From Actinomycetota bacterium (lineage in GTDB: Bacteria; Actinomycetota; Nitriliruptoria; Nitriliruptorales; JAHWKO01), in the NCBI GenBank assembly GCA_019347675.1, contig JAHWKW010000009.1, positions 62,001-126,000 of the forward strand: a stretch of 64,000 bases of DNA. The letters run 5' to 3'. Made by a program: the position numbers and the translations under genes. How positions within the stretch are numbered: position 1 is the first letter of the stretch; every line of letters begins with the position of its first letter. The notes under the pieces were generated by a model, which saw nothing but the letters and a program-made list of their open reading frames with translations, made no database searches and was not told the DNA's origin. Positions 1 through 64,000 of this stretch are shown here, piece by piece.

Positions 1-244
1 ACGCGGCGCTCTGGAGCTTCGCCATGTCCGTTGGCCTCTGGTCGAACGCCAGCAGCACGAGGCCGGCTGCGACCGCCCCGGAGGACACCAGCACGACGTC
101 GGTCGCGGACGCGCGCGCGGCGGCGATCCCGTCGACGACCACCCGGATCTGGTCGCGGTCGAGTCGCCCATCCGGGCCGCGCAGGCTGCTGGAGCCGACC
201 TTCACCACGGCCAGTCGAGGTCGGTCGAAGCGGCGTTCAGCCAC
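1..244 (-). CDS. proB: Glutamate 5-kinase, N-terminal part (gene runs off the left edge)
   Basis: Glutamate 5-kinase phosphorylates L-glutamate in the first step of proline synthesis in the cytoplasm. About 81 codons are visible. They hold the amino-acid-kinase glycine loop (VVKVGSSSL near residue 12) and the second nucleotide/substrate motif LVSSGAVAAG, both diagnostic of ProB; the catalytic middle and any PUA domain lie outside the window. I chose the GTG at 244-242 because a GGAGG lies just upstream, inside the obg 3' end. It gives an 8-base overlap with the obg stop, so translation is probably coupled. The obg-proB order is common in bacteria. Confidence 0.9.
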   Translation of the reverse strand, partial: MAERRFDRPRLAVVKVGSSSLRGPDGRLDRDQIRVVVDGIAAARASATDVVLVSSGAVAAGLVLLAFDQRPTDMAKLQSAA

Positions 245-1643
245 CGGCCGCCTCCGGGCCGCCGGCGCCCGGTTCGTCGAGGTCCTCCCAGGCGTCCGCC
301 TCAGGCCTCACCACGGTCTCGCGCTCGTCCTCGGGCAGGTCGTGCGGCTCAGGTGAGAAGTCGAACACCTCACCGCCGAGCACCACCTCGTCACCATCCC
401 GCGCCCCGGCGGCGATCAGTGCCCCTTCCACGCCGGCGCGCCGCAGCCGACCCTGCAGGTACCGGATGGCGTCGGGGTTGTCCAACGGGGTCATCTGTAC
501 CCAGCGGTCGACACGCCGGCTGTGCACGACGAAGCGGCCGGCAGCGTCGCGCTCGACCGTGAACGGCTCCTCTCGCTCCTCGAGGCGGATCACCAGCTCC
601 CCGGGGACGGCATCGGGTTCGGCGGCGCGACGGGCCGAAACGAGCTCCGCCAGCCGCCACCGCAGTCGGTCGAGACCCTCGCCGGTGACCGCGCTGACCT
701 CGAAGACCTCCAGGTCGCGTGCCTCCAAGACGGGGCGCACCAGCGCCGCCATGGCCCGGCCGTCCGGGACGTCGACCTTGTTCAGCACCGCGACCGCCGG
801 CCGCTCCAGTAGCGAGCGGTCGTGCGCACGCAGCTCGCGGGTGATCACGTCCAGGTCGTGGACGGGGTCGCGGTCGGGTTCGAGCGGCACGGTGTCCAGG
901 ACGTGCACCACGACGGCTGTCCGCTCGATGTGCCGCAGGAAGCGGTGCCCGAGACCCCGTCCTTCGCTGGCGCCCTCCACCAGGCCGGGCACGTCGGCCA
1001 GGACGACGTCGACATCGCCGGCACGCATCACGCCCAGGTGCGGGGTCAGCGTGGTGAACGGCCACGGCTCGACCCGCGGCCGCGCGGCCGAGAGCCGCGA
1101 GATCAACGATGACTTCCCGGCGCTCGGGAAGCCCACCAGGCCGGCGTCGGCGATCAGCTTCAGCTCGAGGCGGAGCGAGTGCTCCTCGCCGTGCTCGCCA
1201 AGTTCGGCGAAGCGCGGGGCGCGACGGCGGTTGCTGGCGAACGAGGCGTTGCCGCGTCCCCCGCGGCCGCCACGCGCGGCCACGATGCGCTGACCCGGCC
1301 GCGCGAGGTCGGCGAGGACGTCCCCGGTGATGCGGTCACGGACGATCGTCCCGGCCGGGACCGCGACGATGAGGTCGTCACCGGCAGCTCCAGTGCGGTT
1401 CATGCCCTGCCCGTGGCCGCCCCGGGGCGCGCGCCGGTGCGGGTCGCGATGCAGGTCCAGGAGCGAGGTCACGCCGCGGTCGGCGACCAGGACGACGTCG
1501 CCGCCGCGGCCGCCGTCGCCCCCGTCGGGACCGCCGCGTGGCACATGCGCCTCGCGGCGGAACGAGACCGCGCCGTTGCCGCCCCCGCCGCCGCGCACGT
1601 GGACGGTGCACTCGTCGATGAAGCTGGGGGAGGCATCGGACAC
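237..1643 (-). CDS. obgE: Obg-family ribosome-assembly GTPase
   Basis: Obg is an essential GTPase that acts in late 50S assembly and stress control. The 468-residue product has the glycine-rich Obg fold at the N-terminus (motifs VRGGGGGNGAVSFRRE and PRGGPDGGDGG), then a G domain with the P-loop GFPSAGKSS, switch II DVPGL and the NKVD base-recognition motif, then an OCT-type C-terminal domain and an acidic tail, as in other actinobacterial Obg proteins. The GTG at 1643 was chosen because it follows GAGGAGA at good spacing and puts the conserved FIDE start in place; an upstream in-frame ATG would add an unlikely Arg-rich extension. It sits downstream of rpmA and overlaps proB. Confidence 0.95.
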   Translation of the reverse strand: MSDASPSFIDECTVHVRGGGGGNGAVSFRREAHVPRGGPDGGDGGRGGDVVLVADRGVTSLLDLHRDPHRRAPRGGHGQGMNRTGAAGDDLIVAVPAGTIVRDRITGDVLADLARPGQRIVAARGGRGGRGNASFASNRRRAPRFAELGEHGEEHSLRLELKLIADAGLVGFPSAGKSSLISRLSAARPRVEPWPFTTLTPHLGVMRAGDVDVVLADVPGLVEGASEGRGLGHRFLRHIERTAVVVHVLDTVPLEPDRDPVHDLDVITRELRAHDRSLLERPAVAVLNKVDVPDGRAMAALVRPVLEARDLEVFEVSAVTGEGLDRLRWRLAELVSARRAAEPDAVPGELVIRLEEREEPFTVERDAAGRFVVHSRRVDRWVQMTPLDNPDAIRYLQGRLRRAGVEGALIAAGARDGDEVVLGGEVFDFSPEPHDLPEDERETVVRPEADAWEDLDEPGAGGPEAAGG

Positions 1644-1664
1644 GATCTCTCCTCGACGACGAAA

Positions 1665-1686
1665 GAGGGCGGCCTGAGCCGCCCTC
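1665..1686 (-). terminator. Hairpin between rpmA and obg, likely intrinsic terminator or attenuator
   Basis: A perfect 9-bp stem (GAGGGCGGC / GCCGCCCTC) closes a 4-nt loop. On the minus strand it is followed by a short TTT run. It lies in the 63-bp gap between the rpmA stop and the obg start, so it would end or thin out the ribosomal-protein transcript before obg. The weak T-run means partial read-through is plausible. Confidence 0.6.
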
Positions 1687-1706
1687 CACATCGGTCCGGG
1701 TGGGAC

Positions 1707-1961
1707 CTACTCGGCCGGGATGATCTCCGCGTACTTGCGGTTGCGCCGGCTGCGGAATGACACGTTGCCGTCCGCCAGCGCGAACAACGTGTCGTCACTC
1801 CCGCGACCGACGTTCCGACCCGGGTGGATCCGGGTGCCGCGCTGGCGGACGATGATCGAGCCGGCGGTCACCGCCTCGCCGCCGTAGGCCTTCACCCCGA
1901 GGAACTGCGGGTTGGAATCGCGGCCGTTGTTGGACGAGCCGCCGCCCTTTTTGTGTGCCAT
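1707..1961 (-). CDS. rpmA: 50S ribosomal protein L27
   Basis: L27 is a basic large-subunit protein whose N-terminal arm reaches the peptidyl-transferase centre. The 84 residues begin [16 protein letters not shown], the typical mature-type start with no Firmicute-like cleavable extension, and contain the conserved [10 protein letters not shown] and [10 protein letters not shown] blocks. An AGGAGG lies 7 bases before the ATG. It lies 59 bp downstream of rplU, the usual L21-L27 pair. Confidence 0.98.
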
Positions 1962-2020
1962 ACCAGGTCCTCCTGTGGTCTGCTGCCGAGACCCGCGCGT
2001 CGCAACGGGACGCGCTTCGT

Positions 2021-2323
2021 CTACAGTTGCTCGACCTTCACGGTCGTGTAACGCTGGCGGTGACCGCGCTTCTTCCGTTGGCGGGTCTTGTTCTTGTAGG
2101 TGAAGACCGTGATCTTCTTCCCCTTGCCGTGGCCGGTGATGGTGGCGGCCACCGCCCGGTCGCCGAGGTCACGACCGGTGGTCACGGTCCCGTCATCGTC
2201 GACGACCATCACGGCGCGCAGCTCGACCGGGTCGCCGACCTGGCCGTCGAGTTTCTCCACGCGGAGCTCATCGCCGGGGGCGACGCGGTACTGCTTGCCA
2301 CCGGTTGCGATCACGGCGTACAC
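2021..2323 (-). CDS. rplU: 50S ribosomal protein L21
   Basis: L21 binds 23S rRNA in the large subunit. The 100-residue protein has the family signature [11 protein letters not shown] at its start and a basic [14 protein letters not shown] stretch near the C-terminus. I placed the start at the GTG at 2323-2321 because GGAGG precedes it and the conserved YAVIATGG begins immediately; the longer in-frame reading from 2407 would add a non-conserved Cys/Arg-rich segment overlapping the leader hairpin. It forms an operon with rpmA. Confidence 0.96.
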
Positions 2324-2390
2324 GGTGGCCTCCGTCGGTGCTCGGCAACGGCAGCAGCGGGCGATCGTCGGGCGCTCATCGACACGAAGA

Positions 2391-2410
2391 ACGGTGCCCA
2401 ACGGCACCGT
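2391..2410 (-). promoter_or_regulatory. Hairpin in the rplU leader / rng 3' flank
   Basis: A perfect 8-bp stem, ACGGTGCC / GGCACCGT, encloses a 4-nt loop. It is 38 bp past the rng stop direction-wise upstream of rplU and about 70 nt before the L21 start on the minus strand. There is no T-run. It could be a leader structure for L21/L27 control. Ribosomal protein leaders preceding rplU are known in several phyla, but I cannot match this one to a named family by eye. Confidence 0.35.
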
Positions 2411-2447
2411 TGTGCGAGGGTACAGGCGGTCCGGGGCACGGTCAACG

Positions 2448-4172
2448 TCACTCCAGCTCCAGGAGCAGGCCCCGACCTTCGCAGTGGGGGCAGCGCCGGC
2501 TGAAAACCTCGAGCAGCCCCTGGGAGACGTTCTTGCGGGTCATCTGCACCAGGCCGAGGCGGCTGACGTCCGAGACGCGTGTCTTGGTGCGGTCGCGCAG
2601 CAGCTCGCGTTTGAGTCGCCGCACCACCTGCTCCTGGTTGGCCTTGAGCAGCATGTCGATGAAGTCGATGACGACCATCCCACCGATATCGCGCAGCCGT
2701 AGCTGGCGGACGACCTCCTCGGCCGCCTCGAGGTTCGTCTTCAACACCGTCTCCTCGAGGTTCGTCGAGCCGGTGAACTTCCCGGTGTTGACGTCGATGA
2801 TCGTCATCGCCTCGGTCTTCTCGATGATTAGGTACCCGCCAGACGGCAGCCACACCTTGCGTTCGAGCGCCTGCTTCAGCTGCTCGGTCACGTGGTAGGC
2901 GTCGAACAGGCTGAGTGGCTCTTCGCGCTTGCGGTCCGTCGGCGGCTGGTACAGCTGGAGCTTGTCCAGGGCCTCGGGCATGACCTCTTCCAGGTACGCC
3001 GCGACGTTGCCGCGGACATCTTCGCTGTCGACCACCAGAGCCTCGAAGTCGGGCCCGAAGTTGTCGCGGATCACCCGCACGACGAGGTCTGGTTCCTCGT
3101 AGACCGGCTCGAGCGCCTTGGCGGTCTGTCCCCGCTCGTGGACGACCTCCCACTTCTTGAGCAACCGCCGGAGGTCGTCGGCGAGCTGTTCCTCGGTGGC
3201 ATCGGCTGCCGCGGTCCGAACGATCACGCCGTGACCATCGGGCTTGATGCGCTTGAGGATCTTGCGCAGCCGCTCGCGTTCGTCGTCAGCGAGCTTGCGT
3301 GAGATCCCGAAGATCGTCTCGTTGGGTGCCAGGACCATGTACCGGCCAGCGAGTGACAGGTGCATGGTGAGCCTGGCTCCCTTGGAACCCATGGGGTCCT
3401 TGGTCACCTGTACCAGGACGGTCTGTCCTGGCTTTAGGGCCGCTTCGATGCGGCGTTCGGCGTCGCCTTCGAGATCAAGTTCGTCGTACAGGACCTCACC
3501 CGCGTAGAGGACGCCGTTGCGGCCCTTGCCGATGTCGAGGAACGCCGCCTCCATCCCGGGCAGGACGTTTTGAACGCGCGCCATGTAGATGTTGCCGACG
3601 AAGGAGACGTCCTCCTTGCGTGTGACGTAGTGCTCAACGACGGTGCGGTCCTCGAGCACCGCGATGCGGGTACGGTCTCCGCGGGTGGTGACCAGCATCG
3701 TCCGCGGTGGGCCGTCGAGCATGGCCCGACGCACATCCTCGGAAACCTCAGCGACCCGGCGGGCACCGCTGCGCCGGGCGGCGCGACCTCCGCGTCGGTC
3801 CCGCGCCTGTCGCTTCGCGGCGAGCCGGGTCCCCCCCCGGACGATCTCGTCGGCGACCTCACCGCTTCTCGCCTCGGCTGGTTCGTCGTCCGCGGCTGCG
3901 GTGTCCTCGTCCGCACCCGCGGGACGCGCCGCGGCGGGGCGGCGACGGCCACGGCCCCTCCCTCCACGGCGTCGGCGTCGGCGTCGGTCTCCGTTCGTTG
4001 CCGTCTCGTCGCGCTGATCGTCGGGGGTGGCCGTCTCCCGCTGCTCAGCGGTTGCTTGGTCGGCTGTCGATCGCTGGGCGTCCTGAGTTGTTCGTGTGCG
4101 GGTGCGGGTCCGGGTTCGGGCAGCGTCGCCGTCGTCCCGGTCCGCGCCGGAGGTATTGGTGTCGTCGGTCAC
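2448..4172 (-). CDS. rng: Ribonuclease E/G family endoribonuclease
   Basis: This is the main single-strand endoribonuclease for rRNA maturation and mRNA decay. The 574-residue product has a disordered N-terminal arm of about 130 residues containing an (Arg-Thr)n run, an Arg-rich block and acidic patches. The RNase E/G core follows: an S1-like segment (VGNIYMARVQNVLPGMEAAF), the 5'-sensor/RNase H region, the catalytic metal-site motifs IIDVNTGKF and VIDFIDM with their Asp residues, and the Zn-link CPHC near the C-terminus. There is no long C-terminal degradosome scaffold, so the disordered arm is N-terminal, as in other actinobacteria. It lies upstream of rplU-rpmA in the same direction. Confidence 0.93.
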   Translation of the reverse strand: MTDDTNTSGADRDDGDAARTRTRTRTRTTQDAQRSTADQATAEQRETATPDDQRDETATNGDRRRRRRRGGRGRGRRRPAAARPAGADEDTAAADDEPAEARSGEVADEIVRGGTRLAAKRQARDRRGGRAARRSGARRVAEVSEDVRRAMLDGPPRTMLVTTRGDRTRIAVLEDRTVVEHYVTRKEDVSFVGNIYMARVQNVLPGMEAAFLDIGKGRNGVLYAGEVLYDELDLEGDAERRIEAALKPGQTVLVQVTKDPMGSKGARLTMHLSLAGRYMVLAPNETIFGISRKLADDERERLRKILKRIKPDGHGVIVRTAAADATEEQLADDLRRLLKKWEVVHERGQTAKALEPVYEEPDLVVRVIRDNFGPDFEALVVDSEDVRGNVAAYLEEVMPEALDKLQLYQPPTDRKREEPLSLFDAYHVTEQLKQALERKVWLPSGGYLIIEKTEAMTIIDVNTGKFTGSTNLEETVLKTNLEAAEEVVRQLRLRDIGGMVVIDFIDMLLKANQEQVVRRLKRELLRDRTKTRVSDVSRLGLVQMTRKNVSQGLLEVFSRRCPHCEGRGLLLELE

Positions 4173-4650
4173 GTGGGTCTCGTTTTCTCACGGCGCGCCC
4201 CGCCGTCTCATCGGCGGACGGGCGGGGCGCCGCGCGGTGACATGGTCGGCGGCGAGAGAGAGCCGGTGGTCGGCTTGCGTCTGGCCGCAGGCTCCGGCCG
4301 CTCCTGGGCCGGTTCCGTGGTGACTCGAGGAGGCACGGTTGCGACACGCGCCTGGCGGTCGCACCGCAGCCCGTTGAGCAGCGCCGGAGTCGGTGGGGAC
4401 ACCGTGATGCACAGTCCACCGCGGTTGCGGCACGGGGCGGCATGGCGCCTCCGAAGTCTCGTGGTGCGGGACGGAGACAACGGGCGTGGCCCGGCGTCAG
4501 CGACGTCCGGTGTGCTCCCCCCTAGCGCCGGCGCTTCAGCGGACCTCCGCGGGGCGCGCTCGGCCATACCGGAGGCTACCACCGGTACGTGCCCGATGCC
4601 GGGCAGTGGCCCAAGCGGGCCGAAGGCAGCCGGTTGGGCGGGCGAAGACC
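4173..4650 (-). other. 478-bp non-coding gap upstream of rng with a strong hairpin
   Basis: No open frame here has family features or a good ribosome site. It contains an inverted repeat with 10-bp arms (GCGCCCCGCC at 4195-4204 and GGCGGGGCGC at 4221-4230, 16-nt loop) just before the rng start. The length and the hairpin suggest a promoter plus structured 5' leader for the RNase gene; RNase E transcripts in other bacteria are autoregulated through their leaders. It could also be a terminator of rodA, but no T-run follows. Confidence 0.4.
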
Positions 4651-5832
4651 TCAGAAACGACGCATGTGAACGTTGAGCAAGAGGCCCACCAGCAGGAACG
4701 AGCTGATCAGCGACGTTCCGCCGTAGCTGACGAAAGGCAGCGGGATCCCCGTCACCGGCGTGATCCCGATCGTCATACCAACGTTGACGAACATCTGGAT
4801 GGACAGCACCGCCACCGCACCGGCCGCCGCGAGACGACCGAACGTGTCCTTGGCCAGAGCGGTGATCCGCAGCCCACGCCACAGGATGATGGCGAACAGG
4901 CCGAGGACCACAGCAGCGCCGAGGAATCCGAACTCCTCGCCGACCACGGTGAAGATGAAGTCGTTGTGGTTCTCGGGCACGTACGACAGGTTGGTCTGAG
5001 TGCCTTTGAGGAAGCCTCGCCCGGCGAAGCCCCCCGACCCGACCGCGATCATCGACTGGTTGGTGTTGTACAGCGTGGTCCTGGCCAGCTCGCTGTTGCC
5101 GACGTCCAAGAAGGAGGTCAGCCGCGCGATCTGGTAGTCGGCCAGCACTCCGGCCTTGAGGACCAGGGCCACCCCCAGCGCCGCCGTGACCAGCAGCCCG
5201 ACCAGGTACCGCGCCCGGGTCCCGACGACCAGCAGGATGATGAACGCGATCCACGGGAACACCAGGGCGGTCCCGAAGTCCGGTTGCAGCAGGATCAGTC
5301 CCGTGGGGACCGCGACCAGGCCGACGGCCGCCAGGATCGCCGTGAGATCGGGCTCGGCCTTGCGCTCGTGTAGCAGCGCAGCCAACGCAGCGACGAGCGC
5401 GACCTTGGCGAACTCGGACGGCTGGAGCTGGAACCCCCCGAGGTCGATCCAACTCTGGGATCCGTGCACGGCCTTGCCGAACGGTGTCAGGACGACCAAC
5501 AGGAAGAAGATCGCACCGGTGTACAGCAACGGTGCGTACGCCCGAACGTAGCGGTAGTCGAAGACTGCCGTGGCGATCATTGCCGCCAGCGCGATCCCCA
5601 GTGCCACGGCCTGCTTGTTCGCCAGTGACGCCGGTGGCAGCCCCGCCAACTCCAGCCGGTGGTACGTCGCGCTGTAGATCATCGCGATGCCGATGCTGCT
5701 GAGCAGCATCGCCGCCACGACCAGCACCGCGTCGAGATGGCGCGCCGGGGAATAGGCGTCCATCCAGCTGGCCTGGATGCGCTCACGCACCAGCCGCTCG
5801 TTGCGGTCGGCGCCGTAGTAGCCGACGTCCAT
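4651..5832 (-). CDS. rodA: SEDS-family peptidoglycan glycosyltransferase RodA
   Basis: RodA polymerises lipid II glycan strands during lateral wall synthesis, working with PBP2. The 393-residue polytopic protein has about ten membrane segments. It carries the SEDS signatures QPSEFAKVALV and QPDFGTALVF, the large extracellular loop ending in VPENHNDFIFTVVGEEFGF with the catalytic Asp/Glu region, and the terminal GIPLPFVSYGGTSLISSF motif. It follows the PBP2 gene by 77 bp on the same strand, completing the mreBCD-mrdA-rodA elongasome block. The alternative FtsW is unlikely given the neighbours. Confidence 0.95.
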   Translation of the reverse strand: MDVGYYGADRNERLVRERIQASWMDAYSPARHLDAVLVVAAMLLSSIGIAMIYSATYHRLELAGLPPASLANKQAVALGIALAAMIATAVFDYRYVRAYAPLLYTGAIFFLLVVLTPFGKAVHGSQSWIDLGGFQLQPSEFAKVALVAALAALLHERKAEPDLTAILAAVGLVAVPTGLILLQPDFGTALVFPWIAFIILLVVGTRARYLVGLLVTAALGVALVLKAGVLADYQIARLTSFLDVGNSELARTTLYNTNQSMIAVGSGGFAGRGFLKGTQTNLSYVPENHNDFIFTVVGEEFGFLGAAVVLGLFAIILWRGLRITALAKDTFGRLAAAGAVAVLSIQMFVNVGMTIGITPVTGIPLPFVSYGGTSLISSFLLVGLLLNVHMRRF

Positions 5833-5909
5833 CAGCCGAGATCCTCCTTGGCTCCAGCGGCGTCAGCGGCCGTGAGCCCAGCTTCGTGTGCGGCGTCGTG
5901 ACCCACGCG

Positions 5910-7937
5910 TCAGTCCGTCGCGACGCCAGCGCGGAAGGGGGTCACCGGCAGGTCGAAGGCGGCTTCGAGGATGCGTCGGGCAATCGGAGCCGCCGTCTGT
6001 GACCCCCCACCGCCCTCCTCGACCGCCACGACGACCACGTACCGGGGGGCGTTGGCCGGTGCGTAGGCGACGAACCACGCCGACGGCAGCCTCCCCCCGA
6101 CCTCGGCGGTGCCGGTCTTCCCGGCCACGGGGATCTGATCGAGGGGGAACGGGTTGCCGCCGCTGCGGAACGCATAGTTGGCGGTACCGCGCGGTTCTCG
6201 CACGACCATCTCGAGACCTCTGCGGATCGCCTGAAGGTGTCCCGGTGCGAAGGCCACCTCGGACGCCGGCCCGGGCTCGTACCGCCACAGGGTCTCCTTC
6301 CCGTCGGGCGAGCGGACCTCCAGTCCCAGGTGCGGCCGCCACACCTTCCCGCCGTTGGCGACCGCCCCGAACGCGGTCGCGAGCTGCAGGGGGGTGGTCA
6401 GCACGTCGCCCTGCCCGATCGACATGTTGACGGCGTCGCCACCGCGCCAGATGTTCCCCTCGTTGCACAGCTCGGAGTACAGGCGGTGCGCGTACTCCCC
6501 GGGGGGGAACTCCTGGGCTTTGCTGCAGTAGGTGTCGCGCATCTCCTCCCAGTAGCTCTGCTTCCACTCCCGCCCCGGAACCCGACCGGGACGCTCCCCG
6601 GGCAGGTCGACGCCGACCCGGTCCCCGAATCCGAACTGGCGGGCCGTGGCCTGGTAGCGCTCGTCGACGGGTCCACCGGCTTTGTTCTGCTGTTCCTCCG
6701 CGCGCCACTGGTCGTACGACAGCTCGTAGAAGAACGTGTCGCAGGAGCGCATCAGCGCCCGGGCGACGTCCATCGTCCCGTCGTGCCGCGGATACCAGTT
6801 GCGCTTGCCCCATCCCCACCTCGGTGGGCACGGCAGCGTGGACTGGGGCGTGATCTGACCCGCCTGGAGCGCGGCTTCCGCTGAGACGATCTTCCACGTG
6901 GACCCTGGCGGGTACTCGCCCTGGATCGCCCGGTTCAGGATCGGCAGGCCGCTCTGCTTGTCGTGGAGACGCTCGAACTCCTGCGGGTCGATCCCGCCGA
7001 CGAACAGGCCAGGGTCGTACGTCGGCCACGACGCCATGGCGACGACCTCGCCGTTGCGGGGATCGAGGACGACCGCCGACCCGGCGACCGACTTCAGGTT
7101 CTGGCCGCTCTGGCGGTGCATCTGAGAGCGGCTCGCAACGATCCCCTCCTCGAGCACGCGCTCGACCTCACGTTGCAGCCCGAGATCCACGGTGGTGAAG
7201 AGCTCGTTACCAGGGATAGGAGCGCGCTGTGCCAGCGTCCCCAGCGTGACGCCCCGCGCGTTGACCTCCAGTTGCTCCAGTCCCTCCGTGCCGCGAAGGT
7301 GCTCCTCGTAGGCCGCCTCCACTCCCGACTTGCCCACGAGATCACCCAGCCGGTACCCGCTGAAGCGCTCCGCCGTCAGCTCCTGCTCGCTGATCTCTCC
7401 GAGATAGCCCACGACGTGAGCCGCCGTGGTCGCGTGCGGGTACACCCGCACGGGGAGCGTCTCGGCGTCCACCCCCGGGAAATGCTCCTGGTGCTCTTTG
7501 ATCTGGAAGATGACCTCCGGGGCGACGTCCTTCTTGATCGGGGTCGGGCGGAAGGGGGAGTACTTTCGGTTGGTGATGGCTTGGACGATCTCGTCGGGCG
7601 TCATATCCAGCAGGGCGCTCAGGCGTGAGATCACGAGCTCAGCTTCGTGGTCGCGCGGCTCTCCCTCGCCGTTCAGGAGCCGGTTACGGTCGGCGCTGAC
7701 GGTCAGAGCGGGACGGTTCTTCACCAGAGGCTCGCCATCGCGGTCGAGGATGCGGCCGCGCGGCGCAGCGGTGATCACCCAGCGCACCCGGTTGCTGTCG
7801 GCGAGCTCGACGTACCGCTCGCCGGCGAGCACCTGCAGAAACCACAGCCGCGAGAACAGCGCCGCGAACATCCCCGCCACCACGAGGGTCAGCAGGGTCA
7901 GACGGAGGGTCGCCGACGACGACTCGTGCTGGGCCAT
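5910..7937 (-). CDS. mrdA: Class B penicillin-binding protein 2 (elongasome transpeptidase)
   Basis: PBP2 crosslinks nascent peptidoglycan with RodA. The product is about 675 residues. A single N-terminal membrane helix (LRLTLLTLVVAGMFAALF) is followed by a PBP dimerisation domain starting near AAPRGRILDRDGEPL, then a transpeptidase domain with the active-site SxxK in PPGSTWKIVSAE, the second motif as Ser-Cys-Asp (RSCDTFFYEL) and KTGT in VAGKTGTAEV. I chose the ATG at 7937. A GTG 30 bases upstream is possible but has no clear ribosome site. It lies between mreD and rodA. Confidence 0.95.
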   Translation of the reverse strand: MAQHESSSATLRLTLLTLVVAGMFAALFSRLWFLQVLAGERYVELADSNRVRWVITAAPRGRILDRDGEPLVKNRPALTVSADRNRLLNGEGEPRDHEAELVISRLSALLDMTPDEIVQAITNRKYSPFRPTPIKKDVAPEVIFQIKEHQEHFPGVDAETLPVRVYPHATTAAHVVGYLGEISEQELTAERFSGYRLGDLVGKSGVEAAYEEHLRGTEGLEQLEVNARGVTLGTLAQRAPIPGNELFTTVDLGLQREVERVLEEGIVASRSQMHRQSGQNLKSVAGSAVVLDPRNGEVVAMASWPTYDPGLFVGGIDPQEFERLHDKQSGLPILNRAIQGEYPPGSTWKIVSAEAALQAGQITPQSTLPCPPRWGWGKRNWYPRHDGTMDVARALMRSCDTFFYELSYDQWRAEEQQNKAGGPVDERYQATARQFGFGDRVGVDLPGERPGRVPGREWKQSYWEEMRDTYCSKAQEFPPGEYAHRLYSELCNEGNIWRGGDAVNMSIGQGDVLTTPLQLATAFGAVANGGKVWRPHLGLEVRSPDGKETLWRYEPGPASEVAFAPGHLQAIRRGLEMVVREPRGTANYAFRSGGNPFPLDQIPVAGKTGTAEVGGRLPSAWFVAYAPANAPRYVVVVAVEEGGGGSQTAAPIARRILEAAFDLPVTPFRAGVATD

Positions 7938-8031
7938 GGTGGCTCTTCGGACGGGGCGCCGCGTCACGGAGATCGTTGAAACGCTACCACCGGTGGCCGC
8001 CGGCGGCGCTGCACAGCGTCGGGTCCGCCGG

Positions 8032-8538
8032 TCACAGTGCCACGCGCTCGCGTGGGAAGCGGCTCGACAACGCGCTCACCGCCGCCACGACGGGCGGGGT
8101 CAGCATCGTGTTGTACAGCCCGACCAGCAGCGAGGCCTGCACGACCAGCCCCACGGTGTAGCGCGGGTCGCCGAGCAGCCGCGACAGCAGGCCGTACCCG
8201 GCGGTGGCCACGACCCCACTGACGAACGCGACCGCCAGGGGAGCGGTGATCGAGGCCGGCGCCAGGTAGGGCCGGACGACGCCGACCGCGTACCCGACAC
8301 CGGTGAACACGACGGAGGACAGGCCCAGTGCCGACTGCACCAGCAGCAGGTCGTTGAGCAGCCCGGCGGCGAAACCGAGCACCACACCGGTGACCGGGCC
8401 GTCGCGGAAGGCGAACAGCGCGGTGACCAGCAGCAGCAGGTCCGGGCGGTAGCCGGCGATCGACAGATGCGGCAGGACGGTGGTCTGCAGCAGCGCCGCG
8501 GAGAACAGCAGCAGGCCGGTCACGGCGACGCGGATCAC
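8032..8538 (-). CDS. mreD: Rod shape-determining membrane protein MreD
   Basis: MreD is a small integral membrane partner of MreC, PBP2 and RodA in the elongation machinery. The 168-residue product (GTG start) has five to six hydrophobic segments, with the conserved PDLLLLVTALFAFRDGPVTG and GFAAGLLNDLL regions typical of the family. It lies 34 bp after mreC and 94 bp before mrdA, so the identity is secured by both sequence and order. Confidence 0.93.
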   Translation of the reverse strand: MIRVAVTGLLLFSAALLQTTVLPHLSIAGYRPDLLLLVTALFAFRDGPVTGVVLGFAAGLLNDLLLVQSALGLSSVVFTGVGYAVGVVRPYLAPASITAPLAVAFVSGVVATAGYGLLSRLLGDPRYTVGLVVQASLLVGLYNTMLTPPVVAAVSALSSRFPRERVAL

Positions 8539-8572
8539 GTGGTTGCCCGCGCCGGGCGGCCCATCAGGTGCA

Positions 8573-9523
8573 TCACGGCGTGGGTCCCTCGGTCGGGCCG
8601 AGCGTGGGCGTTTCGGTCGGCGTGGCCGTGGGCGTGGCAGGGCCGGCGGGCTGGGTCCCGGGGGTCGGCACGGGCAGCGGGTCGGGCGGTGGCGCCCGCA
8701 GGATCACCAGGACCGTGGTCAGGCGGGTGAAGTCCACGTACGGCGTCACGTCGACGGTGAGGGTCAGCGTCGGGATCTCCGGCGGCTCGGATGACACGGC
8801 ACCGATCACGATGCCGTCCGGGAACGTCGCGTTGCTGTAGCTGGATGTGACGACCTCCTGGGCGACCTCCACCTCGGCCTCGGGGTTGAGCAGCTCCAGC
8901 GTCATCGGTTCGGTATCCCTGCCCTCGACCAGCCCGTGCTCCCCGGTGGCTGCGATACGCGCGGCGGCGGAGAAGTTCTGGTCGATCGCCAACAGGACGC
9001 GGGACGCGCTCGGCGCCACCTGCACGACCCGACCGACCAGTCCGTCACCGTTGATGACGGTCATGTCACGGGTGATCCCGTCTCGGCTGCCGACGTCGAT
9101 GGTGATGGTCCACTCGGCGATGTTCGACGGTGCCAGCGCGATGACCCGGGCGGCGGCGAACCGGAACTCGTCGCTGCGAGCCGTCAGCCGGGCGCGCATG
9201 TCGAGCAGGTCCTGAAGGGTGCGGTTCTCGCGCACCACGTCGTCGTACGCTCCGCGCCGGTCACGCAGCTGTTCGAGCTCGGCCCGCAGGCGAGCGTTGT
9301 CCTGCCGCAGTTCCAGCAGGTCACCGACCCCGGCGACCAGACCCCCGATCGGGCGGACGACGGTCGCCAGTCCGTCCTGGACCGGCGCGAACACCGCGGC
9401 GAGCCCGTCGCGCACACGCGCCAGCGGCCCGCCGCGTCCCGCGCGCTCGTCGACCGTGACGAGCACGAGCGAGATGAGCGTCAGGGCCGCGAGCAGGATG
9501 CGGGCGCGGTGACGGTCGAACAT
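8573..9523 (-). CDS. mreC: Rod shape-determining protein MreC
   Basis: MreC is a bitopic periplasmic-side scaffold that activates PBP2-RodA. The 316-residue protein has an N-terminal membrane helix (ILLAALTLISLVLV), a coiled coil (about residues 65-105, heptads around LLELRQDNARLRAELEQLRD), then the beta-barrel domain with the DGLVGRVVQV motif. The last 30 residues are a low-complexity Pro/Thr tail (TPTATPTETPTLGPTEGPTP), unusual for MreC and probably disordered outside the membrane. It lies 36 bp downstream of mreB. Confidence 0.94.
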   Translation of the reverse strand: MFDRHRARILLAALTLISLVLVTVDERAGRGGPLARVRDGLAAVFAPVQDGLATVVRPIGGLVAGVGDLLELRQDNARLRAELEQLRDRRGAYDDVVRENRTLQDLLDMRARLTARSDEFRFAAARVIALAPSNIAEWTITIDVGSRDGITRDMTVINGDGLVGRVVQVAPSASRVLLAIDQNFSAAARIAATGEHGLVEGRDTEPMTLELLNPEAEVEVAQEVVTSSYSNATFPDGIVIGAVSSEPPEIPTLTLTVDVTPYVDFTRLTTVLVILRAPPPDPLPVPTPGTQPAGPATPTATPTETPTLGPTEGPTP

Positions 9524-9559
9524 TCGAAGGGTCCTACAGGAGTCGGACCACGGGGCGGG

Positions 9560-10600
9560 TCAGTGACGGGAGCTGGAGATCAGGACCTTCTTCAGCGCCT
9601 CGAACTCCTCCAGGCACTTCCCGGAGCCGATCGCCACGGACGTCAGCGGGTTGTCGGTGACGTGGATCGGCATGCCGGTCTCGTGCTTGAGGCGCTCGTC
9701 GAGGCCCTTCAGCAGCGCGCCACCGCCCGTCAGCACGATGCCCTTGTCCATGATGTCGGCAGCGAGTTCGGGCGGGGTGCGGTCCAGGGTGTTCTTGACC
9801 GCGTCGATCACGGCGTTGACCGGCTCCTCGATGGCCTTGCGGATCTCCTCGGCCGACACGATGATCGTCTTCGGCAGGCCCGACACCAGATCGCGGCCGC
9901 GGATCTCGGCATGCGGCTCGTCCGACAGGGGGAAGGCTGAACCGATCGCCATCTTGATCTCCTCGGCGGTCCGCTCGCCGAGCATCAGGGAGTACTCCTT
10001 CTTGATGTAGGAGATGATCGACTCGTCCAGCTCGTCGCCACCGATCCGGATGGACTGCGACGTCACGATGCCGCCGAGCGAGATCACCGCCACCTCGCTG
10101 GTCCCGCCGCCGATGTCCACAACCATGTTGCCCGCAGGTTCGTGGACGGGGAGCCCAGCGCCGATGGCCGCGGCCATCGGCTCTTCGATGATGTACGCCG
10201 AGCGGGCGCCGGCCTGGATGGTGGCCTCCTCCACCGCGCGCTGCTCCACCCCCGTGATGCCGGACGGGACGCAGACCACCACGCGTGGCTTGGCGAGGAA
10301 CCGGCGGCGGTGCACCGCCTGGATGAAGTAGCGCAGCATCTTCTCGGTGACGTCGAAGTCGGCGATCACCCCGTCCTTCAGCGGCCGGATCGCCACGATG
10401 TGACCGGGCGTGCGGCCGATCATCCGCTTGGCCTCGGAACCCACGGCCAGGATCGCGCCGTTCTTGGTGTTGATCGCCACCACCGACGGCTCGTCGAGGA
10501 CGATGCCGCGCGCGCGGACGTACACGAGCGTGTTCGCGGTCCCCAGATCGACCGCCATGTCGCGTCCGAGGACCTGCAAGCTCTGCGGGATGTTGGCCAC
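9560..10600 (-). CDS. mreB: Actin-like cytoskeletal protein MreB
   Basis: MreB filaments orient lateral wall synthesis. The 346-residue protein has the actin/Hsp70 nucleotide-fold motifs: phosphate 1 [11 protein letters not shown] near residue 15, phosphate 2 [18 protein letters not shown] and the adenosine motif [11 protein letters not shown]. The GTG at 10600 was chosen because the conserved N-terminus ([19 protein letters not shown]) starts right after it; the in-frame extension to 10954 overlaps a plus-strand gene and is not conserved. It heads the mreBCD-mrdA-rodA block. Confidence 0.96.
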
Positions 10601-10717
10601 GGCGGTACCTGAGGGTCGCTGGGATGGACGCCACCGGTGGACGCCACCGACGGGCGCCACCCACCGTCGGCGGGCGGAGCCTACCAGGGACCCCGCTGCG
10701 CCAGCGAACGGTACTCG

Positions 10718-11638
10718 ATGTGGCCGATGTCGCGGTACGGTCTGGTGGTGGATATCGACCAGACGACCCGGGGGCTGATCTACCTCGAGCACCTCACGGC
10801 ACGGGACCTGGGCGTGCTCGCTGCGGCAGCGCCCGGCACGGACGCTGGCGACCTGCGCCGTCGCCCCCAGCAGGTCGAGGACCTGCTCGCATCCGAGCCG
10901 GTGTTCGAAGCGGTCCTCGCGCAGCCTGCCGACCCGGTCGACGACCTGCTGCACGCGTCACCGTTCCTGGTGTTCGGGGTGGCGGTGGCGCGAGCGTGGC
11001 GCGACATGGCGACCGTGCCGTACGTCCAGGAGTGGGTCGGCCCGCGGCAACGGCTCCCGGTGTTCGCCAGCGACGAGCTGCACGCGCTCCTCGACGACCC
11101 CGGGATGCGGCTGTTCCTCACCGAGCTGCTGGCTTCCTACACCCGCGTCGCCAGCGGCGCGCTGACCGTCCGCACCCGCCACGGTCCGCGCCGACGCCGG
11201 TACAGCGAGCTCGACCCGGTCCGACTGGCGGGACTGCTGGACGTCCTACCCGACGAGACGCACGTGGGCGTGTACCGCAGGCTCGGCGATGTGGCGCTGT
11301 TCCTCACCGGGGTGTTTCCCGACCACACCGCGCGCCGCGGCCTGGCCCCGCTGGACATCGAGCGGCTCGCCCGGTCCGCAGGTCCGACCGATGACCCCGC
11401 GCAGGCCGCTGAGCGGCTGCTGACGGCGCTCGCGGCGCGGGGCGCCGTCGGGCTACTGGAGGACCTCGGCGCGCGCTGGTACCGCCAGGCGGCGCGCACG
11501 GCCGGGTCGACGTCCGCGACCGTCGCGCTGCTCGAGACGGCCGCTGAACGCTTCGGGGACGCCCGTCGAGTCCTCAACCACGTCACCGACCGCTACCTGT
11601 TCCCGCTCCGCACCCGGTGGTTCCCGTCGGCCAGCTGA
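10718..11638 (+). CDS. Conserved hypothetical protein, about 306 residues, divergent from mreB
   Basis: I do not recognise a named domain. The protein is soluble, leucine/alanine-rich and mostly helical. It has a well-formed block around [18 protein letters not shown], a PRQRLPVF segment and a [18 protein letters not shown] segment that I associate with uncharacterised actinobacterial proteins. No signal peptide or membrane helix is seen. The start is uncertain: the ATG at 10718, a second ATG at 10727, or a GTG slightly later. It is transcribed divergently from mreB across a gap of about 120 bp, and its 3' end faces the radC-like gene 11 bp away. A cell-shape link would be guesswork. Confidence 0.75.
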
Positions 11639-11649
11639 GCCCCGATCAG

Positions 11650-12156
11650 TCACAGCAGCCCCCGCCGCGCCAGGCTGACCCAACGAGCGCCCCCCACCAC
11701 CAGGTGGTCGAGCACGTCGATCCCGACCACTTCGCCGGCCCGCACGATCCGGCGGGACACCAGCTCGTCATCGCGGCTGGGCTCAGGATCCCCGGACGGG
11801 TGGTTGTGGGCGACGACCACGGCGGCGGCGTTGGCCAGGAGCGCGTCGCGCAGGATCTCCCTCGGTCGCATGAAGGTGTGGTCGACGCTGCCGACGCTGA
11901 CGGTCACCACCGACAGCATCCGGTGCTTGGTGTCCAGCAGCGTCGCGACACAGTGCTCACGGTCGCGACCGGCCAGCTCGCCGAGGACGATCCGGGCGGC
12001 ATCCTCGGGTGAGGTGACCTGGGGCCGCTCGTCGATGTCGGCGAGTCGTACGTGCCGGGACGCCTCCGCCGCGCAGCGGAGACAGCCGTGGTGCGCAGCT
12101 GATGGATCCTGGGCGAGCCTCAGCATCCCGGCGTCGGGTCCGGTCGTCCACGTCAT
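11650..12156 (-). CDS. radC: RadC-like JAB/MPN domain protein, short form
   Basis: RadC family proteins have an MPN+ (JAB) metalloprotease-like fold of unsettled function; the old DNA-repair assignment is doubtful. The 168-residue product has the metal-binding signature HNHPSGDPEPSRDD near residue 120 and the upstream Glu-containing strand. The N-terminal helix-hairpin-helix half of full RadC (about 220 residues) is absent; it is replaced by about 45 residues including HGCLRCAAEASRHVRL with two cysteines. I chose the ATG at 12156. The longer in-frame reading adds a non-conserved Pro/Ser/Arg tract. It lies downstream of ndk. Confidence 0.8.
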   Translation of the reverse strand: MTWTTGPDAGMLRLAQDPSAAHHGCLRCAAEASRHVRLADIDERPQVTSPEDAARIVLGELAGRDREHCVATLLDTKHRMLSVVTVSVGSVDHTFMRPREILRDALLANAAAVVVAHNHPSGDPEPSRDDELVSRRIVRAGEVVGIDVLDHLVVGGARWVSLARRGLL

Positions 12157-12298
12157 CGAGTGCTGTCTCAGCGAGGTGCTCCTTGCCGGGGGTCGCACCG
12201 TCGCGGTCGGTCCGCGCCCCGGCAACAGTGGCGGGGGCGACCTGTGGAAACCCGCCGGGACGTGCGACGATGCCACGAACGCAGTGTGGCGTGGCGGG

Positions 12299-12715
12299 TC
12301 AGTCGTCAGAGGACTCGGGGAAGAACAGAGCCAGCTCGCGTTCCGCGCTCTGCGCCGAGTCCGACCCGTGGACGATGTTCTCGCCGATGCGGGTGGCGAA
12401 ATCACCCCGGATCGATCCGGGTACCGCCTCCAGGGGGTCTGTCGCCCCCATCAGCTGGCGCAGCCCTCGCACGGCGTCCTCCCCCTCGACGCACATCGCG
12501 ACGAGCGGCCCGGACGTGATGAACGTCACCAGCTCGGAGAAGAACGGCTTGTCGGCGTGCTCGGCGTAGTGCTCCTCGGCGGTTCCCTGCTCGAGGGTGC
12601 GCAACTGCAGCGTCCGGATCGTGTAGCCCTTGGCCTCGATCCGGCGTATCACCTCACCGATCAGCCCCCGCTGGACGCCGTCGGGCTTGATCAGGACCAG
12701 CGTCTGCTGCACCAC
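12299..12715 (-). CDS. ndk: Nucleoside-diphosphate kinase
   Basis: NDK transfers the gamma-phosphate between nucleoside triphosphates and diphosphates through a phospho-His intermediate. The 138-residue protein is of normal family length, starts with [16 protein letters not shown] and carries the active-site His in NIVHGSDS. The GTG start at 12715 is preceded by GAGGAAG. It lies upstream of the radC-like gene on the minus strand; the 143 bp between the two contain nothing recognisable. Confidence 0.97.
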
Positions 12716-12968
12716 GCGACTTCCTCGTACCGGCCACCGTTGCGAGGAGGTTCGCAGGCGATGACGCTGCGGGCAACCCGAGCGGGCGTGCGCCGTGCCC
12801 CTGGCCGGGCGCGGCCACCGCGCGCGGCAGCGACGGTTCCGCCGCTTGCTGCGACGACCTTGCTACGGTCCCGCGCGCTGCGACGCGGACCCGAAGACGA
12901 CCGCAGCGACCGGCGCCTCAACGCGTCGGGACGTCCGATACGGAGAGCCACGACTGGTGTCGCTCGCC

Positions 12969-13790
12969 ATGCCCCGCCCGCTGCGGGGCGTGGCCCGAGC
13001 GGTCGCCCTACTGTCCGCGATGCTGGCCCTACTCGGCGCCGTTCCCGTCCCGGCGGTCGCTGACCTCGACGCCGGTGCCGAAAGCGACTTCGTCGGGCGG
13101 ATCAACGCCGAGCGCAGCCGTCGAGGGCTGCCTGCGCTGGCGGTCCGCGGGGACCTACGGGACGTGGCCCGCCGACACAGCAAGCGCATGGCTGATGAGG
13201 GCAAGGCCTCACACAACGGCGCGATCGGTAGCCAAGTGTGTTGCTGGCGATCCGTGGGGGAGAACGTCGGGCGTGGACCCGACGTGGGCACCGTCCACAA
13301 CGCCTTCATGGCGTCCTCCAGCCACCGCGCGAACATTCTGTCTCGGGCGTTCATCCAGGTCGGCGTCGGCGTGGAGCGTCGCGGCGGGACCCTGTGGGTG
13401 ACGCAGGTCTTCCGCGAGCCCGACAGCGCGCCACCACCGCGCGAGACCGCCCCACCGCCCCCGCCGCCCCCGCCGCCGCCCCCGCCGCCTCCACCTCCGC
13501 CTCCTCCAGAGTCCAAGCCCCCACAGCAGCCGGCGACGCACGCTTCGAAGCCGCGGCCGGCCACCCCAGCCCCCGCTCGGCGGGCCGCGCAGGAAGCCCC
13601 ACCGCCCCACAGGCCGGCCCCGGCGCAGGCGGCGCCGCGCGCCCACCCGCCTCCCCCTGCGCCTGAACCGCCGTGTCGCGACAGGGCAAGCGTCCACTTG
13701 GCGCTGCTACAGGCCCACGTGACCGAAGAACCGTTCGGCGATGTCCTGAGCAGCTTCTGCGGCGGTCAGAGGACGCGCCCGTCGGCGTAA
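12969..13790 (+). CDS. Secreted CAP/SCP-domain protein with polyproline linker
   Basis: CAP-superfamily proteins are extracellular and of varied function. The product (273 residues from the ATG at 12969; a GTG at 12957 is an alternative) has a signal peptide (RPLRGVARAVALLSAMLALLGA, cut after AVA). The CAP domain follows, starting at DFVGRINAERSRRGLPAL with the His in HNGAIG, the GENVGRG motif and SSHRANILS. A run of 19 prolines comes next, then an Ala/Pro/Lys-rich linker and a small C-terminal segment with two cysteines. The linker suggests spanning the cell wall. It stands alone on the plus strand, convergent with folC. Confidence 0.88.
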   Translation: MPRPLRGVARAVALLSAMLALLGAVPVPAVADLDAGAESDFVGRINAERSRRGLPALAVRGDLRDVARRHSKRMADEGKASHNGAIGSQVCCWRSVGENVGRGPDVGTVHNAFMASSSHRANILSRAFIQVGVGVERRGGTLWVTQVFREPDSAPPPRETAPPPPPPPPPPPPPPPPPPPESKPPQQPATHASKPRPATPAPARRAAQEAPPPHRPAPAQAAPRAHPPPPAPEPPCRDRASVHLALLQAHVTEEPFGDVLSSFCGGQRTRPSA

Positions 13791-13804
13791 GGCGCGTGGC
13801 GGAC

Positions 13805-15115
13805 TCAGTCGGCGTCGGCGGGGACGTAGACGTCACGAGCGGCACCGACCAGGTACAGCGAGCCGGTCACCAGCACCGCATCGTCGGGGCCAGCCACGCC
13901 GGTGGCCTTCTCCAGCGCGTGTGCGATGGTGTCGCCCGTCTCCACTGCGACGGATGAGTCAGCCCACACCGCCTCGGCGGCGGCCACCAGGTCGGCCACC
14001 GGGGTGGCCCGGTCAGATGGCGGCGGCGTCACCACCACGTGGCTGGCCAGGCCCCGGAACGGGCGCAGGATCCCCTGAGCGTCCTTGTCGCTCAGGCACC
14101 CGACCACCAGGATCACGTCGCGGAACGCGAACGCCTCGACGACGGCCTCGGCGGCACGGGCCGCGCCGGCTGGGTTGTGCGCTCCGTCGAGTAGGACGGT
14201 TGGCTGTCGGTGCACGACCTCCAGGCGGCCAGGCACCTCCACGGCAGCGAGCGCCTCGCGCACCACGTCGTCGCCGACCGCCTCCAGGTCACCGAGCAGG
14301 GCGTGGACCGCGCCCAGTGCGAGTGCTGCGTTGTCGGCCTGGTGCGCGCCGTGCAACGGCAGCATGACGTCGACGTACCGGCGACTGGGCGTCCGCAGAT
14401 CCAGGATCTGTCCCCCCACAGCGGTACGTCTGTTGTCCACCGCCACGTCGGTGCCGGTCGACAACAGGCGGGCGTCGTGGCGTTCGGCGGCTCGCCGGAT
14501 CACCTCGAACACGGCCGGGTCCTGCTCACCGACAACCACCGTGGCGCCCGACTTGATGATCCCAGCCTTCTCCTGGGCGATCTCCGGGAGGGTGTGACCC
14601 AGGATCGGATGGTCGTGGTCGATCTGGGTGATCACCGCGACCTCGCCCCTGAGGAGGTTGGTGGCGTCCCAGGTGCCACCCATCCCGACCTCGAACACGC
14701 CGACCTCGACCGGGTGATCAGCGAACCACCAGTACGCCATGGCCGTCAGCAGCTCGAAGTAGGTGACCCGTCCGGTGTCACGTGCGTCGACCAGCTCGAC
14801 CAGCGGGGTGATCGCGTGGTGGACGTCGGCGAAGTCGTCCTTGCTGATCGGTCGGCCCCCGACCCGGATGCGTTCACGCACCGTCTGCAGGTGCGGTGAG
14901 GTGTACGTCCCGGCTTGGATGCCCAGGGCTCCCAACAGGGCCGTGACCATCCGCGCGATCGAGGTCTTGCCGTTGGTGCCGGTGATGTGGATCGACGGGT
15001 AGGTGGCTTGGGGATCGCCCAGCACCTCCGCCAGCGCCGTGATCCGGTGCAGGTCGGGGACCAGACGCGTGGGGACCCGCTCCTGGAGGTCGCGCAGTGC
15101 GTCCTCGTAGCTCAC
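13805..15115 (-). CDS. folC: Bifunctional folylpolyglutamate synthase / dihydrofolate synthase
   Basis: FolC adds glutamate to dihydropteroate and to tetrahydrofolate. The 436-residue product has the Mur-ligase-like ATPase motif HITGTNGKTSIARM near residue 45, the Ser/His region GTYTSPHLQTVRERI, and the ligase motif LLDGAHNPAGA in the C-terminal half. Its ATG overlaps the valS stop by 4 bases (ATGA), implying coupled translation; valS-folC is a common pair. Length is normal. Confidence 0.95.
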   Translation of the reverse strand: MSYEDALRDLQERVPTRLVPDLHRITALAEVLGDPQATYPSIHITGTNGKTSIARMVTALLGALGIQAGTYTSPHLQTVRERIRVGGRPISKDDFADVHHAITPLVELVDARDTGRVTYFELLTAMAYWWFADHPVEVGVFEVGMGGTWDATNLLRGEVAVITQIDHDHPILGHTLPEIAQEKAGIIKSGATVVVGEQDPAVFEVIRRAAERHDARLLSTGTDVAVDNRRTAVGGQILDLRTPSRRYVDVMLPLHGAHQADNAALALGAVHALLGDLEAVGDDVVREALAAVEVPGRLEVVHRQPTVLLDGAHNPAGAARAAEAVVEAFAFRDVILVVGCLSDKDAQGILRPFRGLASHVVVTPPPSDRATPVADLVAAAEAVWADSSVAVETGDTIAHALEKATGVAGPDDAVLVTGSLYLVGAARDVYVPADAD

Positions 15116-17841
15116 CGTCCGGGTTCGCCCCCCGCGACGGTCTCCAGGTCGCCGATCTCCGTCTCCACCTGGCCCACGACCCGCAGCCAGTCCTCGAGCT
15201 TGGTCCGTTCCCGCTCGACGACCTCGCCCGGGGCTCGCTGCACGAACTGCTCGTTGTCAAGCTTGCGCTGCGCGCGTGCCACCTCTCCGCGGGCGTTGTC
15301 GAGCTCCCGCCGCAGCCGCGCGAGCTCCCCCTCCACGTCGATCACACCCGCCATTGGGATGTACGCCTCTCCCGCCGGGAACACGACGCGGGTGGTCCCG
15401 GCCGTGTCGCCGGGTTCGTCGCTGACCTCGACCTGTGACAGGCCGGCCAGGGATGAGATCAGCGGTGCCAGGAGCGTCAGCAGCTGCGGCTGGTCGGTGG
15501 CCACGGTGGCCGGGAACCGTCGGCCGGGCGGGATGTGGTGATCGGAGCGGAACCGCCGCAGCTCGCTGACCACGTCCTGCAGCACGGTGAACCGCTCCTC
15601 GGCGGCGAGGTCGCGCGTCATGCGGGGCGCCGGCCACGACGCGATCATCAGCGACTGCCGCCCACCGCCCGCCCCGGTCAGCGACCGCCACAACGCCTCG
15701 GTCACGAACGGCATGAACGGGTGCAACAAGCGCAACAGGTCATCCAGCACGGCAGCCAGGACCTGCTGGGCGGTGCGTCGAGCGTCGGGATCATCGCCGT
15801 AGAGACGGACCTTGCTGGCTTCCAGGTACCAGTCGGCGAGTTCGTCCCAAGCGAACGAGTACAGCTGCTGGGCGGCGCGAGACCACTCGAAGGCTCCCAC
15901 CGCAGTAGCTCCGTCGACCGTGTTCCTGCAGTGTTCGAGCCGGGACAGGATCCAGCGGTCCTCGAGTGCCAACCGATCGCCGGACGGCAGCTCGCCGGGG
16001 ATGACACCACCGCCACCTGACCCGTCCACGTCGATCGTCTGGAGTGCGAAGCGGGCGGCGTTCCACAGCTTGTTGGCGAATCGGCGGGCGCCCTCCACCC
16101 ACTCCTCGGCGAGCGGGACGTCCTGCCCGGGCGAGCAGTGCTGGAACAGCGCGAAGCGCAGCGCGTCGGCGCCGTAGCGGTCGATGAAGTCGAGGGGGTC
16201 GATCACGTTCCCGAACGACTTCGACATCTTCTTGCCGTGCTCGTCGCGCACCATGCCGTGGTTGTGCACGATGTGGAACGGCACCCGGCCGAGGAAGTGC
16301 ACGCCCATCATCAGCATCCGGCTGACCCAGAACGTGTTGATGTCGTAACCGGTGACCAGGACCGAGGTCGGATACCAGGTGGCGAGCTCACGTGTGTCCT
16401 CCGGCCACCCGAAGACGGTGAACGGCCACAGCGCCGACGAGAACCACGTGTCGAGGACGTCCTCGTCCTGTACGAGGTTGCCCGCCCCGCAGTGCACGCA
16501 AGCGTGGGGATCGTCGCGGGCGACGGTGACGTGGCCGGCCGGGCAGTACCACGCGGGGATGCGGTGGCCCCACCAGATCTGTCGGCTGATGCACCAGTCG
16601 TGAAGGTTGCGGAGCCACTCCAGGAAGGGCTCCGTGAACCGTCCGGGAACGAACGTGACCTGCCCATCGTGAACCGCCGCGATCGCATCGTCCGCCAGCG
16701 GCCCCACCTGCACGAACCATTGCAGCGACAGGCGCGGCTCGACGATCGTTCCGCAGCGTGAGCAGTGGCCGACGGCGTGCTCGTGCCGTTCCACGCCAAC
16801 CAGGAGGCCCGCCCGGTCGAGGGCTTCCTTGACGGCCCGGCGGGCCTCGAAGCGGTCGAGCCCGGCGAACGGCCCGCCCGCCGGCGAAATGTGGCCGTCG
16901 TCGGTCATGATGTCGATCATGTCCAGGCCGTGGCGTTCGCCGATCTCGAAGTCGGTCGGGTCGTGCGCCGGGGTGACCTTCACGGCGCCGGTCCCGAACT
17001 CGGGATCGACGGCGTCGTCGGTGATAACCGCCAGCTCGCGGTCGAGGAAGGGGTGGGTCAGCTTCGTGCCGACCAGGTCGCGGTAGCGCTCGTCGTCGGG
17101 GTGCACCGCCACGCCGGTGTCGCCGAGCATGGTCTCCGCCCGGGTGGTCGCGACGACGACGCCCGGTCCTCCGTCGCTCGCCGGGTAACGCAGGTGAGCG
17201 AGCTCACCGTCGACGTCCTCGTGCTCGACCTCGATGTCCGACAGGGCCGTCAGGCACCGGGGACACCAGTTGATCAGGCGGTCGCCCCGGTAGATCAGGC
17301 CCTCCTCGTACAGCCTGACGAAGACCTCCCGGACCGCCTTGGAGCGCGGCTGGTCGAAGGTGAACGCCTCACGGTCCCAGTCGCAGGACGCTCCAAGCTG
17401 ACGGAGCTGGCGCAGGATCACCCCGCCCGACTCCTCGCGCCACTCCCAGACCCGCGCGACGAAGGCGGCGCGTCCGACGTCGTGGCGGGTGAGGCCCTCG
17501 TCCTCCAGCTGGCGTTCGACGACGTTCTGCGTCGCGATACCGGCGTGGTCGGTGCCGGGCATCCACACGGCGTTGGCGCCCTGCATCCGCTTGCGGCGGA
17601 TGATCGCGTCCTGGATGGTGTTGTCCAGGGCGTGGCCGATGTGCAGCGAACCGGTCACGTTCGGGGGAGGGATCACGATCGAAAACGGCTCGCCGGGGTC
17701 ATCGGGTTCAGCATGGAACAGGCCAGCCCGCTCCCAGTCCTCGTACAGGGCTGCCTCGACTTGGGTGGGTTCGTAGGCGCGGCTCGCGGCCACGTCTACA
17801 GGCGCAGTGGCGCGGCCGTCGCCGCCGAGTCGTTCACTCAT
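15112..17841 (-). CDS. valS: Valyl-tRNA synthetase
   Basis: This class I synthetase charges tRNA-Val. The 909-residue product has the HIGH-type motif [14 protein letters not shown] near residue 60, KMSKS in [11 protein letters not shown], the editing CP1 insert with the conserved [17 protein letters not shown], zinc-type cysteines in CSRCG and CVHCG, and the C-terminal coiled coil that grips the tRNA ([19 protein letters not shown]). Length and order are normal. It is followed by folC with a 4-base overlap. Confidence 0.97.
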
Positions 17842-17937
17842 CGCGGGGAGCGTACCGACCGTGGTAGCGGGTCCGGGGCGCCACGCCGTTCACGCGACGG
17901 CTGCGCCCACCCGCGTCACACGGGGGTCCGGTCGCGA

Positions 17938-19209
17938 TCAGGCGGAGCGCTCAGCCGGCTCGTCGATGTCGGTGGCGCCGTGGGGCACGAGTGTCGGGTT
18001 GACACGGTCACGGACGGTACCGGCCGTGATCACGCAGCGGCTGATGTCCTCACGCGAAGGTAGCTCGTACATCGTGTTGAGCAGGACCTCCTCGAGGATC
18101 GCCCGAAGCCCTCGCGCCCCGGTCTGGCGCAGGATCGCCAGGTCGGCGATGGCCTGCAGCGCGTCGTCCTCGAACCGCAGCTCCACCCCGTCGAAGTCGA
18201 AGAAGCGCTGGTACTGCCTGGTCAGGGCGTTCTTGGGCTCGATGAGGATGCGCACCAGCGCGTCGACGTCGAGCGGATCCACCGACGACACCACGGGCAG
18301 GCGGCCGACGAACTCCGGTATCAGCCCGTACTTGACCAGGTCCTCGGGCAGGACCTGGGCCAGCACCGCACCGAGGTCACGATCGCCGGGGCCGCGGACG
18401 TCGGCGCCGAAACCGACACCTTTGCGCCCGATGCGTGACTCGATGATGCGTTCCAGCCCGGCGAACGCCCCGCCGCAGATGAACAGGACGTTGCTCGTGT
18501 CGATCTGGATGAACTCCTGGTGGGGGTGCTTGCGGCCCCCTTGTGGCGGCACCGACGCCACCGTCCCCTCCAGGATCTTCAGCAGCGCCTGCTGGACACC
18601 TTCCCCGGACACATCCCGGGTGATCGACGGGTTGTCGCTCTTGCGGGCGATCTTGTCGACCTCGTCGATGTAGATGATCCCCGTCTCGGCCTTCTTGAGG
18701 TCGAAGTCGGCCGACTGGATCAGCTTGAGCAGGATGTTCTCGACGTCCTCGCCGACGTAACCGGCTTCGGTCAGTGCCGTGGCGTCGGCGATCGCGAATG
18801 GGACGTTGAGCATCCGCGCCAGGGTCTGCGCCAGCAGGGTCTTGCCCGAACCGGTCGGGCCGAGCAGGAGGATGTTGGACTTGGCCAGCTCGACGTCGTC
18901 GCCGGTGGCGGCCCCGACCTGGATCCGCTTGTAGTGGTTGTAGACGGCGACCGCGAGGGTGCGCTTGGCGGCGTCCTGGCCGACCACGTAGTCATCGAGG
19001 AAGGAGAAGATCTCCTTGGGCTTGGGCAGTTGGTCGAGCTTGAGCTCGGACGGCTCGGCTAGCTCCTCTTCGATGATCTCGTTGCACAGATCGATGCACT
19101 CATCGCAGATGTACACCCCCGGACCTGCGATCAGCTTCTTGACCTGCTTCTGCGACTTGCCACAGAAGGAGCACTTCAGCAGGTCGCCGCCCTCCCCGAA
19201 CTTGGCCAT
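17938..19209 (-). CDS. clpX: ATP-dependent Clp protease unfoldase subunit ClpX
   Basis: ClpX is the AAA+ unfoldase that feeds substrates to ClpP. The 423-residue product has the N-terminal C4 zinc-binding domain (CSFCGKS, then CDECIDLC), Walker A GPTGSGKT, Walker [11 protein letters not shown], the [23 protein letters not shown] sensor region in which the pore loop lies nearby, and an IGF-like ClpP-docking position read here as GVGFGADV. The clpX start lies about 115 bp past clpP on the same strand. Confidence 0.96.
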
Positions 19210-19324
19210 CGCGGCTCCTGCTCTCCGCTTGACAGATCGGCTTCACGGATCGGCCCCGGTCAGCGTACCCGCCACCGGTTGCGGTCGCTGGAAGACCGCC
19301 GCCGCGGGCCGCCCAGGCGGGGGT

Positions 19325-19951
19325 TCAGGACGCCTGGATGGCTTCCTGGGTGGTGCGGCTGCTGATGACCTCGTCGATCATGCCGTACTCCTTGGCGGCG
19401 GGGGCGTCGAGCACGAAATCGCGGTCGGTGTCCTTGGCGATCCGCTCGACCGGCTGGCCGGTCTTCTCCGCAAGGATGTGGTTGAGCAGGTCCCGCATGC
19501 GCAGGATCTCCTTGGCCTGGATCTCGATGTCGACCGCTTGGCCTTCGGTCCCGCCGTGTGGCTGGTGAAGCAAGACCCGCGAGCGCGGGAGCGCGAAACG
19601 CTTCCCCTTCGCGCCGGCTGCCAGGAGCACCGCGGCCGCCGATGCGGCCTGACCCATGCAGATCGTGGTGACGTCGGGCTTGATGTACTCCATCGTGTCG
19701 TAGATCGCGAACAGCGACGTGATCGATCCCCCCGGCGAGTTGATGTACAGCGCGATGTCCTTCTCGGGGTCCTCGGACTCCAGGTGCAGCAGCTGGGCCA
19801 TCACGAGGTTGGCGATCTCGTCGGTGATCGGCGTCCCCAGGAAGATGATGCGCTCCTTGAGTAGCCGCGAGTAGATGTCGAACGAGCGCTCGCCTCGGTT
19901 GGTCTGCTCCACCACGACCGGTACGAGGTAGTTGAGGACCTCGGACGACAC
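19325..19951 (-). CDS. clpP: ATP-dependent Clp protease proteolytic subunit ClpP
   Basis: ClpP is the barrel-shaped serine protease partner of ClpX and ClpC. The 208-residue protein has the catalytic Ser in [13 protein letters not shown], the His in LLHQPHGG and the Asp in KDTDRDFVL, so the triad is complete. The GTG start at 19951 has a strong GAGGAGA upstream. Only one clpP copy lies here. Actinobacteria often have two adjacent clpP genes, and the second is not in this window. Confidence 0.96.
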
Positions 19952-20002
19952 GGCGATCTCCTCGTCGGACTGCCCCGTCTTGGGCTGGTGGCGAGCGTAC
20001 CG

Positions 20003-21490
20003 TTACTGGTCGGCCACGTCCCTGGCGGCGCCCTCGACGACCACGGCGGGCGACTCCGCGTCGACATCGACCGGCTGTTGCCCGATCTGCTCAGGGGCTT
20101 GTTCCCCACCGAGTGACGGGGCGTGGGGCGCCACCGACGCGCCTGGGTCGGCCCCCGACGCCTCGGCGGGCTCGCCCAGCAGCTCCCGGCGCAGCTCCTC
20201 GGAGGGTTGGCCTTCGATGCGGGCCGTCTCCACCAGCACATCGAGGGCCTTGCGGCGGATCACGTCGCCGACCAGCGCCCCGATCGTTCCCTGCTCCTGC
20301 AGCAGCTGGGCGAGCTGGTTCGGCTCGATGCGGTGGCGGCTGGCGTGGCGCCTCAGCTCGCTTTCGAGATCGTCGGAGTCGACCGTGAGGCCTTCCTGCT
20401 CGGCGAGCGCCTCGAGCACCAGCTGCGCCTTCACGGCCTGCGCAGCCTGGTCCTCGAGCTGATCACGGTGACTGTCGACGTCGGTGCCGTACATGTCGAG
20501 CAGCTGCTCGAGCTCCACCCCGTACTGGTCGGCCTGCCGCTGGAGCTGCTCGAGGCGGCCCTCGACCTCCGCCCGGACCATCGCGTCGGGCAGGGCCACG
20601 TCGACCAGTGCCAGGTAAGCCTCCAGGACCCGGCCGCGCAGCTCCTGTCGGGCGCTGGAGTACCGGCGCTGCCGCAGGCTGCGGCGGACGTCCTCCTCGA
20701 GGTCGGCCAAGGTGTCGAACTCGGACGCGGTGGCGGCGAAGTCGTCGTCCAGTGCAGGCAGACGCTTGGCGCGGACATCCTTGACCAGGACCCGGAACTC
20801 GACCTCCTCGCCGCCGTGCTCCGGGTAGGTGTCGGGCAGCCGGTCGGTGTAGTTCAGGATGTGGCCGGTGGCCGCCCCGGCGAGCTCCTCGTCGAGCCGG
20901 GGGGTAACACCCCCGGAACCGACCTCATAGAACGCGTCCTCGGCGGTGGCGCCTTCGATCGGCTCGCTGTCCTTGAACACCGACAGGTCGATCGTGACGT
21001 AGTCGCCGACCGCGGCGGGACGGTCGACCTCCTCGAGCTCGGCGAACCGCTCCCGCATGTCGTCGAGCCGGTCGCGGACCTCCTCGTCGGTGACGTCCCA
21101 CTCGGGGAAGGTGACCTCGATGCCTTCGTGGTCGGGCAGGTCGATCTCGGGGCGGACCTCGACCGTGGCTTCGAAGGCGCATCCCTCGTCCTCGGTGAAG
21201 GTCTGCACATCGATCTCCGGCGGGGCCACCGGGGCGAGGTCCTCCTCGCGGACAGCCTCGGCGTAGAAGGTCGACAGCGACTCCTCCATCGCGTGCTGGG
21301 CAATCACTCCTTTGCCGAGGCGCGCCTCGATCAGACGGCGCGGAGCCTTGCCCTTGCGGAAGCCCCGGATTTCCACCTGCTGGGAGATGTCGCGGGCGGC
21401 CTCGTCGAACGCCTTGCTCACGCGCTCGGGCTCGACCTCCACCGTGAGCTTCACGGTCGTGTCGCCGAGTCGCTCCAGCGTGGTCTTCAT
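20003..21490 (-). CDS. tig: Trigger factor (ribosome-associated peptidyl-prolyl isomerase chaperone)
   Basis: Trigger factor binds nascent chains at the ribosome exit. The 495-residue product has the ribosome-binding signature GFRKGKAPRRL near residue 45 in the N-terminal domain, a PPIase (FKBP-like) domain starting around DRPAAVGDYVTIDL, and a long helical C-terminal domain ending in an acidic Ala/Pro tail. I placed the start at the ATG at 21490, where the typical MKTTLERLGD begins. It heads the tig-clpP-clpX block, a classical arrangement. Confidence 0.95.
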   Translation of the reverse strand: MKTTLERLGDTTVKLTVEVEPERVSKAFDEAARDISQQVEIRGFRKGKAPRRLIEARLGKGVIAQHAMEESLSTFYAEAVREEDLAPVAPPEIDVQTFTEDEGCAFEATVEVRPEIDLPDHEGIEVTFPEWDVTDEEVRDRLDDMRERFAELEEVDRPAAVGDYVTIDLSVFKDSEPIEGATAEDAFYEVGSGGVTPRLDEELAGAATGHILNYTDRLPDTYPEHGGEEVEFRVLVKDVRAKRLPALDDDFAATASEFDTLADLEEDVRRSLRQRRYSSARQELRGRVLEAYLALVDVALPDAMVRAEVEGRLEQLQRQADQYGVELEQLLDMYGTDVDSHRDQLEDQAAQAVKAQLVLEALAEQEGLTVDSDDLESELRRHASRHRIEPNQLAQLLQEQGTIGALVGDVIRRKALDVLVETARIEGQPSEELRRELLGEPAEASGADPGASVAPHAPSLGGEQAPEQIGQQPVDVDAESPAVVVEGAARDVADQ

Positions 21491-21639
21491 CGGTGTCGGT
21501 CCTCGTGTGGTGCCGGGTGTGGTGCGGGTGCGATGTGGCCCGCCGGTGTCAGTGGGGCGACGTCGTGACGTCCAGCGGCGCTGCGTCGGTGCGGATCCTC
21601 GCCTGGCACGGTACCGGGGCCGGTACGCTCTCGTCCGTG

Positions 21640-21716
21640 CGGGGCGTGGCGCAGCTTGGCAGCGCGCGTGCTTTGGGAGCACGAGGCCGCCGGTTCGAAT
21701 CCGGCCGCCCCGACCA
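21640..21716 (+). tRNA. tRNA-Pro(TGG)
   Basis: The acceptor stem CGGGGCG pairs with CGCCCCG at 21706-21712. The anticodon stem CGTGC/GCACG encloses TTTGGGA with anticodon TGG at 21674-21676. The T arm has GGTTCGAATCC. Discriminator A and CCA are encoded (21714-21716). All arms fold without mismatch. Confidence 0.96.
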
Positions 21717-21791
21717 CACGGTCGCCGTTGCCGGCCCCGGATGACATCCCGTCATCGTGGGCGCTGCGGGGGACGATCGAGCTGTTGAGCT

Positions 21792-21865
21792 TGGAGCGGC
21801 GGACGGGAGTCGAACCCGCGTCATCGCCTTGGAAGGGCGAGGCTCTGCCATTGAGCTACCGCCGC
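21792..21865 (-). tRNA. tRNA-Gly(TCC)
   Basis: On the minus strand the acceptor GCGGCGG pairs with CCGCCGC. The D arm reads AGCTCAATGGCAGAGC. The anticodon loop CTTCCAA between TCGCC and GGCGA gives anticodon TCC (21831-21833 as GGA on the plus strand). The T arm is GGGTTCGACTCCC. Discriminator T and CCA are encoded. It converges with the tRNA-Pro gene 76 bp away. Confidence 0.96.
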
Positions 21866-21950
21866 AGGTTGCCGCGTGGCCGTCGCAGGGTACGCCTCGG
21901 CCCCGCTTGGGACCAGTGTTGCCGCCCGGGACCGACAGACGCTGGACACG

Positions 21951-21980
21951 TTGCCGGGGGCGTGATCGCGTCACTACAGT
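21951..21980 (+). promoter_or_regulatory. Candidate housekeeping promoter for the small-membrane-protein run
   Basis: TTGCCG at 21951-21956 and TACAGT at 21975-21980 with an 18-nt spacer fit a primary-sigma promoter. A start about 7 nt downstream would leave a leader of about 27 nt before the ATG at 22014. It is the only good match in the gap after tRNA-Gly. Confidence 0.45.
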
Positions 21981-22013
21981 TGCCGACACCACGCCAGACG
22001 ATCCTGGGACGAT

Positions 22014-22325
22014 ATGGCGATCCGGCGGACGACCGCATCTGCAGGCGCCTTCTGGTCGGTGACGCCGGTCACTCTCGGTCTGACGATCCCGGTCGTGACG
22101 TTCCTCGCCAAGGAGGTGATCGCCTCGGCGTACCAGATCGTGCGGTACGCCGACGACATCCTCGAGGCCACCTACCGCATCGAGGACTCCGTCGGCGAGT
22201 TCGGTCGGCTACAGCAGACACGCGACCTGCTCCGCGAGCTCGCCCAACAGCAGACGCAGAACCAGACACCGAAGCCGGCACGGCGCCCTGGCGCGCCGGG
22301 GATCAGCGCCGAAGCGGGAGAGTGA
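22014..22325 (+). CDS. Small single-pass membrane protein 1 of a five-gene run
   Basis: Not recognised as a named family. The 103 residues have a hydrophobic stretch (SVTPVTLGLTIPVVTFLA, about residues 15-32). An amphipathic helix follows, with regular hydrophobic spacing (YQIVRYADDILEATYRIEDSVGEF), then a Gln-rich and Pro/Arg-rich tail. The pattern, a short cytoplasmic N-terminus, one helix and a coiled-coil-like C-terminus, recurs in the four genes that follow, suggesting co-assembly in the membrane. The next start lies 2 bp past the stop. Function unknown. Confidence 0.7.
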   Translation: MAIRRTTASAGAFWSVTPVTLGLTIPVVTFLAKEVIASAYQIVRYADDILEATYRIEDSVGEFGRLQQTRDLLRELAQQQTQNQTPKPARRPGAPGISAEAGE

Positions 22326-22327
22326 CG

Positions 22328-22558
22328 GTGAGCCAACGGGGGGTGCGGGCCACGGCGATCACGGCCGGTCTGCTCGCCGCCAGCGTCGCGGGTGCGTTGG
22401 CAACGATCGCTGGCCTGCTGTGGCGGATCCGGAGCAAGCTGGAGGACCTCGACGCAGTGCTGAGACGGATTGCAGGGGGCGCAGCCGTGATCGATCCTGG
22501 CATCAGCGGGGTGAACGAGGCTCTTGGCGAGTTGGAGGACGCCCTGGCGGGGCGCTGA
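22328..22558 (+). CDS. Small single-pass membrane protein 2 of a five-gene run
   Basis: The protein has 76 residues. A membrane helix at residues 8-27 (AITAGLLAASVAGALATIAG) is followed by LLWRIRSKLEDLDAVLRRIAG and a C-terminal amphipathic segment (GVNEALGELEDALAG). The GTG at 22328 is preceded by GGGAG at 7-nt spacing; a GTG at 22322 overlapping the previous stop is an alternative. The layout resembles DUF948-type proteins (one helix plus coiled coil), but I see no diagnostic residue, so no family is assigned. Confidence 0.7.
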   Translation: MSQRGVRATAITAGLLAASVAGALATIAGLLWRIRSKLEDLDAVLRRIAGGAAVIDPGISGVNEALGELEDALAGR

Positions 22559-22576
22559 GCGCGACGGAGCACACAG

Positions 22577-22813
22577 ATGGAACGCGCTGACGGGTCGGGC
22601 GGTCGAAGGGTCGTGGCATGGTCCGGTGCGGGCGTGGCGGTCGTCGCCATCCTGCTCGCCTACGCCTTGAACCTGACCAAGTCCCTGCGTGACCTGGCGA
22701 GGACGATCGAGCACGATCTCGACGCGGTGCGAAGCACCACCGAACCGTTGTGGAAGGTCGGCGACACCAACCGCAGGTTGAGGGCCGTCGTGGAACAGCT
22801 CCATGGCCGCTGA
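22577..22813 (+). CDS. Small single-pass membrane protein 3 of a five-gene run
   Basis: The protein has 78 residues. A charged N-terminus (MERADGSGGRR) is followed by one helix (VVAWSGAGVAVVAILLAYAL) and an amphipathic helix (TKSLRDLARTIEHDLDAVRS). The C-terminal RRLRAVVEQLHG resembles the matching region of genes 2 and 5. Its end overlaps the next gene by 11 bases, so the two are probably translationally coupled. Function unknown. Confidence 0.7.
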   Translation: MERADGSGGRRVVAWSGAGVAVVAILLAYALNLTKSLRDLARTIEHDLDAVRSTTEPLWKVGDTNRRLRAVVEQLHGR

Positions 22814-23066
22814 GGCGCAGCCGGCAGCGGTGGTCGCAGCATCCGGTGGCTGGCTCGTCGCGCTCGGTGGCCTCGCCGTCGTCGGGACCGTCGGGGGTCT
22901 GCTCGGTGCGATATGGCGGCACGCCAAGGAACTCGACGCCGAGATCACTGATGTCTGGCTGATGGGCAAGCAGGTCGCCAGCAACACCGCGACCACGTGG
23001 ATGCTGGAGGAGACGGCCGCCCTCGCCGGCCAGCTCCGTGACGTCGTGCGGAGTGGCCATGGCTGA
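22803..23066 (+). CDS. Small single-pass membrane protein 4 of a five-gene run
   Basis: The protein has 87 residues. An Ala/Gly-rich helix (WLVALGGLAVVGTVGGLLGAIW, about residues 17-38) is followed by a helical segment (RHAKELDAEITDVWLMGKQV) and a C-terminus ending in AALAGQLRDVVRSGHG. It overlaps both neighbours (11 bases upstream, 8 bases downstream). It is the closest in style to gene 1 of the run. Function unknown. Confidence 0.7.
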   Translation: MAAEAQPAAVVAASGGWLVALGGLAVVGTVGGLLGAIWRHAKELDAEITDVWLMGKQVASNTATTWMLEETAALAGQLRDVVRSGHG

Positions 23067-23301
23067 CACGAAGAGACCAGCCGCCCCTGTCGTGACAGAA
23101 GGGGTCGCGCTGCTCGCGACGCTCGCCCTCAGTCTGGTGCTGCTGACCAGGACGCTGCGCAGCATCGCATCCACCGTGGGGAGGATCACGGCCGGCGTCC
23201 GGGCCATCGAGACCCAGCTGAACAACGCCGGCGCGGCCCTGCACCGGCTGAACGGGGCGCTGAATGAGGCGGTCGACTCCGGCGACGCCATCGGCTCGTG
23301 A
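23059..23301 (+). CDS. Small single-pass membrane protein 5 of a five-gene run
   Basis: The protein has 80 residues. One helix (EGVALLATLALSLVLL) is followed by a long amphipathic segment (RSIASTVGRITAGVRAIETQ, then ALHRLNGALNEAVDS). The ATG at 23059 sits inside the end of gene 4 (ATGGCTGA), so coupling is likely. The run ends here, 240 bp before the mrp operon; the intervening stretch has no gene and may hold the mrp promoter. Function unknown. Confidence 0.7.
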   Translation: MADTKRPAAPVVTEGVALLATLALSLVLLTRTLRSIASTVGRITAGVRAIETQLNNAGAALHRLNGALNEAVDSGDAIGS

Positions 23302-23540
23302 TCGCGACGGACACGCGCCCCCCGCCCACCACCTGAAGGGACGCGACCTGAAGGGGCGGGCCCGGCCGTCCGGATGAACGACCGGGATGAGGCCGGGATA
23401 AGGTACGACCCGCTCGAGTGGCGTCCGCCGTGGCGCGGACATCGTCAGCCGACCTCGGCGCCGCTGGACCGTTCCGAGCCCTCAGGATCGAGTGTGCATC
23501 ACCACGAGTTCGCCTGGCGGGCCAGAGGCGGTCGTCAGCT

Positions 23541-26288
23541 GTGACGAGCGTGCTGCTGGTCCACGCGGCCGTGGCTGCGCTGGCTCCGGTCCTGGGTCGA
23601 AGGCTCGGCAGCCGGACCTTCCTCGTTGCCGCCATCGCCCCGCTCAGCGCGCTGGCGTGGTTGGGCATCCACGCCCGGGACCTGATCGCGGGCGTCTCGT
23701 TGCACGAGCGCTGGGCCTGGGTCACCGGGCTGAACCTGGCCGTCGACCTCCGCGTCGACGCGTTCGGTGCGCTGATGCTGCTGCTGGTCGCGGGCATCGG
23801 AACGTTGGTCTTCGTCTACAGCGCCGAGTACTTCCACGGTACGGGCGACGCAGGCCGTGTGGCGGCCGCGCTGACCGGCTTCGCCGCCGCGATGGTCGGG
23901 CTGGTCGTCGCCGACCACCTGCTGGTGCTGTACGTCTTCTGGGAGCTGACCTCGCTCACGTCCTATGTGCTCATCGCCGGCGACGGGACGGATGCCGACG
24001 CGCGCGAAGCGGCCCAGCACGCACTGTTCGTGACGGTCGTCGGTGGCTTCACCATGCTGGCCGGGTTCGTCGTGCTGGGGCAGGCGGCCGGCACGTACCG
24101 CATGAGCGAGCTCAGCGCAGGCGCGGCAGGACCGGCGACCACGGCCGCGGCGCTCCTGATCCTGGTGGGAGCGTTCACCAAGTCGGCGCAGGCGCCGTTC
24201 CACGGCTGGCTGCCCGCAGCGATGGTCGCCCCCACGCCGATCTCCGCCTACCTGCACTCTGCGACCATGGTCAAGGCCGGGGTGTACCTGATCGCCAGGC
24301 TCGCTCCGGTCCTGGCCGTGGCCGTCCTGTGGCGGTCGCTGACCGTGGGGATCGGGCTCGCCACTGCGGTGTTCGCCGCGGTCCGGGCGCTCCGTCAGGA
24401 CGATCTCAAGCTCCTCCTGGCCTACGGCACCATCAGCCAGCTGGGGCTGATGACGGCGCTCCTGGGTCCGGGCATCCCGGCTCTGTCCTACACCGGTGTG
24501 GCCGTCCTGGTCGCGCATGCGCTGTACAAGGCCCCGCTGTTCATGGTCGTGGGGAACATCGACCACGCTGCGGGCACCCGCAACCTGCGGCGACTCCGTG
24601 GCGTCGCCCGTGCGATGCCGCTCACCGCAGGTGGCGCGGGCGTGGTCGGTGCGTCGATGCTGGGAATCCCGCCACTGTTCGGGTTCGTGGCCCACGAAGC
24701 GGCGCTCGATGAGCTGCTGCACGTCGCCCCGGGCTGGGGGGAGGTGGCCCTCGCCGGCGTCGTCGTCACGTCGGCGCTCACGGTCACCTACAGTCTGCGG
24801 TTCCTGCTCGGGGCGCTCACCGACCGCGACCCGGATCGGGGCCCGGTGGGCGAGGTGACCGGTCCGGAACACGAAGCCGGATGGTTGTCGCTGACCCCGA
24901 TCCTGGTGCTCACGGCGCTGTCGCTCGTGGCGGGACTGGCAGCGCATGCGGCCGGAGAGGTCGTGTCGATCGCCACGGCATCGCTGGGGTTGGACACCGA
25001 CGCCGAGCTGAAGCTGTGGGCGGGGTTCAACCCCGCCTTGGCGCTGTCGGTGATCGCGATCGTTGCGGGCGTCGCCATGTATGCGGCGACCGGCACGGTC
25101 ACCGCGACGCTGCGGCGCCTGCCGCGCCTCCCGGACGCGGGGGCGGTCTTCCGTGCGGCCGTGGCGGTCACCGTGCGATCGGCGACGCGCGTCACCGCGG
25201 TGGTTCAGAACGGCTCGCTGCCGGTGTACGTGGCGATGATCGCGGTGGCGGCGGTCACGGTTCCTTCGGCGGGTCTGTTGACCGGTCCGGCGTGGGAACG
25301 ATCGGTGTCGGGGACCGCACCCGCCCTCCAGGTCGTGGTGGCCGCCCCGCTCGTCGCTGCGGCTGTGGGGCTGACGCTGACGCACCGCCGGTTCGTCGCG
25401 CTGCTGTTCCTCGGGGCCGTCGGGTACGGCATGGCCGTGCTGTTCCTGCTGCAAGGCGCCCCCGACCTGGCGCTGACCCAGGTGCTGATCGAGACGGTGG
25501 CCGTGGTGCTGTTCGTCCTGGTCCTGCGCCACCTCCCGGAGTCGTTCACCCCGCCGCGGTGGGCCTTCGGGCGCGTCGGACGGTTCGCCATCTCGGCAGC
25601 CGTCGGCCTGTTCGTGATGGCGCTGGCTGTCCTGGCGTCCACGGTCGATCATCCACCGAGCATCGCGTCGGAGTACCTCGCCCGTGCTCTCCCGCAGGCG
25701 GAGGGGAAGAACGTCGTCAACGTCATCCTGGTGGACTTCCGGGCGCTCGACACCCTGGGTGAGGTCACCGTGCTCCTCGTCGCCGCACTGGGGATCGCAG
25801 GGATCCTGCGCCACCCGTCGACCGACGAGACGCGGCCCCGGATGCGGCCTCTGTTCCCTGAAGAGGAACGTTCTCTGATCGCCGACACGACCATCCGCGC
25901 GATCTACCCGGCGGCGCTCCTGGTCTCGATCTACTTCCTGGTCGCCGGGCACAACCATCCGGGGGGAGGCTTCGTCGGGGGGCTGGTTGCGGGCGCTGCG
26001 CTGATCCTGCGCTACGTCGCACGGGGTCCGCTCGCCGTCCGCAACGCCCTGCCGCTGAGCGCGCCTGGTGTCGTCGCGGTCGGGCTCCTGGTCGCGGTGG
26101 GAACCGCAACGGCCGGCTGGTTATGGGGCGCGACGTTCCTCGACGCGACCACCTGGACGTTCACGGCCCCGGTGGTCGGTCACGTCAAGGTCTCGTCCAC
26201 GCTCGCCTTCGACGCGGGCGTGTACCTGATCGTGGTCGGGTTCATCGCCAACGCTCTGCAGGCGTTCGGACAGGAGCCGGGCGGGTGA
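23541..26288 (+). CDS. mrpA: Mrp antiporter fused subunit A-B
   Basis: MrpA is the large NuoL-like subunit of the multi-subunit Na+(K+)/H+ antiporter. The product has about 915 residues and is polytopic. The NuoL-like half has the TM5 Glu (LYVFWELTSLTSYVLI), the TM7 Lys (FTKSAQAPFHGWLPAAM), a His in LHSATMVKAG, then VAHALYKAPLFM. A NuoJ-like middle (GAPDLALTQVLIETVAVVLF) follows. The last 150 residues (from ADTTIRAIYPAALLVS with HNHPGGGFVGGL) are the MrpB domain, so A and B are fused as in many actinobacteria. Start: the GTG at 23541; later in-frame starts would cut the first helix. It overlaps mrpC by 4 bases. Confidence 0.93.
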   Translation: MTSVLLVHAAVAALAPVLGRRLGSRTFLVAAIAPLSALAWLGIHARDLIAGVSLHERWAWVTGLNLAVDLRVDAFGALMLLLVAGIGTLVFVYSAEYFHGTGDAGRVAAALTGFAAAMVGLVVADHLLVLYVFWELTSLTSYVLIAGDGTDADAREAAQHALFVTVVGGFTMLAGFVVLGQAAGTYRMSELSAGAAGPATTAAALLILVGAFTKSAQAPFHGWLPAAMVAPTPISAYLHSATMVKAGVYLIARLAPVLAVAVLWRSLTVGIGLATAVFAAVRALRQDDLKLLLAYGTISQLGLMTALLGPGIPALSYTGVAVLVAHALYKAPLFMVVGNIDHAAGTRNLRRLRGVARAMPLTAGGAGVVGASMLGIPPLFGFVAHEAALDELLHVAPGWGEVALAGVVVTSALTVTYSLRFLLGALTDRDPDRGPVGEVTGPEHEAGWLSLTPILVLTALSLVAGLAAHAAGEVVSIATASLGLDTDAELKLWAGFNPALALSVIAIVAGVAMYAATGTVTATLRRLPRLPDAGAVFRAAVAVTVRSATRVTAVVQNGSLPVYVAMIAVAAVTVPSAGLLTGPAWERSVSGTAPALQVVVAAPLVAAAVGLTLTHRRFVALLFLGAVGYGMAVLFLLQGAPDLALTQVLIETVAVVLFVLVLRHLPESFTPPRWAFGRVGRFAISAAVGLFVMALAVLASTVDHPPSIASEYLARALPQAEGKNVVNVILVDFRALDTLGEVTVLLVAALGIAGILRHPSTDETRPRMRPLFPEEERSLIADTTIRAIYPAALLVSIYFLVAGHNHPGGGFVGGLVAGAALILRYVARGPLAVRNALPLSAPGVVAVGLLVAVGTATAGWLWGATFLDATTWTFTAPVVGHVKVSSTLAFDAGVYLIVVGFIANALQAFGQEPGG

Positions 26289-26686
26289 TCCTCACACATG
26301 CCCTGGTGATCGGGGCGCTGTTCTCGGCCGGCACCTACCTGGTGCTGCAGCGGACCCTGACGCGGGTGGTGATCGGGATCGCTGTGCTCGGACACGGTGC
26401 GAACCTGCTGCTGCTGCTCGCGGGTGGCGCACCGGGGAACCCGCCGCTGATCGACGTGGCGCCACGCTCCTTACCGCTCAACGACGCCACGGCCGCGACC
26501 GCCCAGGTCAGCGATCCGCTCCCCCAGGCGCTGGCGCTCACCGCGATCGTCATCACGTTCGGGGTCACGGCGTTCCTGCTGGCGCTGTCGCGGCGTAGCT
26601 GGTTGCTGACGCACGACGACCTGGTCCGTGACGACCTCGAGGACCAACGGATCGCCCGCGAGGGCGGCGACGAGGAGGTGGCGTGA
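26285..26686 (+). CDS. mrpC: Mrp antiporter subunit C (NuoK-like)
   Basis: The 133-residue, three-helix protein is homologous to NuoK. It has the family pattern GTYLVLQRTLTRVVIGIAVLGHGANLLLL, a loop ending in DPLPQALALTAIVI, and a charged C-terminus. The GTG start overlaps the mrpA stop (GTGA). It is part of the seven-function mrp operon. Confidence 0.93.
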   Translation: MILTHALVIGALFSAGTYLVLQRTLTRVVIGIAVLGHGANLLLLLAGGAPGNPPLIDVAPRSLPLNDATAATAQVSDPLPQALALTAIVITFGVTAFLLALSRRSWLLTHDDLVRDDLEDQRIAREGGDEEVA

Positions 26687-28149
26687 TGCTGATCGCCATC
26701 CCGATCCTCGTCCCGCTGGCAGCCGCCGGGGTCTCCGTCATGCTGCTGCGACGTCCGTTGGCGCAACGGTCGCTGAGCGTCGTGTCGCTGTCGGTCGTGC
26801 TCGCGGCGACGGCCCGCCTGTTGGCGCAGGTGCGGGTGGAAGGGACCTCGGTCCTGCAGGTCGGTGCGTGGCCGGCCCCGTTCGGCATCACCTTGGTGGC
26901 CGACCCGTTGGCAGCGATCATGCTCACGGTGTCGGCCGTGGTGCTGCTGGTGGTCCTGCTGTACGCGATCGGCCATCCGACCACGCGCGACGAGACCCGC
27001 GCCTTCCACGCCGTCTACCTGGTGCTGGCTGCCGGCGTGTCGGCCAGCTTCCTGGCGGGCGACCTGTTCAACCTGTTCGTGGCTTTCGAGGTCATGCTGA
27101 TCTCCAGCTACGTGCTGATCACGCTGGGCGGGACCCTCGCGCAGGTGCGCAGCGGCATGACCTACATGGTGATCTCGCTGCTGGCGTCGACTCTGTTCAT
27201 CGCCACGGTCGGGATCGTCTACGCCAGCACCGGCACCGTGAACCTGGCTGACCTGGTCGACCGTGTCGGCGGTCTTCCTCCTGGGCTGCGCACAGGGGTG
27301 GGGCTGCTGCTCCTGATCGTCTTCGGGGTGAAAGCTGCGATCTTCCCGCTGTTCATGTGGCTCCCCGACGCCTACCCCACCGCGGCGGCACCGATCACCG
27401 CGGTGTTCGCGGGGTTGCTGACCAAGGTCGGTGTCTACGCGATGATCCGCACCCAGACGCTGCTCTTCGTAGACCTCGGCACCCCCTCGCCGCTGCTGCT
27501 GGTGATCGCCGGGGCGACGATGGTGGTCGGGGTGCTCGGCGCCATCGCACAGGATGACATCAAGCGGATCCTGTCGTTCCAGATCATCAGCCAGATCGGG
27601 TACATGGTGATGGGGCTGGGCTTGTTGACGGTGGCGGGCCTGGCTGGAGGGATCTTCTACATCGTCCACAGCATCCTGGTGAAGACCGGGCTGTTCCTGG
27701 TCGGAGGGATGGTCGAGCAGCGAACCGGGACGGCTGCCCTGCGCGACCTGGGTGGGCTGGGTCAACGCACCGCCGTCACCGCCGTGCTGTTCGCGGCTCT
27801 GGCGCTCAGCCTCGCCGGCTTCCCGCCCTTGTCGGGGTTCGTCGCCAAGCTGTCGCTCGTCCAGGCGGGTCTCGATGTGGACCAGGGAGCGATCGTGGCG
27901 GTCAGCCTCGCGGTCAGCGTGCTGACGTTGTTCTCGATGTCGAAGGTGTGGAACAGCGCGTTCTGGGGCCAGGCCCCGGAGGCGACCGACCACCAGGACG
28001 TGCCGCGGTCGATGACAGCGACCACCGTCGCGGTCGTCGTCGCCACCGTCGCGGTGGCGGTGTCGGCAGGTCCCCTGGTCGACCTCAGCGTCGAGGCGGC
28101 GCACGCTCTGGAACCGGCACGCTACGTCGAAGCCGTGCTCCCGCGATGA
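26686..28149 (+). CDS. mrpD: Mrp antiporter subunit D (NuoM/N-like)
   Basis: The 487-residue antiporter-like subunit has about 14 helices. It carries the TM5 Glu in NLFVAFEVMLISSYVLI, the TM7 Lys in IVFGVKAAIFPLFMWLPDAY and a second Lys in AGLLTKVGVYAMIR, so the proton/sodium half-channel residues are intact. The ATG at 26686 follows GGAGG and abuts the mrpC stop (TGATG); a GTG three bases earlier is possible. Confidence 0.94.
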   Translation: MLIAIPILVPLAAAGVSVMLLRRPLAQRSLSVVSLSVVLAATARLLAQVRVEGTSVLQVGAWPAPFGITLVADPLAAIMLTVSAVVLLVVLLYAIGHPTTRDETRAFHAVYLVLAAGVSASFLAGDLFNLFVAFEVMLISSYVLITLGGTLAQVRSGMTYMVISLLASTLFIATVGIVYASTGTVNLADLVDRVGGLPPGLRTGVGLLLLIVFGVKAAIFPLFMWLPDAYPTAAAPITAVFAGLLTKVGVYAMIRTQTLLFVDLGTPSPLLLVIAGATMVVGVLGAIAQDDIKRILSFQIISQIGYMVMGLGLLTVAGLAGGIFYIVHSILVKTGLFLVGGMVEQRTGTAALRDLGGLGQRTAVTAVLFAALALSLAGFPPLSGFVAKLSLVQAGLDVDQGAIVAVSLAVSVLTLFSMSKVWNSAFWGQAPEATDHQDVPRSMTATTVAVVVATVAVAVSAGPLVDLSVEAAHALEPARYVEAVLPR

Positions 28150-28667
28150 ACCGGATCGGGATGGTCGCGGTGCTCGCAGTGGCGTGGACGGCGTTGTGGC
28201 GCGACGCCAGCCCAGGGACGGTTCTGGGCGGTCTCGCGGTCGGCGCGGCGGTGTCGGTGGCGGCAGGCGACGGAGGGACGCCGGCGTGGCGACCGCTCCT
28301 CCGCCCCGTCGCGACGGTCCGTTTCGTGGTGGCGTTCCTCTGGAACCTCACCACCGCGAGCGTCGCCGTGGCCTGGGACGTGGTCACGCCCGAGGAACGC
28401 GCCCGCGAGGCGATCGTCCTGGTGCCGCTACGGACCGGCTCCGACGCGATCGTCACGACCGTCGCCAACGCGATATCACTGACGCCGGGCACGGTCACGG
28501 TCGACGTCGAACGCGACCCCATCGGCCTCTACATGCACGTGATGCACTTCCGCGACGCCGAGCACGCGCGCGCCCAGGTACGACGCTTGGAGGAGCTGGC
28601 GATCCGGGCGTTCGGCTCGCGCCACGAGGTCGCGGCCCTCGACGGTGAGACCGGAGATGCGCGATGA
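28146..28667 (+). CDS. mrpE: Mrp antiporter subunit E
   Basis: The 173-residue product has two to three N-terminal helices and a cytoplasmic C-terminal domain. The MrpE signature appears as TVVANAISLTPGTVTVDVE-type text (here VTTVANAISLTPGTVTVDVE) followed by YMHVMHF. The ATG overlaps the mrpD stop by 4 bases. Subunit E is needed for assembly and activity of Mrp complexes. Confidence 0.93.
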   Translation: MNRIGMVAVLAVAWTALWRDASPGTVLGGLAVGAAVSVAAGDGGTPAWRPLLRPVATVRFVVAFLWNLTTASVAVAWDVVTPEERAREAIVLVPLRTGSDAIVTTVANAISLTPGTVTVDVERDPIGLYMHVMHFRDAEHARAQVRRLEELAIRAFGSRHEVAALDGETGDAR

Positions 28668-28921
28668 CCGTCGCCATCGTCGTCGCCGCGATCATGGTGT
28701 CCGTCGACGGTGTGCTGTGTGTCGCCCGTCTGCTGCGACGTGGGTCGCTGGCCAACCGCGTCGTCGCGCTCGACACCCTGCTGATCGCGATCGTCCACGG
28801 CATCGCGATCCACGCGGTCGCGACGCGCTCCACTGTCTACTTCGACCTCATGGTGGTGACCGCCCTGCTCGCCTTCGTCGGCACCGTGGCCGTGGCCAGG
28901 TTCATCGAGCACGGGCGGTGA
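28664..28921 (+). CDS. mrpF: Mrp antiporter subunit F
   Basis: The 85-residue, three-helix protein has the conserved RLLRRGSLANRVVALDTL motif, with the Asp in the second membrane segment typical of MrpF. The ATG overlaps the mrpE stop by 4 bases. It is part of the mrp operon. Confidence 0.92.
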   Translation: MTVAIVVAAIMVSVDGVLCVARLLRRGSLANRVVALDTLLIAIVHGIAIHAVATRSTVYFDLMVVTALLAFVGTVAVARFIEHGR

Positions 28922-29280
28922 CTCCGATGATCGACGTCGTCGTCGCGGCCTTGCTGCTGGTCGGTTCCGTCTTCGCGATGCTGGCTGGTGTGGGCCTGCA
29001 CCGCTTCGAGAGCGTCTACGCCCGGATGCACGCGGCCACCAAGCCGGCCACGTTCGGCCTGCTGATCGTCCTGATCGCAGCCGCTATCCGCATCGGAGAA
29101 GCCGGGGACGCCGCGAAGCTGGCCCTTGTCCTGCTGCTGCAGTTCTCCACTGCGCCGATCGCGGCGCACGCGGTGGCCCGTGCCGCCCACCGTGCCGGCG
29201 AGCCCATGGGGTCGACGGCGGTCATGGACGACCTCGCCGAGGACGGGTCCGACCGTGGGCTGGACGGATCGGATGAGTGA
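28918..29280 (+). CDS. mrpG: Mrp antiporter subunit G
   Basis: The 120-residue product has three helices with the PhaG/MrpG pattern GLHRFESVYARMHAATKPATFG. The GTG at 28918 overlaps the mrpF stop (GTGA); an ATG at 28927 is an alternative. The C-terminus is acidic. It is the last gene of the mrp operon and ends 5 bp from the convergent CDF transporter gene. Confidence 0.93.
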   Translation: MTPMIDVVVAALLLVGSVFAMLAGVGLHRFESVYARMHAATKPATFGLLIVLIAAAIRIGEAGDAAKLALVLLLQFSTAPIAAHAVARAAHRAGEPMGSTAVMDDLAEDGSDRGLDGSDE

Positions 29281-29285
29281 GGACC

Positions 29286-30200
29286 TCAGCCGCCCGTGGC
29301 GCTGCGGGCGCGGGCTGGTTCCACGAAGATGTGCGCTGCGGTCGGCACGGCTTCTCGCACCCGCGCCTCCATGGCGTTGACCGTCCGTGCAACGGCGTCG
29401 AAGTCGAGGTCGGATCTCAGCTGCACCTTCGCGGCGACCATCAGCTCGGATGGCCCGAGATGCATCGTGCGCAGCTCGATGATGCTGACCAGTGCCGATT
29501 CATCCTCGATCGCCCGCCGGACACGACCGTAGTCCGCGGGGCTTGCGGCCTCTCCGATCAGCAGGCTGCGCATCTCGACGGCGAGGAGCATGGAGACGAA
29601 CGCGAGCAGAGCTCCGATGGCCAGACTTCCCATCGCGTCCCAACGGGCGTCGCCGGTGACGACCGACAGCCCCACGCCCAGCAGCGCAACGACGAGACCG
29701 GTCTCGGCCGCGGCGTCCTCGAGCAGCACCACCGCGTTGCCCGCATCCTTGGTCGTGCGGATGTAGTGCCACCACGAGCCGGTCCGGCTCTCGTTGGCCG
29801 TACGCACCGCGATGCGCAGCGCCACGCTCTCGGCGACGAGTGCGATGCCCAGGACCGCGAAGGCCCACATGGGCGACTCGATCGGATGCGGAGACCGCAG
29901 CTTGCTGTACCCCTCCCACAGTGAGAACACCGCGCCGAGCGCGAAGAGGATCATCGCCACGACGAACGCCCAGAAGTACCGCTCGCGGGCGTATCCGAAG
30001 GGGTGTTCCGGCGTCGCCCTCCGCTGTGCTCGCCGGTGTCCCAGCAGCAGCAGCGCCTGGTTGCCGGTGTCCGCCACGGAGTGGAAGCTCTCCGCCAGCA
30101 TGGAGCTGGACCCGGTGAGGGCGAACGCGGTGAACTTCGCCGCCCCGATGCCGAGGTTCGCGAAGAAGGCCGCGATCACCGCGGACGGCTGTTTCGCCAT
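29286..30200 (-). CDS. Cation diffusion facilitator family metal transporter
   Basis: CDF proteins export divalent metals by H+ exchange. The 304-residue product has about six helices and a C-terminal cytoplasmic ferredoxin-like domain (from PADYGRVRRAIEDE). TM2 has the SMLAESFHSVADTGNQALLL text with the family His/Asp pattern, and TM5 has the WDAMGSLAIGALL Asp. The loop Gly-His-Arg-Arg block is followed by PEHPFGYARERYFWAF, typical of the FieF-like branch. The ATG at 30200 follows AGGGGA. It converges on mrpG. The metal cannot be assigned by eye. Confidence 0.9.
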   Translation of the reverse strand: MAKQPSAVIAAFFANLGIGAAKFTAFALTGSSSMLAESFHSVADTGNQALLLLGHRRAQRRATPEHPFGYARERYFWAFVVAMILFALGAVFSLWEGYSKLRSPHPIESPMWAFAVLGIALVAESVALRIAVRTANESRTGSWWHYIRTTKDAGNAVVLLEDAAAETGLVVALLGVGLSVVTGDARWDAMGSLAIGALLAFVSMLLAVEMRSLLIGEAASPADYGRVRRAIEDESALVSIIELRTMHLGPSELMVAAKVQLRSDLDFDAVARTVNAMEARVREAVPTAAHIFVEPARARSATGG

Positions 30201-30622
30201 CTCGTCCCCTGTCGCCCCCAGGCGCCTTTGTGTCCGCGGCCTCCAGCTGCCGCGGGAGGCGGCAGCCACGCTGTTGGCGCCCGCCGCCTCCTGCGATCGT
30301 TGCCGCAGAGTCAGTCTCGGTCGCCGGCGGCTCGCCGTCGTCCCAAGGTTGCCCGCAGCCCTCTCTACGCCCACGCCCCCCCGCGCTGCCGACCCGGCAT
30401 CCTGTCAGCGCCGAGCTCTGCGAGCGCTCGTCAGCTCGAGGCCCAGCCCGCAATGCAGAGGAGGACGCACGGCAGCTGGCGGCGGAGAACGCCAAGCTCC
30501 AACGCGCGTCCTGCAGTCGAAGTCACGGTAGAAGATCTCCGAGACGGCACGCGCTCGAAGCCGACAACCGGGCCTTGGCCACCGACGAGATCCTCCGCGA
30601 ACACCTGCCCGCACGTCGCCTA

Positions 30623-30742
30623 CGACGCCACCCTCGAGTCGTCAAGCGCAAGATATCGAACTATGGCGTCAAACGCGCCCGCCACCGCGACTGGCCCCAG
30701 CCCGCCCGCCCTGCGGAGGAGAGCCTCGTCATTGGTAAGTAA
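30623..30742 (+). pseudogene. Transposase C-terminal remnant
   Basis: The 39 codons before the stop read RRHPRVVKRKISNYGVKRAR and continue HRDWPQPARPAEE. I associate this with the C-terminal end of IS4-type transposases in actinobacteria. No upstream catalytic DDE region remains in any frame and no terminal repeats are visible, so this is a fossil. The rest of the 30201-30983 gap is Arg/Pro-rich in all frames and holds nothing else I can support. The family name is from memory and not checked. Confidence 0.35.
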
Positions 30743-30983
30743 ACGGTATTGGGCCTAGTCCGCGAGCCCCGGAGCGTCGACGTTGCGGAGGCCTTTGTGA
30801 TCAAGAGTCCCAAGAGTGGCGGGGTCGGCCAACGTTCGACGCCCGGCTCCGGCCGACGGCCGCCGTGATTCTCCGGACCTCACTCTTGACCGGACGGAGA
30901 GCACCGTACACGGAGTATCCCGGATGAGCGGTGCCCGGTCGGGGTTACAACCGATAGGGGGGCGCCGAGCGGGGAGCCCCGAG

Positions 30984-31346
30984 CTAGGAGCTGTCGCCCA
31001 ACAACCGCCGGGCCTCGTCGGTGAGTGCGGCGACGTCGATGCCCGCCTCATCCGCAAGCAGGCGGCGCAGCATCGGCGGGACACCCTCCAGGTCCCGGAC
31101 GATCCCGGCCAGCATGGAACGCAGCTGACGCATCCGCTGGGCCTCCTCCGCAGGCGTACCGAGATCGTCGACGATGGCCGCCTCCGACCTCGAGGCGATG
31201 AGCGGCTCCGCGACCCCGCGCGCCCACACGTACGTCCGCCTACCCGGACCCCGATTCTCGACGATTGGGTCGACTGCAATCACGTCGTCGGAGCGCACGT
31301 ATCTGCCGTACCCGAGAGGAACGAGCTGCCCTGGCTGGATGCGCAT
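30984..31346 (-). CDS. Small protein with RemA/DUF370-like N-terminus
   Basis: The 120-residue protein starts at an ATG with GAGGAG 7 nt upstream, a strong ribosome site. The first 60 residues (LVPLGYGRYVRSDDVIAVDP, then GRRTYVWARG and a following Ile/Val strand) match the layout of RemA-like regulators: a GYG/GFG turn, an Ile-Ala-Val strand, a Gly-Arg-Arg-Thr turn, then an alternating hydrophobic strand. RemA proteins are DNA-binding matrix regulators in Bacillus. The last 55 residues form a helical extension (QRMRQLRSMLAGIVRDLEG) not found in RemA. It stands alone. The assignment is a weak similarity by eye. Confidence 0.6.
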   Translation of the reverse strand: MRIQPGQLVPLGYGRYVRSDDVIAVDPIVENRGPGRRTYVWARGVAEPLIASRSEAAIVDDLGTPAEEAQRMRQLRSMLAGIVRDLEGVPPMLRRLLADEAGIDVAALTDEARRLLGDSS

Positions 31347-31562
31347 CGTTCGGCTCCTCGTCGGTCACGGCCAGGTTCCCACATCGACACACTGGGGCGG
31401 TAGCGCGGAATTTCTGTCGAGCCCGCCTCCGACGACCTTGGCCGAATCGATCCCCGCAGATTTGCTCGCCGCCCCTGACATCATGGCATCGGCGGCTCAC
31501 CAGCCGCCTCCCCGCGGCCCAATGCTCCAACTACCACAGTCGGCCGCGGCGGCGTGCGTGAA

Positions 31563-31590
31563 GTACCGCAGTCCGGCGAACGTGCGGTAC
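31563..31590. repeat. Inverted repeat GTACCGCA / TGCGGTAC
   Basis: Perfect 8-bp arms (31563-31570 and 31583-31590) are separated by 12 nt. The 31347-31922 gap is otherwise without a supportable gene. It could be an operator for the downstream channel-like gene (333 nt away) or a remnant of a mobile element. Confidence 0.4.
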
Positions 31591-31922
31591 CAAGAACGGC
31601 GGTTGCACGGCACCCTCAACCGCCGACGGCGCACGCTGGCAGCTGGATCAACCAACCCCGACGCAGGAGAACCACTGGCAATTCCTTCCCTACACGTCTA
31701 CCAAAGCTTGCAGGTTCCGGCCTGCCGCGATCCTCAGCTGGTCGCCCCGACCGCGGGACCACTCCGCCACTGCCGAAGCGCCGCCCTTGGTCGCGGCCGT
31801 GCCCAGCTACCGTCCGATTAGCCTCGCGGGATGGGAACCTGGCGGCCGGCGACTCGATCGGCGTTCGACAGGTGGCTGTACGGCAGGTCGTTGCCCGCGA
31901 CGGGTGTGAGGAGCAGCTCCAG

Positions 31923-32936
31923 GTGGGGATCGCAGGTCTGGTCGTGGGCGCCGCGCTGATCCTGATGACCGCCGCGGATGCGGTCGGAACGACCGTGCGG
32001 GTCAGCACCCGTGGCGGCGTCATCGTGAGGTGGCTGGGGCAGGCACTGTGGCGCTTGATGATCGCCGTCGACCGGCAGCTGCCGCGACCGGTCCTGCGCT
32101 ACCTCGCTGGGCCGCTGATCACGCTCGCGGTCATGTCGTCGTGGATCGCGCTGATGATCACCGGTTGGTTTCTGGTGTTCTCCTCGTTCGACGCCGCGGT
32201 CGTGACGGCGCCGGGGAACGGTCCGGCGAGCGGCTGGTCACGCCTTGCCTTCGCCATGTACACGGTGTTCACGCTCGGCGGCAGCGGGCTACAGGCGACG
32301 ACGCCGCTGTGGCAAGTCCTGACAGGCATGGCGGCGGGCACGGGGCTGTTTCTGGTGACGCTGGCGATCACCTACCTCAACCCGCTGGCGTCGGCGGCGT
32401 CGGAACGTCGCCGCGTGGCCCGTGCCTTGACCGGGCTTGGTTCTCGACCCAGCCGGATCGTCGCCAGCGCCTGGGACGGCACCGGTTTCTCGGCGCTGTC
32501 GTACCACCTGATGGCGCTCGCGCCCGAGCTGGCGCGGCTGGCCGAGCACCACTTGACGTACCCGGTCCTTCACTACTTCCAGTCGTCTGACCACGATGCG
32601 GCGATCGGCCCGGCCGTCGCCCGGCTCGACGACGCGCTGCTGCTGCTGTGCGCGGTGGTGCAGCCGGCGGCCCGGCCACCGGCCAGCGTCACCCAACCGG
32701 CGCGCCAGGCCATCACCGCGTTCCTGGCGACCATGCCCGAGACCTTCATCGTCCGGGCCGAAGAAGCCCCGCCGCCGCCCGACATCGAGGAGTTGAGCGC
32801 CGCCGGGGTCCCGTGCCGGCCGCTCGAGGAGCTGCGATCCGCCGCCCACGGCCAAGGGCAACGCCGCAGCCGGCTCCACGGGCTGGTACGCCACTCGGGC
32901 TGGGAGTGGCACACCAGCGTGGACGTGGCAGCCTGA
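31923..32936 (+). CDS. Channel-like membrane protein, paralogue A, with altered pore motif
   Basis: The 337-residue protein has an N-terminal helix (VGIAGLVVGAALILMTAADA), a pair of helices (LITLAVMSSWIALMITGWFL and the one after the pore), and between them a pore-loop-like stretch AMYTVFTLGGSGLQATTP. Compared with its paralogue at 42615-43628 (SLFTLGLGDYVPHG), the GxGD selectivity-filter core of two-TM K+ channels is broken here (GGSG). The C-terminal cytoplasmic part has IVASAWDG, then a helical region with YPVLHYFQS, closely shared by both. The GTG at 31923 follows AGGAG. Transport ability is unproven. Confidence 0.7.
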   Translation: MGIAGLVVGAALILMTAADAVGTTVRVSTRGGVIVRWLGQALWRLMIAVDRQLPRPVLRYLAGPLITLAVMSSWIALMITGWFLVFSSFDAAVVTAPGNGPASGWSRLAFAMYTVFTLGGSGLQATTPLWQVLTGMAAGTGLFLVTLAITYLNPLASAASERRRVARALTGLGSRPSRIVASAWDGTGFSALSYHLMALAPELARLAEHHLTYPVLHYFQSSDHDAAIGPAVARLDDALLLLCAVVQPAARPPASVTQPARQAITAFLATMPETFIVRAEEAPPPPDIEELSAAGVPCRPLEELRSAAHGQGQRRSRLHGLVRHSGWEWHTSVDVAA

Positions 32937-33436
32937 CCACCCGTCGGCGGCAACAATGGTGTCGCCCGCCCGTACGTGGCTGGGCGTCGCGCGGACGACT
33001 GGCACGGGGAGTACTGCGCGGCGAGGAGGCCGGTGGGACCGCCGCGGTCGCCTGCGAGTTCGGGATCGGTGGGAGACGGTGATGCGTGCGGTGCGCGACG
33101 AGGCTCGCACGCGGTTCGCCGAACGCCGGGATGTACACGTGCAGAGCCGGGCGTGTGTCGCGCTGGACGGGCGATGAGAAGTCGTGAACCGGTGCCAGGG
33201 TGGCGCCGCCGCGGTACGTCACCTTTTTACGAGTTGGATCGGGCAATAGCCATCGTCCTCGGTGCGATAATGGTGGGCGTGAGGCTCCCAGGCGCCTCCG
33301 CGAAGGGGCAGCACGCGCGGGGGTGGGCTACGCCGACGCACCGCCCTCGCGAAGGCGTCCAAGGATTGATAGCATCCGCTCGCGACCGTCGAGGAGCAGG
33401 GCCGTTGCTGGTCAAGGGCTTCGTCTCAAGGTGCGT
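32937..33436. other. 500-bp gap with no supportable gene
   Basis: No frame shows a family signature. The second half (from about 33220) is richer in A/T (runs such as CCTTTTTACGAG and CGATAATGG) and probably contains the promoter of the ornithine-cyclodeaminase-family gene that begins at 33437. No -35/-10 pair with acceptable spacing stands out. Confidence 0.4.
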
Positions 33437-34501
33437 ATGAACGAGGGCGATCGGGCGATCCGTTTCACCTATCTCTCTCAGGAAGACCTGCTCGCGTCAG
33501 GCTGCCTTGATCTCCGGATGGCGCTGGGAACGGCGGAATCTGCGCTCCTCGCGCACCGGCGAGGCGATGTGATGTTTCCCGAGAAGATCGTGCAGATCTT
33601 CAATGACGACACACAGGAACGGATCAACTGTCTCCCTGCGACTCTGCGTGCGGAAAACGTCTGTGGCGTGAAGTGGGTTTCGGTCTTCCCACCGAACGTC
33701 CCCAAGTTTGGTCTCCAGAACCTGACTGCTCTCTTTGTTCTCTCGGAGATCGAGAAAGGGTTCCCGCTCGCGGTCATGGAGGGGACGCTCGCATCGAACC
33801 TACGCGTCGGCGCCATCGGGGCCCTCGCGGCGAAGCACTTCGCCCCTCCGCAGGCGCGTACGATCGGCTTCATCGGCAGCGGGGAACAGGCCAAGATGCA
33901 TCTTCTGGCCATGAAGAGCGTGCTGCCCGCGCTAGCGGAATGCCGGGTCTCGGCGAAGACTGCCGAGGAGGAACAGCAGTTCGTGGGCGATCTCGAGACC
34001 ATCCTCCCCGACGTCGAGTTCATCGCAGCTGAGACGGACCACGCCCGTGCCATGGAAGGGGCCGACATCCTCGTCACTGCGACAAGCGCCCAGGCTCCGC
34101 TTCTCCGAGCCGCCTGGATGAAGCCGGGCTCCTTCTACAGTCATGTCGGTGGCTGGGAGGACGAGTACGACGTGGCGAAACAGTGCGAGAAGATCGTCTG
34201 TGATGACTGGAGTACAGTGAAGCACCGCATGCAGACCCTCAGTCGCATGTACAACGACGGCGAGCTGCGAGATTCAGACGTCTATGCCGATCTGGAGGAG
34301 GTCGTCGCTGGCGATAAGCCGGGGCGGGAGACGGATGACGAGCGCGTCTACTTCAACGCGGTGGGACTCGCCTTCGTCGACGTCGCGATCGCACTCGCCA
34401 TGTACCGTCGTGCATTGGAGGCGGGAAAGGGTCGAGAGCTCACGCTGCAGGAGATGATGATTTTCGACCACCCGCGGATAGCTCAATTCGTCACCTTATA
34501 G
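33437..34501 (+). CDS. Ornithine cyclodeaminase / mu-crystallin family enzyme
   Basis: Family members use NAD(P) to deaminate or reduce amino acids and imines. The 354-residue product has the N-terminal substrate domain (FTYLSQEDLLASGCLDLRMA, with GVKWVSVFP), then a Rossmann domain with the dinucleotide loop TIGFIGSGEQAKMHL near residue 155, and a C-terminal return helix. The substrate cannot be fixed: true OCD, alanine dehydrogenase, or the tyramine-oxidase-subunit-B-like branch are all possible. GC content is visibly lower than in neighbours, with many A/T third positions, which suggests recent transfer. It stands alone. Confidence 0.82.
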   Translation: MNEGDRAIRFTYLSQEDLLASGCLDLRMALGTAESALLAHRRGDVMFPEKIVQIFNDDTQERINCLPATLRAENVCGVKWVSVFPPNVPKFGLQNLTALFVLSEIEKGFPLAVMEGTLASNLRVGAIGALAAKHFAPPQARTIGFIGSGEQAKMHLLAMKSVLPALAECRVSAKTAEEEQQFVGDLETILPDVEFIAAETDHARAMEGADILVTATSAQAPLLRAAWMKPGSFYSHVGGWEDEYDVAKQCEKIVCDDWSTVKHRMQTLSRMYNDGELRDSDVYADLEEVVAGDKPGRETDDERVYFNAVGLAFVDVAIALAMYRRALEAGKGRELTLQEMMIFDHPRIAQFVTL

Positions 34502-35155
34502 CGGTCGACGAGCAGCTCCTTGCCAGCTGTCGATCTCCGGGTCTTTCTTACAGAATGGCCAAAGGATCACCCGCGCAGAAGCGCGAGATGCATTCGCATT
34601 CAGGAGTCTGAGTCGGTCGAATGCGAGCGCGGGAGCCGCAGGTCCGTTCACGAAATCGAAATCGTCGTAACGCGTCATGTTCCACGGCTGGAGTGAAAGA
34701 CCCTCACCGTGATCATGATGTCGTATCCTGGCCGATGTTTTGGACGTGGTGCCGGTGTAGGACGCATACGAGCCACCGCCACGCCAGTGCGATGATCTGC
34801 CGGTGCATGTGGAGCCCATTGTCACCGCCATCCAGTCAAGGAATATCGCCGACCCTGCCCCAGGTGGCCACCAACGGGTCAACCCGAGGCGAGCCGCCCC
34901 GCAAGATCGCCGTCGCTGTTCGTCTACACGCGCTTCCTTGTAGAGGCCAGCGAACGTCAAACGCGGAGCAACCTCGAGCCCTCCAACCTCGCCGGGATGA
35001 CCGCTCAGGTAGCGCGTTCCGCCGACTCCCAGTGCCCCGAGTCATCGGGGTCCAACCGACACTCGACTGCGAATCTCGCGGGGCGCGCAGTGGCTATGGG
35101 CGGTCGCTGTTCGAATTCCTCGGCGCCCATAGCAGCGTGGCCGACGTACCCGGTA
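34502..35155. other. 650-bp gap with only fragmentary coding signal
   Basis: On the minus strand around 34690-34830 a short frame reads DNGLHMHRQIIALAWRWLVC and ends in HHVQNIGQDTTS before a stop. It resembles the tail of a lost gene but I cannot name it. The rest has no ribosome-site-linked frame. Composition shifts from the low-GC upstream gene back to high GC across this gap, consistent with an insertion boundary. Confidence 0.3.
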
Positions 35156-35542
35156 TCACACCGTCCGCCTGTCGTCCGCTGAAAGCGTGTGCCGGGACGT
35201 GGGGATCAGCTGGACCGCAACGGGATACCGGTGCTGGGCGGACTCGTCCTCGTGCTGCGTCTCCCGTTCGCAGGCGTCGGCGCCGTCGAGGACCCGGGTG
35301 GCATCCGCGACAGCTTCCTCCGTCGTTCGGCGCAGGGCCCACACCGCCAGTCGCTCGACGAGGATGGCGGGCTCCCCGGGCCGTACAGCGAGTCGGTCGG
35401 CGCGGCCGGGGTCGGCTGCCGCGGTCAGCACATCGACGATCCGTCGAACCTCGTCAGGGACGTGTCCGCCGGCCATGCGTCGGGCGAGTCGGCCCAGCAG
35501 CGCGAAGTGCGGGGTGTCGAGGGTGCCCGGGGGGCGAGCCAT
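35156..35542 (-). CDS. Hypothetical helical protein, divergent from the GlxA-type regulator
   Basis: The product has 128 residues from the ATG at 35542, which is preceded by GAGGAG at 7 nt. It is mostly helical and charged, with no signal peptide or membrane helix (start MARPPGTLDTPHFALLGRLA; middle VPDEVRRIVDVLTAAADPGR). No family is recognised. It is divergent from the regulator gene that starts 73 bp away, so it is a plausible target of that regulator. An ATG at 35563 is an alternative start without a ribosome site. Confidence 0.6.
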   Translation of the reverse strand: MARPPGTLDTPHFALLGRLARRMAGGHVPDEVRRIVDVLTAAADPGRADRLAVRPGEPAILVERLAVWALRRTTEEAVADATRVLDGADACERETQHEDESAQHRYPVAVQLIPTSRHTLSADDRRTV

Positions 35543-35615
35543 CGTGAACTCCTCTACCTCCATGGAGTAAGAATGACCTTTGACGTCCCGCACGACGAGT
35601 GGCAGCATCGACAAT

Positions 35616-36701
35616 ATGCGCAAGTATCCTGCCACCCTCGAGGCCGGATCCCTCGACCCTGACCTCGTCGAGGCTGCCGACCGTCCGGTCGTTGGCGAGC
35701 CGAGCGTCGCGGTCCTGTTCGTCGACCACATGAACCCGTTCGAGTTTTCCATCGCGTGCGAGATCTTCGGGATCCGCAGGGGCGAGGTCCTGGCGACGAT
35801 GGCGGAGCCCCGCTGGTACGAGCTGCGCGTGTGCGCGGCGTGGCCGGGAGCCACGGTGCCGACGCGCTTCGGCTTCTCCCTGACGATCGATCGAGGACTT
35901 GAGGACCTCGTGACCGCGGACACCGTCATCGTCCCGATGGCCGTTAGGGCCTCTGATGCGGAACAGATGGTGTGCGGGTGGCGGATGCCCGCGCTGCCCG
36001 GCGACGACGTCCTCGCTGCTCTCCGCCAAGCAGCGGCCAACGGGGCGCGGATGGTGTCGTTCTGCTCGGGGGCGTTCGTGCTCGCCGAGGCCGGGTTGCT
36101 CGACGGTCGGCGCGCCACCACGCACTGGATGTACACCGAGGCCTTCCGTGCCCGCTACCCGAAGGTCGAGGTCGTACCCGACGTGCTCTACGTCGACGAA
36201 GGTGACGTGCTCACCTCCGCGGGGTCCGCATCGGGTCTCGACCTGTCTCTGCACATCGTCCGGACCGACTACGGGGCCGATGCTGCGGACCTCGTGGCAC
36301 GTCGCACCGTCGTCCCGCCTCATCGCGACGGAGGGCAGGCGCAGTACACGACCGTGCCGGAGGTACCGACCGGCGGAACGCCCTTCGGGGAACTGTTGCA
36401 CTGGATCGTCGAAAACCTCCACGAACCGCTCGAGGTCGCGGACATGGCAGAGCGCTCGGCGATGAGCGAACGGACCTTCGCACGACGCTTCTCCGACGCC
36501 ACAGGAACAACACCCCACCAATGGCTCACGACCCAGCGGGTCGCCAGAGCCCGTCAGCTGCTCGAAACCACCGAGCTCACCATCGACGCCATCGCCACAC
36601 GCAGCGGGCTCGGTACCGCCGCGAACCTTCGGACCCGTCTTCGCGAAGCCGTCGGCGTCAGCCCGACCGGCTATCGCCGCCGCTTCCGCCGCTCCGCCTG
36701 A
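35616..36701 (+). CDS. GlxA-type transcriptional regulator (DJ-1/PfpI domain plus AraC HTH)
   Basis: The 361-residue protein joins an N-terminal DJ-1/PfpI (class I amidotransferase-like) ligand domain to an AraC-type HTH. The first domain (from VAVLFVDHMNPFEFSIACEI) has the nucleophile-elbow Cys in ARMVSFCSGAFVLAEAGLL. The HTH begins near PLEVADMAERSAMSERTFAR and ends with GVSPTGYRRRF. Such proteins usually sense small metabolites and activate nearby genes. The divergent hypothetical gene upstream is the nearest candidate. The ATG at 35616 is chosen; a TTG at 35580 would extend it. Confidence 0.88.
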   Translation: MRKYPATLEAGSLDPDLVEAADRPVVGEPSVAVLFVDHMNPFEFSIACEIFGIRRGEVLATMAEPRWYELRVCAAWPGATVPTRFGFSLTIDRGLEDLVTADTVIVPMAVRASDAEQMVCGWRMPALPGDDVLAALRQAAANGARMVSFCSGAFVLAEAGLLDGRRATTHWMYTEAFRARYPKVEVVPDVLYVDEGDVLTSAGSASGLDLSLHIVRTDYGADAADLVARRTVVPPHRDGGQAQYTTVPEVPTGGTPFGELLHWIVENLHEPLEVADMAERSAMSERTFARRFSDATGTTPHQWLTTQRVARARQLLETTELTIDAIATRSGLGTAANLRTRLREAVGVSPTGYRRRFRRSA

Positions 36702-36853
36702 CACGCCGGATACCGCCCCAGAGCGGTAACGCAGACAGCGGCGTGCAAGCGATCCTGGAACCCACCGATTGGGCAGACGCGGACGGTTGGTGTTCGCTGA
36801 CCGCCCAGCGGCCGTGGCCAGCGAATGAGTTGTCTGACGCCACCGCGTCTAAA

Positions 36854-36892
36854 CCTGGCCTAGGCGGAGGCCTAGGCGAGGCCTAGGCCAGG
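36854..36892. repeat. Large palindrome with three CCTAGG cores between convergent genes
   Basis: Perfect 12-bp arms (CCTGGCCTAGGC at 36854-36865 and GCCTAGGCCAGG at 36881-36892) flank a 15-nt spacer that itself holds GGCCTAGGC. CCTAGG therefore occurs three times with 14-nt and 11-nt steps. The element lies in the 461-bp gap between the GlxA-type gene and the VOC gene, which converge. It could be a bidirectional terminator hairpin or a protein-binding array. The rest of the gap has no supportable gene. Confidence 0.6.
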
Positions 36893-37162
36893 TACTGGAG
36901 TACGCTTGGCGCCTTCGCCACCGCCTCGCGCGGCCGGTACACCCGGTTCTTGCGGTCGAACGCGCTTCCGACTCAACATGGGTTTCCGTCTGCGAGGCGT
37001 CCGGAGTACTGCTGGCGTGGGCGCCCGACTTCCGGGGCGCGGTTCCGACGCGGTGGGCTACCGAGGCGACAAGAGGGCCCATCTCGCCCGTGGCTGCGGG
37101 CGGTTCAGGGTTGGGCCCGGAGGCGCGCACAACCGGCGTACCGAACTCATCGGATCGTGCGG

Positions 37163-37600
37163 TCAGTCGTCGGCGCCGAAGTCGGGGATGGTGATGGCAC
37201 CGTCGTGGCCCAAGGGGAACCCTGGGTTGTGCACGATCTCCCACACGTGTCCGTCGGGATCGGTGAAACATCCCGCGTACCCGCCGTAGAAGGTCTCGCC
37301 AGGGGGGCGTGTGACTGTAGCTCCCGCGTTGGCGGCGGCGGTGACGATGGCATCGACCTGGGCCGGCGAGCGAACGTTGTGGGCGAGCGCGATACCTCCG
37401 AACCCGTCGGTATCGGTGTCGTCGACGCCGGAGTCTTGGGCGAGCTTGTCGCGTCCCCAGAGGACGACCCCGATAGTGCCCGCTTGGAAGAACACCGTCT
37501 CCTGAATCTCCTGTCCGCGCCACCCGAGTCGCTCGTAGAACTCGCGTGCGCGGCTGATGTCAGCGACGCCCAAGGTGACCAGGCTCAGCCGTTGTTCCAT
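37163..37600 (-). CDS. VOC (glyoxalase/bleomycin-resistance/dioxygenase fold) protein
   Basis: The 145-residue protein has two beta-alpha-beta-beta-beta modules: LVTLGVADISRAREFYERLG at the start and FGGIALAHNVRS in the middle, ending with the typical YAGCFTDPDGHVWEIVHNPG, whose Glu is a usual metal ligand. Members may be lyases, dioxygenases or resistance proteins; nothing here decides among them. The ATG at 37600 follows AGGAGG. It faces the palindrome and the GlxA-type gene. Confidence 0.85.
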   Translation of the reverse strand: MEQRLSLVTLGVADISRAREFYERLGWRGQEIQETVFFQAGTIGVVLWGRDKLAQDSGVDDTDTDGFGGIALAHNVRSPAQVDAIVTAAANAGATVTRPPGETFYGGYAGCFTDPDGHVWEIVHNPGFPLGHDGAITIPDFGADD

Positions 37601-37742
37601 GGGTCCTCCTGAGGACAGCGGATCAAACGTAGATCATCGGTGCGACAACGCTTCCCTCCCCTGCGTGTCGCCCATCGCCGTGGTTCTACGCGGGTCTCCT
37701 CGGATGTTCTGTGCTTAGTAGGCGGCCCGCCGCGCGACCGCC

Positions 37743-37920
37743 GGGGACTGGCGGCGTGTCGTGGATGAGTGAGATCCGGAACTCGCCGCCCCCGCGGGCC
37801 TCGAAGCGGTGGACCTTCACTCGCCATCCCGTCGGGAACCGTCCAGCCGGACCGACTCGGCGTCCAGGAGTGCGGTACACGCTCGACCTAGTGCGTCGAT
37901 CGTCCGCTCGATCCTGGTGG
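37743..37920 (-). pseudogene. SRPBCC/AHSA1-family protein remnant
   Basis: Reading the minus strand, TRIERTIDALGRACTALLDA continues in one frame, WTVPDGMASE in a second and VHRFEARGGGEFRISLIHD in a third. Together they follow the N-terminal half of AHSA1-like polyketide-cyclase-fold proteins almost without a gap. At least two frameshifts and loss of the C-terminal half make it non-functional. Genes of this family are often found beside RibD-like reductases, YciI proteins and ECF sigma factors, all of which occur nearby in whole or in part. Confidence 0.6.
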
Positions 37921-37997
37921 TGGTGCTTCTGTTCGCCTCTCCTCGCGGACAGCTCCGCGCCCGAGCTCATCGCGCAAGCCGGGGTCTCGGGGTCGCT

Positions 37998-38645
37998 TCA
38001 CCGGTTGACCGAGTCCCGGACGACGTCGCCGTCCTGCTCCAGCGTGGCAGCGGCGTACGCGGGTTGGCCGCTGCGCCGGTAGACGTGCACGGCGACACCG
38101 GTCGATGTGACCTCGCTGTCGACCATCGTGAAGGCGACCGGGACGGCCTCGTCCCCGAACAGGCGCCGGCCCTGGCCCAGCACGACCGGGAAGACGAGCA
38201 GCCGATACTCGTCGACGAGGTCGTGGGCCATCAGCGTGCGGGCCAGGCGGCCGCTGCCGTGCACCTGCAGTTCGCCGCCCTGCTGACGCTTCAACTCGGT
38301 GACCGTGTCGGCCACGTCGTCGATGACGGTGGTTCCCGCCCATGACGGTTCCCTCAGCGTGGTCGACGCCACGTACTTCGGTAACGCGTTGAGCTGGGTG
38401 GCGACGACATCGTCGGGGTCGGTCACGCGGGGCCAGTGACTCGCGAAGATCTCGTACGTCTTCCGGCCCAGGAGGAAGGCGCCCGCCTGCCTGAACCAGT
38501 CCGAGATCCGCCGGGCGAGGGCCTCGTCGAACAGCGGGATCACCCATCCGCCCTTGTCGAAGTCACCGCTCGTGTCCTCATCGGGGCCGCCAGGGCCCTG
38601 CATGACCCCGTCGATCGTGAGGAAGGTGGTGACGATCAGACGCAT
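37998..38645 (-). CDS. Dihydrofolate reductase-fold protein (RibD C-terminal domain family)
   Basis: The 215-residue protein is a stand-alone RibD_C/DHFR-fold reductase. The start [20 protein letters not shown] has the characteristic Leu-Thr-x-Asp-Gly-Val motif. [40 protein letters not shown] and the strand [15 protein letters not shown] follow in family order. NADPH binding is likely, the substrate unknown; members are commonly annotated only as dihydrofolate reductase family. A tandem repeat abuts its start, which may disturb or form its leader. Confidence 0.88.
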
Positions 38646-38658
38646 CGTTCTTCTCCTT

Positions 38659-38754
38659 GTTCTGCAGCTTGGGACGCGCTCAGTTCTGCAGCTTGGGACG
38701 CGCTCAGTTCTGCAGCTTGGGACGCGCTCAGTTCTGCAGCTTGGGACGCGCTCA
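38659..38754. repeat. Perfect tandem repeat, four units of 24 bp
   Basis: The unit, beginning GTTCTGCAGCTTGGGACGCG and ending CTCA, is repeated four times without a mismatch at 38659, 38683, 38707 and 38731. It lies 13 bp upstream of the RibD-like gene start on its 5' side. Twenty-four is a multiple of three, so any frame through it would give an eight-residue repeat (minus strand: SASQAAEL). Identical copies imply recent expansion. Confidence 0.9.
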
Positions 38755-39154
38755 CCCCTGTTGACTGCCGGCGTACGGGGAACTCATCGGTCGCATGCGG
38801 CCGGCGCTGGGGGAGCAACTGCGCGACACCAGGCCGTGCGCCACCACTGCGGCCCTGGGCGCCTGGAGCCGATGGGAGGGACCCGCCGCTTCGATCACGC
38901 CGACGTCGCCGTGACCGATTCGCGATACCGATCGCCTAACGGAAGCCGTGGCGACGTGCGGCCCCGTCCGCCCCGGCGGGCGCCCGTAGCCGCAGTCGGC
39001 GTATCGTACGTACGGTGCCGGGCTGCTCTTTCGGCCAGCGCTCGGTCGCGGGTCACGGGTCGGGTCTTGGCACCTGCTCTCTAGCGCGTTGCACGCCTGA
39101 CGACATCGACTCGACGTCCCAGTCCTCGGCGAGAACCAGGAGTTCGGGTCCAGC
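38755..39154. other. 400-bp gap with no supportable gene
   Basis: Frames on both strands are open over parts of this stretch but show Arg/Pro/Ser-rich text without motifs or ribosome sites. It separates the repeat from the membrane protein gene at 39155. Nothing else is seen. Confidence 0.4.
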
Positions 39155-39724
39155 TCAGCGGATGGGGCCACCGAACGTGAGCACGCCGAGCACACCGATC
39201 ATCAACGCGACGACGACGACGGCGAGCCGCCGGGGGACGGCTCCGTCGCGGGCTGCGGCGACCAGCGCGAGGCCGGCACCGGCGGCCAGTGCCAGCATCG
39301 AGAGCATCGTGATGACCATCCCGGCCGTGTGGGAGAGCCCCTCGAGAGCGGTGCCCGTGGGCTCGTCGACCCTGGCGCCCGCTATCTCCAGGAACTGACC
39401 CGTCACCACGCCTCCGAGGCCGGCGACGACCGCACGACGGGCGACCCACCCCGGTCGGGTGGCACGCGCGGGTGGCCACCAATGCAGTGCCGCGATGAGG
39501 AGCAGTGCGAGCGGGAGTCCAACCGACAGATGGCTCATGGCATGCCCGACCGCCTCCGGAAGACGGTCGGCGCCCGCCACGCCCCCGATGCTCATCAACA
39601 GGGCGATCGTCCCGATGGCCGCCAGCACGCTCAGCGCGGGACGGCGACGGATGCTCCCCAGACGTCCGGATGCGGTGGTCGCTACGGTTGGGCCCCCGTC
39701 GAGTAGACGGGAACTGTACGCCAC
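39155..39724 (-). CDS. Small integral membrane protein
   Basis: About 189 residues from a GTG at 39724, with five hydrophobic segments (ALSVLAAIGTIALLMSIGG, HLSVGLPLALLLIAALHWW, RRAVVAGLGGVVTGQFLEIA, MVITMLSMLALAAGAGLALV, LAVVVVALMIGVLGVLTFG). No family motif is recognised. The start is uncertain because the ribosome site is weak and the frame stays open to 39880, across the divergent YciI gene start. Its promoter would share the gap with yciI. Confidence 0.6.
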   Translation of the reverse strand: MAYSSRLLDGGPTVATTASGRLGSIRRRPALSVLAAIGTIALLMSIGGVAGADRLPEAVGHAMSHLSVGLPLALLLIAALHWWPPARATRPGWVARRAVVAGLGGVVTGQFLEIAGARVDEPTGTALEGLSHTAGMVITMLSMLALAAGAGLALVAAARDGAVPRRLAVVVVALMIGVLGVLTFGGPIR

Positions 39725-39857
39725 CCGGATGTGTCCGGTAGCGCGGACGCCACGGACGGGCTGAGTAGATGGCGAACTTTTCTTCCCGGGGCGTGTCGAT
39801 TCGGCCTTGCTCGTTCGATGTATAGGTGGAAGCACGCACCCGATGGGAGCGACCACG

Positions 39858-40295
39858 ATGCGAGTGATGGTGCTGATCAAGGCTACGGAGCGGAGTGAGG
39901 CCGGCGAGATGCCCAGTCAGGAGCTGCTCGAGCAGATGACGGCTTACAACGAGGAGCTGGCGAGGGCGGGGGTGATGCTTGCCGGTGAGGGCCTTCACCC
40001 GAGCTCGAGGGGCGTGCGTGTCGCTTTCTCCGGGAGCGAGCGCAAGGTGATCGAGGGCCCGTTCGCGGAGACCAAGGCACTCGTCGGGGGCTACTGGCTG
40101 TGGCAGGTGAAGTCGATGGACGAGGCGATCGAGTGGGTGAGGCGGATCCCGAACCCCGAGGGCGAGCACTCCGAGGTGGAGATCCGTCCGGTGTTCGAGC
40201 CCGACGACTTCGGCGACGAGTTCACCCCGGAGCTGCGTGAGAGGGAGCGGCAGCTGGAGCAGCAGCTGCGCGCGCAGGACGACGCCGGCCCGTAG
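39858..40295 (+). CDS. YciI/DGPF-domain protein
   Basis: The 145-residue protein starts MRVMVLIKATERSEAGEMPS and has the family core with GPFAETKALVGGYWLWQVKS, in which the GPF/Asp-type motif and nearby His/Asp residues form the putative active site of the dimeric alpha-beta barrel. The C-terminus is Glu/Arg/Gln-rich. In actinobacteria these genes typically precede an ECF sigma-factor gene, and a fragment of such a gene begins 3 bp after this stop. The upstream ATG at 39807 is less likely. Confidence 0.88.
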   Translation: MRVMVLIKATERSEAGEMPSQELLEQMTAYNEELARAGVMLAGEGLHPSSRGVRVAFSGSERKVIEGPFAETKALVGGYWLWQVKSMDEAIEWVRRIPNPEGEHSEVEIRPVFEPDDFGDEFTPELRERERQLEQQLRAQDDAGP

Positions 40296-40297
40296 GC

Positions 40298-40714
40298 GTG
40301 ACCGTGGCGAGCGCTGACGTCAAGCGCACCGTCGAGGCCGTCTGGCGGATCGAGTCCGCGTGGATGATCGCGGGCGTCGCCCGCCTGGGGCACGACGTCG
40401 GCCCGGCAACCCTCGAGGAGTTGAGGGAAGCTGAAACCTCGGCGCTGCGCATCCAGCTGTCCCTGGATTCCGATGGCGAGATCGCCGAGCTGCGGCTGGG
40501 TGATCGTCTCCCACAGGACGTGGCCGACGATCTGCGGTTCGATCCGTGGCACACCGGCCAGGCGCTGCGGCCGGTGGGCGTGCTCAACCGTCTGCGCCGG
40601 CCCGCTTACCGGGCGAGCCAGTCGGGCCGTGACGCTCCCAGTGCCGGCGCCCGCGATCGGCTCGGCGTCGTCACCGGCTCGGATGCTTCGCCTGCCGCGA
40701 ACGCAAGCAACTGA
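40298..40714 (+). pseudogene. Truncated ECF sigma-factor N-terminus fused to unrelated sequence
   Basis: The first 35 residues (GTG start; RTVEAVWRIESAWMIAGVAR) match the N-terminus of the ECF sigma factors that accompany YciI proteins. The match stops abruptly after LGHDVG. The following 100 residues (FDPWHTGQALRPVGVLNRLR and more) belong to something else; the PWHT...RPVG...NR text is faintly reminiscent of heme-peroxidase C-termini, which I cannot confirm. The -35/-10 recognition domains of a sigma factor are missing, so it cannot work as one. It looks like a deletion fusion. Confidence 0.5.
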
Positions 40715-40885
40715 TCACGGGCCGGGTGAGCCAGGCCGCGCCATCTGCAGTAGCACGGACAGTGCCAGCAGCGGCAGCTGTCGGAGCCGCGTCGAGTGAC
40801 AGTGCCACGGCGACCAGACAGACTGCTCGCCCAACCCCGCTCCCGCCACGCGGCGATCTCCACCCCGATGGCCGCGAGTCGGCGG

Positions 40886-41513
40886 TCAGCGCGGCGTCGA
40901 TGTCGCCGGCCTCGTCCGCGCCTCCAGCCGGCAGGAGGTGGACGAGGACGTCGTCAGCACCACGATGGTGTGGGAGTTGAGGCGGCGGATCTCGGCGGCG
41001 ACCTCGTCCACCAGCGCCGACTGGGCGGTGAGTAGGACGGACGCGCCCAGCGACGCGGCCAGCGGCGCGTCCGACAGCGCGTCGGGGAAGTCCCCCGCCG
41101 TGGCCAACACCACCGTGTCGGCGGTTGGGAACCCGTCCTTGGACACCTCGATTGCGGTGGCGATCCGTTTGGCTCCGGCGTGACGGGCGACCTCGTCGTG
41201 CCCGGCGCGACCGCTGGCTTCGTCCAGACGGAACCGCAGATGGTGGGGGCGCCTGGACGTTGAGATCGCCACCAGATCGCCCTGGACGGTGACGGTTCAC
41301 GTCACCGTCCACGACGGCGCCGTTGGACGACTGGGTCTGGAACAGGGCGGTGCCGGCCAGGTTGGGCCGGCTGATCGCCTCGCCGGTGGGATGCCCGTGA
41401 CTGTTGGCGCCTACCGAGATGATGGCGGCCTGGGCCGAGGGTGTGGAGGTGTAGGTGGTGTTGGACGAGAAGCGTGACGCGTGGTGAAGAGCGAACAAAC
41501 TATGACGTCTCAC
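40886..41513 (-). pseudogene. Decayed MBL-fold plus cell-wall-binding-repeat (CWB2) protein
   Basis: Two frames together tell one story. From 41513 downward, AAIISVGANSHGHPTGEAIS and LFQTQSSNGAVVDGDVN resemble the C-terminal end of ComEC-like metallo-beta-lactamase proteins. After a frameshift, RIATAIEVSKDGF, TVVLATAGDFPDALSDAPLA and ASVLLTAQSALVDEVAAEIR are a typical CWB2 repeat (PF04122). The N-terminal catalytic part and further repeats are gone. The original was probably a secreted, wall-anchored nuclease-like enzyme. The flanks, 40715-40885, hold nothing recognisable. Confidence 0.55.
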
Positions 41514-41523
41514 CCTTCCGTGC

Positions 41524-41753
41524 TCACCCTGCGAAGGGGTCCTGCTCGCTGAGCCGCAGCAGCTCCGTGAGAGCGGATGGCAGGGCGGGCTGGGTGTCGT
41601 CGTCGGCGAGCCGGTAGAAGTTCAAGCGGCCTCTCGGCGTCGTTGCACGAGTCCCGCGGTGCGCAGCAGGCGCAACGCGTAGGAGGCGGCGTTATCGTTT
41701 ACGCCCGCGGCGAGTGCTGCGTCGTCGACGAACGTCTCCGCCGTCAGGAGTCC
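41524..41753 (-). pseudogene. Truncated, frameshifted ArsR-family regulator copy
   Basis: The minus strand reads DDAALAAGVNDNAASYALRL, RTAGLVQRRRE, then after a frameshift LNFYRLADDDTQPALPSALT and a stop at 41524. This is about 75% identical by eye to the intact regulator at 42127-42513 on the other strand. The N-terminal helices are replaced by Arg-rich text. The copies face outward, so this arose from duplication or transfer of a similar locus and then decayed. Confidence 0.65.
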
Positions 41754-41820
41754 GATGCTGCCGGGCTTCGCCTGCAACCGCCGGCGCCGACCACGACGTC
41801 GGCCCACCGGACTGCGATCC

Positions 41821-41907
41821 TCACAAGATGGCCACCACTAGCAGCGTTCCCAGCACGCCCACGATGACGCCGGTCCAGAAGGGAACCCCGAGGATGAAAC
41901 CCAGCAC
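41821..41907 (-). CDS. Possible 28-residue membrane peptide
   Basis: A GTG at 41907, with AAAGG about 10 nt upstream, opens a frame encoding 28 residues that are almost entirely hydrophobic (LGFILGVPFWTGVIVGVLGT, then a Leu/Val run), ending at 41821. Such a peptide would form one membrane helix. It lies between the dead and live ArsR copies. No family is recognised; translation is unproven. Confidence 0.35.
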   Translation of the reverse strand: MLGFILGVPFWTGVIVGVLGTLLVVAIL

Positions 41908-42063
41908 ACTCCAACCTTTCGCGGGTGTCCTCGATTGTACACCGGCCGCCCACCCCGTCAGACAACCCGGGACATGCGCGATCCTGGAAGACGGCGAGTG
42001 CCTCGGTCGCCGGGCACGGACTACGAGGCGTCGCCGGATGTCCCTACGCGGAGACGGATGCCT

Positions 42064-42079
42064 GTACGGACGTCCGTGC
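42064..42079. promoter_or_regulatory. Palindromic operator candidate upstream of arsR
   Basis: ACGGACGTCCGT (42066-42077) is a perfect 12-bp palindrome, extended by one matched pair beyond a mismatch. It lies 50 bp before the regulator's ATG. The same core, with A for the central G, lies in the divergent promoter at 44289, so it is a good candidate binding site for the ArsR protein. Confidence 0.5.
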
Positions 42080-42126
42080 GGAGCCTCGTGCTCGGGACCC
42101 AGCATGGCGGCCGTCGCGACCGGAGG

Positions 42127-42513
42127 ATGATCGTGGGGGATGCAGGGCACGGTCATCCCTTCGATCCGGAGAGCGTAGAGCGGGCACGTTCGGCGCGACT
42201 TTCGTCCGCGGAGGTCGACCGCCTGGCTGAGGTGCTGTCGATCGTGGGCGAGCCCGTGCGTGCTCGGATCATCACCGCACTGCTCGCCGTGGAGGAGTTG
42301 TGCGTCGGGGACGTCGCACTAGCGGCAGATGTATCGGAGGATGCGGCGTCGTACGCGCTGAGGGTGCTGCGCACGGCCGGGCTCGTCCAGCGCCGCCGGC
42401 AAGGCAGACTGAACTTCTACCGTTTGGCGGACGACGACACCCAGCCCGCTCTGCGATCAGCTCTGGCTGAGTTGCGACGGCTGGCTGCGGCGACGCCACC
42501 CCCTGCCGGGTGA
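42127..42513 (+). CDS. ArsR/SmtB-family transcriptional regulator
   Basis: The 128-residue winged-helix repressor has an N-terminal helix, the dimer region RLAEVLSIVGEPVRARIITA, a recognition helix in DVSEDAASYALRVLRTAGLV, and the wing RRRQGRLNFYRLADDD. The helix-3 metal site of CadC/ArsR types (ELCVCDL) is read here as ELCVGDV with a single Cys, so the inducer may be another metal site or not a metal. The ATG at 42127 follows GGAGG directly, which is close but workable. Autoregulation through the upstream palindrome is likely. Confidence 0.88.
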   Translation: MIVGDAGHGHPFDPESVERARSARLSSAEVDRLAEVLSIVGEPVRARIITALLAVEELCVGDVALAADVSEDAASYALRVLRTAGLVQRRRQGRLNFYRLADDDTQPALRSALAELRRLAAATPPPAG

Positions 42514-42614
42514 CTCGGCATCTGGTCTTCGTCGACCTCAGGACGCAGACGGCCAGTTCTCGTGGGAATTTTTGGACGCGTGTCTTCGCCGGCGTGCGCT
42601 CGGTGCCCGGGGAC

Positions 42615-43628
42615 TCAGTCCGTGCGCGCCTCAACGGCTTGCGACCATGGCCAGGTCGAGCCGGTCGCGAACGCCAGCAGACGCGCGCGGTGCCCGGCGA
42701 GCTCGTCGAGGCGTGCAGCGAAGCGATCGTCGTCCATTACCGGGAGCCCGATCTGCCGCAGAGGGGTCAGGTCGGGCGGTGGCGGTGTCTGCGAGGCAGG
42801 CTCGTGGAAGGTTGATCCGACCACCGCCAGCAGGTCTCTCACGGCGGTACGGGCAGCGCCGAGCGCTGCGGGATGTGGCCGGATCGTGACGTCGACGGCT
42901 TCGGTGATGATGGTGAGCGCCTCGTCCAGTGCGGCGATGCTGACGGCGAACTCCTGAGCCCGCGACCGGCTGTGGTAGAAGTGCAGGATCGGGTAGCTGA
43001 GGTGGCGTTGCGTCGTGAGCGCGATCTGCTGCGAGAGCGTGAACAGCGGCTGATCCAGGAACCGCAGGCTGGCTCCGTCCCAAGCGCTGGCGACGATGGC
43101 CTGGGCGTCGGTCCCTAGTGCCGAGATGGTGCTGGCCTGCTGCCGGCGTTCGGTCACGGCGGTGACGACCGGGACCAGGTAGGTGATCGCCAGCGTCGTC
43201 AGACCAAGCCCGTTCACCAACGCCAGCGATGTGGCGAGCTGCCACGGCGCGCCGTGCGGCACGTAGTCGCCCAACCCCAGAGTGAACAGCGAATACGCCG
43301 CGAAGTAGGTGCGTGCCCACCAGTCGGCCGGCTGGCCCGTCGCCGTGGACACGACCGCGCTGACGTCCGAGGAGAAGACCAGCGTCCAGCCCATCCACAG
43401 CAGGAACAGCCAGGTGGCCACGGTGGATACGACGATGACCGGGCCCATGAGCACCAGGAGCGGCGAACGAGGTCCCGACGCGATCCGCCGACCCACCCGC
43501 CAGATGCCGCCACCAATCTTCGAGGTGATCGGTCCGGCTGCGGTCGACGCCGCCAGGGTCGTCGACAGGGCGTCCAAGACCGCTAGGGCGACGATCAGTG
43601 TTCCGACGGACAGCATCCATATCTGCAT
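42615..43628 (-). CDS. Channel-like membrane protein, paralogue B, with intact GxGD filter
   Basis: The 337-residue protein has an N-terminal helix (MLSVGTLIVALAVLDALSTT) and two further helices flanking a pore loop, AAYSLFTLGLGDYVPHG, which carries the TxGxGD-like signature of ion_trans_2 K+ channels (TLGLGD in place of TVGYGD). A cytoplasmic helical domain follows (IVASAWDGASLRFLDQPLF, YPILHFYHS). The paralogue at 31923-32936 aligns over its full length. An ATG at 43628 or a GTG at 43631 is the start. It converges with the arsR gene. A cation channel is likely but the ion is inference. Confidence 0.78.
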   Translation of the reverse strand: MQIWMLSVGTLIVALAVLDALSTTLAASTAAGPITSKIGGGIWRVGRRIASGPRSPLLVLMGPVIVVSTVATWLFLLWMGWTLVFSSDVSAVVSTATGQPADWWARTYFAAYSLFTLGLGDYVPHGAPWQLATSLALVNGLGLTTLAITYLVPVVTAVTERRQQASTISALGTDAQAIVASAWDGASLRFLDQPLFTLSQQIALTTQRHLSYPILHFYHSRSRAQEFAVSIAALDEALTIITEAVDVTIRPHPAALGAARTAVRDLLAVVGSTFHEPASQTPPPPDLTPLRQIGLPVMDDDRFAARLDELAGHRARLLAFATGSTWPWSQAVEARTD

Positions 43629-43713
43629 CACCCGTGCCGTGTGTCGTCGGCGACCTCACCGCCTGCGGCGGAGAGTGGCGCTGGTCGCCGATGCTCCTCG
43701 GGTATGACGACGT

Positions 43714-44208
43714 TCAGCGCCAGCCCTCGGTGACCGAATCCGGCGAGACGGCGTCCACGCTGGTGGTTTCCATCTCCTGACCGTCGCGGCGGCGGACGAC
43801 ACGCAGCCTGAGGCCTTTCTCCAGGTCGGTCTCGAGAAGGTGACGCACGATGAGGGTGGTCGCGTGGGGCTCAAGCAGACGAACGCCACCGCGACCGTCG
43901 ACCAGTCCGTAACCGCTCTGGATGCAGTGGCCCATCAGACCACAGCTCGTGGGGTGGTTCGCGGCTCGGCCGGCGAGCTCCTCCGCGGGGGCCTTGCGGA
44001 TGCAGGCGATGTCCATCACGTAGCCCTCGATGGTCTCCTCCTCGACGGGCCGCCCGGTACTGGACACCGCCGCCTCGTCCGAGGTCGACCGTGCGTGCTT
44101 GCGGTCGCCAGACTCGGCCCCCGACTCTGCAGATGCCGGTTGGCCGGTAGCCGGCGCAAGACCTGGTTGGGGATCGTCCGGTGATGGTCCGCCGTGCCCT
44201 GATTGCAT
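43714..44208 (-). CDS. Conserved cysteine-containing protein, divergent from the copper-storage-like gene
   Basis: The 164 residues begin at the ATG at 44208 (GAGGCGG 3 nt before); an ATG at 44253 is an alternative. The N-terminal 60 residues are disordered (Gly/Pro/Ser). The folded core has GYVMDIACIRKAPAEELAGR, then HPTSCGLMGHCIQSGYGLVD, which places three cysteines and two histidines in a metal-site-like arrangement. I know this core from uncharacterised actinobacterial proteins but no name. It shares a promoter region and operator candidates with the gene at 44370, so a metal-related role is inferred. Confidence 0.65.
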   Translation of the reverse strand: MQSGHGGPSPDDPQPGLAPATGQPASAESGAESGDRKHARSTSDEAAVSSTGRPVEEETIEGYVMDIACIRKAPAEELAGRAANHPTSCGLMGHCIQSGYGLVDGRGGVRLLEPHATTLIVRHLLETDLEKGLRLRVVRRRDGQEMETTSVDAVSPDSVTEGWR

Positions 44209-44235
44209 TGGCCGCCTCAGACGCGTTGCCTCCAC

Positions 44236-44269
44236 GATGCTGTCTGCATGCATGATGCTGTCTGCATGC
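44236..44269. repeat. 16-bp direct repeat in the divergent promoter
   Basis: GATGCTGTCTGCATGC occurs at 44236-44251 and again, exactly, at 44254-44269, an 18-bp period. It lies just upstream of the 44208 start and may be a regulator-binding tandem or a simple slippage product. Confidence 0.7.
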
Positions 44270-44288
44270 TCGGCACGCGGCCATCGAA

Positions 44289-44315
44289 TACGGACATCCG
44301 TACGTACCTACGGAT
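44289..44315. promoter_or_regulatory. Overlapping operator candidates in the divergent promoter
   Basis: TACGGACATCCGTA (44289-44302; 6-bp arms, CA centre) overlaps ATCCGTA-6 nt-TACGGAT (44296-44315). The first matches the palindrome before arsR. The pair lies about 80 nt from the minus-strand gene and 55 nt from the plus-strand gene, well placed to control both. Confidence 0.5.
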
Positions 44316-44369
44316 ATTCCTCAGCGGCCATAGTAGAAGCTCCGTCGGCCACCGAAGAGAGGATCCCGT

Positions 44370-44780
44370 GTGAGTCACCACGTTGATGAGATGCTCGGCA
44401 CCCACCCCAGTTCGGCCACGATCGACCGCGACGTGCTGGTCGAAGCGATCGATTCGCTCACATCCTGCGCCGACACCTGCACTGCCTGCGCGGACGCCTG
44501 CCTCGCCGAAGATCAGGTCAGCGCGCTGCGGCGCTGTATCCGCCTCAACCTGGACTGCGCTGACGCGTGCCGGACGACAGCAACAATGCTGCTACGTCAA
44601 ACCGATCCGGACCGCGACGTCGTTCGGGCCGCGGTCGAGGCGTGCGCGCAGGCCTGCCGCTCGTGCGGTGGGGAGTGCGAGCGGCACGCGGAGAAGCATG
44701 AGCACTGCCGCGTGTGCGCGGACGCCTGCCGCCGGTGCGCGGACGCCTGCGAACGAGTCCTGCAGGCGCTCGCCGCCTGA
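44370..44780 (+). CDS. Cysteine-rich four-helix-bundle protein (copper-storage/DUF326-like)
   Basis: The 136-residue soluble protein has about 18 cysteines spaced CxxxC along four predicted helices (SCADTCTACADACLAED, CIRLNLDCADACRTTA, ACAQACRSCGGECERH, CRVCADACRRCADACERV). This is the pattern of DUF326 / Csp proteins that hold many Cu(I) ions inside a helix bundle. There is no Tat or Sec signal, so it would be a cytosolic Csp3-like store. The GTG at 44370 follows AGAGGA. It is divergent from the Cys-protein gene and 58 bp before nuoA. Confidence 0.85.
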   Translation: MSHHVDEMLGTHPSSATIDRDVLVEAIDSLTSCADTCTACADACLAEDQVSALRRCIRLNLDCADACRTTATMLLRQTDPDRDVVRAAVEACAQACRSCGGECERHAEKHEHCRVCADACRRCADACERVLQALAA

Positions 44781-44838
44781 CAGGCAGGATGCGCGCGTCA
44801 CGCGTTGACGTGACCCGCGGCGCGAGGAAGACAGCTGC

Positions 44839-45195
44839 GTGCTCACCGCATTCGTAGGCGCCGTCACGGTGGCGGCGTCCGCCGTGGTGGTGCTGTCTGC
44901 GGCCAGCACCGTGCGGACAACGCTGGACCCGACGCTGGCCCACTGGTCGTCGACGTTGCCGGTGCTCGGGGGGCCTCATCCGCCCACACACGCCTGGAAC
45001 CGGTTCCACGCCCGTTACTACCCGATGACGCTGGTCCTGATCGCCTTCGAGATGGAGATGATGTTCATGTACCCGTGGGCGGTCGTCTTCGTCGAGGAGG
45101 GCGCCAAGGCACTGGTCGAGATGGGCGTGTTCCTCGCGGTGCTGTCGCTGGGGGTGCTCTACGCCTGGCGGGAAGGCGCGTTCCGGTGGCAGTGA
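44839..45195 (+). CDS. nuoA: NuoA-like subunit of a membrane-arm-only complex
   Basis: The 118-residue, three-helix protein has the NuoA signature FEMEMMFMYPWAVVF, with the conserved acidic residues in TM2, and a preceding RYYPMTLVLIAF segment. A long first loop (LDPTLAHWSSTLPVLGGPHP) is non-standard. The GTG at 44839 follows GAGGAAG. It opens the nuoA-BD-H-J-K-L-M-N operon and overlaps the next gene by 4 bases. Confidence 0.88.
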   Translation: MLTAFVGAVTVAASAVVVLSAASTVRTTLDPTLAHWSSTLPVLGGPHPPTHAWNRFHARYYPMTLVLIAFEMEMMFMYPWAVVFVEEGAKALVEMGVFLAVLSLGVLYAWREGAFRWQ

Positions 45196-46490
45196 GCGTC
45201 GGGCCGCGCCTGGGGGCGCGGGCGCCGGTCCCGGTGCTGGTGACCGCCGGGGCCAGGGCGAGGGACGCCTTGCTCGGGCTTCGCGCTGCCGATGGCGTCG
45301 ACCCGGTCCACTCGCCGCGGCACGCGACGGTGCTGCTGGTCGGTGGTGCGATCCCCGGCGAGCTGTTCGAGGCGGTCGCGCACGTCCACGATCAGCTGCC
45401 CGAGCCGCGATCGGTGGTGTGGTGGGGCGGAGACGACTCCGGCGCGCTCGGGATCGACGGGGCGGTCATCGTGGCACCCGACGGCGACGTCGTGGGGACG
45501 ATCCGACGGGTTCACGCTGAGCTCGTGATCGGCGAGCGGCCGTCCACCGCGCCCGTGGGCCCCGCCGTCAATCCCGTCGAGTGGCGCGGGGTGGGACCCC
45601 ACGGGCACGGCGGTGAGGGGATGATGGGCGGCCAGCCCTACGGACGGGGGATGGCGATGACCGGCCCCGATCTGCGCGACGGTCTGCAACTCGACCGTGT
45701 CTCGCTGCAGGTCGGCCCGGCGCTGCCGGGGTTCCCGCCCGGTCTGGCTCTGCATGTCGAGCTCCAGGGTGACGTGATCCAGCAGGCCCGACTCGCCGCG
45801 AATCCCTTCGAGTCTGGGGAACGGGTCGGCTCGCCCCTCCGGTCGGTCGGTGACGTGTTCGACGCCGCGCGCCGACGCCCGATCCGCGTCGCCGAGGTCG
45901 AGCTGGCCCGTGCGCGGTACCACCTGCTGCGGTTGGCCGAGGCGCTGCATCTGCACGGGCTGGCCTCGGGCGGCCGTCGGGTGGCGCGCTTGGCGGTGCA
46001 GCTGCAGCCCTCTGACCTGCGGCGGATCGCACGGCTGCGACGCTGGTTGGAGCGGGGCGTTGCCTTGTGGGGGGCCACCGCCGGGGTCGGGGTGCTGGAG
46101 GCTGGCACCGTGGAGGATCTCGGGGTCGGAGGCGTCGTGGCGCGCGCCGCCGGGGTCCCGGTCGACGCCCGCGCCGGGGATCGCACGTACCGGGCGCTCG
46201 GCTTCCAGATGATCACCCGCCAGCGCGGTGATGCCCGGGCGCGGTGGCTGCAGCGCATCGATGAGGCGGTCCAGGCGGTGCAGCTCGTTACCGCCGCTGG
46301 CGACGCGATGGTCGGCCCCGACCACGGCGTGGAGGATCCTCGCGCCGGCACCGGTGTCCTGCTGCGACAGCTGCCGCAGTGGCTGTCGGGGCTCGAATGG
46401 GGAGATGCGGTCACCACGATCGCCAGCCTCGACCTCGACCTGGAAGCGGCCGCCGGCCTCCCACCGACCTCGTCACCGGCGCAGGGCTGA
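45192..46490 (+). CDS. Cysteine-free NuoB/NuoD-like fusion
   Basis: The 432-residue protein starts with a NuoB-like Rossmann half (HATVLLVGGAIPGELFEAVA, then QLPEPRSVVWWGGDD; compare the usual MPEPKWVISMG). It continues as NuoD: YGRGMAMTGPDLRDGLQLDR, HVELQGDVIQQARL, ARARYHLLRLAEALHLHG, GVGGVVARAAGVPVDARAGD. No cysteine occurs anywhere, so the four ligands of cluster N2 are absent, as are the NuoD quinone-site HPxxHG motif and the NuoC part. It can hardly reduce quinone. The start GTG at 45192 overlaps the nuoA stop; a GTG at 45186 is an alternative. It overlaps nuoH by 1 base. Confidence 0.85.
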   Translation: MSVGPRLGARAPVPVLVTAGARARDALLGLRAADGVDPVHSPRHATVLLVGGAIPGELFEAVAHVHDQLPEPRSVVWWGGDDSGALGIDGAVIVAPDGDVVGTIRRVHAELVIGERPSTAPVGPAVNPVEWRGVGPHGHGGEGMMGGQPYGRGMAMTGPDLRDGLQLDRVSLQVGPALPGFPPGLALHVELQGDVIQQARLAANPFESGERVGSPLRSVGDVFDAARRRPIRVAEVELARARYHLLRLAEALHLHGLASGGRRVARLAVQLQPSDLRRIARLRRWLERGVALWGATAGVGVLEAGTVEDLGVGGVVARAAGVPVDARAGDRTYRALGFQMITRQRGDARARWLQRIDEAVQAVQLVTAAGDAMVGPDHGVEDPRAGTGVLLRQLPQWLSGLEWGDAVTTIASLDLDLEAAAGLPPTSSPAQG

Positions 46491-47440
46491 TGGAGGACGT
46501 CACGGCCGCGGGCCCGCTGCTGTCCGTGCTTCTCGTCGGCGGGGTGCTGGCCGCTGGGGTGCTCACGCTCACGCTCCTGGACGCCGCGCTGAGCGCCGCG
46601 ATCGCCGGTGGCGGGTGGTGGCGTTCCGTGGCCGGCGAGACGTTCGGACGGGCCGCGCTCGTGTGGCAGCAGCGCGGCACCATCACGGAACGTCCGGACG
46701 TGACCCTGTGGCTGCTGGCGCCCGGGTTCTACGGTGCGTGCGCCGCGGCCGCGGTCGCGGTCGTGCCCGTCGCCGAGGGGATCGCCGCGGCCGACGTGCG
46801 CACCGGCATCGTCGTGTTCGGAGCGGTGGAGGTCCTCACGATGGTCGCGGTGTACGTGCACGGGTGGTCGGCCAACTCCTACCTGTCGCTGATCGGCGGC
46901 TACCGCTTCCTCGCGGTGGTGTTCAGCACCCTGCTGATCAGCATGTTCGTCCTGATCGGGGCGGCCCTGCCGGCGGAGTCGCTGTCGTTCGGGGCGATCG
47001 TCGACTCGCAGGCAACGTTGTGGAACGTGGTCCGCCAGCCGCTGGGGTTGCCGTTGTGGCTCGCGGTCGGCCTGGCTACGGCCTTCTGGGGGCCTTTCCA
47101 GCTCGCGGACGCCGCCGACCTCGCCGGTGGCACCTCCGCGGAGACCTCCGGTCCCCACCGCCTCGCCTGGGCGGCGGCTCGCCGCGCCATGCTGGTCGCC
47201 TACGCCGTGGCGGGCGCCGCTGTGTTCCTCGGTGGCCACCACGGTCCTTGGCTGCCGGGCTGGCTGTGGATGGCCCTCAAGAGCATCGCCGTGCTGACAC
47301 TGCTGCTGGCGTCGGGCCACCTCGCGGGGCGGTGGCGCGCCGAGCGGGTTGTGACCGTCGCGTGGACCGTGCTGCTTCCCGCGTCGTTCGTGCACCTGGT
47401 CGAGGCCGGCTCGGTCGCGCTGCTGGCCAGCGGCGGCTGA
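46490..47440 (+). CDS. nuoH: NuoH-like subunit
   Basis: The 316-residue protein has about eight helices and aligns with NuoH: FGRAALVWQQRGTI after the first helix, GGYRFLAVVFSTLLIS in the middle, then the usual ECNRTPFDLxEAEAEL region, here rewritten as FWGPFQLADAADLAGGTSAE. Most E-channel glutamates are replaced by Asp, Ala or Gly, as expected if it no longer couples to quinone chemistry. The ATG overlaps the previous stop (TGATG), as does its end with nuoJ. Confidence 0.85.
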   Translation: MEDVTAAGPLLSVLLVGGVLAAGVLTLTLLDAALSAAIAGGGWWRSVAGETFGRAALVWQQRGTITERPDVTLWLLAPGFYGACAAAAVAVVPVAEGIAAADVRTGIVVFGAVEVLTMVAVYVHGWSANSYLSLIGGYRFLAVVFSTLLISMFVLIGAALPAESLSFGAIVDSQATLWNVVRQPLGLPLWLAVGLATAFWGPFQLADAADLAGGTSAETSGPHRLAWAAARRAMLVAYAVAGAAVFLGGHHGPWLPGWLWMALKSIAVLTLLLASGHLAGRWRAERVVTVAWTVLLPASFVHLVEAGSVALLASGG

Positions 47441-48168
47441 TGGGTGCCGACATCGCCTTCTGGGTGTTCGCCGCTGCCGCCGTGTGGTTCGGCTGGCGGG
47501 TGTTCCGGACCGACTCGATGGTCCGGGCGTCGTTCGCGCTGCTGGCCTCCCTGCTGAACGCCGGGGCGATCATGGTGCTGCTCGCCGGCGAGTACCTGGG
47601 CATGGCGGTGTGGTTCATGATGACGGTCGAGATGACCGTCATGGCGATCTTCATGGTCGCGTTCATGATGAACCCGGCCGGCCTCAACCCGATGCAGATG
47701 GTCCACCAGCACCGCACCGCGATCGCCGCCGGCGCCAGCGTCTTCGCGGTCCTGACCGTGGCGATGGTGACCGCCGACCTGCCCGACCGGCCGGTGAGGG
47801 ATGCGGCCGGGGCGATCCGCGCGCTGGGTCACGAGGTGATGGGCTCCTCGATGCTGGTGATGCAGACCGTCGGGGTGACGCTGCTGGCGACCATGATCGG
47901 CGCCACCGTCCTCACGTCCGCCCGGGGCCGCTACGGCCCCTCCGACGAGGGTTCCCTGCCGCCGTCGTTGGACCCCGACGCCCCGCCGGACGCTCCGGTG
48001 CTGCCGACCGGGCACGCGCCAGGATCCGTCGCCGGCGGTGGGCATGGCGGCCACGGAGGCGACGGAGGCGACGGCGGTCACGGCGGTCACGGTGGTCACG
48101 GCGGTCACGGCGGGCACGGCGGGCACGACGGTCACGACGGTCACGACGGTCACGGGGGTCACGGATGA
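47440..48168 (+). CDS. nuoJ: NuoJ-like subunit with His/Gly repeat tail
   Basis: The 242-residue protein has five helices. The TM3 pi-bulge region is seen as EYLGMAVWFMMTVEMTVMAIFM, followed by AFMMNPAGLNPMQMVHQHR. After the last helix a Pro/Asp/Ser linker leads to about 44 residues made of Gly-Gly-His and Asp-Gly-His units with 14 histidines, ending at the stop. Such tails bind Ni, Zn or Cu in other proteins. NuoJ proteins normally end soon after the last helix. Overlaps: TGATG with nuoH, ATGA with nuoK. Confidence 0.88.
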   Translation: MGADIAFWVFAAAAVWFGWRVFRTDSMVRASFALLASLLNAGAIMVLLAGEYLGMAVWFMMTVEMTVMAIFMVAFMMNPAGLNPMQMVHQHRTAIAAGASVFAVLTVAMVTADLPDRPVRDAAGAIRALGHEVMGSSMLVMQTVGVTLLATMIGATVLTSARGRYGPSDEGSLPPSLDPDAPPDAPVLPTGHAPGSVAGGGHGGHGGDGGDGGHGGHGGHGGHGGHGGHDGHDGHDGHGGHG

Positions 48169-48470
48169 CGTTGACCACCGTGCTGATCGTCGCTGCGGCG
48201 CTGGTCGGGATCGGTCTCTACGGGGCCTTGTCGCAGCAGTCGTTCGTGATGATCATGATGGGCTACGAGTTGATCATCAACGGGGTGATGCTGGCTGGTG
48301 TGGGCGGGTGGGCGCTCGCCGCCGGTGGTGAACCCAAAGGGCAGGTGCTGGTCATCGTCGCCATGCTGGTCATGGCGATCGAGGCGGCGATCGGGTTCGC
48401 CGTGGTCGTGAACGTCTACCGGGCACGGCAGGCCGACACCACCGAGGCCGTCCAGACGATGCAACGATGA
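48165..48470 (+). CDS. nuoK: NuoK-like subunit
   Basis: The 101-residue, three-helix protein keeps both functional glutamates of NuoK: MMGYELIINGVML in TM2 and LVMAIEAAIGFAVVV in TM3. The ATG overlaps the nuoJ stop and the end overlaps nuoL (ATGA both times). Confidence 0.92.
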   Translation: MTLTTVLIVAAALVGIGLYGALSQQSFVMIMMGYELIINGVMLAGVGGWALAAGGEPKGQVLVIVAMLVMAIEAAIGFAVVVNVYRARQADTTEAVQTMQR

Positions 48471-50401
48471 CGCTGGCATGGCTGGTCGTGCTCCCGCTGG
48501 TCGCCGGCGCGGCGATCTGGGGGTTGGGCCCCCGCGAGGGCCGCCGGGCCAGGATCGTGTTGGCCGTCGCGTCCGCCGCTGCCCTGATCGCCACGTGCGC
48601 GTTGGCGGTCGTCGCGGGCGCCACGGCTGCCTCGACCAGCTGGGCGTGGGGTGCCGGGCTGCGGCTCGGGCTCGAGGTCCCGCCGCTGGCTGCTGCCGTC
48701 GCGATCACCGTCCCTGGCGTGGCGCTGGCCACGGTCGTCTACGCGGCCGCGCACGAGGCTGCCTGCGGGCTCGCCCGCCAGCTCGGGCTGCTCGTGGTGT
48801 TCACCGGGGCCATGGAGCTGGTGGTGGTCGCTGCCGACCTGCTGACGGTTCTGATCGGATGGGAGCTGGTCGCGGCGGTCTCGTGGGCGCTGATCGGACA
48901 CCAGTGGCGGGACCCGACCCGTCCGGCACGGGCCGCGCACGCGTTCAACGTCACCCGCGCCGGAGCGCTGGGGTTGTTCGTCGCCGCGGGCGCCGCCTTC
49001 GCGGCGACCGGAGGACTGACCTACACCGACCTCGCCGCCGTCGACGGCCCGGCGTTGCATCTGGTCGCCGCAGGGGTGGTCGTGGCTGCGGTGACCAAGT
49101 CGGCGCAGCTGCCGTTCTCCCCGTGGCTGTTCTCCGCCATGGCCGGTCCCACCCCGGTGTCGGCGCTGCTGCACTCGGCCACCATGGTCGCCGCCGGCGC
49201 GTACCTGCTCGTGCGCCTGCAGCCGGTGCTGGGACCGGTCGGCTGGTTCGGGCCGGTCACGCTCACGATCGGGCTGCTCACCGCCCTGGCCGGCGGCGTC
49301 GTCGCGGTCGTGCAACACCGCGCCAAGCATCTGCTCGCCGCCTCGACGTCGGCCCAGTACGGGCTGATGCTGGTCGCCGTCGGCGCCGGCTACCCCGTCG
49401 TCGCCACCGCACACCTGGTGGCGCACGCCGCCTTCAAGGCGCTGCTGTTCCTGGCCGCCGGGGTGGCGATCTCGGCCGTCGGCAGCGAGGTCCTGGGTCG
49501 AATGCGGCTGGGGTCACACCGGCCGGCCACCGCGGTGCTCGCCGCGGCCGGCAGCCTGGCGTTGGCCGCCGTCCCCCCGCTCGGAGCCGCCTGGAGCAAG
49601 GAGCAGATCGTGGCCGCCGCGACGGCTGCGCACCTGCTGGCGGGGATCGTGGCGATCGTCGCCGGCGGCCTGTCTGCGCTGTACATCACCCGCTTCCAGC
49701 TGCTGGCGTTCGGTCCGAGGCGCCACGACGACACCTCGCCACGCGACCGGAGAACTCGGCCCGGTCGGGTGGAGCTGGGCGCGATGGCCGGCCTGGCGCT
49801 GGCCACGATCGGGTTGAGCGCGCTGTGGCTGCCGCCGGTCGAGCACATGCTGCGCCGGATCGGGCAGCTGCCGTCGAGCGAGCCGTGGGAGCTCGTCGCG
49901 TCGCTGAGCGTCGTGGCGGCGGCCGCGTACGCGGCGGTGCTGGGTGACCGCGCCGGCTGGTTGGCGTCGCTGGGCACGACCGGGGCATCCCGCCGAGTGG
50001 GCCAGTGGCTCGGGTTGTCCGAGCTGTCGCGCCGGGCGATCGCCGACCCCGTCCTGCAGTTGGCGGCGGGAACGAGGCGGTTCGACGACCGCGTGGTCGA
50101 CGCCGGCGTGCGCGGGGTCGCACGGCTGGCTTCGGCCACCGCGACGCGCGCCGGCGACGCGGACGTCCGGGTCGTGGATGCCGGCGTGCGCGGCGTCGCC
50201 GCGCTGACGCGGGTTGTGGCCGAACGGTGGACCCGGCTGACAGAGCTCGGTGTCGACGGTGCCGTGCGCGGCGTCGCCGGCGGGTTCTCGTGGAGCGCCC
50301 GGGATCTGCGCCGCCTTCAGACAGGCGCGGCCCACCACTACCTCACGATCGTCACCGTGGGCGCGGCCCTGGCCGTGGCCGTCGCCGCCCTCTGGAGGTA
50401 G
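48467..50401 (+). CDS. nuoL: NuoL-like antiporter subunit with repeated C-terminal helix motif
   Basis: The 644-residue protein has 13-14 helices plus a lateral helix. The channel residues are conserved: Glu in LLTVLIGWELVAAVSWALIG, Lys in AAVTKSAQLPFSPWLFSAM, His in LLHSATMVAAGAYLLVR, and a late Lys in GAAWSKEQIVA. In the lateral-helix region (about residues 540-600) RVVDAGVRGVA appears twice almost exactly and a third time as GVDGAVRGVAG, 20-30 residues apart, forming an internal repeat. The ATG overlaps nuoK. Confidence 0.93.
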   Translation: MTLAWLVVLPLVAGAAIWGLGPREGRRARIVLAVASAAALIATCALAVVAGATAASTSWAWGAGLRLGLEVPPLAAAVAITVPGVALATVVYAAAHEAACGLARQLGLLVVFTGAMELVVVAADLLTVLIGWELVAAVSWALIGHQWRDPTRPARAAHAFNVTRAGALGLFVAAGAAFAATGGLTYTDLAAVDGPALHLVAAGVVVAAVTKSAQLPFSPWLFSAMAGPTPVSALLHSATMVAAGAYLLVRLQPVLGPVGWFGPVTLTIGLLTALAGGVVAVVQHRAKHLLAASTSAQYGLMLVAVGAGYPVVATAHLVAHAAFKALLFLAAGVAISAVGSEVLGRMRLGSHRPATAVLAAAGSLALAAVPPLGAAWSKEQIVAAATAAHLLAGIVAIVAGGLSALYITRFQLLAFGPRRHDDTSPRDRRTRPGRVELGAMAGLALATIGLSALWLPPVEHMLRRIGQLPSSEPWELVASLSVVAAAAYAAVLGDRAGWLASLGTTGASRRVGQWLGLSELSRRAIADPVLQLAAGTRRFDDRVVDAGVRGVARLASATATRAGDADVRVVDAGVRGVAALTRVVAERWTRLTELGVDGAVRGVAGGFSWSARDLRRLQTGAAHHYLTIVTVGAALAVAVAALWR

Positions 50402-50403
50402 CC

Positions 50404-51885
50404 GTGCTGACTGCCGCCATCCTCGTCCCGCTCGCCGGCGCCGTCGCGCTGCTGGTGCCGCGCTGGTCCCAACGCTCGGCGCGGCTCTTCGCGGTCGCGG
50501 TCGCAGCCGTCCCGCTGTTGCTGCTGGTGGCGGCGTGGTTGCGGTTCGACATCGGCAGCGACGCGCTGTTCCAGCTCGTCGAGGAGGTCGAGTGGATCCC
50601 CACGCTGGGGGTCGCCTACCGCGTCGGGGTGGACGGCATCGCGCTCGCCGTCGCGGCAACCTCGGCGCTGCTGTTCACCGCAGCTGTGGCCTACCCGGTC
50701 GATACCCAAGGTCGTCCGCGCGGCTACTACGCGTGGCTGCTGTTCCTCGAGGCGGTCTCCCTCGGGCTGTTCCTGTCCCTCGACCTGCTGGTCTTCTACG
50801 TCTTCTTCGACCTGTCGCTGGTCGGGATGTACTTCCTGATCGCCCGCTGGGGCCATGAAGGCGCACGGGCTGCGGCGCTGAAGTTCTTCCTCTACACCCT
50901 GGCCGGATCGCTGGTCATGCTGCTCGCGATCCTGGGATTGGTGCTCGCCACCGACCCGATCACCTTCTCGATGCCGGAGCTGATCGCTCGCCAGCCACTT
51001 GCCGGCCAGGGGACCCGCGCCGGGATGGTCCTCCTCGGGCTGTTGTTCGGATTGGGGGTCAAGACCCCGGTTGTGCCGCTGCACACCTGGCTGCCCCCCG
51101 CCCACGTCGACGCCCCGGCGCCCGCATCGGCCATCCTGGCAGGAGTGCTGCTGAAGATGGGCACGTTCGGGATGATCCGCATCCCGTTCTCCATGATGCG
51201 CGACACGTTCAGCCGGTACGCGTTGGCGCTGGCGATCGTCGCGGTGGTCAGCATCGTCTACGGCGCGCTCGTCGCGCTCGGCCAGGAGCACCTCAAGCGG
51301 CGCATCGCATACACGTCGGTCAACCACATGGGCTACACGGTGCTCGGCATCGCCGCCGCCGGGGGGCTGCTGTCGGGCAGCGAGCAGGCCCGCCAGCTTG
51401 CGCTCACCGGCGCGACCGTCGAGATGGTCGCCCACGGGCTGATCACCGGCGCGCTGTTCCTGATCACCGGGTCGTTCTGGCAGCGCGGCGGCACGTTCGA
51501 CCTCGACGCCTATGGTGGTCTGGCCGGCCGCACCCGTGGGCTGACCGGCGCCACGGTGCTGGCCGCGTTCGCCAGCCTCGGCCTGCCCGGGCTGGCCGGT
51601 TTCGTCGCCGAGTTCCAGATCTTCGTCGGGACCTTCGCCGTATACCCCGTCCTGGCCGGCATCGGGCTGCTCGGCGTGCTGATCACCGCTGCGCTGTTCC
51701 TGCAGATGCTCCAGCGGCTGTTCTTCGGCGACCTCCCCGAACGCTGGTCGGCGTTCCCTGACCTGCGGCCGTCCGAGGCCGCGACCCTCGGCGTGATGCT
51801 GGCCTTCGTGGTCGCGATCGGCGTCTACCCCCGCTGGCTGCTCGACGTCGTCCACGCCGCCAGCGGCGTGCTGATCGGCAGCTGA
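50404..51885 (+). CDS. nuoM: NuoM-like antiporter subunit, TM5 Glu replaced by Asp
   Basis: The 493-residue protein has about 14 helices. The TM7 Lys is kept (FGLGVKTPVVPLHTWLPPAH) and so is the TM8 Lys (GVLLKMGTFGMIRI). The TM5 motif reads VFYVFFDLSLVGMYFLIARW, so the Glu that is near-invariant in NuoM (WExMLVPMYFLI) is Asp. NuoM-specific GxLAGRTRGLTGA text and EFQIFVGTF are present. The GTG at 50404 lies 2 bp after nuoL. Confidence 0.93.
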   Translation: MLTAAILVPLAGAVALLVPRWSQRSARLFAVAVAAVPLLLLVAAWLRFDIGSDALFQLVEEVEWIPTLGVAYRVGVDGIALAVAATSALLFTAAVAYPVDTQGRPRGYYAWLLFLEAVSLGLFLSLDLLVFYVFFDLSLVGMYFLIARWGHEGARAAALKFFLYTLAGSLVMLLAILGLVLATDPITFSMPELIARQPLAGQGTRAGMVLLGLLFGLGVKTPVVPLHTWLPPAHVDAPAPASAILAGVLLKMGTFGMIRIPFSMMRDTFSRYALALAIVAVVSIVYGALVALGQEHLKRRIAYTSVNHMGYTVLGIAAAGGLLSGSEQARQLALTGATVEMVAHGLITGALFLITGSFWQRGGTFDLDAYGGLAGRTRGLTGATVLAAFASLGLPGLAGFVAEFQIFVGTFAVYPVLAGIGLLGVLITAALFLQMLQRLFFGDLPERWSAFPDLRPSEAATLGVMLAFVVAIGVYPRWLLDVVHAASGVLIGS

Positions 51886-51887
51886 CC

Positions 51888-53282
51888 GTGCCGATCGGTG
51901 ACCTGGCCCCCCAGATCACCCTGCTCGTCGGCGCAGCAGCGGCTGTCATCGTCTCTCTGTTCACCGGCCATCACCGCCAGTGGCTGGCAGCGCCGCTGGC
52001 GCTGGCCGCCCTCACCGTCGCCGCGGCGGCGCAGCTGGCGGTGCGGCGCGACTCGGACGTCCTGACATTCGACGGGCAGTGGGCCCTCGACGGCCTCACC
52101 ACCTGGGGTGCCGTCATCATCGTCGTGACCACGGCCCTCACCGTGGGTCTGTCACCACGCTGGATGCGCACCGACCGCCGCCACGGCGAGTACTACGCCA
52201 TGCTGCTGCTCGCAGCGCTCGGCGCGCAGGTCATGGCGGGGGCCGCCGACGTGATGGAGCTCGTCGTCGGGATCCTGCTGTCGTCGGTCACCGGGTACGT
52301 GCTGGCCTCCTACCACCGGCGTTCTCCGCTGTCGGCCGAAGCGGGCGTCAAGTTCTTCTTGATCGGCGGGCTGACCAACTCGCTCCTGCTGGTCGGGGCC
52401 GTGCTGCTGTTCACGCTCAGCGGCACCACCCTCTACCGCGACATCGCCGCCCCGGTCGCGACCCCCGACGCGAGCCTGCTGGTCATCGCCGTCGCCCTGA
52501 TCGTGATCGGGATCGCGTTCGAGCTCGGCGCCGTCCCCGCCCACGCCTGGGTCCCAGACGTCTCCCAGGGCGCCCCCGCCCCCGCCGCCGCGTTCCTCAC
52601 CGTCGCGCCGAAGATCGGTGCGCTGATCGCGCTCGCCCGGCTCGTGCAGGTCCTGCCCTCAGACGGTGTCGGCTGGCGCCCGCTGGTGGCCGTCGTCGCC
52701 GCCGCGACGATGACGCTCGGCAACCTCGCCGCGTTCTGGCAGGACGACGTCCGCCGGCTCCTCGGCTGGTCGAGCGTGTCCCAGTCCGGCTACGGGATCA
52801 TGGCAGCCGTCGCCGTCGGCGCCTCCCCACATGCGACGCCGGCGCTGCTGACCTTCGCCCTCGCCTACGCGCTGGCGAACCTCGCCGCCTTCGGGGTGGT
52901 CGTCGCCCTCCGCGGGCGCACCGACATCAGCGACTACACCGGCCTGGCGCGTTCGTGCCCGTGGCTGACCGCTGCGCTCACCCTGGCCATGCTGTCGCTC
53001 GTCGGCATCCCGCCCCTGATCGGCTTCACCGCCAAGCTGCAGCTGTTCACCGCCACGATCGACGCCGGCTACGGCTGGCTCGCCGTTCTCGCCGTCGTCA
53101 ACACCGTCGCATCCCTCTTCTACTACCTGCGGGTCATCGGCCCCGCCTACCTCGGGGAGCGCGGCGAACGCCCGGTCACGCTGGGGCCGTGGTCGGCTGC
53201 CACCGTGGCCGCTGCCACGATCGGCCTCGTGGCGACCGGCGTGCTCGCCGGCCCGACCGTCGGCGCCTTCACCGGCGGTTGA
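51888..53282 (+). CDS. nuoN: NuoN-like antiporter subunit, TM7 Lys replaced by Glu
   Basis: The 464-residue protein has about 13 helices. TM5 Glu is present (VMELVVGILLSSVTGYVL). The TM7 motif, GFKLxxVPFHxWTPDVYxGAP in other NuoN, reads IAFELGAVPAHAWVPDVSQG, so the pumping Lys is Glu and the His after PF is retained one position along. The TM8 Lys is kept (LTVAPKIGALIALAR). The GTG at 51888 lies 2 bp after nuoM. The operon's last nuo gene; 120 bp precede the cupredoxin. Confidence 0.92.
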   Translation: MPIGDLAPQITLLVGAAAAVIVSLFTGHHRQWLAAPLALAALTVAAAAQLAVRRDSDVLTFDGQWALDGLTTWGAVIIVVTTALTVGLSPRWMRTDRRHGEYYAMLLLAALGAQVMAGAADVMELVVGILLSSVTGYVLASYHRRSPLSAEAGVKFFLIGGLTNSLLLVGAVLLFTLSGTTLYRDIAAPVATPDASLLVIAVALIVIGIAFELGAVPAHAWVPDVSQGAPAPAAAFLTVAPKIGALIALARLVQVLPSDGVGWRPLVAVVAAATMTLGNLAAFWQDDVRRLLGWSSVSQSGYGIMAAVAVGASPHATPALLTFALAYALANLAAFGVVVALRGRTDISDYTGLARSCPWLTAALTLAMLSLVGIPPLIGFTAKLQLFTATIDAGYGWLAVLAVVNTVASLFYYLRVIGPAYLGERGERPVTLGPWSAATVAAATIGLVATGVLAGPTVGAFTGG

Positions 53283-53402
53283 CGCGCCGCACGAACGGCG
53301 TCGATGGTCGTCCGCGCTCCACCACGTCTGTCGCGGTCGCGGCATCACCGCCCAGTGCGCCGACCACGTAGGGTGGGTCCCCCGGGTTCCGGAGGGCCGT
53401 CG

Positions 53403-53825
53403 TTGCGCCGCTCACTTGTCGCCATCCTCGCCGTGCTGGCCGCTGCGCTCGTCGCCGGCTGCCGCCCCGCCCCGCCCGAGGATCCCTTCGGGGCGCAGGG
53501 GCCCGAGGGCATCGAACCGACCGCTGGCGACCCGGCGCAGACCCCGGACGTGGACGTCACGGTGCGCGTCATCGAGCCCGCCCGGTTCGAACCCCGGGAG
53601 ACCACCGCCGGGGCGGGCCAGGTGACGATCCGACTGGAGAACAACACCGGCGACGAGCACACCTTCACGATCGAGGGGTTCGAGGAGCAGTTGGACCTGC
53701 GCGCTGCGCCCGGTGAGGCGGCGCAGGGCACCGTCGCACTGACGCCCGGCGAGTACACCTACTACTGCCATCTGTCCGGCCACCGTCAGGCGGGCGAGGA
53801 CGGGGTCCTGGTGGTCGAGGAATAG
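53403..53825 (+). CDS. Cupredoxin-domain lipoprotein
   Basis: The 140-residue protein starts at a TTG with GGAGG 7 nt upstream. It has a lipoprotein signal (RRSLVAILAVLAAALVAGC with the lipobox Cys at 20), an acidic/Pro linker, then a cupredoxin domain with type-1 copper ligands: His in NNTGDEHTFTIEGF and Cys-His in GEYTYYCHLSGHRQAG; the axial Met is not obvious. It would be anchored outside the membrane and carry electrons or copper. Downstream of the nuo-like operon in the same direction, 120 bp apart. Confidence 0.85.
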   Translation: MRRSLVAILAVLAAALVAGCRPAPPEDPFGAQGPEGIEPTAGDPAQTPDVDVTVRVIEPARFEPRETTAGAGQVTIRLENNTGDEHTFTIEGFEEQLDLRAAPGEAAQGTVALTPGEYTYYCHLSGHRQAGEDGVLVVEE

Positions 53826-53826
53826 G

Positions 53827-54756
53827 TCAGCGGAAGGCTTCCAACGGCGCGAGCGAGCGCCGCTCGTGCAGGCGCTGCACCGCCTCGGCCAGGCGCCCCG
53901 CGACGCCGACGACCTCCGCGGACGCCAGCCGACCCGGCGGGACGGTGTCGGTGACGATCAGGCGGTCCACCTGTAGCTCGCCGAACCTCTGCGGAGCGTC
54001 GCCAACGAACAGACCGTGGGTGGCGGCGACCGTGAGGGGCCGCTGTGCGCCCGCGTCGATCAGTGCGCGCGCCGCCGCCTCGATCGTGCCTCCCGTGCTG
54101 ATCATGTCGTCGACGATCACGGGCGCCTGACCACGGACGTCGCCGACCACTTGATCGGCCCGGACGGTGTCGCCGGACACCCGGGTCTTGCGCACCACCG
54201 CGACGGGGCGGTCCAGGTGGCCGGCGTACTCCTCGGCGAGCTCCACCGCGCCGAGGTCGGGCGCCACGACCACCGCGTTGTCGGGGAGGTCGCGGGCCAC
54301 GGCGTCGGCCAGCACGGGCACCGCGGTCACGGGCTCGGTCGGCAACCCGACGATCGCCTCCAGGTCGGGGCTGTGGGGATCGACCACCACGACGCGTTCG
54401 AGGTCGACCGACGCCAGGAGGTGGCCGATCACCCGGACGCTGACCGGCTGTCCTGCTTCGCCTCTACGGTCCTGACGGGCGTAGCCGAAGTAGGGGATCA
54501 CGGCGCTGATCCGATCGGCTCCGGCGCGGCGGCAGGCATCGACCAGGAGGAACAGCTCGAGTAGGTGCCGGTCCACCGGAGGACTCGTGGGCTGCACGAT
54601 GTAGCAGTCGCCCCCGGCCACGTCGGGGTCCACCGCGACGTCCAACTCGCCGTCGGGGAACCGGTCCACCCGGCAACCGGTGGGTTCCAGCCCGAGCGTG
54701 GCCGCGATGTCGTGGGCCAGCGGGGCATTGGCGTTGCCGGCCAAGATCCTCAGCAT
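53827..54756 (-). CDS. prs: Ribose-phosphate pyrophosphokinase family protein, atypical
   Basis: PRPP synthetase makes PRPP from ribose 5-phosphate and ATP. The 309-residue product has the ATP region AVIPYFGYARQDRRGEAGQP and the PRPP loop VIVDDMISTGGTI. Housekeeping bacterial Prs have DLHxxQ and DDMVDTAGT; here they read DPHSPD and DDMISTGGT, and the flexible loop has KTRVSGDTV, features nearer the archaeal-like branch. So it is probably a second, divergent enzyme. It converges with the cupredoxin gene and lies 12 bp after the ATPase gene direction-wise downstream. Confidence 0.82.
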   Translation of the reverse strand: MLRILAGNANAPLAHDIAATLGLEPTGCRVDRFPDGELDVAVDPDVAGGDCYIVQPTSPPVDRHLLELFLLVDACRRAGADRISAVIPYFGYARQDRRGEAGQPVSVRVIGHLLASVDLERVVVVDPHSPDLEAIVGLPTEPVTAVPVLADAVARDLPDNAVVVAPDLGAVELAEEYAGHLDRPVAVVRKTRVSGDTVRADQVVGDVRGQAPVIVDDMISTGGTIEAAARALIDAGAQRPLTVAATHGLFVGDAPQRFGELQVDRLIVTDTVPPGRLASAEVVGVAGRLAEAVQRLHERRSLAPLEAFR

Positions 54757-54768
54757 CCTCGCACTCCG

Positions 54769-57324
54769 TCACGTCGCGGAGTTGCGAGCATGCCTCGTCA
54801 CCCGCCAGGCCTGCACCACCAGGAGCGGGATCGGTGCGAGGAGCGCCGCAACCAACCACGCGGCGGGCGGGAGCACGGTCAGCCCGAGCAGGTTGCGCAA
54901 CGTCGGCACGCCGAGCGCCGCGGCCTCCAACGCGATGGTCGCCGCCAGCGCCGCCCACAGCCACACGTTCCGCCCCGCACCCGCGAAGCCCAGACCGTGC
55001 TCGCTGCGTGCGTTGAACACCGCCAGCACCTGAGCGGCGGTCAACGTCACGAACGTCAGTGTCTGTGCGCCGGCCACGTCCAGCCGCAGACCCCGCAGTC
55101 CCACGGCGTACCCGGCCAGACCGACCGCAGCGACCAGCAGCCCGTGGGCCACGAGCCTGCGGACGACGTCACGCGTCATCACCGGCTCGCCAGGCGGCCG
55201 CGGCGGCTGCTGCATCACCTCCGCACCGCGCGGCTCGAGGGCCAGCGCGAACGACGGGAAAACGTCGATGATGAGGTTGTTCCACAGGATCATCAGGCCC
55301 ACGAGCGGCGGATCGAGGCCGGCCAGCAGGGCGGCGGACACGACGGTGACCTCGGCCACGTGCCACGAGAACAGGAACTGGCCGAAGCGTCGGATGTTGC
55401 TGAAGATCCTCCGCCCCTCCTCCACGGCCGACTCGATCGTGTTGAAGTCGTCGTCGGTCAACACCATGTCGGACGCCTCGTGAGCGACGTCGGTCCCCGA
55501 CCCCATCGACACCCCGACGTCGGCCTGACTCAGCGCCGGAGCGTCGTTGACGCCGTCCCCGGTGACCGCCACGACCTCGCCCCGCTCCTGCAGCGCCCGG
55601 ATGATGCGCAGCTTGTGTTCGGCGTCGACCCGGGCGAAGACATCCACCTCGCCGACGAGCGCGACCAGGCTGTGGTCGTCGGTGTCGTCGAGGTCCGGCC
55701 CGGTGATCACCTCGTGGTCGGCCAGGTGCAGCTGGTCGGCGAGCGCGCGCGCCATCGCAGGCTGGTCGCCGGTGATCATCACGACGCGGATGCCGGCACG
55801 GTGGAAGACCTTCACCGTCTCGACCGCAGCGTCGCGGGGCGGGTCGCGCAGACCGACCACACCGAGCACGTCGAGGCCTTCGAACAGCGCGTTGTCGGGA
55901 GCGTCCCCGTCGGGAGCACCGCGGCGGGCGAACGCCAGCGTCCGCATCGCGTCCTCCGCCATGCGCTGGGCGGCGTCGGCGAGCTGGCGGTGCTGAGCAG
56001 GATCGAGGATGGCCTCCGGGGCGCCCTTGACGTGCACCGTCCCGTCGTTGACGGTCGCCATCCGCATCGTCTCGGAGTCGAACGGGACCTCGCGCTGGCG
56101 CGGCCGGTCGTCGCGCAGACGGCGCCAGTCGAGGTCCGCCGAGGTCGCGCCGGCCAGCAGCGCCACTTCGGTGGGGTCACCAACCGGATCCCCGTCGGGA
56201 TCGATGTCGGCGTCGTTGCAGAGCACCGCCGTCTCCCACAGCCGCCGTGCCTCGGCGTCGTCGGCCGTGATGACCTCCGCGACGTCCATCCGGTTGACCG
56301 TCAACGTCCCGGTCTTGTCGGAGCACACCACGGTGGTGGACCCCAGCGTCTCGACTGCCGGCAGGTTGCGGACCAGCGCGTGCCGGCGCGCCATCCGTCG
56401 CATCCCCACGGCAAGGGTGAGGGTCGCGACCGCTGGCAGGCCCTCGGGGACCACCGCGATGGCGAGTGCGATGGCGACCTCGGCGACCTCCGTGGGGGGA
56501 CGCCCCCGCGCTATTCCGATCCCGGCCAGCGCGCCGGCCGCGATCACCACGATCAGCGCCAGGCGACGACTGAGCCGTGCCAGGCCCGCCTGCAGGGGAA
56601 CGCGTGGCTGATCGGCGGCCTCGGCGAGCTCCGCGACCCGCCCCATGTGCGTCGCTCGGCCGGTCGCGACCACGACACCGCGCCCGCGCCCGGCCCGCGC
56701 GGTCGTGGCCATGAACAGCATGCAGGTGCGCTCAGCCAGCGGCGCGTCCGCGGCCACGGCGGCCACCCCCTTGGTGACCGGTTGCGACTCACCGGTGATC
56801 GCCGACTCGTCGACGGTGAGGTCCTCGGTTTCCAGGAGGCGGACGTCGGCCGGAACCCGCTCACCGGCCTCCACCGCGACGATGTCGCCAGGGACGAGCC
56901 CGCGCGCGTCGATCTCGTCGCGGCGGTCGTCGCGTTCCACCTCGGCGATCGTGCGCATCATCTTGCGCAACGACGCGATCGACCGCGCCGCCTGGTACTC
57001 GGTCAGGAACCCCACGACGGTGTTGGCCACCAGCACGACCCCGATCGCGGCGGCCTCCTCGACCTGGCCGACTGCCAGGCCGACGAGTCCCGCGGCGGCC
57101 AGCAGGACGACCACAGCGCTCTTGAGTTGGGCCCACAGGATCCGCCACCACTGCCGGGTCCGCCGGGGAGCGACGGTGTTGGGGCCTACCGCGGCGCGGC
57201 GGCGCTCGACCTCCTCAGAGTTCAGACCGCGTTCGGGATCGACGCTGAGCTCACCGGCGATCTCCTCGCCGTCCCGCGCGTGCGGTTCCGTCACGGACGG
57301 AACGGATCCCCCGGCGTCGGACAT
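54769..57324 (-). CDS. P2-type cation-transporting ATPase
   Basis: The 851-residue pump has the actuator loop TGES (LTVDESAITGESQPV), the TM4 ion motif AIAVVPEGLPAVATL, the phosphorylation site VVCSDKTGTLTVNRMD, the P-domain hinge TGDGVNDAPALSQADVG and a C-terminal four-helix block. The VPEGL motif and overall layout fit the SERCA/PMR1/MgtA-like P2 group (Ca2+, Mn2+, Mg2+ or Na+/K+), not a copper P1B pump, since there is no CPC. The ATG at 57324 starts a protein with a typical cytosolic N-terminus. A longer frame upstream is Arg-rich and non-conserved. Confidence 0.92.
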   Translation of the reverse strand: MSDAGGSVPSVTEPHARDGEEIAGELSVDPERGLNSEEVERRRAAVGPNTVAPRRTRQWWRILWAQLKSAVVVLLAAAGLVGLAVGQVEEAAAIGVVLVANTVVGFLTEYQAARSIASLRKMMRTIAEVERDDRRDEIDARGLVPGDIVAVEAGERVPADVRLLETEDLTVDESAITGESQPVTKGVAAVAADAPLAERTCMLFMATTARAGRGRGVVVATGRATHMGRVAELAEAADQPRVPLQAGLARLSRRLALIVVIAAGALAGIGIARGRPPTEVAEVAIALAIAVVPEGLPAVATLTLAVGMRRMARRHALVRNLPAVETLGSTTVVCSDKTGTLTVNRMDVAEVITADDAEARRLWETAVLCNDADIDPDGDPVGDPTEVALLAGATSADLDWRRLRDDRPRQREVPFDSETMRMATVNDGTVHVKGAPEAILDPAQHRQLADAAQRMAEDAMRTLAFARRGAPDGDAPDNALFEGLDVLGVVGLRDPPRDAAVETVKVFHRAGIRVVMITGDQPAMARALADQLHLADHEVITGPDLDDTDDHSLVALVGEVDVFARVDAEHKLRIIRALQERGEVVAVTGDGVNDAPALSQADVGVSMGSGTDVAHEASDMVLTDDDFNTIESAVEEGRRIFSNIRRFGQFLFSWHVAEVTVVSAALLAGLDPPLVGLMILWNNLIIDVFPSFALALEPRGAEVMQQPPRPPGEPVMTRDVVRRLVAHGLLVAAVGLAGYAVGLRGLRLDVAGAQTLTFVTLTAAQVLAVFNARSEHGLGFAGAGRNVWLWAALAATIALEAAALGVPTLRNLLGLTVLPPAAWLVAALLAPIPLLVVQAWRVTRHARNSAT

Positions 57325-57389
57325 GGGCCGACGATACGCCCGGTGTTGCGGCCAGCCGTCGGGGCGCCGCTGTACCCCGGGACGGTCGC

Positions 57390-57857
57390 TCAGTCGTCTT
57401 CGTCCTCGTCCTCGTCCTTCTTCTCGTCCTTCTTCTCGCCCTCGTCTTGGTCCTTGCCCCGGTCCTTGCCCCGGTTCTTGCCTTCGCCACGGTCCTCGGC
57501 GCGGTCGTCGGCGCGGTCGTCGTCCTCGTCGGTCTCGGTGGGCGAGGGGGGCGGGGGCGGAGGCGGCGCCGGCTCCGGGAGCAGCGCCAGGTTCACCTCG
57601 ACCTGTTCGGCCGCCGCCAGGATGTCGTCTGCCTTCTCGGCGCTGATGCGCCCGTCCGCCCGGGCCTCCTCGACGATGGCGCGGATCTCGGCCAACCCCT
57701 GCCGCGCCGCCGCCCGGTCCTGGGCGACAGCCGCCTGACGCACCTCGGCGACTCGCTGCTGGAGGTCCTGGGAGAGCGGTTCGGGGAGACCTCCGCCACC
57801 GCACCCGGTCACGACCACGGCGGCCGCGACGGCCACGGCAACCAAGCGTCCGGTCAT
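57390..57857 (-). CDS. Lipoprotein with highly charged tail, coupled to the kinase gene
   Basis: The 155-residue protein has a lipoprotein signal (GRLVAVAVAAAVVVTGC), a helical region (LQQRVAEVRQAAVAQDRAAA through AAAEQVEVNLALL), a short polyproline hinge and a 45-residue tail of only Asp, Glu, Lys, Arg and Gly. The ATG overlaps the kinase stop by 4 bases. It may be a substrate, ligand sensor or wall partner of the kinase; no family is recognised. Confidence 0.8.
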   Translation of the reverse strand: MTGRLVAVAVAAAVVVTGCGGGGLPEPLSQDLQQRVAEVRQAAVAQDRAAARQGLAEIRAIVEEARADGRISAEKADDILAAAEQVEVNLALLPEPAPPPPPPPSPTETDEDDDRADDRAEDRGEGKNRGKDRGKDQDEGEKKDEKKDEDEDEDD

Positions 57858-58927
57858 CCGCTGACCTCCTGATCCAAGCGGTTGAGGGAGTCCTCGAGCG
57901 GCTGGGGCAGTTCCGCGGCCGGGGCGGTCGTGGCCGGCTCCTGCGGTTGCGGTCGGGTCTGGTCGGGCGGCAGCGCCCACAGCACCACCGCCACGGCGAC
58001 GACGGCGATCACGGTCAGCACCAGGCCCGGCAGGACCCGACGGACGCGGCCGGGACGCTGCGGTGTGGTCGGCGAGGGCAGCTCGGTCGTTGTGTCACCG
58101 TCGCCAGGAGGGAGCGCGACCGTGTCCAGCGCCGCAGCGCTCGGCTCCTGTTCCAGCAGGCTGGCGACGTCCTCGGCGCTCGGCCGGGCCTGCGGATCAC
58201 GGGCCGTGAGGCGGCGCAGCAGCTGCCGCCAGCCGTCGTCAAGTCGGTCCGGGATGGCCGGGTCGCGCGACAGCCGGGCGACGGCGGCCTCGGTGGGGGT
58301 CCCGCTGAACGCCTTCTCGCCGGTCAGCGCCTCGAGGAGGACGAGGCCGAGGGCGTAGACGTCGGCGGGCGGGCCGACGCCGCCGCCCCGGGCCTGCTCG
58401 GGCGCCAGGTAGGCGGCCGTGCCCATGGTGACGCCGGTGCTGGTGAAGCCGGTCACATCCGCCAGCCGGGCGATCCCGAAGTCGGCCAGGTGAGCGGAAC
58501 CGTCCTCACCGATCAGGACGTTGCCCGGTTTGACGTCGCGGTGGACGACATCGCGGCGATGGGCGTACGCCAGCGCATCGGCGACATCGCGGCCGATGCG
58601 GCGCACCTGGTCGGGATCCAGCGGGCCGTCGCGGAGCTCGTCGGCCAGCGAGCGGCCCCCGACCAGCTGCATCACCAGGTACGGGGTGTCGCCGTGCTGG
58701 CCGGTCCCCAACATCCTGACGATCGCGTGGTGATCGAGCTGCGCGAGCACCTTCGATTCGGACGCGAAGCGACGCAGGTCGCGGGGTTCGGCGGTCCGCA
58801 GCACCTTGACCGCGACCCGCTCGTCGCGCTCGAGGTCCACGGCTTCGTAGACCCGACCCATCCCGCCACGGCCGAGCACCGACACGATCCTGTACCGGTC
58901 CGACAGGACCGTGTCCTCGGCGATCAT
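57854..58927 (-). CDS. Pkn-type Ser/Thr protein kinase, single-pass membrane protein
   Basis: The 357-residue protein has all kinase motifs: the glycine loop VLGRGGMGRVYEA, the Lys in VAVKVL, the HRDVKPGNVLI catalytic loop, DFGIARL, and the APEQAR activation end. A Thr/Pro juxtamembrane segment leads to one helix (VLPGLVLTVIAVVAVAVVLW) and a short outer tail without PASTA domains. The C-terminal outside part (PLEDSLNRLDQ) is like the start of the lipoprotein's helical region (PLSQDLQQRV), suggesting similar binding. It heads a two-gene operon. Confidence 0.92.
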   Translation of the reverse strand: MIAEDTVLSDRYRIVSVLGRGGMGRVYEAVDLERDERVAVKVLRTAEPRDLRRFASESKVLAQLDHHAIVRMLGTGQHGDTPYLVMQLVGGRSLADELRDGPLDPDQVRRIGRDVADALAYAHRRDVVHRDVKPGNVLIGEDGSAHLADFGIARLADVTGFTSTGVTMGTAAYLAPEQARGGGVGPPADVYALGLVLLEALTGEKAFSGTPTEAAVARLSRDPAIPDRLDDGWRQLLRRLTARDPQARPSAEDVASLLEQEPSAAALDTVALPPGDGDTTTELPSPTTPQRPGRVRRVLPGLVLTVIAVVAVAVVLWALPPDQTRPQPQEPATTAPAAELPQPLEDSLNRLDQEVSG

Positions 58928-58992
58928 GACGTGCCCTCGCGCGCGCTCATCGCCGCCAGCCTACGGACCGGAGTGTGAACAGCGCCTCGGCG

Positions 58993-59784
58993 TTAGCGCG
59001 GTGAGCGCAACGCGTCGCCGACCGCGAGCAGGACCTCGGCGGCGTGGTCCTCGTCCAGACCCGACCCGTCCGCTGTGAGGAGGCGGAAGGCGTCGATCGC
59101 TTCGTTCCCGACCGTGTCCACGGCCGCGACGACCTGCAGCCTGAGCTCCGCCAGCGCCGACGCGATGTCGAACAGCAGACCGACCCGGTCGGGGGCGCGG
59201 ACCTCGAGGATGCTCTCGAAACCGGCCGGAGCGCGCCGGATCGCCACGTCGACTTCGAACGGCTCGCCGGCCGCCGGCGTGGCCTGCGCGGCGCGACGGA
59301 CGCGGGCGGTCAACGCGAGACGGCCGACGGCGGCCTCAGCGAGATCGCCTTCGACCGCCACCCACCACGCCGCACTGGAACCGACCGGCCGGTACACCTG
59401 GAAGGTCTCCACCGCGACGCGGTCGTTGCGAATGAACGCCCGCGCGGATCGGACCGAGCCACCGTGGATGGCCAGGATCCCGGCGACGGTGGCGAGGATC
59501 TCGGGACGCTGCCGCGCCACCACGTCGAGGACGTCGACGGGCTCGTCGTCCGGTGGCGCACATGAGACCCGTGTCCGCAGCTCGTCTGGACTCAGCGGCC
59601 CAGCGCCCATGCCGGCGTGGCGTACCACCGCTCGGGCGGGGACCGACTCGACGTAGGAGGCCGGCAGTGCGGCGATGTGGGCCCGGACCGTCTCCGTGTC
59701 AACCCCCAGATCGCCCGCGAGCTCGAGGGCGTCGGTGACGGTGTGCTCGGCGTCACCGGCAGTCGGCGCGGACGTCAGTTCCAC
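58993..59784 (-). CDS. ACT-domain protein resembling the GlnD C-terminal half
   Basis: The 263-residue protein has two ACT-like modules: DVLDVVARQRPEILATVAGI at about residue 85 and ILEVRAPDRVGLLFDIASAL at about 195. This tandem is the C-terminal arrangement of GlnD (PII uridylyltransferase), but the nucleotidyltransferase and HD domains are absent. It may sense glutamine or another amino acid and act on a partner protein. A short N-terminal helical segment precedes. It lies 38 bp after thiI on the same strand. Confidence 0.78.
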   Translation of the reverse strand: MELTSAPTAGDAEHTVTDALELAGDLGVDTETVRAHIAALPASYVESVPARAVVRHAGMGAGPLSPDELRTRVSCAPPDDEPVDVLDVVARQRPEILATVAGILAIHGGSVRSARAFIRNDRVAVETFQVYRPVGSSAAWWVAVEGDLAEAAVGRLALTARVRRAAQATPAAGEPFEVDVAIRRAPAGFESILEVRAPDRVGLLFDIASALAELRLQVVAAVDTVGNEAIDAFRLLTADGSGLDEDHAAEVLLAVGDALRSPR

Positions 59785-59822
59785 GGCGGCAGTCCTCCTT
59801 CACGCGGCCTCGGTCCGCGCGC

Positions 59823-61259
59823 TCACGCGGTCACGGGACGGTCGCCACCCGCCGCAGCATAGAGTCCCTCCGCAGTGAGATCGCTACGTTGCGTCACTGC
59901 CTGGGTTCCGCGACGTGTCGCGTCGACCAGCCACACGTCGCGGCCCTCGGCGCGGAGGCGCGACGCGGCGTGTGCCGCGCCGGCGCCGGTGAGCGCGACC
60001 GCCTTGGCCTCCGGGATGTCCGCTTCGGTCACATCGACCAACAGCGCTCCAGCCGGCGGCTCGGCCACCACCGGCACCGCGTCCACACCCGGGAACCAGT
60101 GCTCCAGCGCCACGACCCGCAGGGTCGCGAGCGCACGATCCACCAGCCCGGCCGGCAGAGCCCCACGGGCGCGGACCAGCTCGGGTCCCCGCGCGGCCAC
60201 CGCCACACGGTGCCCTTCGGACAGGTCACAGACCTCCTGGGCCCGCACGGACAGCTCGTGCGTCCCGATCGTCCGCGCGTGAGCGATGATCTCCTGCTTG
60301 TCCAGCCCGGCCAGGGGCCGCAGCATCAGGCGCGAACAGCAGCGATCGATCTCCCGCAGGTGCCGCAGCGTCTGGCTGGACACCTGACCCACCGACTCGC
60401 CGGTGACGATCGCCGGGGCTCCGATGTGGTCGGCCAGCCGGTCGGCCGCCTCGACCATCAGCTGCTTCAGGATCACCTGGCGGAACGCCGGGGCGATCTC
60501 GCGCTGGATCGCCGCCTGGGTTTCAGCGAAGTCGACGATCCACGCCAGCGGGCTGGTGCCTCCGCCCCAGCGGTGCCACAGCTCGCGGCTCACCGCAAGC
60601 GCGTGGTCGGCCTGGGCGCAGCGCAGCTGGAGGTGGAACACGTCCATGGGGCTGCCCTTGCGCATCAGCATCCAGGCAGCCACCGGAGAGTCGAACCCGC
60701 CCGACACCATCGCCAGGCACGGCTCCTGGGTCCCCAAGGGCAGACCTCCGGGGCCATCGCGGCTGTCGTCGACCAGCCAGGCGCGGTCGTGCACGACGAG
60801 GACCTCGACGACCTCCTGGGGATCATCGAGGTTGACACCCGCCGAGTCGTGCAGGAGCGCCGAGCCGATCGCGCGTTCCGCGTCCATCGAGGACCAGCCG
60901 TGGTCGCCGTGGCGGCGGACGCGGACGGCGAAGATCCGGTCGCGGATGCGGTCGCGGACCCGGTTGGCCACGGCGGACACCAGGTCATCCACCGACCTGG
61001 CGCCGGGCAGCGGCCGCGCCCGCTCCACCCGGTGCACACCGAACGTGCTGCACGCCGCCGCCGTGACCGCGTCCGGGTCGTCGGCGGTCAGAAGCAGACG
61101 TCCGGCGTCGAGCTGATCGGCGACGAACGTCGCTCCCCGGCGGCGAGCGGCCGCCTGCAGGTTGTCCTCGAGGACGGTGCGGAACCGCCGCCGCGTCCGC
61201 GGTGACTTGGTGTAGACCTCACCGGCGAGTGTGACGATCAGTGCGTCGGCATGCGGCAT
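59823..61259 (-). CDS. thiI: tRNA 4-thiouridine synthetase ThiI
   Basis: ThiI thiolates U8 of tRNA using persulfide sulfur and ATP. The 478-residue product has the N-terminal ferredoxin-like/THUMP region, the PP-loop MVSGGFDSPVAAWMLMRKG near residue 190, the conserved VFHLQLRCAQADHA and GESVGQVSSQTLRHL motifs, and a C-terminal extension of about 100 residues (LLVDVTEADIPEAKAVALTG). The extension is not a rhodanese with an active Cys. Length near 480 is as in E. coli. Its Cys-344-like position lies in QEVCDLSEG. It is divergent from the TIGR02587 gene. Confidence 0.9.
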   Translation of the reverse strand: MPHADALIVTLAGEVYTKSPRTRRRFRTVLEDNLQAAARRRGATFVADQLDAGRLLLTADDPDAVTAAACSTFGVHRVERARPLPGARSVDDLVSAVANRVRDRIRDRIFAVRVRRHGDHGWSSMDAERAIGSALLHDSAGVNLDDPQEVVEVLVVHDRAWLVDDSRDGPGGLPLGTQEPCLAMVSGGFDSPVAAWMLMRKGSPMDVFHLQLRCAQADHALAVSRELWHRWGGGTSPLAWIVDFAETQAAIQREIAPAFRQVILKQLMVEAADRLADHIGAPAIVTGESVGQVSSQTLRHLREIDRCCSRLMLRPLAGLDKQEIIAHARTIGTHELSVRAQEVCDLSEGHRVAVAARGPELVRARGALPAGLVDRALATLRVVALEHWFPGVDAVPVVAEPPAGALLVDVTEADIPEAKAVALTGAGAAHAASRLRAEGRDVWLVDATRRGTQAVTQRSDLTAEGLYAAAGGDRPVTA

Positions 61260-61405
61260 CGGCGGTCTCCTGCAGGTGGCTCCAAGTCAGGGTAGGGCCC
61301 AACCCGGTCCCTGCGGGGCCCGAGGCGGAACGCGTGCCTGTACCCGGCCCTTCCCGACCGGGTGCCTGTGTCGCGTCGCGGTGCTGTGGTGGTGTACTGG
61401 CGCTC

Positions 61406-62230
61406 ATGAGCCAGACCGCGGTGCCGTCGACGCGCGACCTGCTCCTGGGCGTCGCGCGTGCCGGCGGTGGGGCGGTGCTGTTCTCGCTCCCGATGCTGAT
61501 GACCATGGAACTGTGGCAGTTCGGCGGGACGCTACGGCCGTGGCGGATCGCGACGTTCGTGGCGCTGACCCTGCCGTTGCTCGTGGCTCTGGCCCGCTAC
61601 CTGGGGTTCCGCGACACGACCGGACTCGGGTGGGCCGATCATCTGGCCGACGGCTTGGTGGCCTACGCGGTGGGGGTGATCGCCTCGGCGGCGATCCTCA
61701 CCATGATCGGTGTGCTGCACGCCGACCGGTCTCTGGGGGAGGTGGTCGGGATCGTCGCGATCGAGTCGGTCCCGGCATCGATCGGCGCGGCGATCGGACG
61801 CAGCCAGATCACCGCGGGTGTGGATCGCGCACGACGTGAGATCGAAGGCTACGGCGACGAGATCCTGCTGATGGGGGTCGGGGCGATCGTGCTCTCGTTC
61901 AACATCGCCCCCACCGACGAGATCCCTCTGTTGGCCCTACAGGTCGGGACCGTTCGGTCGCTCACGCTGTTGGTGATCTCGGTCGTGTTGATGCACGCGA
62001 TCGTGTACGGGGTGGGTTTCCGCGGCCAGCACCGCTCGGACGCCCCGGTGTGGTCGGTGTTCTTCGGGTTCACCCTGGCCGGGTACGGGGTGGCGCTGCT
62101 GGTCTCGGCGTACCTGCTGTGGCTGTTCGGACGTTTCGACGACGTGGCGCTGATCGTCGCCGCGACCCGGACCGTGGTGCTGGCGCTGCCCGCGGCGCTC
62201 GGGGCGGCCGCCGCGCGGCTCCTGCTGTGA
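61406..62230 (+). CDS. TIGR02587-family integral membrane protein
   Basis: The 274-residue protein has about seven membrane helices, starting DLLLGVARAGGGAVLFSLPM and with TMELWQFGGTLRPWRIA after the first, and the AIESVPASIGAAIGRSQI segment. These fit the uncharacterised TIGR02587 family, which is described as always paired with TIGR02588. The next gene overlaps by 4 bases (GTGA) and fits that partner. The ATG at 61406 is chosen. Function unknown. Confidence 0.8.
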   Translation: MSQTAVPSTRDLLLGVARAGGGAVLFSLPMLMTMELWQFGGTLRPWRIATFVALTLPLLVALARYLGFRDTTGLGWADHLADGLVAYAVGVIASAAILTMIGVLHADRSLGEVVGIVAIESVPASIGAAIGRSQITAGVDRARREIEGYGDEILLMGVGAIVLSFNIAPTDEIPLLALQVGTVRSLTLLVISVVLMHAIVYGVGFRGQHRSDAPVWSVFFGFTLAGYGVALLVSAYLLWLFGRFDDVALIVAATRTVVLALPAALGAAAARLLL

Positions 62231-62655
62231 CCCTCGGGGGCGGCGACGCCGGCAGCGATCGCGATCCGGTCGTGTTGGGATCGGGTACCCCGCTGCTGGA
62301 GTGGGTCATCGCTCTGATCGGTGCGGCTTTGGCCGTCGCCATCCTGGTGGTCCTGGTGCTGTCGGCCGTCAACCGCTCGGACGGGCCACCGCAGCCGCAG
62401 GCCAGGCCACATGCCACGGTGACACAGCCCGACAGCTACCTGGTCACCGTCGATGTGATCAACCGCGGCGGGACGGCCGCCACGGGGGTGCAGATCCAGG
62501 GTGAGCTCCACGCCAGCGGGGCGGTCGTCGAGCGCACCGAGGCCGTGGTCGACGTGCTCCCCCCATCGAGCAGTCGCCGGGTCGGGCTGGTGTTCGAACG
62601 TGACCCCGCAGCGCACGAGGTCCGCGTGCGGGTGATCGGCTTCGAGCAGCCGTAG
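62227..62655 (+). CDS. TIGR02588-family protein, partner of the preceding membrane protein
   Basis: The 142-residue protein has one N-terminal helix (LLEWVIALIGAALAVAILVV) and an outer beta-rich domain (DSYLVTVDVINRGGTAATGV, VVDVLPPSSSRRVGLVFER). This is the TIGR02588 pattern. The GTG at 62227 overlaps the previous stop, so the two are translated together. The outer domain probably contacts the loops of the seven-helix partner. Confidence 0.8.
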   Translation: MTLGGGDAGSDRDPVVLGSGTPLLEWVIALIGAALAVAILVVLVLSAVNRSDGPPQPQARPHATVTQPDSYLVTVDVINRGGTAATGVQIQGELHASGAVVERTEAVVDVLPPSSSRRVGLVFERDPAAHEVRVRVIGFEQP

Positions 62656-62805
62656 CTCGCTGCCCCCGAGGCGGACATCGTCCGAACGTCCAACTCGTGG
62701 TACGGGGCCCGACGTTCGACCGCACGGCTGGGTCGCCGTACCGCCCGACCGGCGCTGGGCTGGCATCGACTGCGACATCGCCAAGGCGACCGAGGGAAGA
62801 CACCC

Positions 62806-63207
62806 GTGAAGCACGACGAGTTCATCGGCTACGTTCAGGCGCGCGCCCGGCTCGACTCACGCGGTGCCGCCGAGCAGGCCACGCGGGCGACGCTGGAGAC
62901 GTTGGCGACCCGACTCGGTGGCGGCCTGCCCAGCAACGTCGCGGCCCAGCTCCCACCCGAGCTAGGACTGCACCTCGAGCGCAGCGAGGACGAGACGGAC
63001 CGATTCGGGATCACGGAGTTCTACGAACGGGTGGCACAGGTCGAGTCACCCGGCACCGACCTGCCGCAGGCGGCCTTCCACGCTCGCGCGGTGATCTCGG
63101 TGCTGCGCGACGCGGTCAGCCAGGGCACGGTCGACAACCTCCGCGCCGCGCTGCCGGCGGAGTTCTCCGAGCTGTTCACGTGGGAAGGCGGCCAGGCGGG
63201 CGCCTGA
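62806..63207 (+). CDS. DUF2267-family protein
   Basis: The 133-residue soluble protein (GTG start) has the DUF2267 layout: FIGYVQARARLDSRGAAEQA at the start, then TLETLATRLGGGLPSNVAAQ, LPPELGLHL, and a second similar half (ARAVISVLRDAVSQGTVDNL, ending LPAEFSELF). The two halves look like an internal duplication of a helical unit. The role is unknown. It lies 150 bp after the TIGR02588 gene. Confidence 0.85.
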   Translation: MKHDEFIGYVQARARLDSRGAAEQATRATLETLATRLGGGLPSNVAAQLPPELGLHLERSEDETDRFGITEFYERVAQVESPGTDLPQAAFHARAVISVLRDAVSQGTVDNLRAALPAEFSELFTWEGGQAGA

Positions 63208-63251
63208 CGGCTGCAAACCCGGCCAGCTCCGCGCGATATCGAGGAGGCCGC

Positions 63252-64000
63252 GTGCACGCCGACCCACAGCACGCTCTGGCCCAGAGTCAACGCACGCGAC
63301 GGACGCAGCGACGTCGCCTGCTGGAGGTGCGAGGCCTGGTGGGCGGGCACCGCGCCCCGCACCGCGACATCCGACTGACGGCGGCAGACGGCACCCGGCT
63401 GGCCGCCTCGTTCCTGCCAGGGCCATCCCGCGACGCGCCCGTGGTCGTGATCGTCCACGGGTTCGCCGCGCACCGACGCAAACCCGCGTACGCCCTCCTG
63501 GCCGACGTGCTCGCCGGAACCATGTCGGTCCTCGCGCTCGACCTGCGGGGTCACGGCGACTCCGGCGGCTGGTGCACCCTCGGCGGCCGCGAACGGCTCG
63601 ACGTCGCCGCAGCGCTGCGCGCCGTCCGCGAGGCCGGCCACCGGCGGGTCGCCGCGGTCGGCCTGTCGATGGGCGGGACCGCGGTGCTGCACGCCCTGGC
63701 GCACGGGGCGCCAGCCGACGCCGCCGTGGTCATCTCGACGCCGTCGGTGGTCGGCGTCGTGGAGACCCAGGCCCTGGCCGGCCTCGACGACGTGTGGCGA
63801 ACCGCCTGGAAGCGGGTCGGCTTGCGGCTGCTGACCGGGGTCCGGCTGGCGGCGCCCCGCGGCTTCGACGCGCTACCGGACCCGCGCGAGCTGGCCGCCA
63901 AGGTCGACCTGCCGCTGCTGGTGGTGCACGGCGAGGACGACCACTTCTTCCCGTTCCGCCACGGCGCGCAGCTCCACGTCGCGGCGGCCGGACCGGCGAC
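63252..64000 (+). CDS. Alpha/beta-hydrolase, 5' part (runs off the right edge)
   Basis: About 249 codons are visible from a GTG at 63252, with GAGGAGG 7 nt upstream. The fold is clear: VVVIVHGFAAHRRKPAYALL near residue 60 (HGF oxyanion turn), LALDLRGHGDSGG, and the nucleophile elbow AVGLSMGGTAVL with the Ser. The acid Asp lies in LLVVHGEDDHFFPF; the His lies past the edge. Serine hydrolase of unknown substrate, esterase-like. An N-terminal stretch of about 40 residues is Arg-rich, without a signal peptide. Confidence 0.88.
   Translation, partial: MHADPQHALAQSQRTRRTQRRRLLEVRGLVGGHRAPHRDIRLTAADGTRLAASFLPGPSRDAPVVVIVHGFAAHRRKPAYALLADVLAGTMSVLALDLRGHGDSGGWCTLGGRERLDVAAALRAVREAGHRRVAAVGLSMGGTAVLHALAHGAPADAAVVISTPSVVGVVETQALAGLDDVWRTAWKRVGLRLLTGVRLAAPRGFDALPDPRELAAKVDLPLLVVHGEDDHFFPFRHGAQLHVAAAGPA

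Follow-up and report, generated by a model that had tools for sequence, protein, structure and literature searches.

An operon of eight genes in a 64,000-nucleotide stretch of an Actinomycetota genome (the window) encodes a relative of respiratory complex I that consists of membrane-arm subunits and a NuoB-NuoD fusion with no N2 cluster. We give about an even chance to the reading that this operon encodes a paralogue of complex I that is conserved, does no redox chemistry, and forms part of copper resistance, with the proton gradient moving Cu(I) or Ag(I). The operon probably encodes a copper pump that runs on protons, a type of pump for which we know of no earlier description. Handling of Cu(I)/Ag(I) is indicated by the copper-gene context of the operon, taken together with invariant methionines that are confined to NuoA, NuoJ, and NuoK. 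In the literature searched, we found no description, as a family, of a redox-free membrane-arm relative of complex I with a NuoB-NuoD fusion.

Organization of the operon

The operon spans positions 44839–53282 of the forward (+) strand in the order nuoA-[B/D fusion]-H-J-K-L-M-N, and its gene boundaries agree with those of a sequence-only reading of this DNA. Pfam and NCBIfam assigned seven of the genes to their respective Nuo subunits: nuoA (44839–45195, 118 aa; PF00507, E = 3.6e-22), nuoH (46487–47440, 317 aa; PF00146, E = 2.5e-34), nuoJ (47437–48168, 243 aa; PF00499, E = 2.8e-13), nuoK (48165–48470, 101 aa; PF00420, E = 2e-15), nuoL (48467–50401, 644 aa; PF00361, E = 5e-43), nuoM (50398–51885, 495 aa; TIGR01972, E = 8e-140, above the cut-off), and nuoN (51888–53282, 464 aa; TIGR01770, E = 2.6e-98). 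All seven membrane-arm subunits (7/7) had Pfam matches above the cut-off. The stop/start overlaps proposed for the operon exist, at 4 bases each, at all junctions except that between nuoM and nuoN, where 2 bases separate the genes. The gene calls and profiles bear out the absence of nuoC, E, F, G, and I from the operon, and there are no further NuoB, C, D, E, F, G, or I genes elsewhere in the 64-kb window.

A separate complex I is encoded in the same genome, on contig C4, with matches to NuoA, B, C/D, F, H, J, K, M, and N; additional NuoF matches occur elsewhere in the genome. The window also contains a separate Mrp operon (23418–29280). Directly upstream of nuoA is a gene for a Cys-rich DUF326 four-helix-bundle protein of the copper-binding type (44370–44780, +; PF03860, E = 2.3e-15), and 21 bases past nuoN is a gene for a cupredoxin with a signal peptide and a lipobox (VAGC) (53304–53825, +; PF13473, E = 9e-8).

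The fusion has the NuoB and NuoD folds and lacks their cofactor sites

The second gene (45192–46490, +) encodes a 432-aa protein with a NuoB-like N-terminal part (approximately 45192–45566) and a NuoD-like part (approximately 45657–46454). Residues 286–375 match Complex1_49kDa/NuoD (Pfam/NCBIfam, E = 5e-13) and residues 39–79 match NuoB (NCBIfam, E = 2e-4). A profile built from 57 relatives and searched against the PDB matched NuoD chains (residues 271–362, E = 1.8e-13) and NuoB chains (residues 40–82, E = 8e-9). The AlphaFold2 model of the fusion had a pLDDT of 90.7 and a pTM of 0.90; Foldseek matched the whole model to NuoD chains (top E = 1e-9) and its N-terminal 130 residues to NuoB chains or the homologous hydrogenase/FHL subunit (E = 2e-4). 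The earlier assignment as a fusion of NuoB and NuoD agrees with the sequence profiles and with the confident model, and the PDB profile and Foldseek matches rule out a protein without a Nuo fold.

The fusion was described earlier as cysteine-free, which holds for the sequence in the window (0 Cys) and does not hold as a family trait: only 13 of the 57 relatives lack cysteine entirely, and the others have scattered, unconserved cysteines. No cysteine column is conserved in the 57-sequence alignment (best column 12/57), so that the four NuoB cysteines that ligate N2 are absent from the fusion in the window and unconserved across the relatives. The missing quinone-site histidine motif of NuoD, also pointed out earlier, is seen in the alignment, where GPxxPxxPPG occupies the position of HPxxHG and the HRGxEK loop region of NuoD is absent. 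The fusion has a signature of its own, W131–D168 (WxGxGxxGxGGxGMxGGxPYGRPMAxxxxDxRDGLxLD; 45582–45695, +), whose columns are invariant in the 57 sequences and whose first part (residues 131–150) is modeled as a loop with low confidence (pLDDT ∼52).

One family with a fixed gene order in several phyla

A scan of GTDB genomes for the operon yielded a total of 132 relatives over several phyla, including Actinomycetota, Chloroflexota, Gemmatimonadota, and Proteobacteria. Many of the hosts are halophiles; others are marine bacteria and uncultured Actinomycetota and Chloroflexota (MAGs). Gene order is identical in every complete locus among the ∼85 loci examined, a conservation far above chance, and the relatives form one clade in the NuoM tree (SH-aLRT 99). 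This fixed order and the invariant residues across phyla rule out a decaying operon, in agreement with the sequence-only reading, which took it to be maintained. Partial nuo clusters as a widespread feature of actinomycetes do not account for this family, whose NuoJ signature is exact in only 12/397 Actinomycetota genomes. Viral contigs do not contain the signature, which rules out phage carriage.

Redox genes missing from the operon are not conserved close by. In the flanks of 85 loci the search for C, E, F, G, and I gave only a weak ferredoxin-type NuoI match (locus L067) and one divergent canonical nuo operon adjoining another locus (L109), which we take as chance. Neither an ion channel nor an APC permease is a conserved partner, as neither recurred by tblastn in other loci. 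The earlier proposal of an ion translocator without redox input, or with a partner not yet known, stands as to the lack of redox input and is narrowed here to the handling of Cu(I)/Ag(I).

The operon resides among copper-resistance genes

We grouped neighboring genes by cross-locus BLAST clusters and scored copper families within 10 kb of the operon. Copper-resistance families were found near 59/85 relatives, as compared to 1/36 control stretches taken from the same genomes (Fisher 1e-12). The enrichment persists when the YHS family is left out (44/85 versus 1/36, 7e-8) and when loci are clustered at 60% identity (26/32 clusters, 5e-12). Neighbors across loci include CueR, Cu-ATPase, CusA, CopB, cupredoxins, multicopper oxidases, cytochromes c, and YHS and DUF326 proteins, with DUF326 adjoining the operon in other loci as it does in the window. 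On plasmids of Halomonas, Acuticoccus, Martelella, and Roseivivax, the operon is carried by annotated copper islands. Parts of this context count against a copper pump. The islands already contain ATP-driven and RND exporters, and it is not obvious what a further pump would add. In addition, 26 of the 85 loci have no copper family within 10 kb; several of these have short flanks, and approximately nine have ergothioneine genes instead.

The cupredoxins, multicopper oxidases, and YHS/DUF326 proteins nearby, together with the methionine/histidine ladder described below, are also what would be expected of a copper or silver importer, or of a supplier of Cu(I) to the adjoining periplasmic cuproproteins through the same channel. 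We consider this very unlikely, since CueR, Cu-ATPase, CusA, and CopB mark these loci as resistance islands, and import under excess would be harmful.

Invariant methionines are confined to NuoA, NuoJ, and NuoK

Methionine content is elevated in the family relative to canonical complex I in NuoA (8.3 versus 2.7%), NuoJ (8.4 versus 2.5%), and NuoK (8.7 versus 4.1%; p 1e-11 to 1e-13), with no rise in H, L, M, or N. In A, J, and K, 19 positions are at least 95% methionine in the family and never methionine in the canonical sequences compared; H, L, M, and N together have only two family-only invariant methionines. They include, in NuoA, Met63, 72, 74, and 77, which together with the invariant His51 and His57 span 44989–45069, as well as Met95 (98%), and, in NuoK, Met29, 31, and 70. 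NuoJ has a methionine segment in TM3 and the loop that follows it, M61–H90 (MMTVEMTVMAIFMVAFMMNPAGLNPMQMVH; 47617–47706, +), where Met61, 62, 66, 69, 73, 77, 78, 86, and 88 and His90 are each present in at least 95% of 80 relatives; the same methionine columns (61–88) are 0% Met in 20 canonical NuoJ sequences. NuoJ ends in a His/Gly-rich tail (48034–48165, +), and 56/80 relatives, versus 0/19 canonical sequences, have at least four histidines in the last 60 residues. The TM3 methionines are not gathered on a single face of the helix more than chance would give (P = 0.14); we therefore dropped an amphipathic methionine face, and this result weighs against the copper pump.

A, J, and K are the E-channel subunits of complex I, and NuoJ (ND6) TM3 is its moving gate (PMC7613608). 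This location would also suit a metal-gated proton or cation valve, in which Cu(I) at the methionine gate opens or closes ion flow through L/M/N, so that the cell could tune its pH or membrane potential under metal stress, and copper itself is not moved. Ion-channel genes, as a valve might predict, are present in the vicinity in the window (PF07885), in Acuticoccus, and in Martelella, but they do not recur in other loci, and the methionines are not confined to one gate site: they also occur in NuoA, in NuoK, and in the loop that follows TM3. We regard a valve as unlikely.

L, M, and N belong to the Mrp antiporter superfamily, and the many halophilic hosts could point to an ordinary Mrp-like Na+ or K+/proton antiporter whose presence in copper islands is incidental. 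We consider this very unlikely, as it leaves unexplained the 19 invariant methionines in A/J/K only, the copper enrichment, and the occurrence in Actinomycetota and Chloroflexota MAGs.

Proton-channel residues are largely retained

NuoL retains the proton-channel Glu, Lys, and His, and NuoM retains its channel residues with the TM5 Glu replaced by Asp. Both channel glutamates of NuoK (E35, E73) and the acidic pair of NuoA are retained. The nuoH product keeps the acidic cluster, mostly as Asp, while its quinone-side residues are drifting. NuoN has lost the TM5 Glu throughout the family, which speaks against the pump, and retains three Lys in the family; in the NuoN of the window one of the three is Glu. 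Judged from these residues, proton coupling may be partial.

Retained proton residues are also consistent with a proton pump driven by copper redox chemistry, in which the fusion or E-channel would be where Cu(I) is oxidized (or Cu(II) reduced), driving the export of protons via L/M/N and saving energy under copper stress, as guessed for Marinobacter (PMC8233155). The copper context and the multicopper oxidases and cytochromes c nearby would fit such a pump. Opposed to it are the lack of a cluster-binding motif, conserved cysteine, or quinone site in the fusion and the lack of a conserved redox partner gene beside the operon. Methionine-lined sites prefer Cu(I) to Cu(II), which fits transfer more than redox cycling. 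We regard a redox-driven pump as unlikely.

A proposed mechanism and its significance

We infer that copper is the substrate, that it is transported rather than sensed, that transport is coupled to protons, and that its direction is outward. In the proposed metal pump, the fusion, lacking N2 and quinone binding, would cap the complex on the cytosolic side and feed Cu(I) or Ag(I) into the former quinone cavity, the loading site. The metal would then pass along the methionine ladder in NuoA, NuoJ (TM3), and NuoK, the old E-channel, and its passage through the gate would be coupled to proton flow in the retained NuoL/M/N channels. The direction would be reversed relative to respiratory complex I, with the proton gradient driving the metal. 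Movement would most likely be outward, as suggested by the topology and the resistance context, with delivery to the external cupredoxin in this genome. That complex I was rebuilt once as a proton-gradient-driven Cu(I)/Ag(I) pump, with the quinone cavity as loading site and the E-channel as a methionine-lined path, and then spread across phyla, we rate at slightly under an even chance.

If true, halophiles, marine bacteria, and uncultured members of the Actinomycetota and Chloroflexota would have a copper-resistance mechanism that is new. The complex would then be, to our knowledge, the first in its superfamily to combine a full H-J-K-L-M-N arm with the movement of a metal in place of redox chemistry. 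It has long been asked how events in the quinone cavity of complex I are coupled to proton channels far away from it. Nature here provides a complex that lacks the electron part and has its NuoJ TM3 gate rewritten with methionine, and this offers a direct test of gate-proton coupling: does metal movement through the gate drive proton flow, or is it driven by it? Annotated plasmid records label these genes "NADH-quinone oxidoreductase", which misleads metabolic reconstruction.

Comparison with known systems

The operon shares with respiratory complex I (NDH-1, NuoA-N) homologous A, B, D, H, J, K, L, M, and N subunits in canonical order, the proton-channel residues of L/M, NuoK E36/E72, and the NuoA acidic pair. 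It differs in having no C, E, F, G, or I, a fused B and D, no cluster cysteines, no quinone-site histidine motif, and methionine-rich A, J, and K. Complex I-like enzymes of 11 subunits retain B with N2, C, D, and I. Like these enzymes (Fpo, Fd-NDH, and the Desulfitobacterium type; PMC11238625), the operon has no NADH module (E, F, G); unlike them, it has B and D joined in one protein without a cluster, and neither C nor I. Membrane-bound and energy-converting hydrogenases (Mbh, FHL) have a similar NuoB/NuoD/NuoH-like core, and Foldseek matched MBH and FHL subunits, but these carry NiFe and FeS centers whereas the fusion has no metal-ligand cysteines. The Mrp Na+/H+ antiporter has NuoL/M/N-like subunits without redox; we know of no NuoA, B, D, or H homologue in Mrp arranged as in this operon.

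The only copper-linked nuo-like genes that we found in the literature are those of Marinobacter atlanticus CP1, where a cassette of nuoADHJKL plus a hypothetical protein lies inside a copper region and is co-expressed with copper genes (PMC8233155). Its authors reported no M and N; they recognized no B/D fusion or family and gave no methionine pattern. The Marinobacter cassette is probably a member of the family described here, and its hypothetical protein is probably the fusion.

An extra complex I-like operon without the electron-input subunits

The operon comprises nuoA (44839-45195), a 432-residue NuoB-NuoD fusion (45192-46490), nuoH (46487-47440), nuoJ (47437-48168), nuoK (48165-48470), nuoL (48467-50401), nuoM (50398-51885) and nuoN (51888-53282), all on the forward strand, with 4-base overlaps at every junction except M/N. 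Pfam and NCBIfam name the subunits, confirming the sequence-only reading of an A-[B/D]-H-J-K-L-M-N operon without nuoC, E, F, G or I, and no nuoB, C, E, F, G or I occurs elsewhere within the 64-kb window. A separate complex I (NuoA, B, C/D, F, H, J, K, M and N matches) lies on contig C4 of the same genome, alongside an incomplete second nuo set (A, B, D, H, L; about 7600-16200); the operon in the window is therefore extra.

The window holds a second complex I-related ion translocator, an Mrp-type multi-subunit Na+/H+ antiporter operon (23418-29280; named from sequence, with NuoL/M matches) that includes MrpA (23418-26288), MrpD (26683-28149) and small subunits. Upstream of the nuo operon are an ArsR-family regulator (42133-42513, forward) and a PF07885 ion channel (42615-43631, reverse). 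Small ion-channel genes also adjoin the operon on Acuticoccus and Martelella plasmids; tblastn found no recurrence of any of these genes in the other loci.

The B/D fusion keeps both folds and loses both redox sites

A profile of 57 fusion relatives matched PDB chains of NuoD (E = 1.8e-13) and NuoB (E = 8e-9). The AlphaFold2 model of the whole fusion (pLDDT 90.7, pTM 0.90) retrieved NuoD chains in Foldseek, and the first 130 residues modelled separately (pLDDT 87.6) retrieved NuoB chains and homologous hydrogenase subunits, so that both folds earlier read from motifs are found. In the alignment, the cluster cysteines are gone from the NuoB part, as are the HPxxHG histidines and HRGxEK loop, which hold the quinone head, from the NuoD part. 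The NuoD part has shrunk further in the Roseobacter group, where the entire fusion is 302-350 residues long. The best-conserved stretch of the family, fusion W131-D168 (WxGxGxxGxGGxGMxGGxPYGRPMAxxxxDxRDGLxLD), has no counterpart within the NuoB/NuoD profile matches. Its start is of low confidence in the isolated fusion model, as would be expected if the segment needs partner subunits.

A widespread family

Scanning one genome per GTDB species, we confirmed 132 relatives and recovered 80 loci. Hosts are Actinomycetota, Chloroflexota, Gemmatimonadota, one Cyanobacteria-labelled MAG, Gammaproteobacteria (Halomonas, Salinicola, Chromohalobacter, Salinisphaera, Rhodanobacter, Thiohalocapsa) and Alphaproteobacteria of the Roseobacter group, some labels resting on MAG binning. 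The order A-BD-H-J-K-L-M-N is common to all loci of sufficient length. In a NuoM tree, 38 family members form one clade separate from 17 canonical NuoM (SH-aLRT 99), one canonical row being a mis-extracted NuoL fragment. The NuoJ signature NPAGLNPMxMVHQ, searched as a DNA pattern, marks the family: it matched 12 of 397 Actinomycetota genomes (reversed pattern, 0), falling at operon loci in the genomes examined.

A second NuoM/NuoN-like match pair follows the operon at L118 (G060:C38, 17385-19956), which suggests a partial tandem copy. At L109, in an Actinomycetes MAG, a canonical nuoA-B-C-D-H set (3-2974), with no E/F/G between D and H, is divergent from the family operon. On Martelella mediterranea pMM259 (L133, 12681-15248) only nuoA and a portion of the fusion are left of the operon, with an ISL3-family transposase behind them; this shortened operon sits in the copper island of a conjugative plasmid. 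On Vreelandella sulfidaeris pBAA-803-A (L131, 14001-15279) the fusion lies in three pieces at two places with short annotated ORFs, either a degraded gene or sequencing errors.

Most proton-channel residues are retained and the E-channel gains methionines

At least 97% of relatives retain NuoL E144, K229, H254, K305, H338 and K399 (E. coli numbering, as below). NuoM retains K234, K265, H348 and E407, with E144 replaced by Asp; NuoN retains K217 (66/71; Glu in the window), K247 and K395, with E133 replaced by Leu. NuoK E36 and E72 are all but invariant, as is NuoA E81; the NuoA D79 position is Glu or Asp. Retention of most channel residues of L, M, N, K and A indicates that the ion-translocating part is under selection. 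A rival reading as a plain antiporter would leave the methionines of NuoA, J and K, described next, unexplained.

Compared with canonical subunits of related genomes and E. coli, mean methionine content is raised in NuoA (8.3 vs 2.7%), NuoJ (8.4 vs 2.5%) and NuoK (8.7 vs 4.1%; p 1e-11 to 1e-13), with no rise in H, L, M or N. Base composition does not favour ATG, since most of the genomes are high-GC. With Met required in at least 95% of family members and only rarely present in canonical sequences, 4 positions qualify in A, 12 in J, 3 in K, 2 in M and 0 in H, L and N; the canonical Met frequency is zero at all of them. One replaces E. coli NuoJ Tyr59. NuoA His51 and His57 are invariant, in a stretch aligned with the loop facing the old quinone cavity; NuoJ His90 follows the methionine helix, and a His-rich NuoJ tail occurs in 56/80 relatives vs 0/19 canonical sequences. 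ND3, ND6 and ND4L (NuoA, J and K) are described as part of the E-channel, with rotation of ND6 TM3 gating the link between the quinone cavity and the antiporters (PMC7613608). Most of the new methionines sit in the NuoJ counterpart of this helix, a placement that would also suit the rival reading of a metal-gated valve.

Copper genes flank the operon at many loci

Reading-frame clusters across loci, named from motifs and annotated plasmid records, gave as recurring neighbours a multicopper oxidase, CopB, a copper P-type ATPase, CueR, DUF411, CusA, DUF326, a cupredoxin and, directly 5' of the operon, a YHS protein, for which a copper role is less certain. Annotated plasmids of Halomonas KO116, Acuticoccus, Martelella and Roseivivax carry like copper genes. 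We searched the flanks of 85 loci and 36 control stretches (≤20 kb, same genomes) with 20 reference proteins, drawn from the copper proteins of E. coli, from plasmid annotations and in a few cases from the loci. Matches occurred at 59/85 loci vs 1/36 controls, and with YHS left out at 44 loci vs 1 control (p 7e-8). Because some references derive from the loci themselves, the unbiased count is that for E. coli references alone, 28 loci vs 1 control. With relatives merged at 60% identity, 26/32 clusters had copper matches. In the window, 58 bases separate nuoA from a Cys-rich DUF326 protein gene (PF03860) upstream, and a lipobox-bearing cupredoxin starts 21 bases after nuoN. The window's P-type ATPase (54769-57804) was rejected as a copper type; its Cation_ATPase_N/C domains are Ca2+-type.

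In Halomonadaceae and neighbours, the ergothioneine genes egtB (17/85 loci) and egtD (13/85) lie 3' of the operon (L059, L060, L063, L069, L070, L073, L075, L076, L078-L081, L090, L092, L099, L102, L035), about nine of these loci being without other copper genes nearby. Ergothioneine may serve as a copper-binding thione.

A putative soft-metal transporter and its relation to known systems

Since the redox site is gone, ligands of the Cu(I) type line the gate and most proton-channel residues are retained, the simplest account is that the operon would encode a proton-driven soft-metal transporter. In its normal direction, complex I exports four protons at the expense of about 0.8 eV of redox energy. 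In reverse, four protons moving inward at about 0.18-0.2 V would yield an estimated 0.7-0.8 eV, roughly what it would take to carry one Cu(I) against the membrane potential up a gradient of some ten orders of magnitude. An importer would use the same parts; we favour export because of the resistance context and because the His/Met sites are expected on the cytosolic side, where we take the fusion loop, the NuoA loop and the NuoJ loop and tail to lie.

In our open-access literature search, the sole mention of copper-linked complex I-like genes was Eddie et al. 2021 (PMC8233155), on a 'complex I-like' cassette of Marinobacter atlanticus whose seven genes are nuoADHJKL and one for a hypothetical protein; it splits, and is co-expressed with, a copper-resistance operon. 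This cassette is likely a member of the present family; the passages on it describe no family, B/D fusion, cofactor loss or methionines. The authors suggested copper redox reactions as its energy source (PMC8233155). Such a copper-redox proton pump would suit the copper neighbours and retained channels, and has against it the loss of cluster and quinone site; proton-driven transport remains our simplest account. The family cannot be counted as respiratory complex I, for it lacks the cluster, the quinone site and the subunits for electron input; its homology to the membrane arm and NuoB/NuoD holds. The earlier proposal of an ion translocator without redox input is partly supported and extended: the operon encodes a complex I paralogue that is redox-free, widespread and associated with copper genes.
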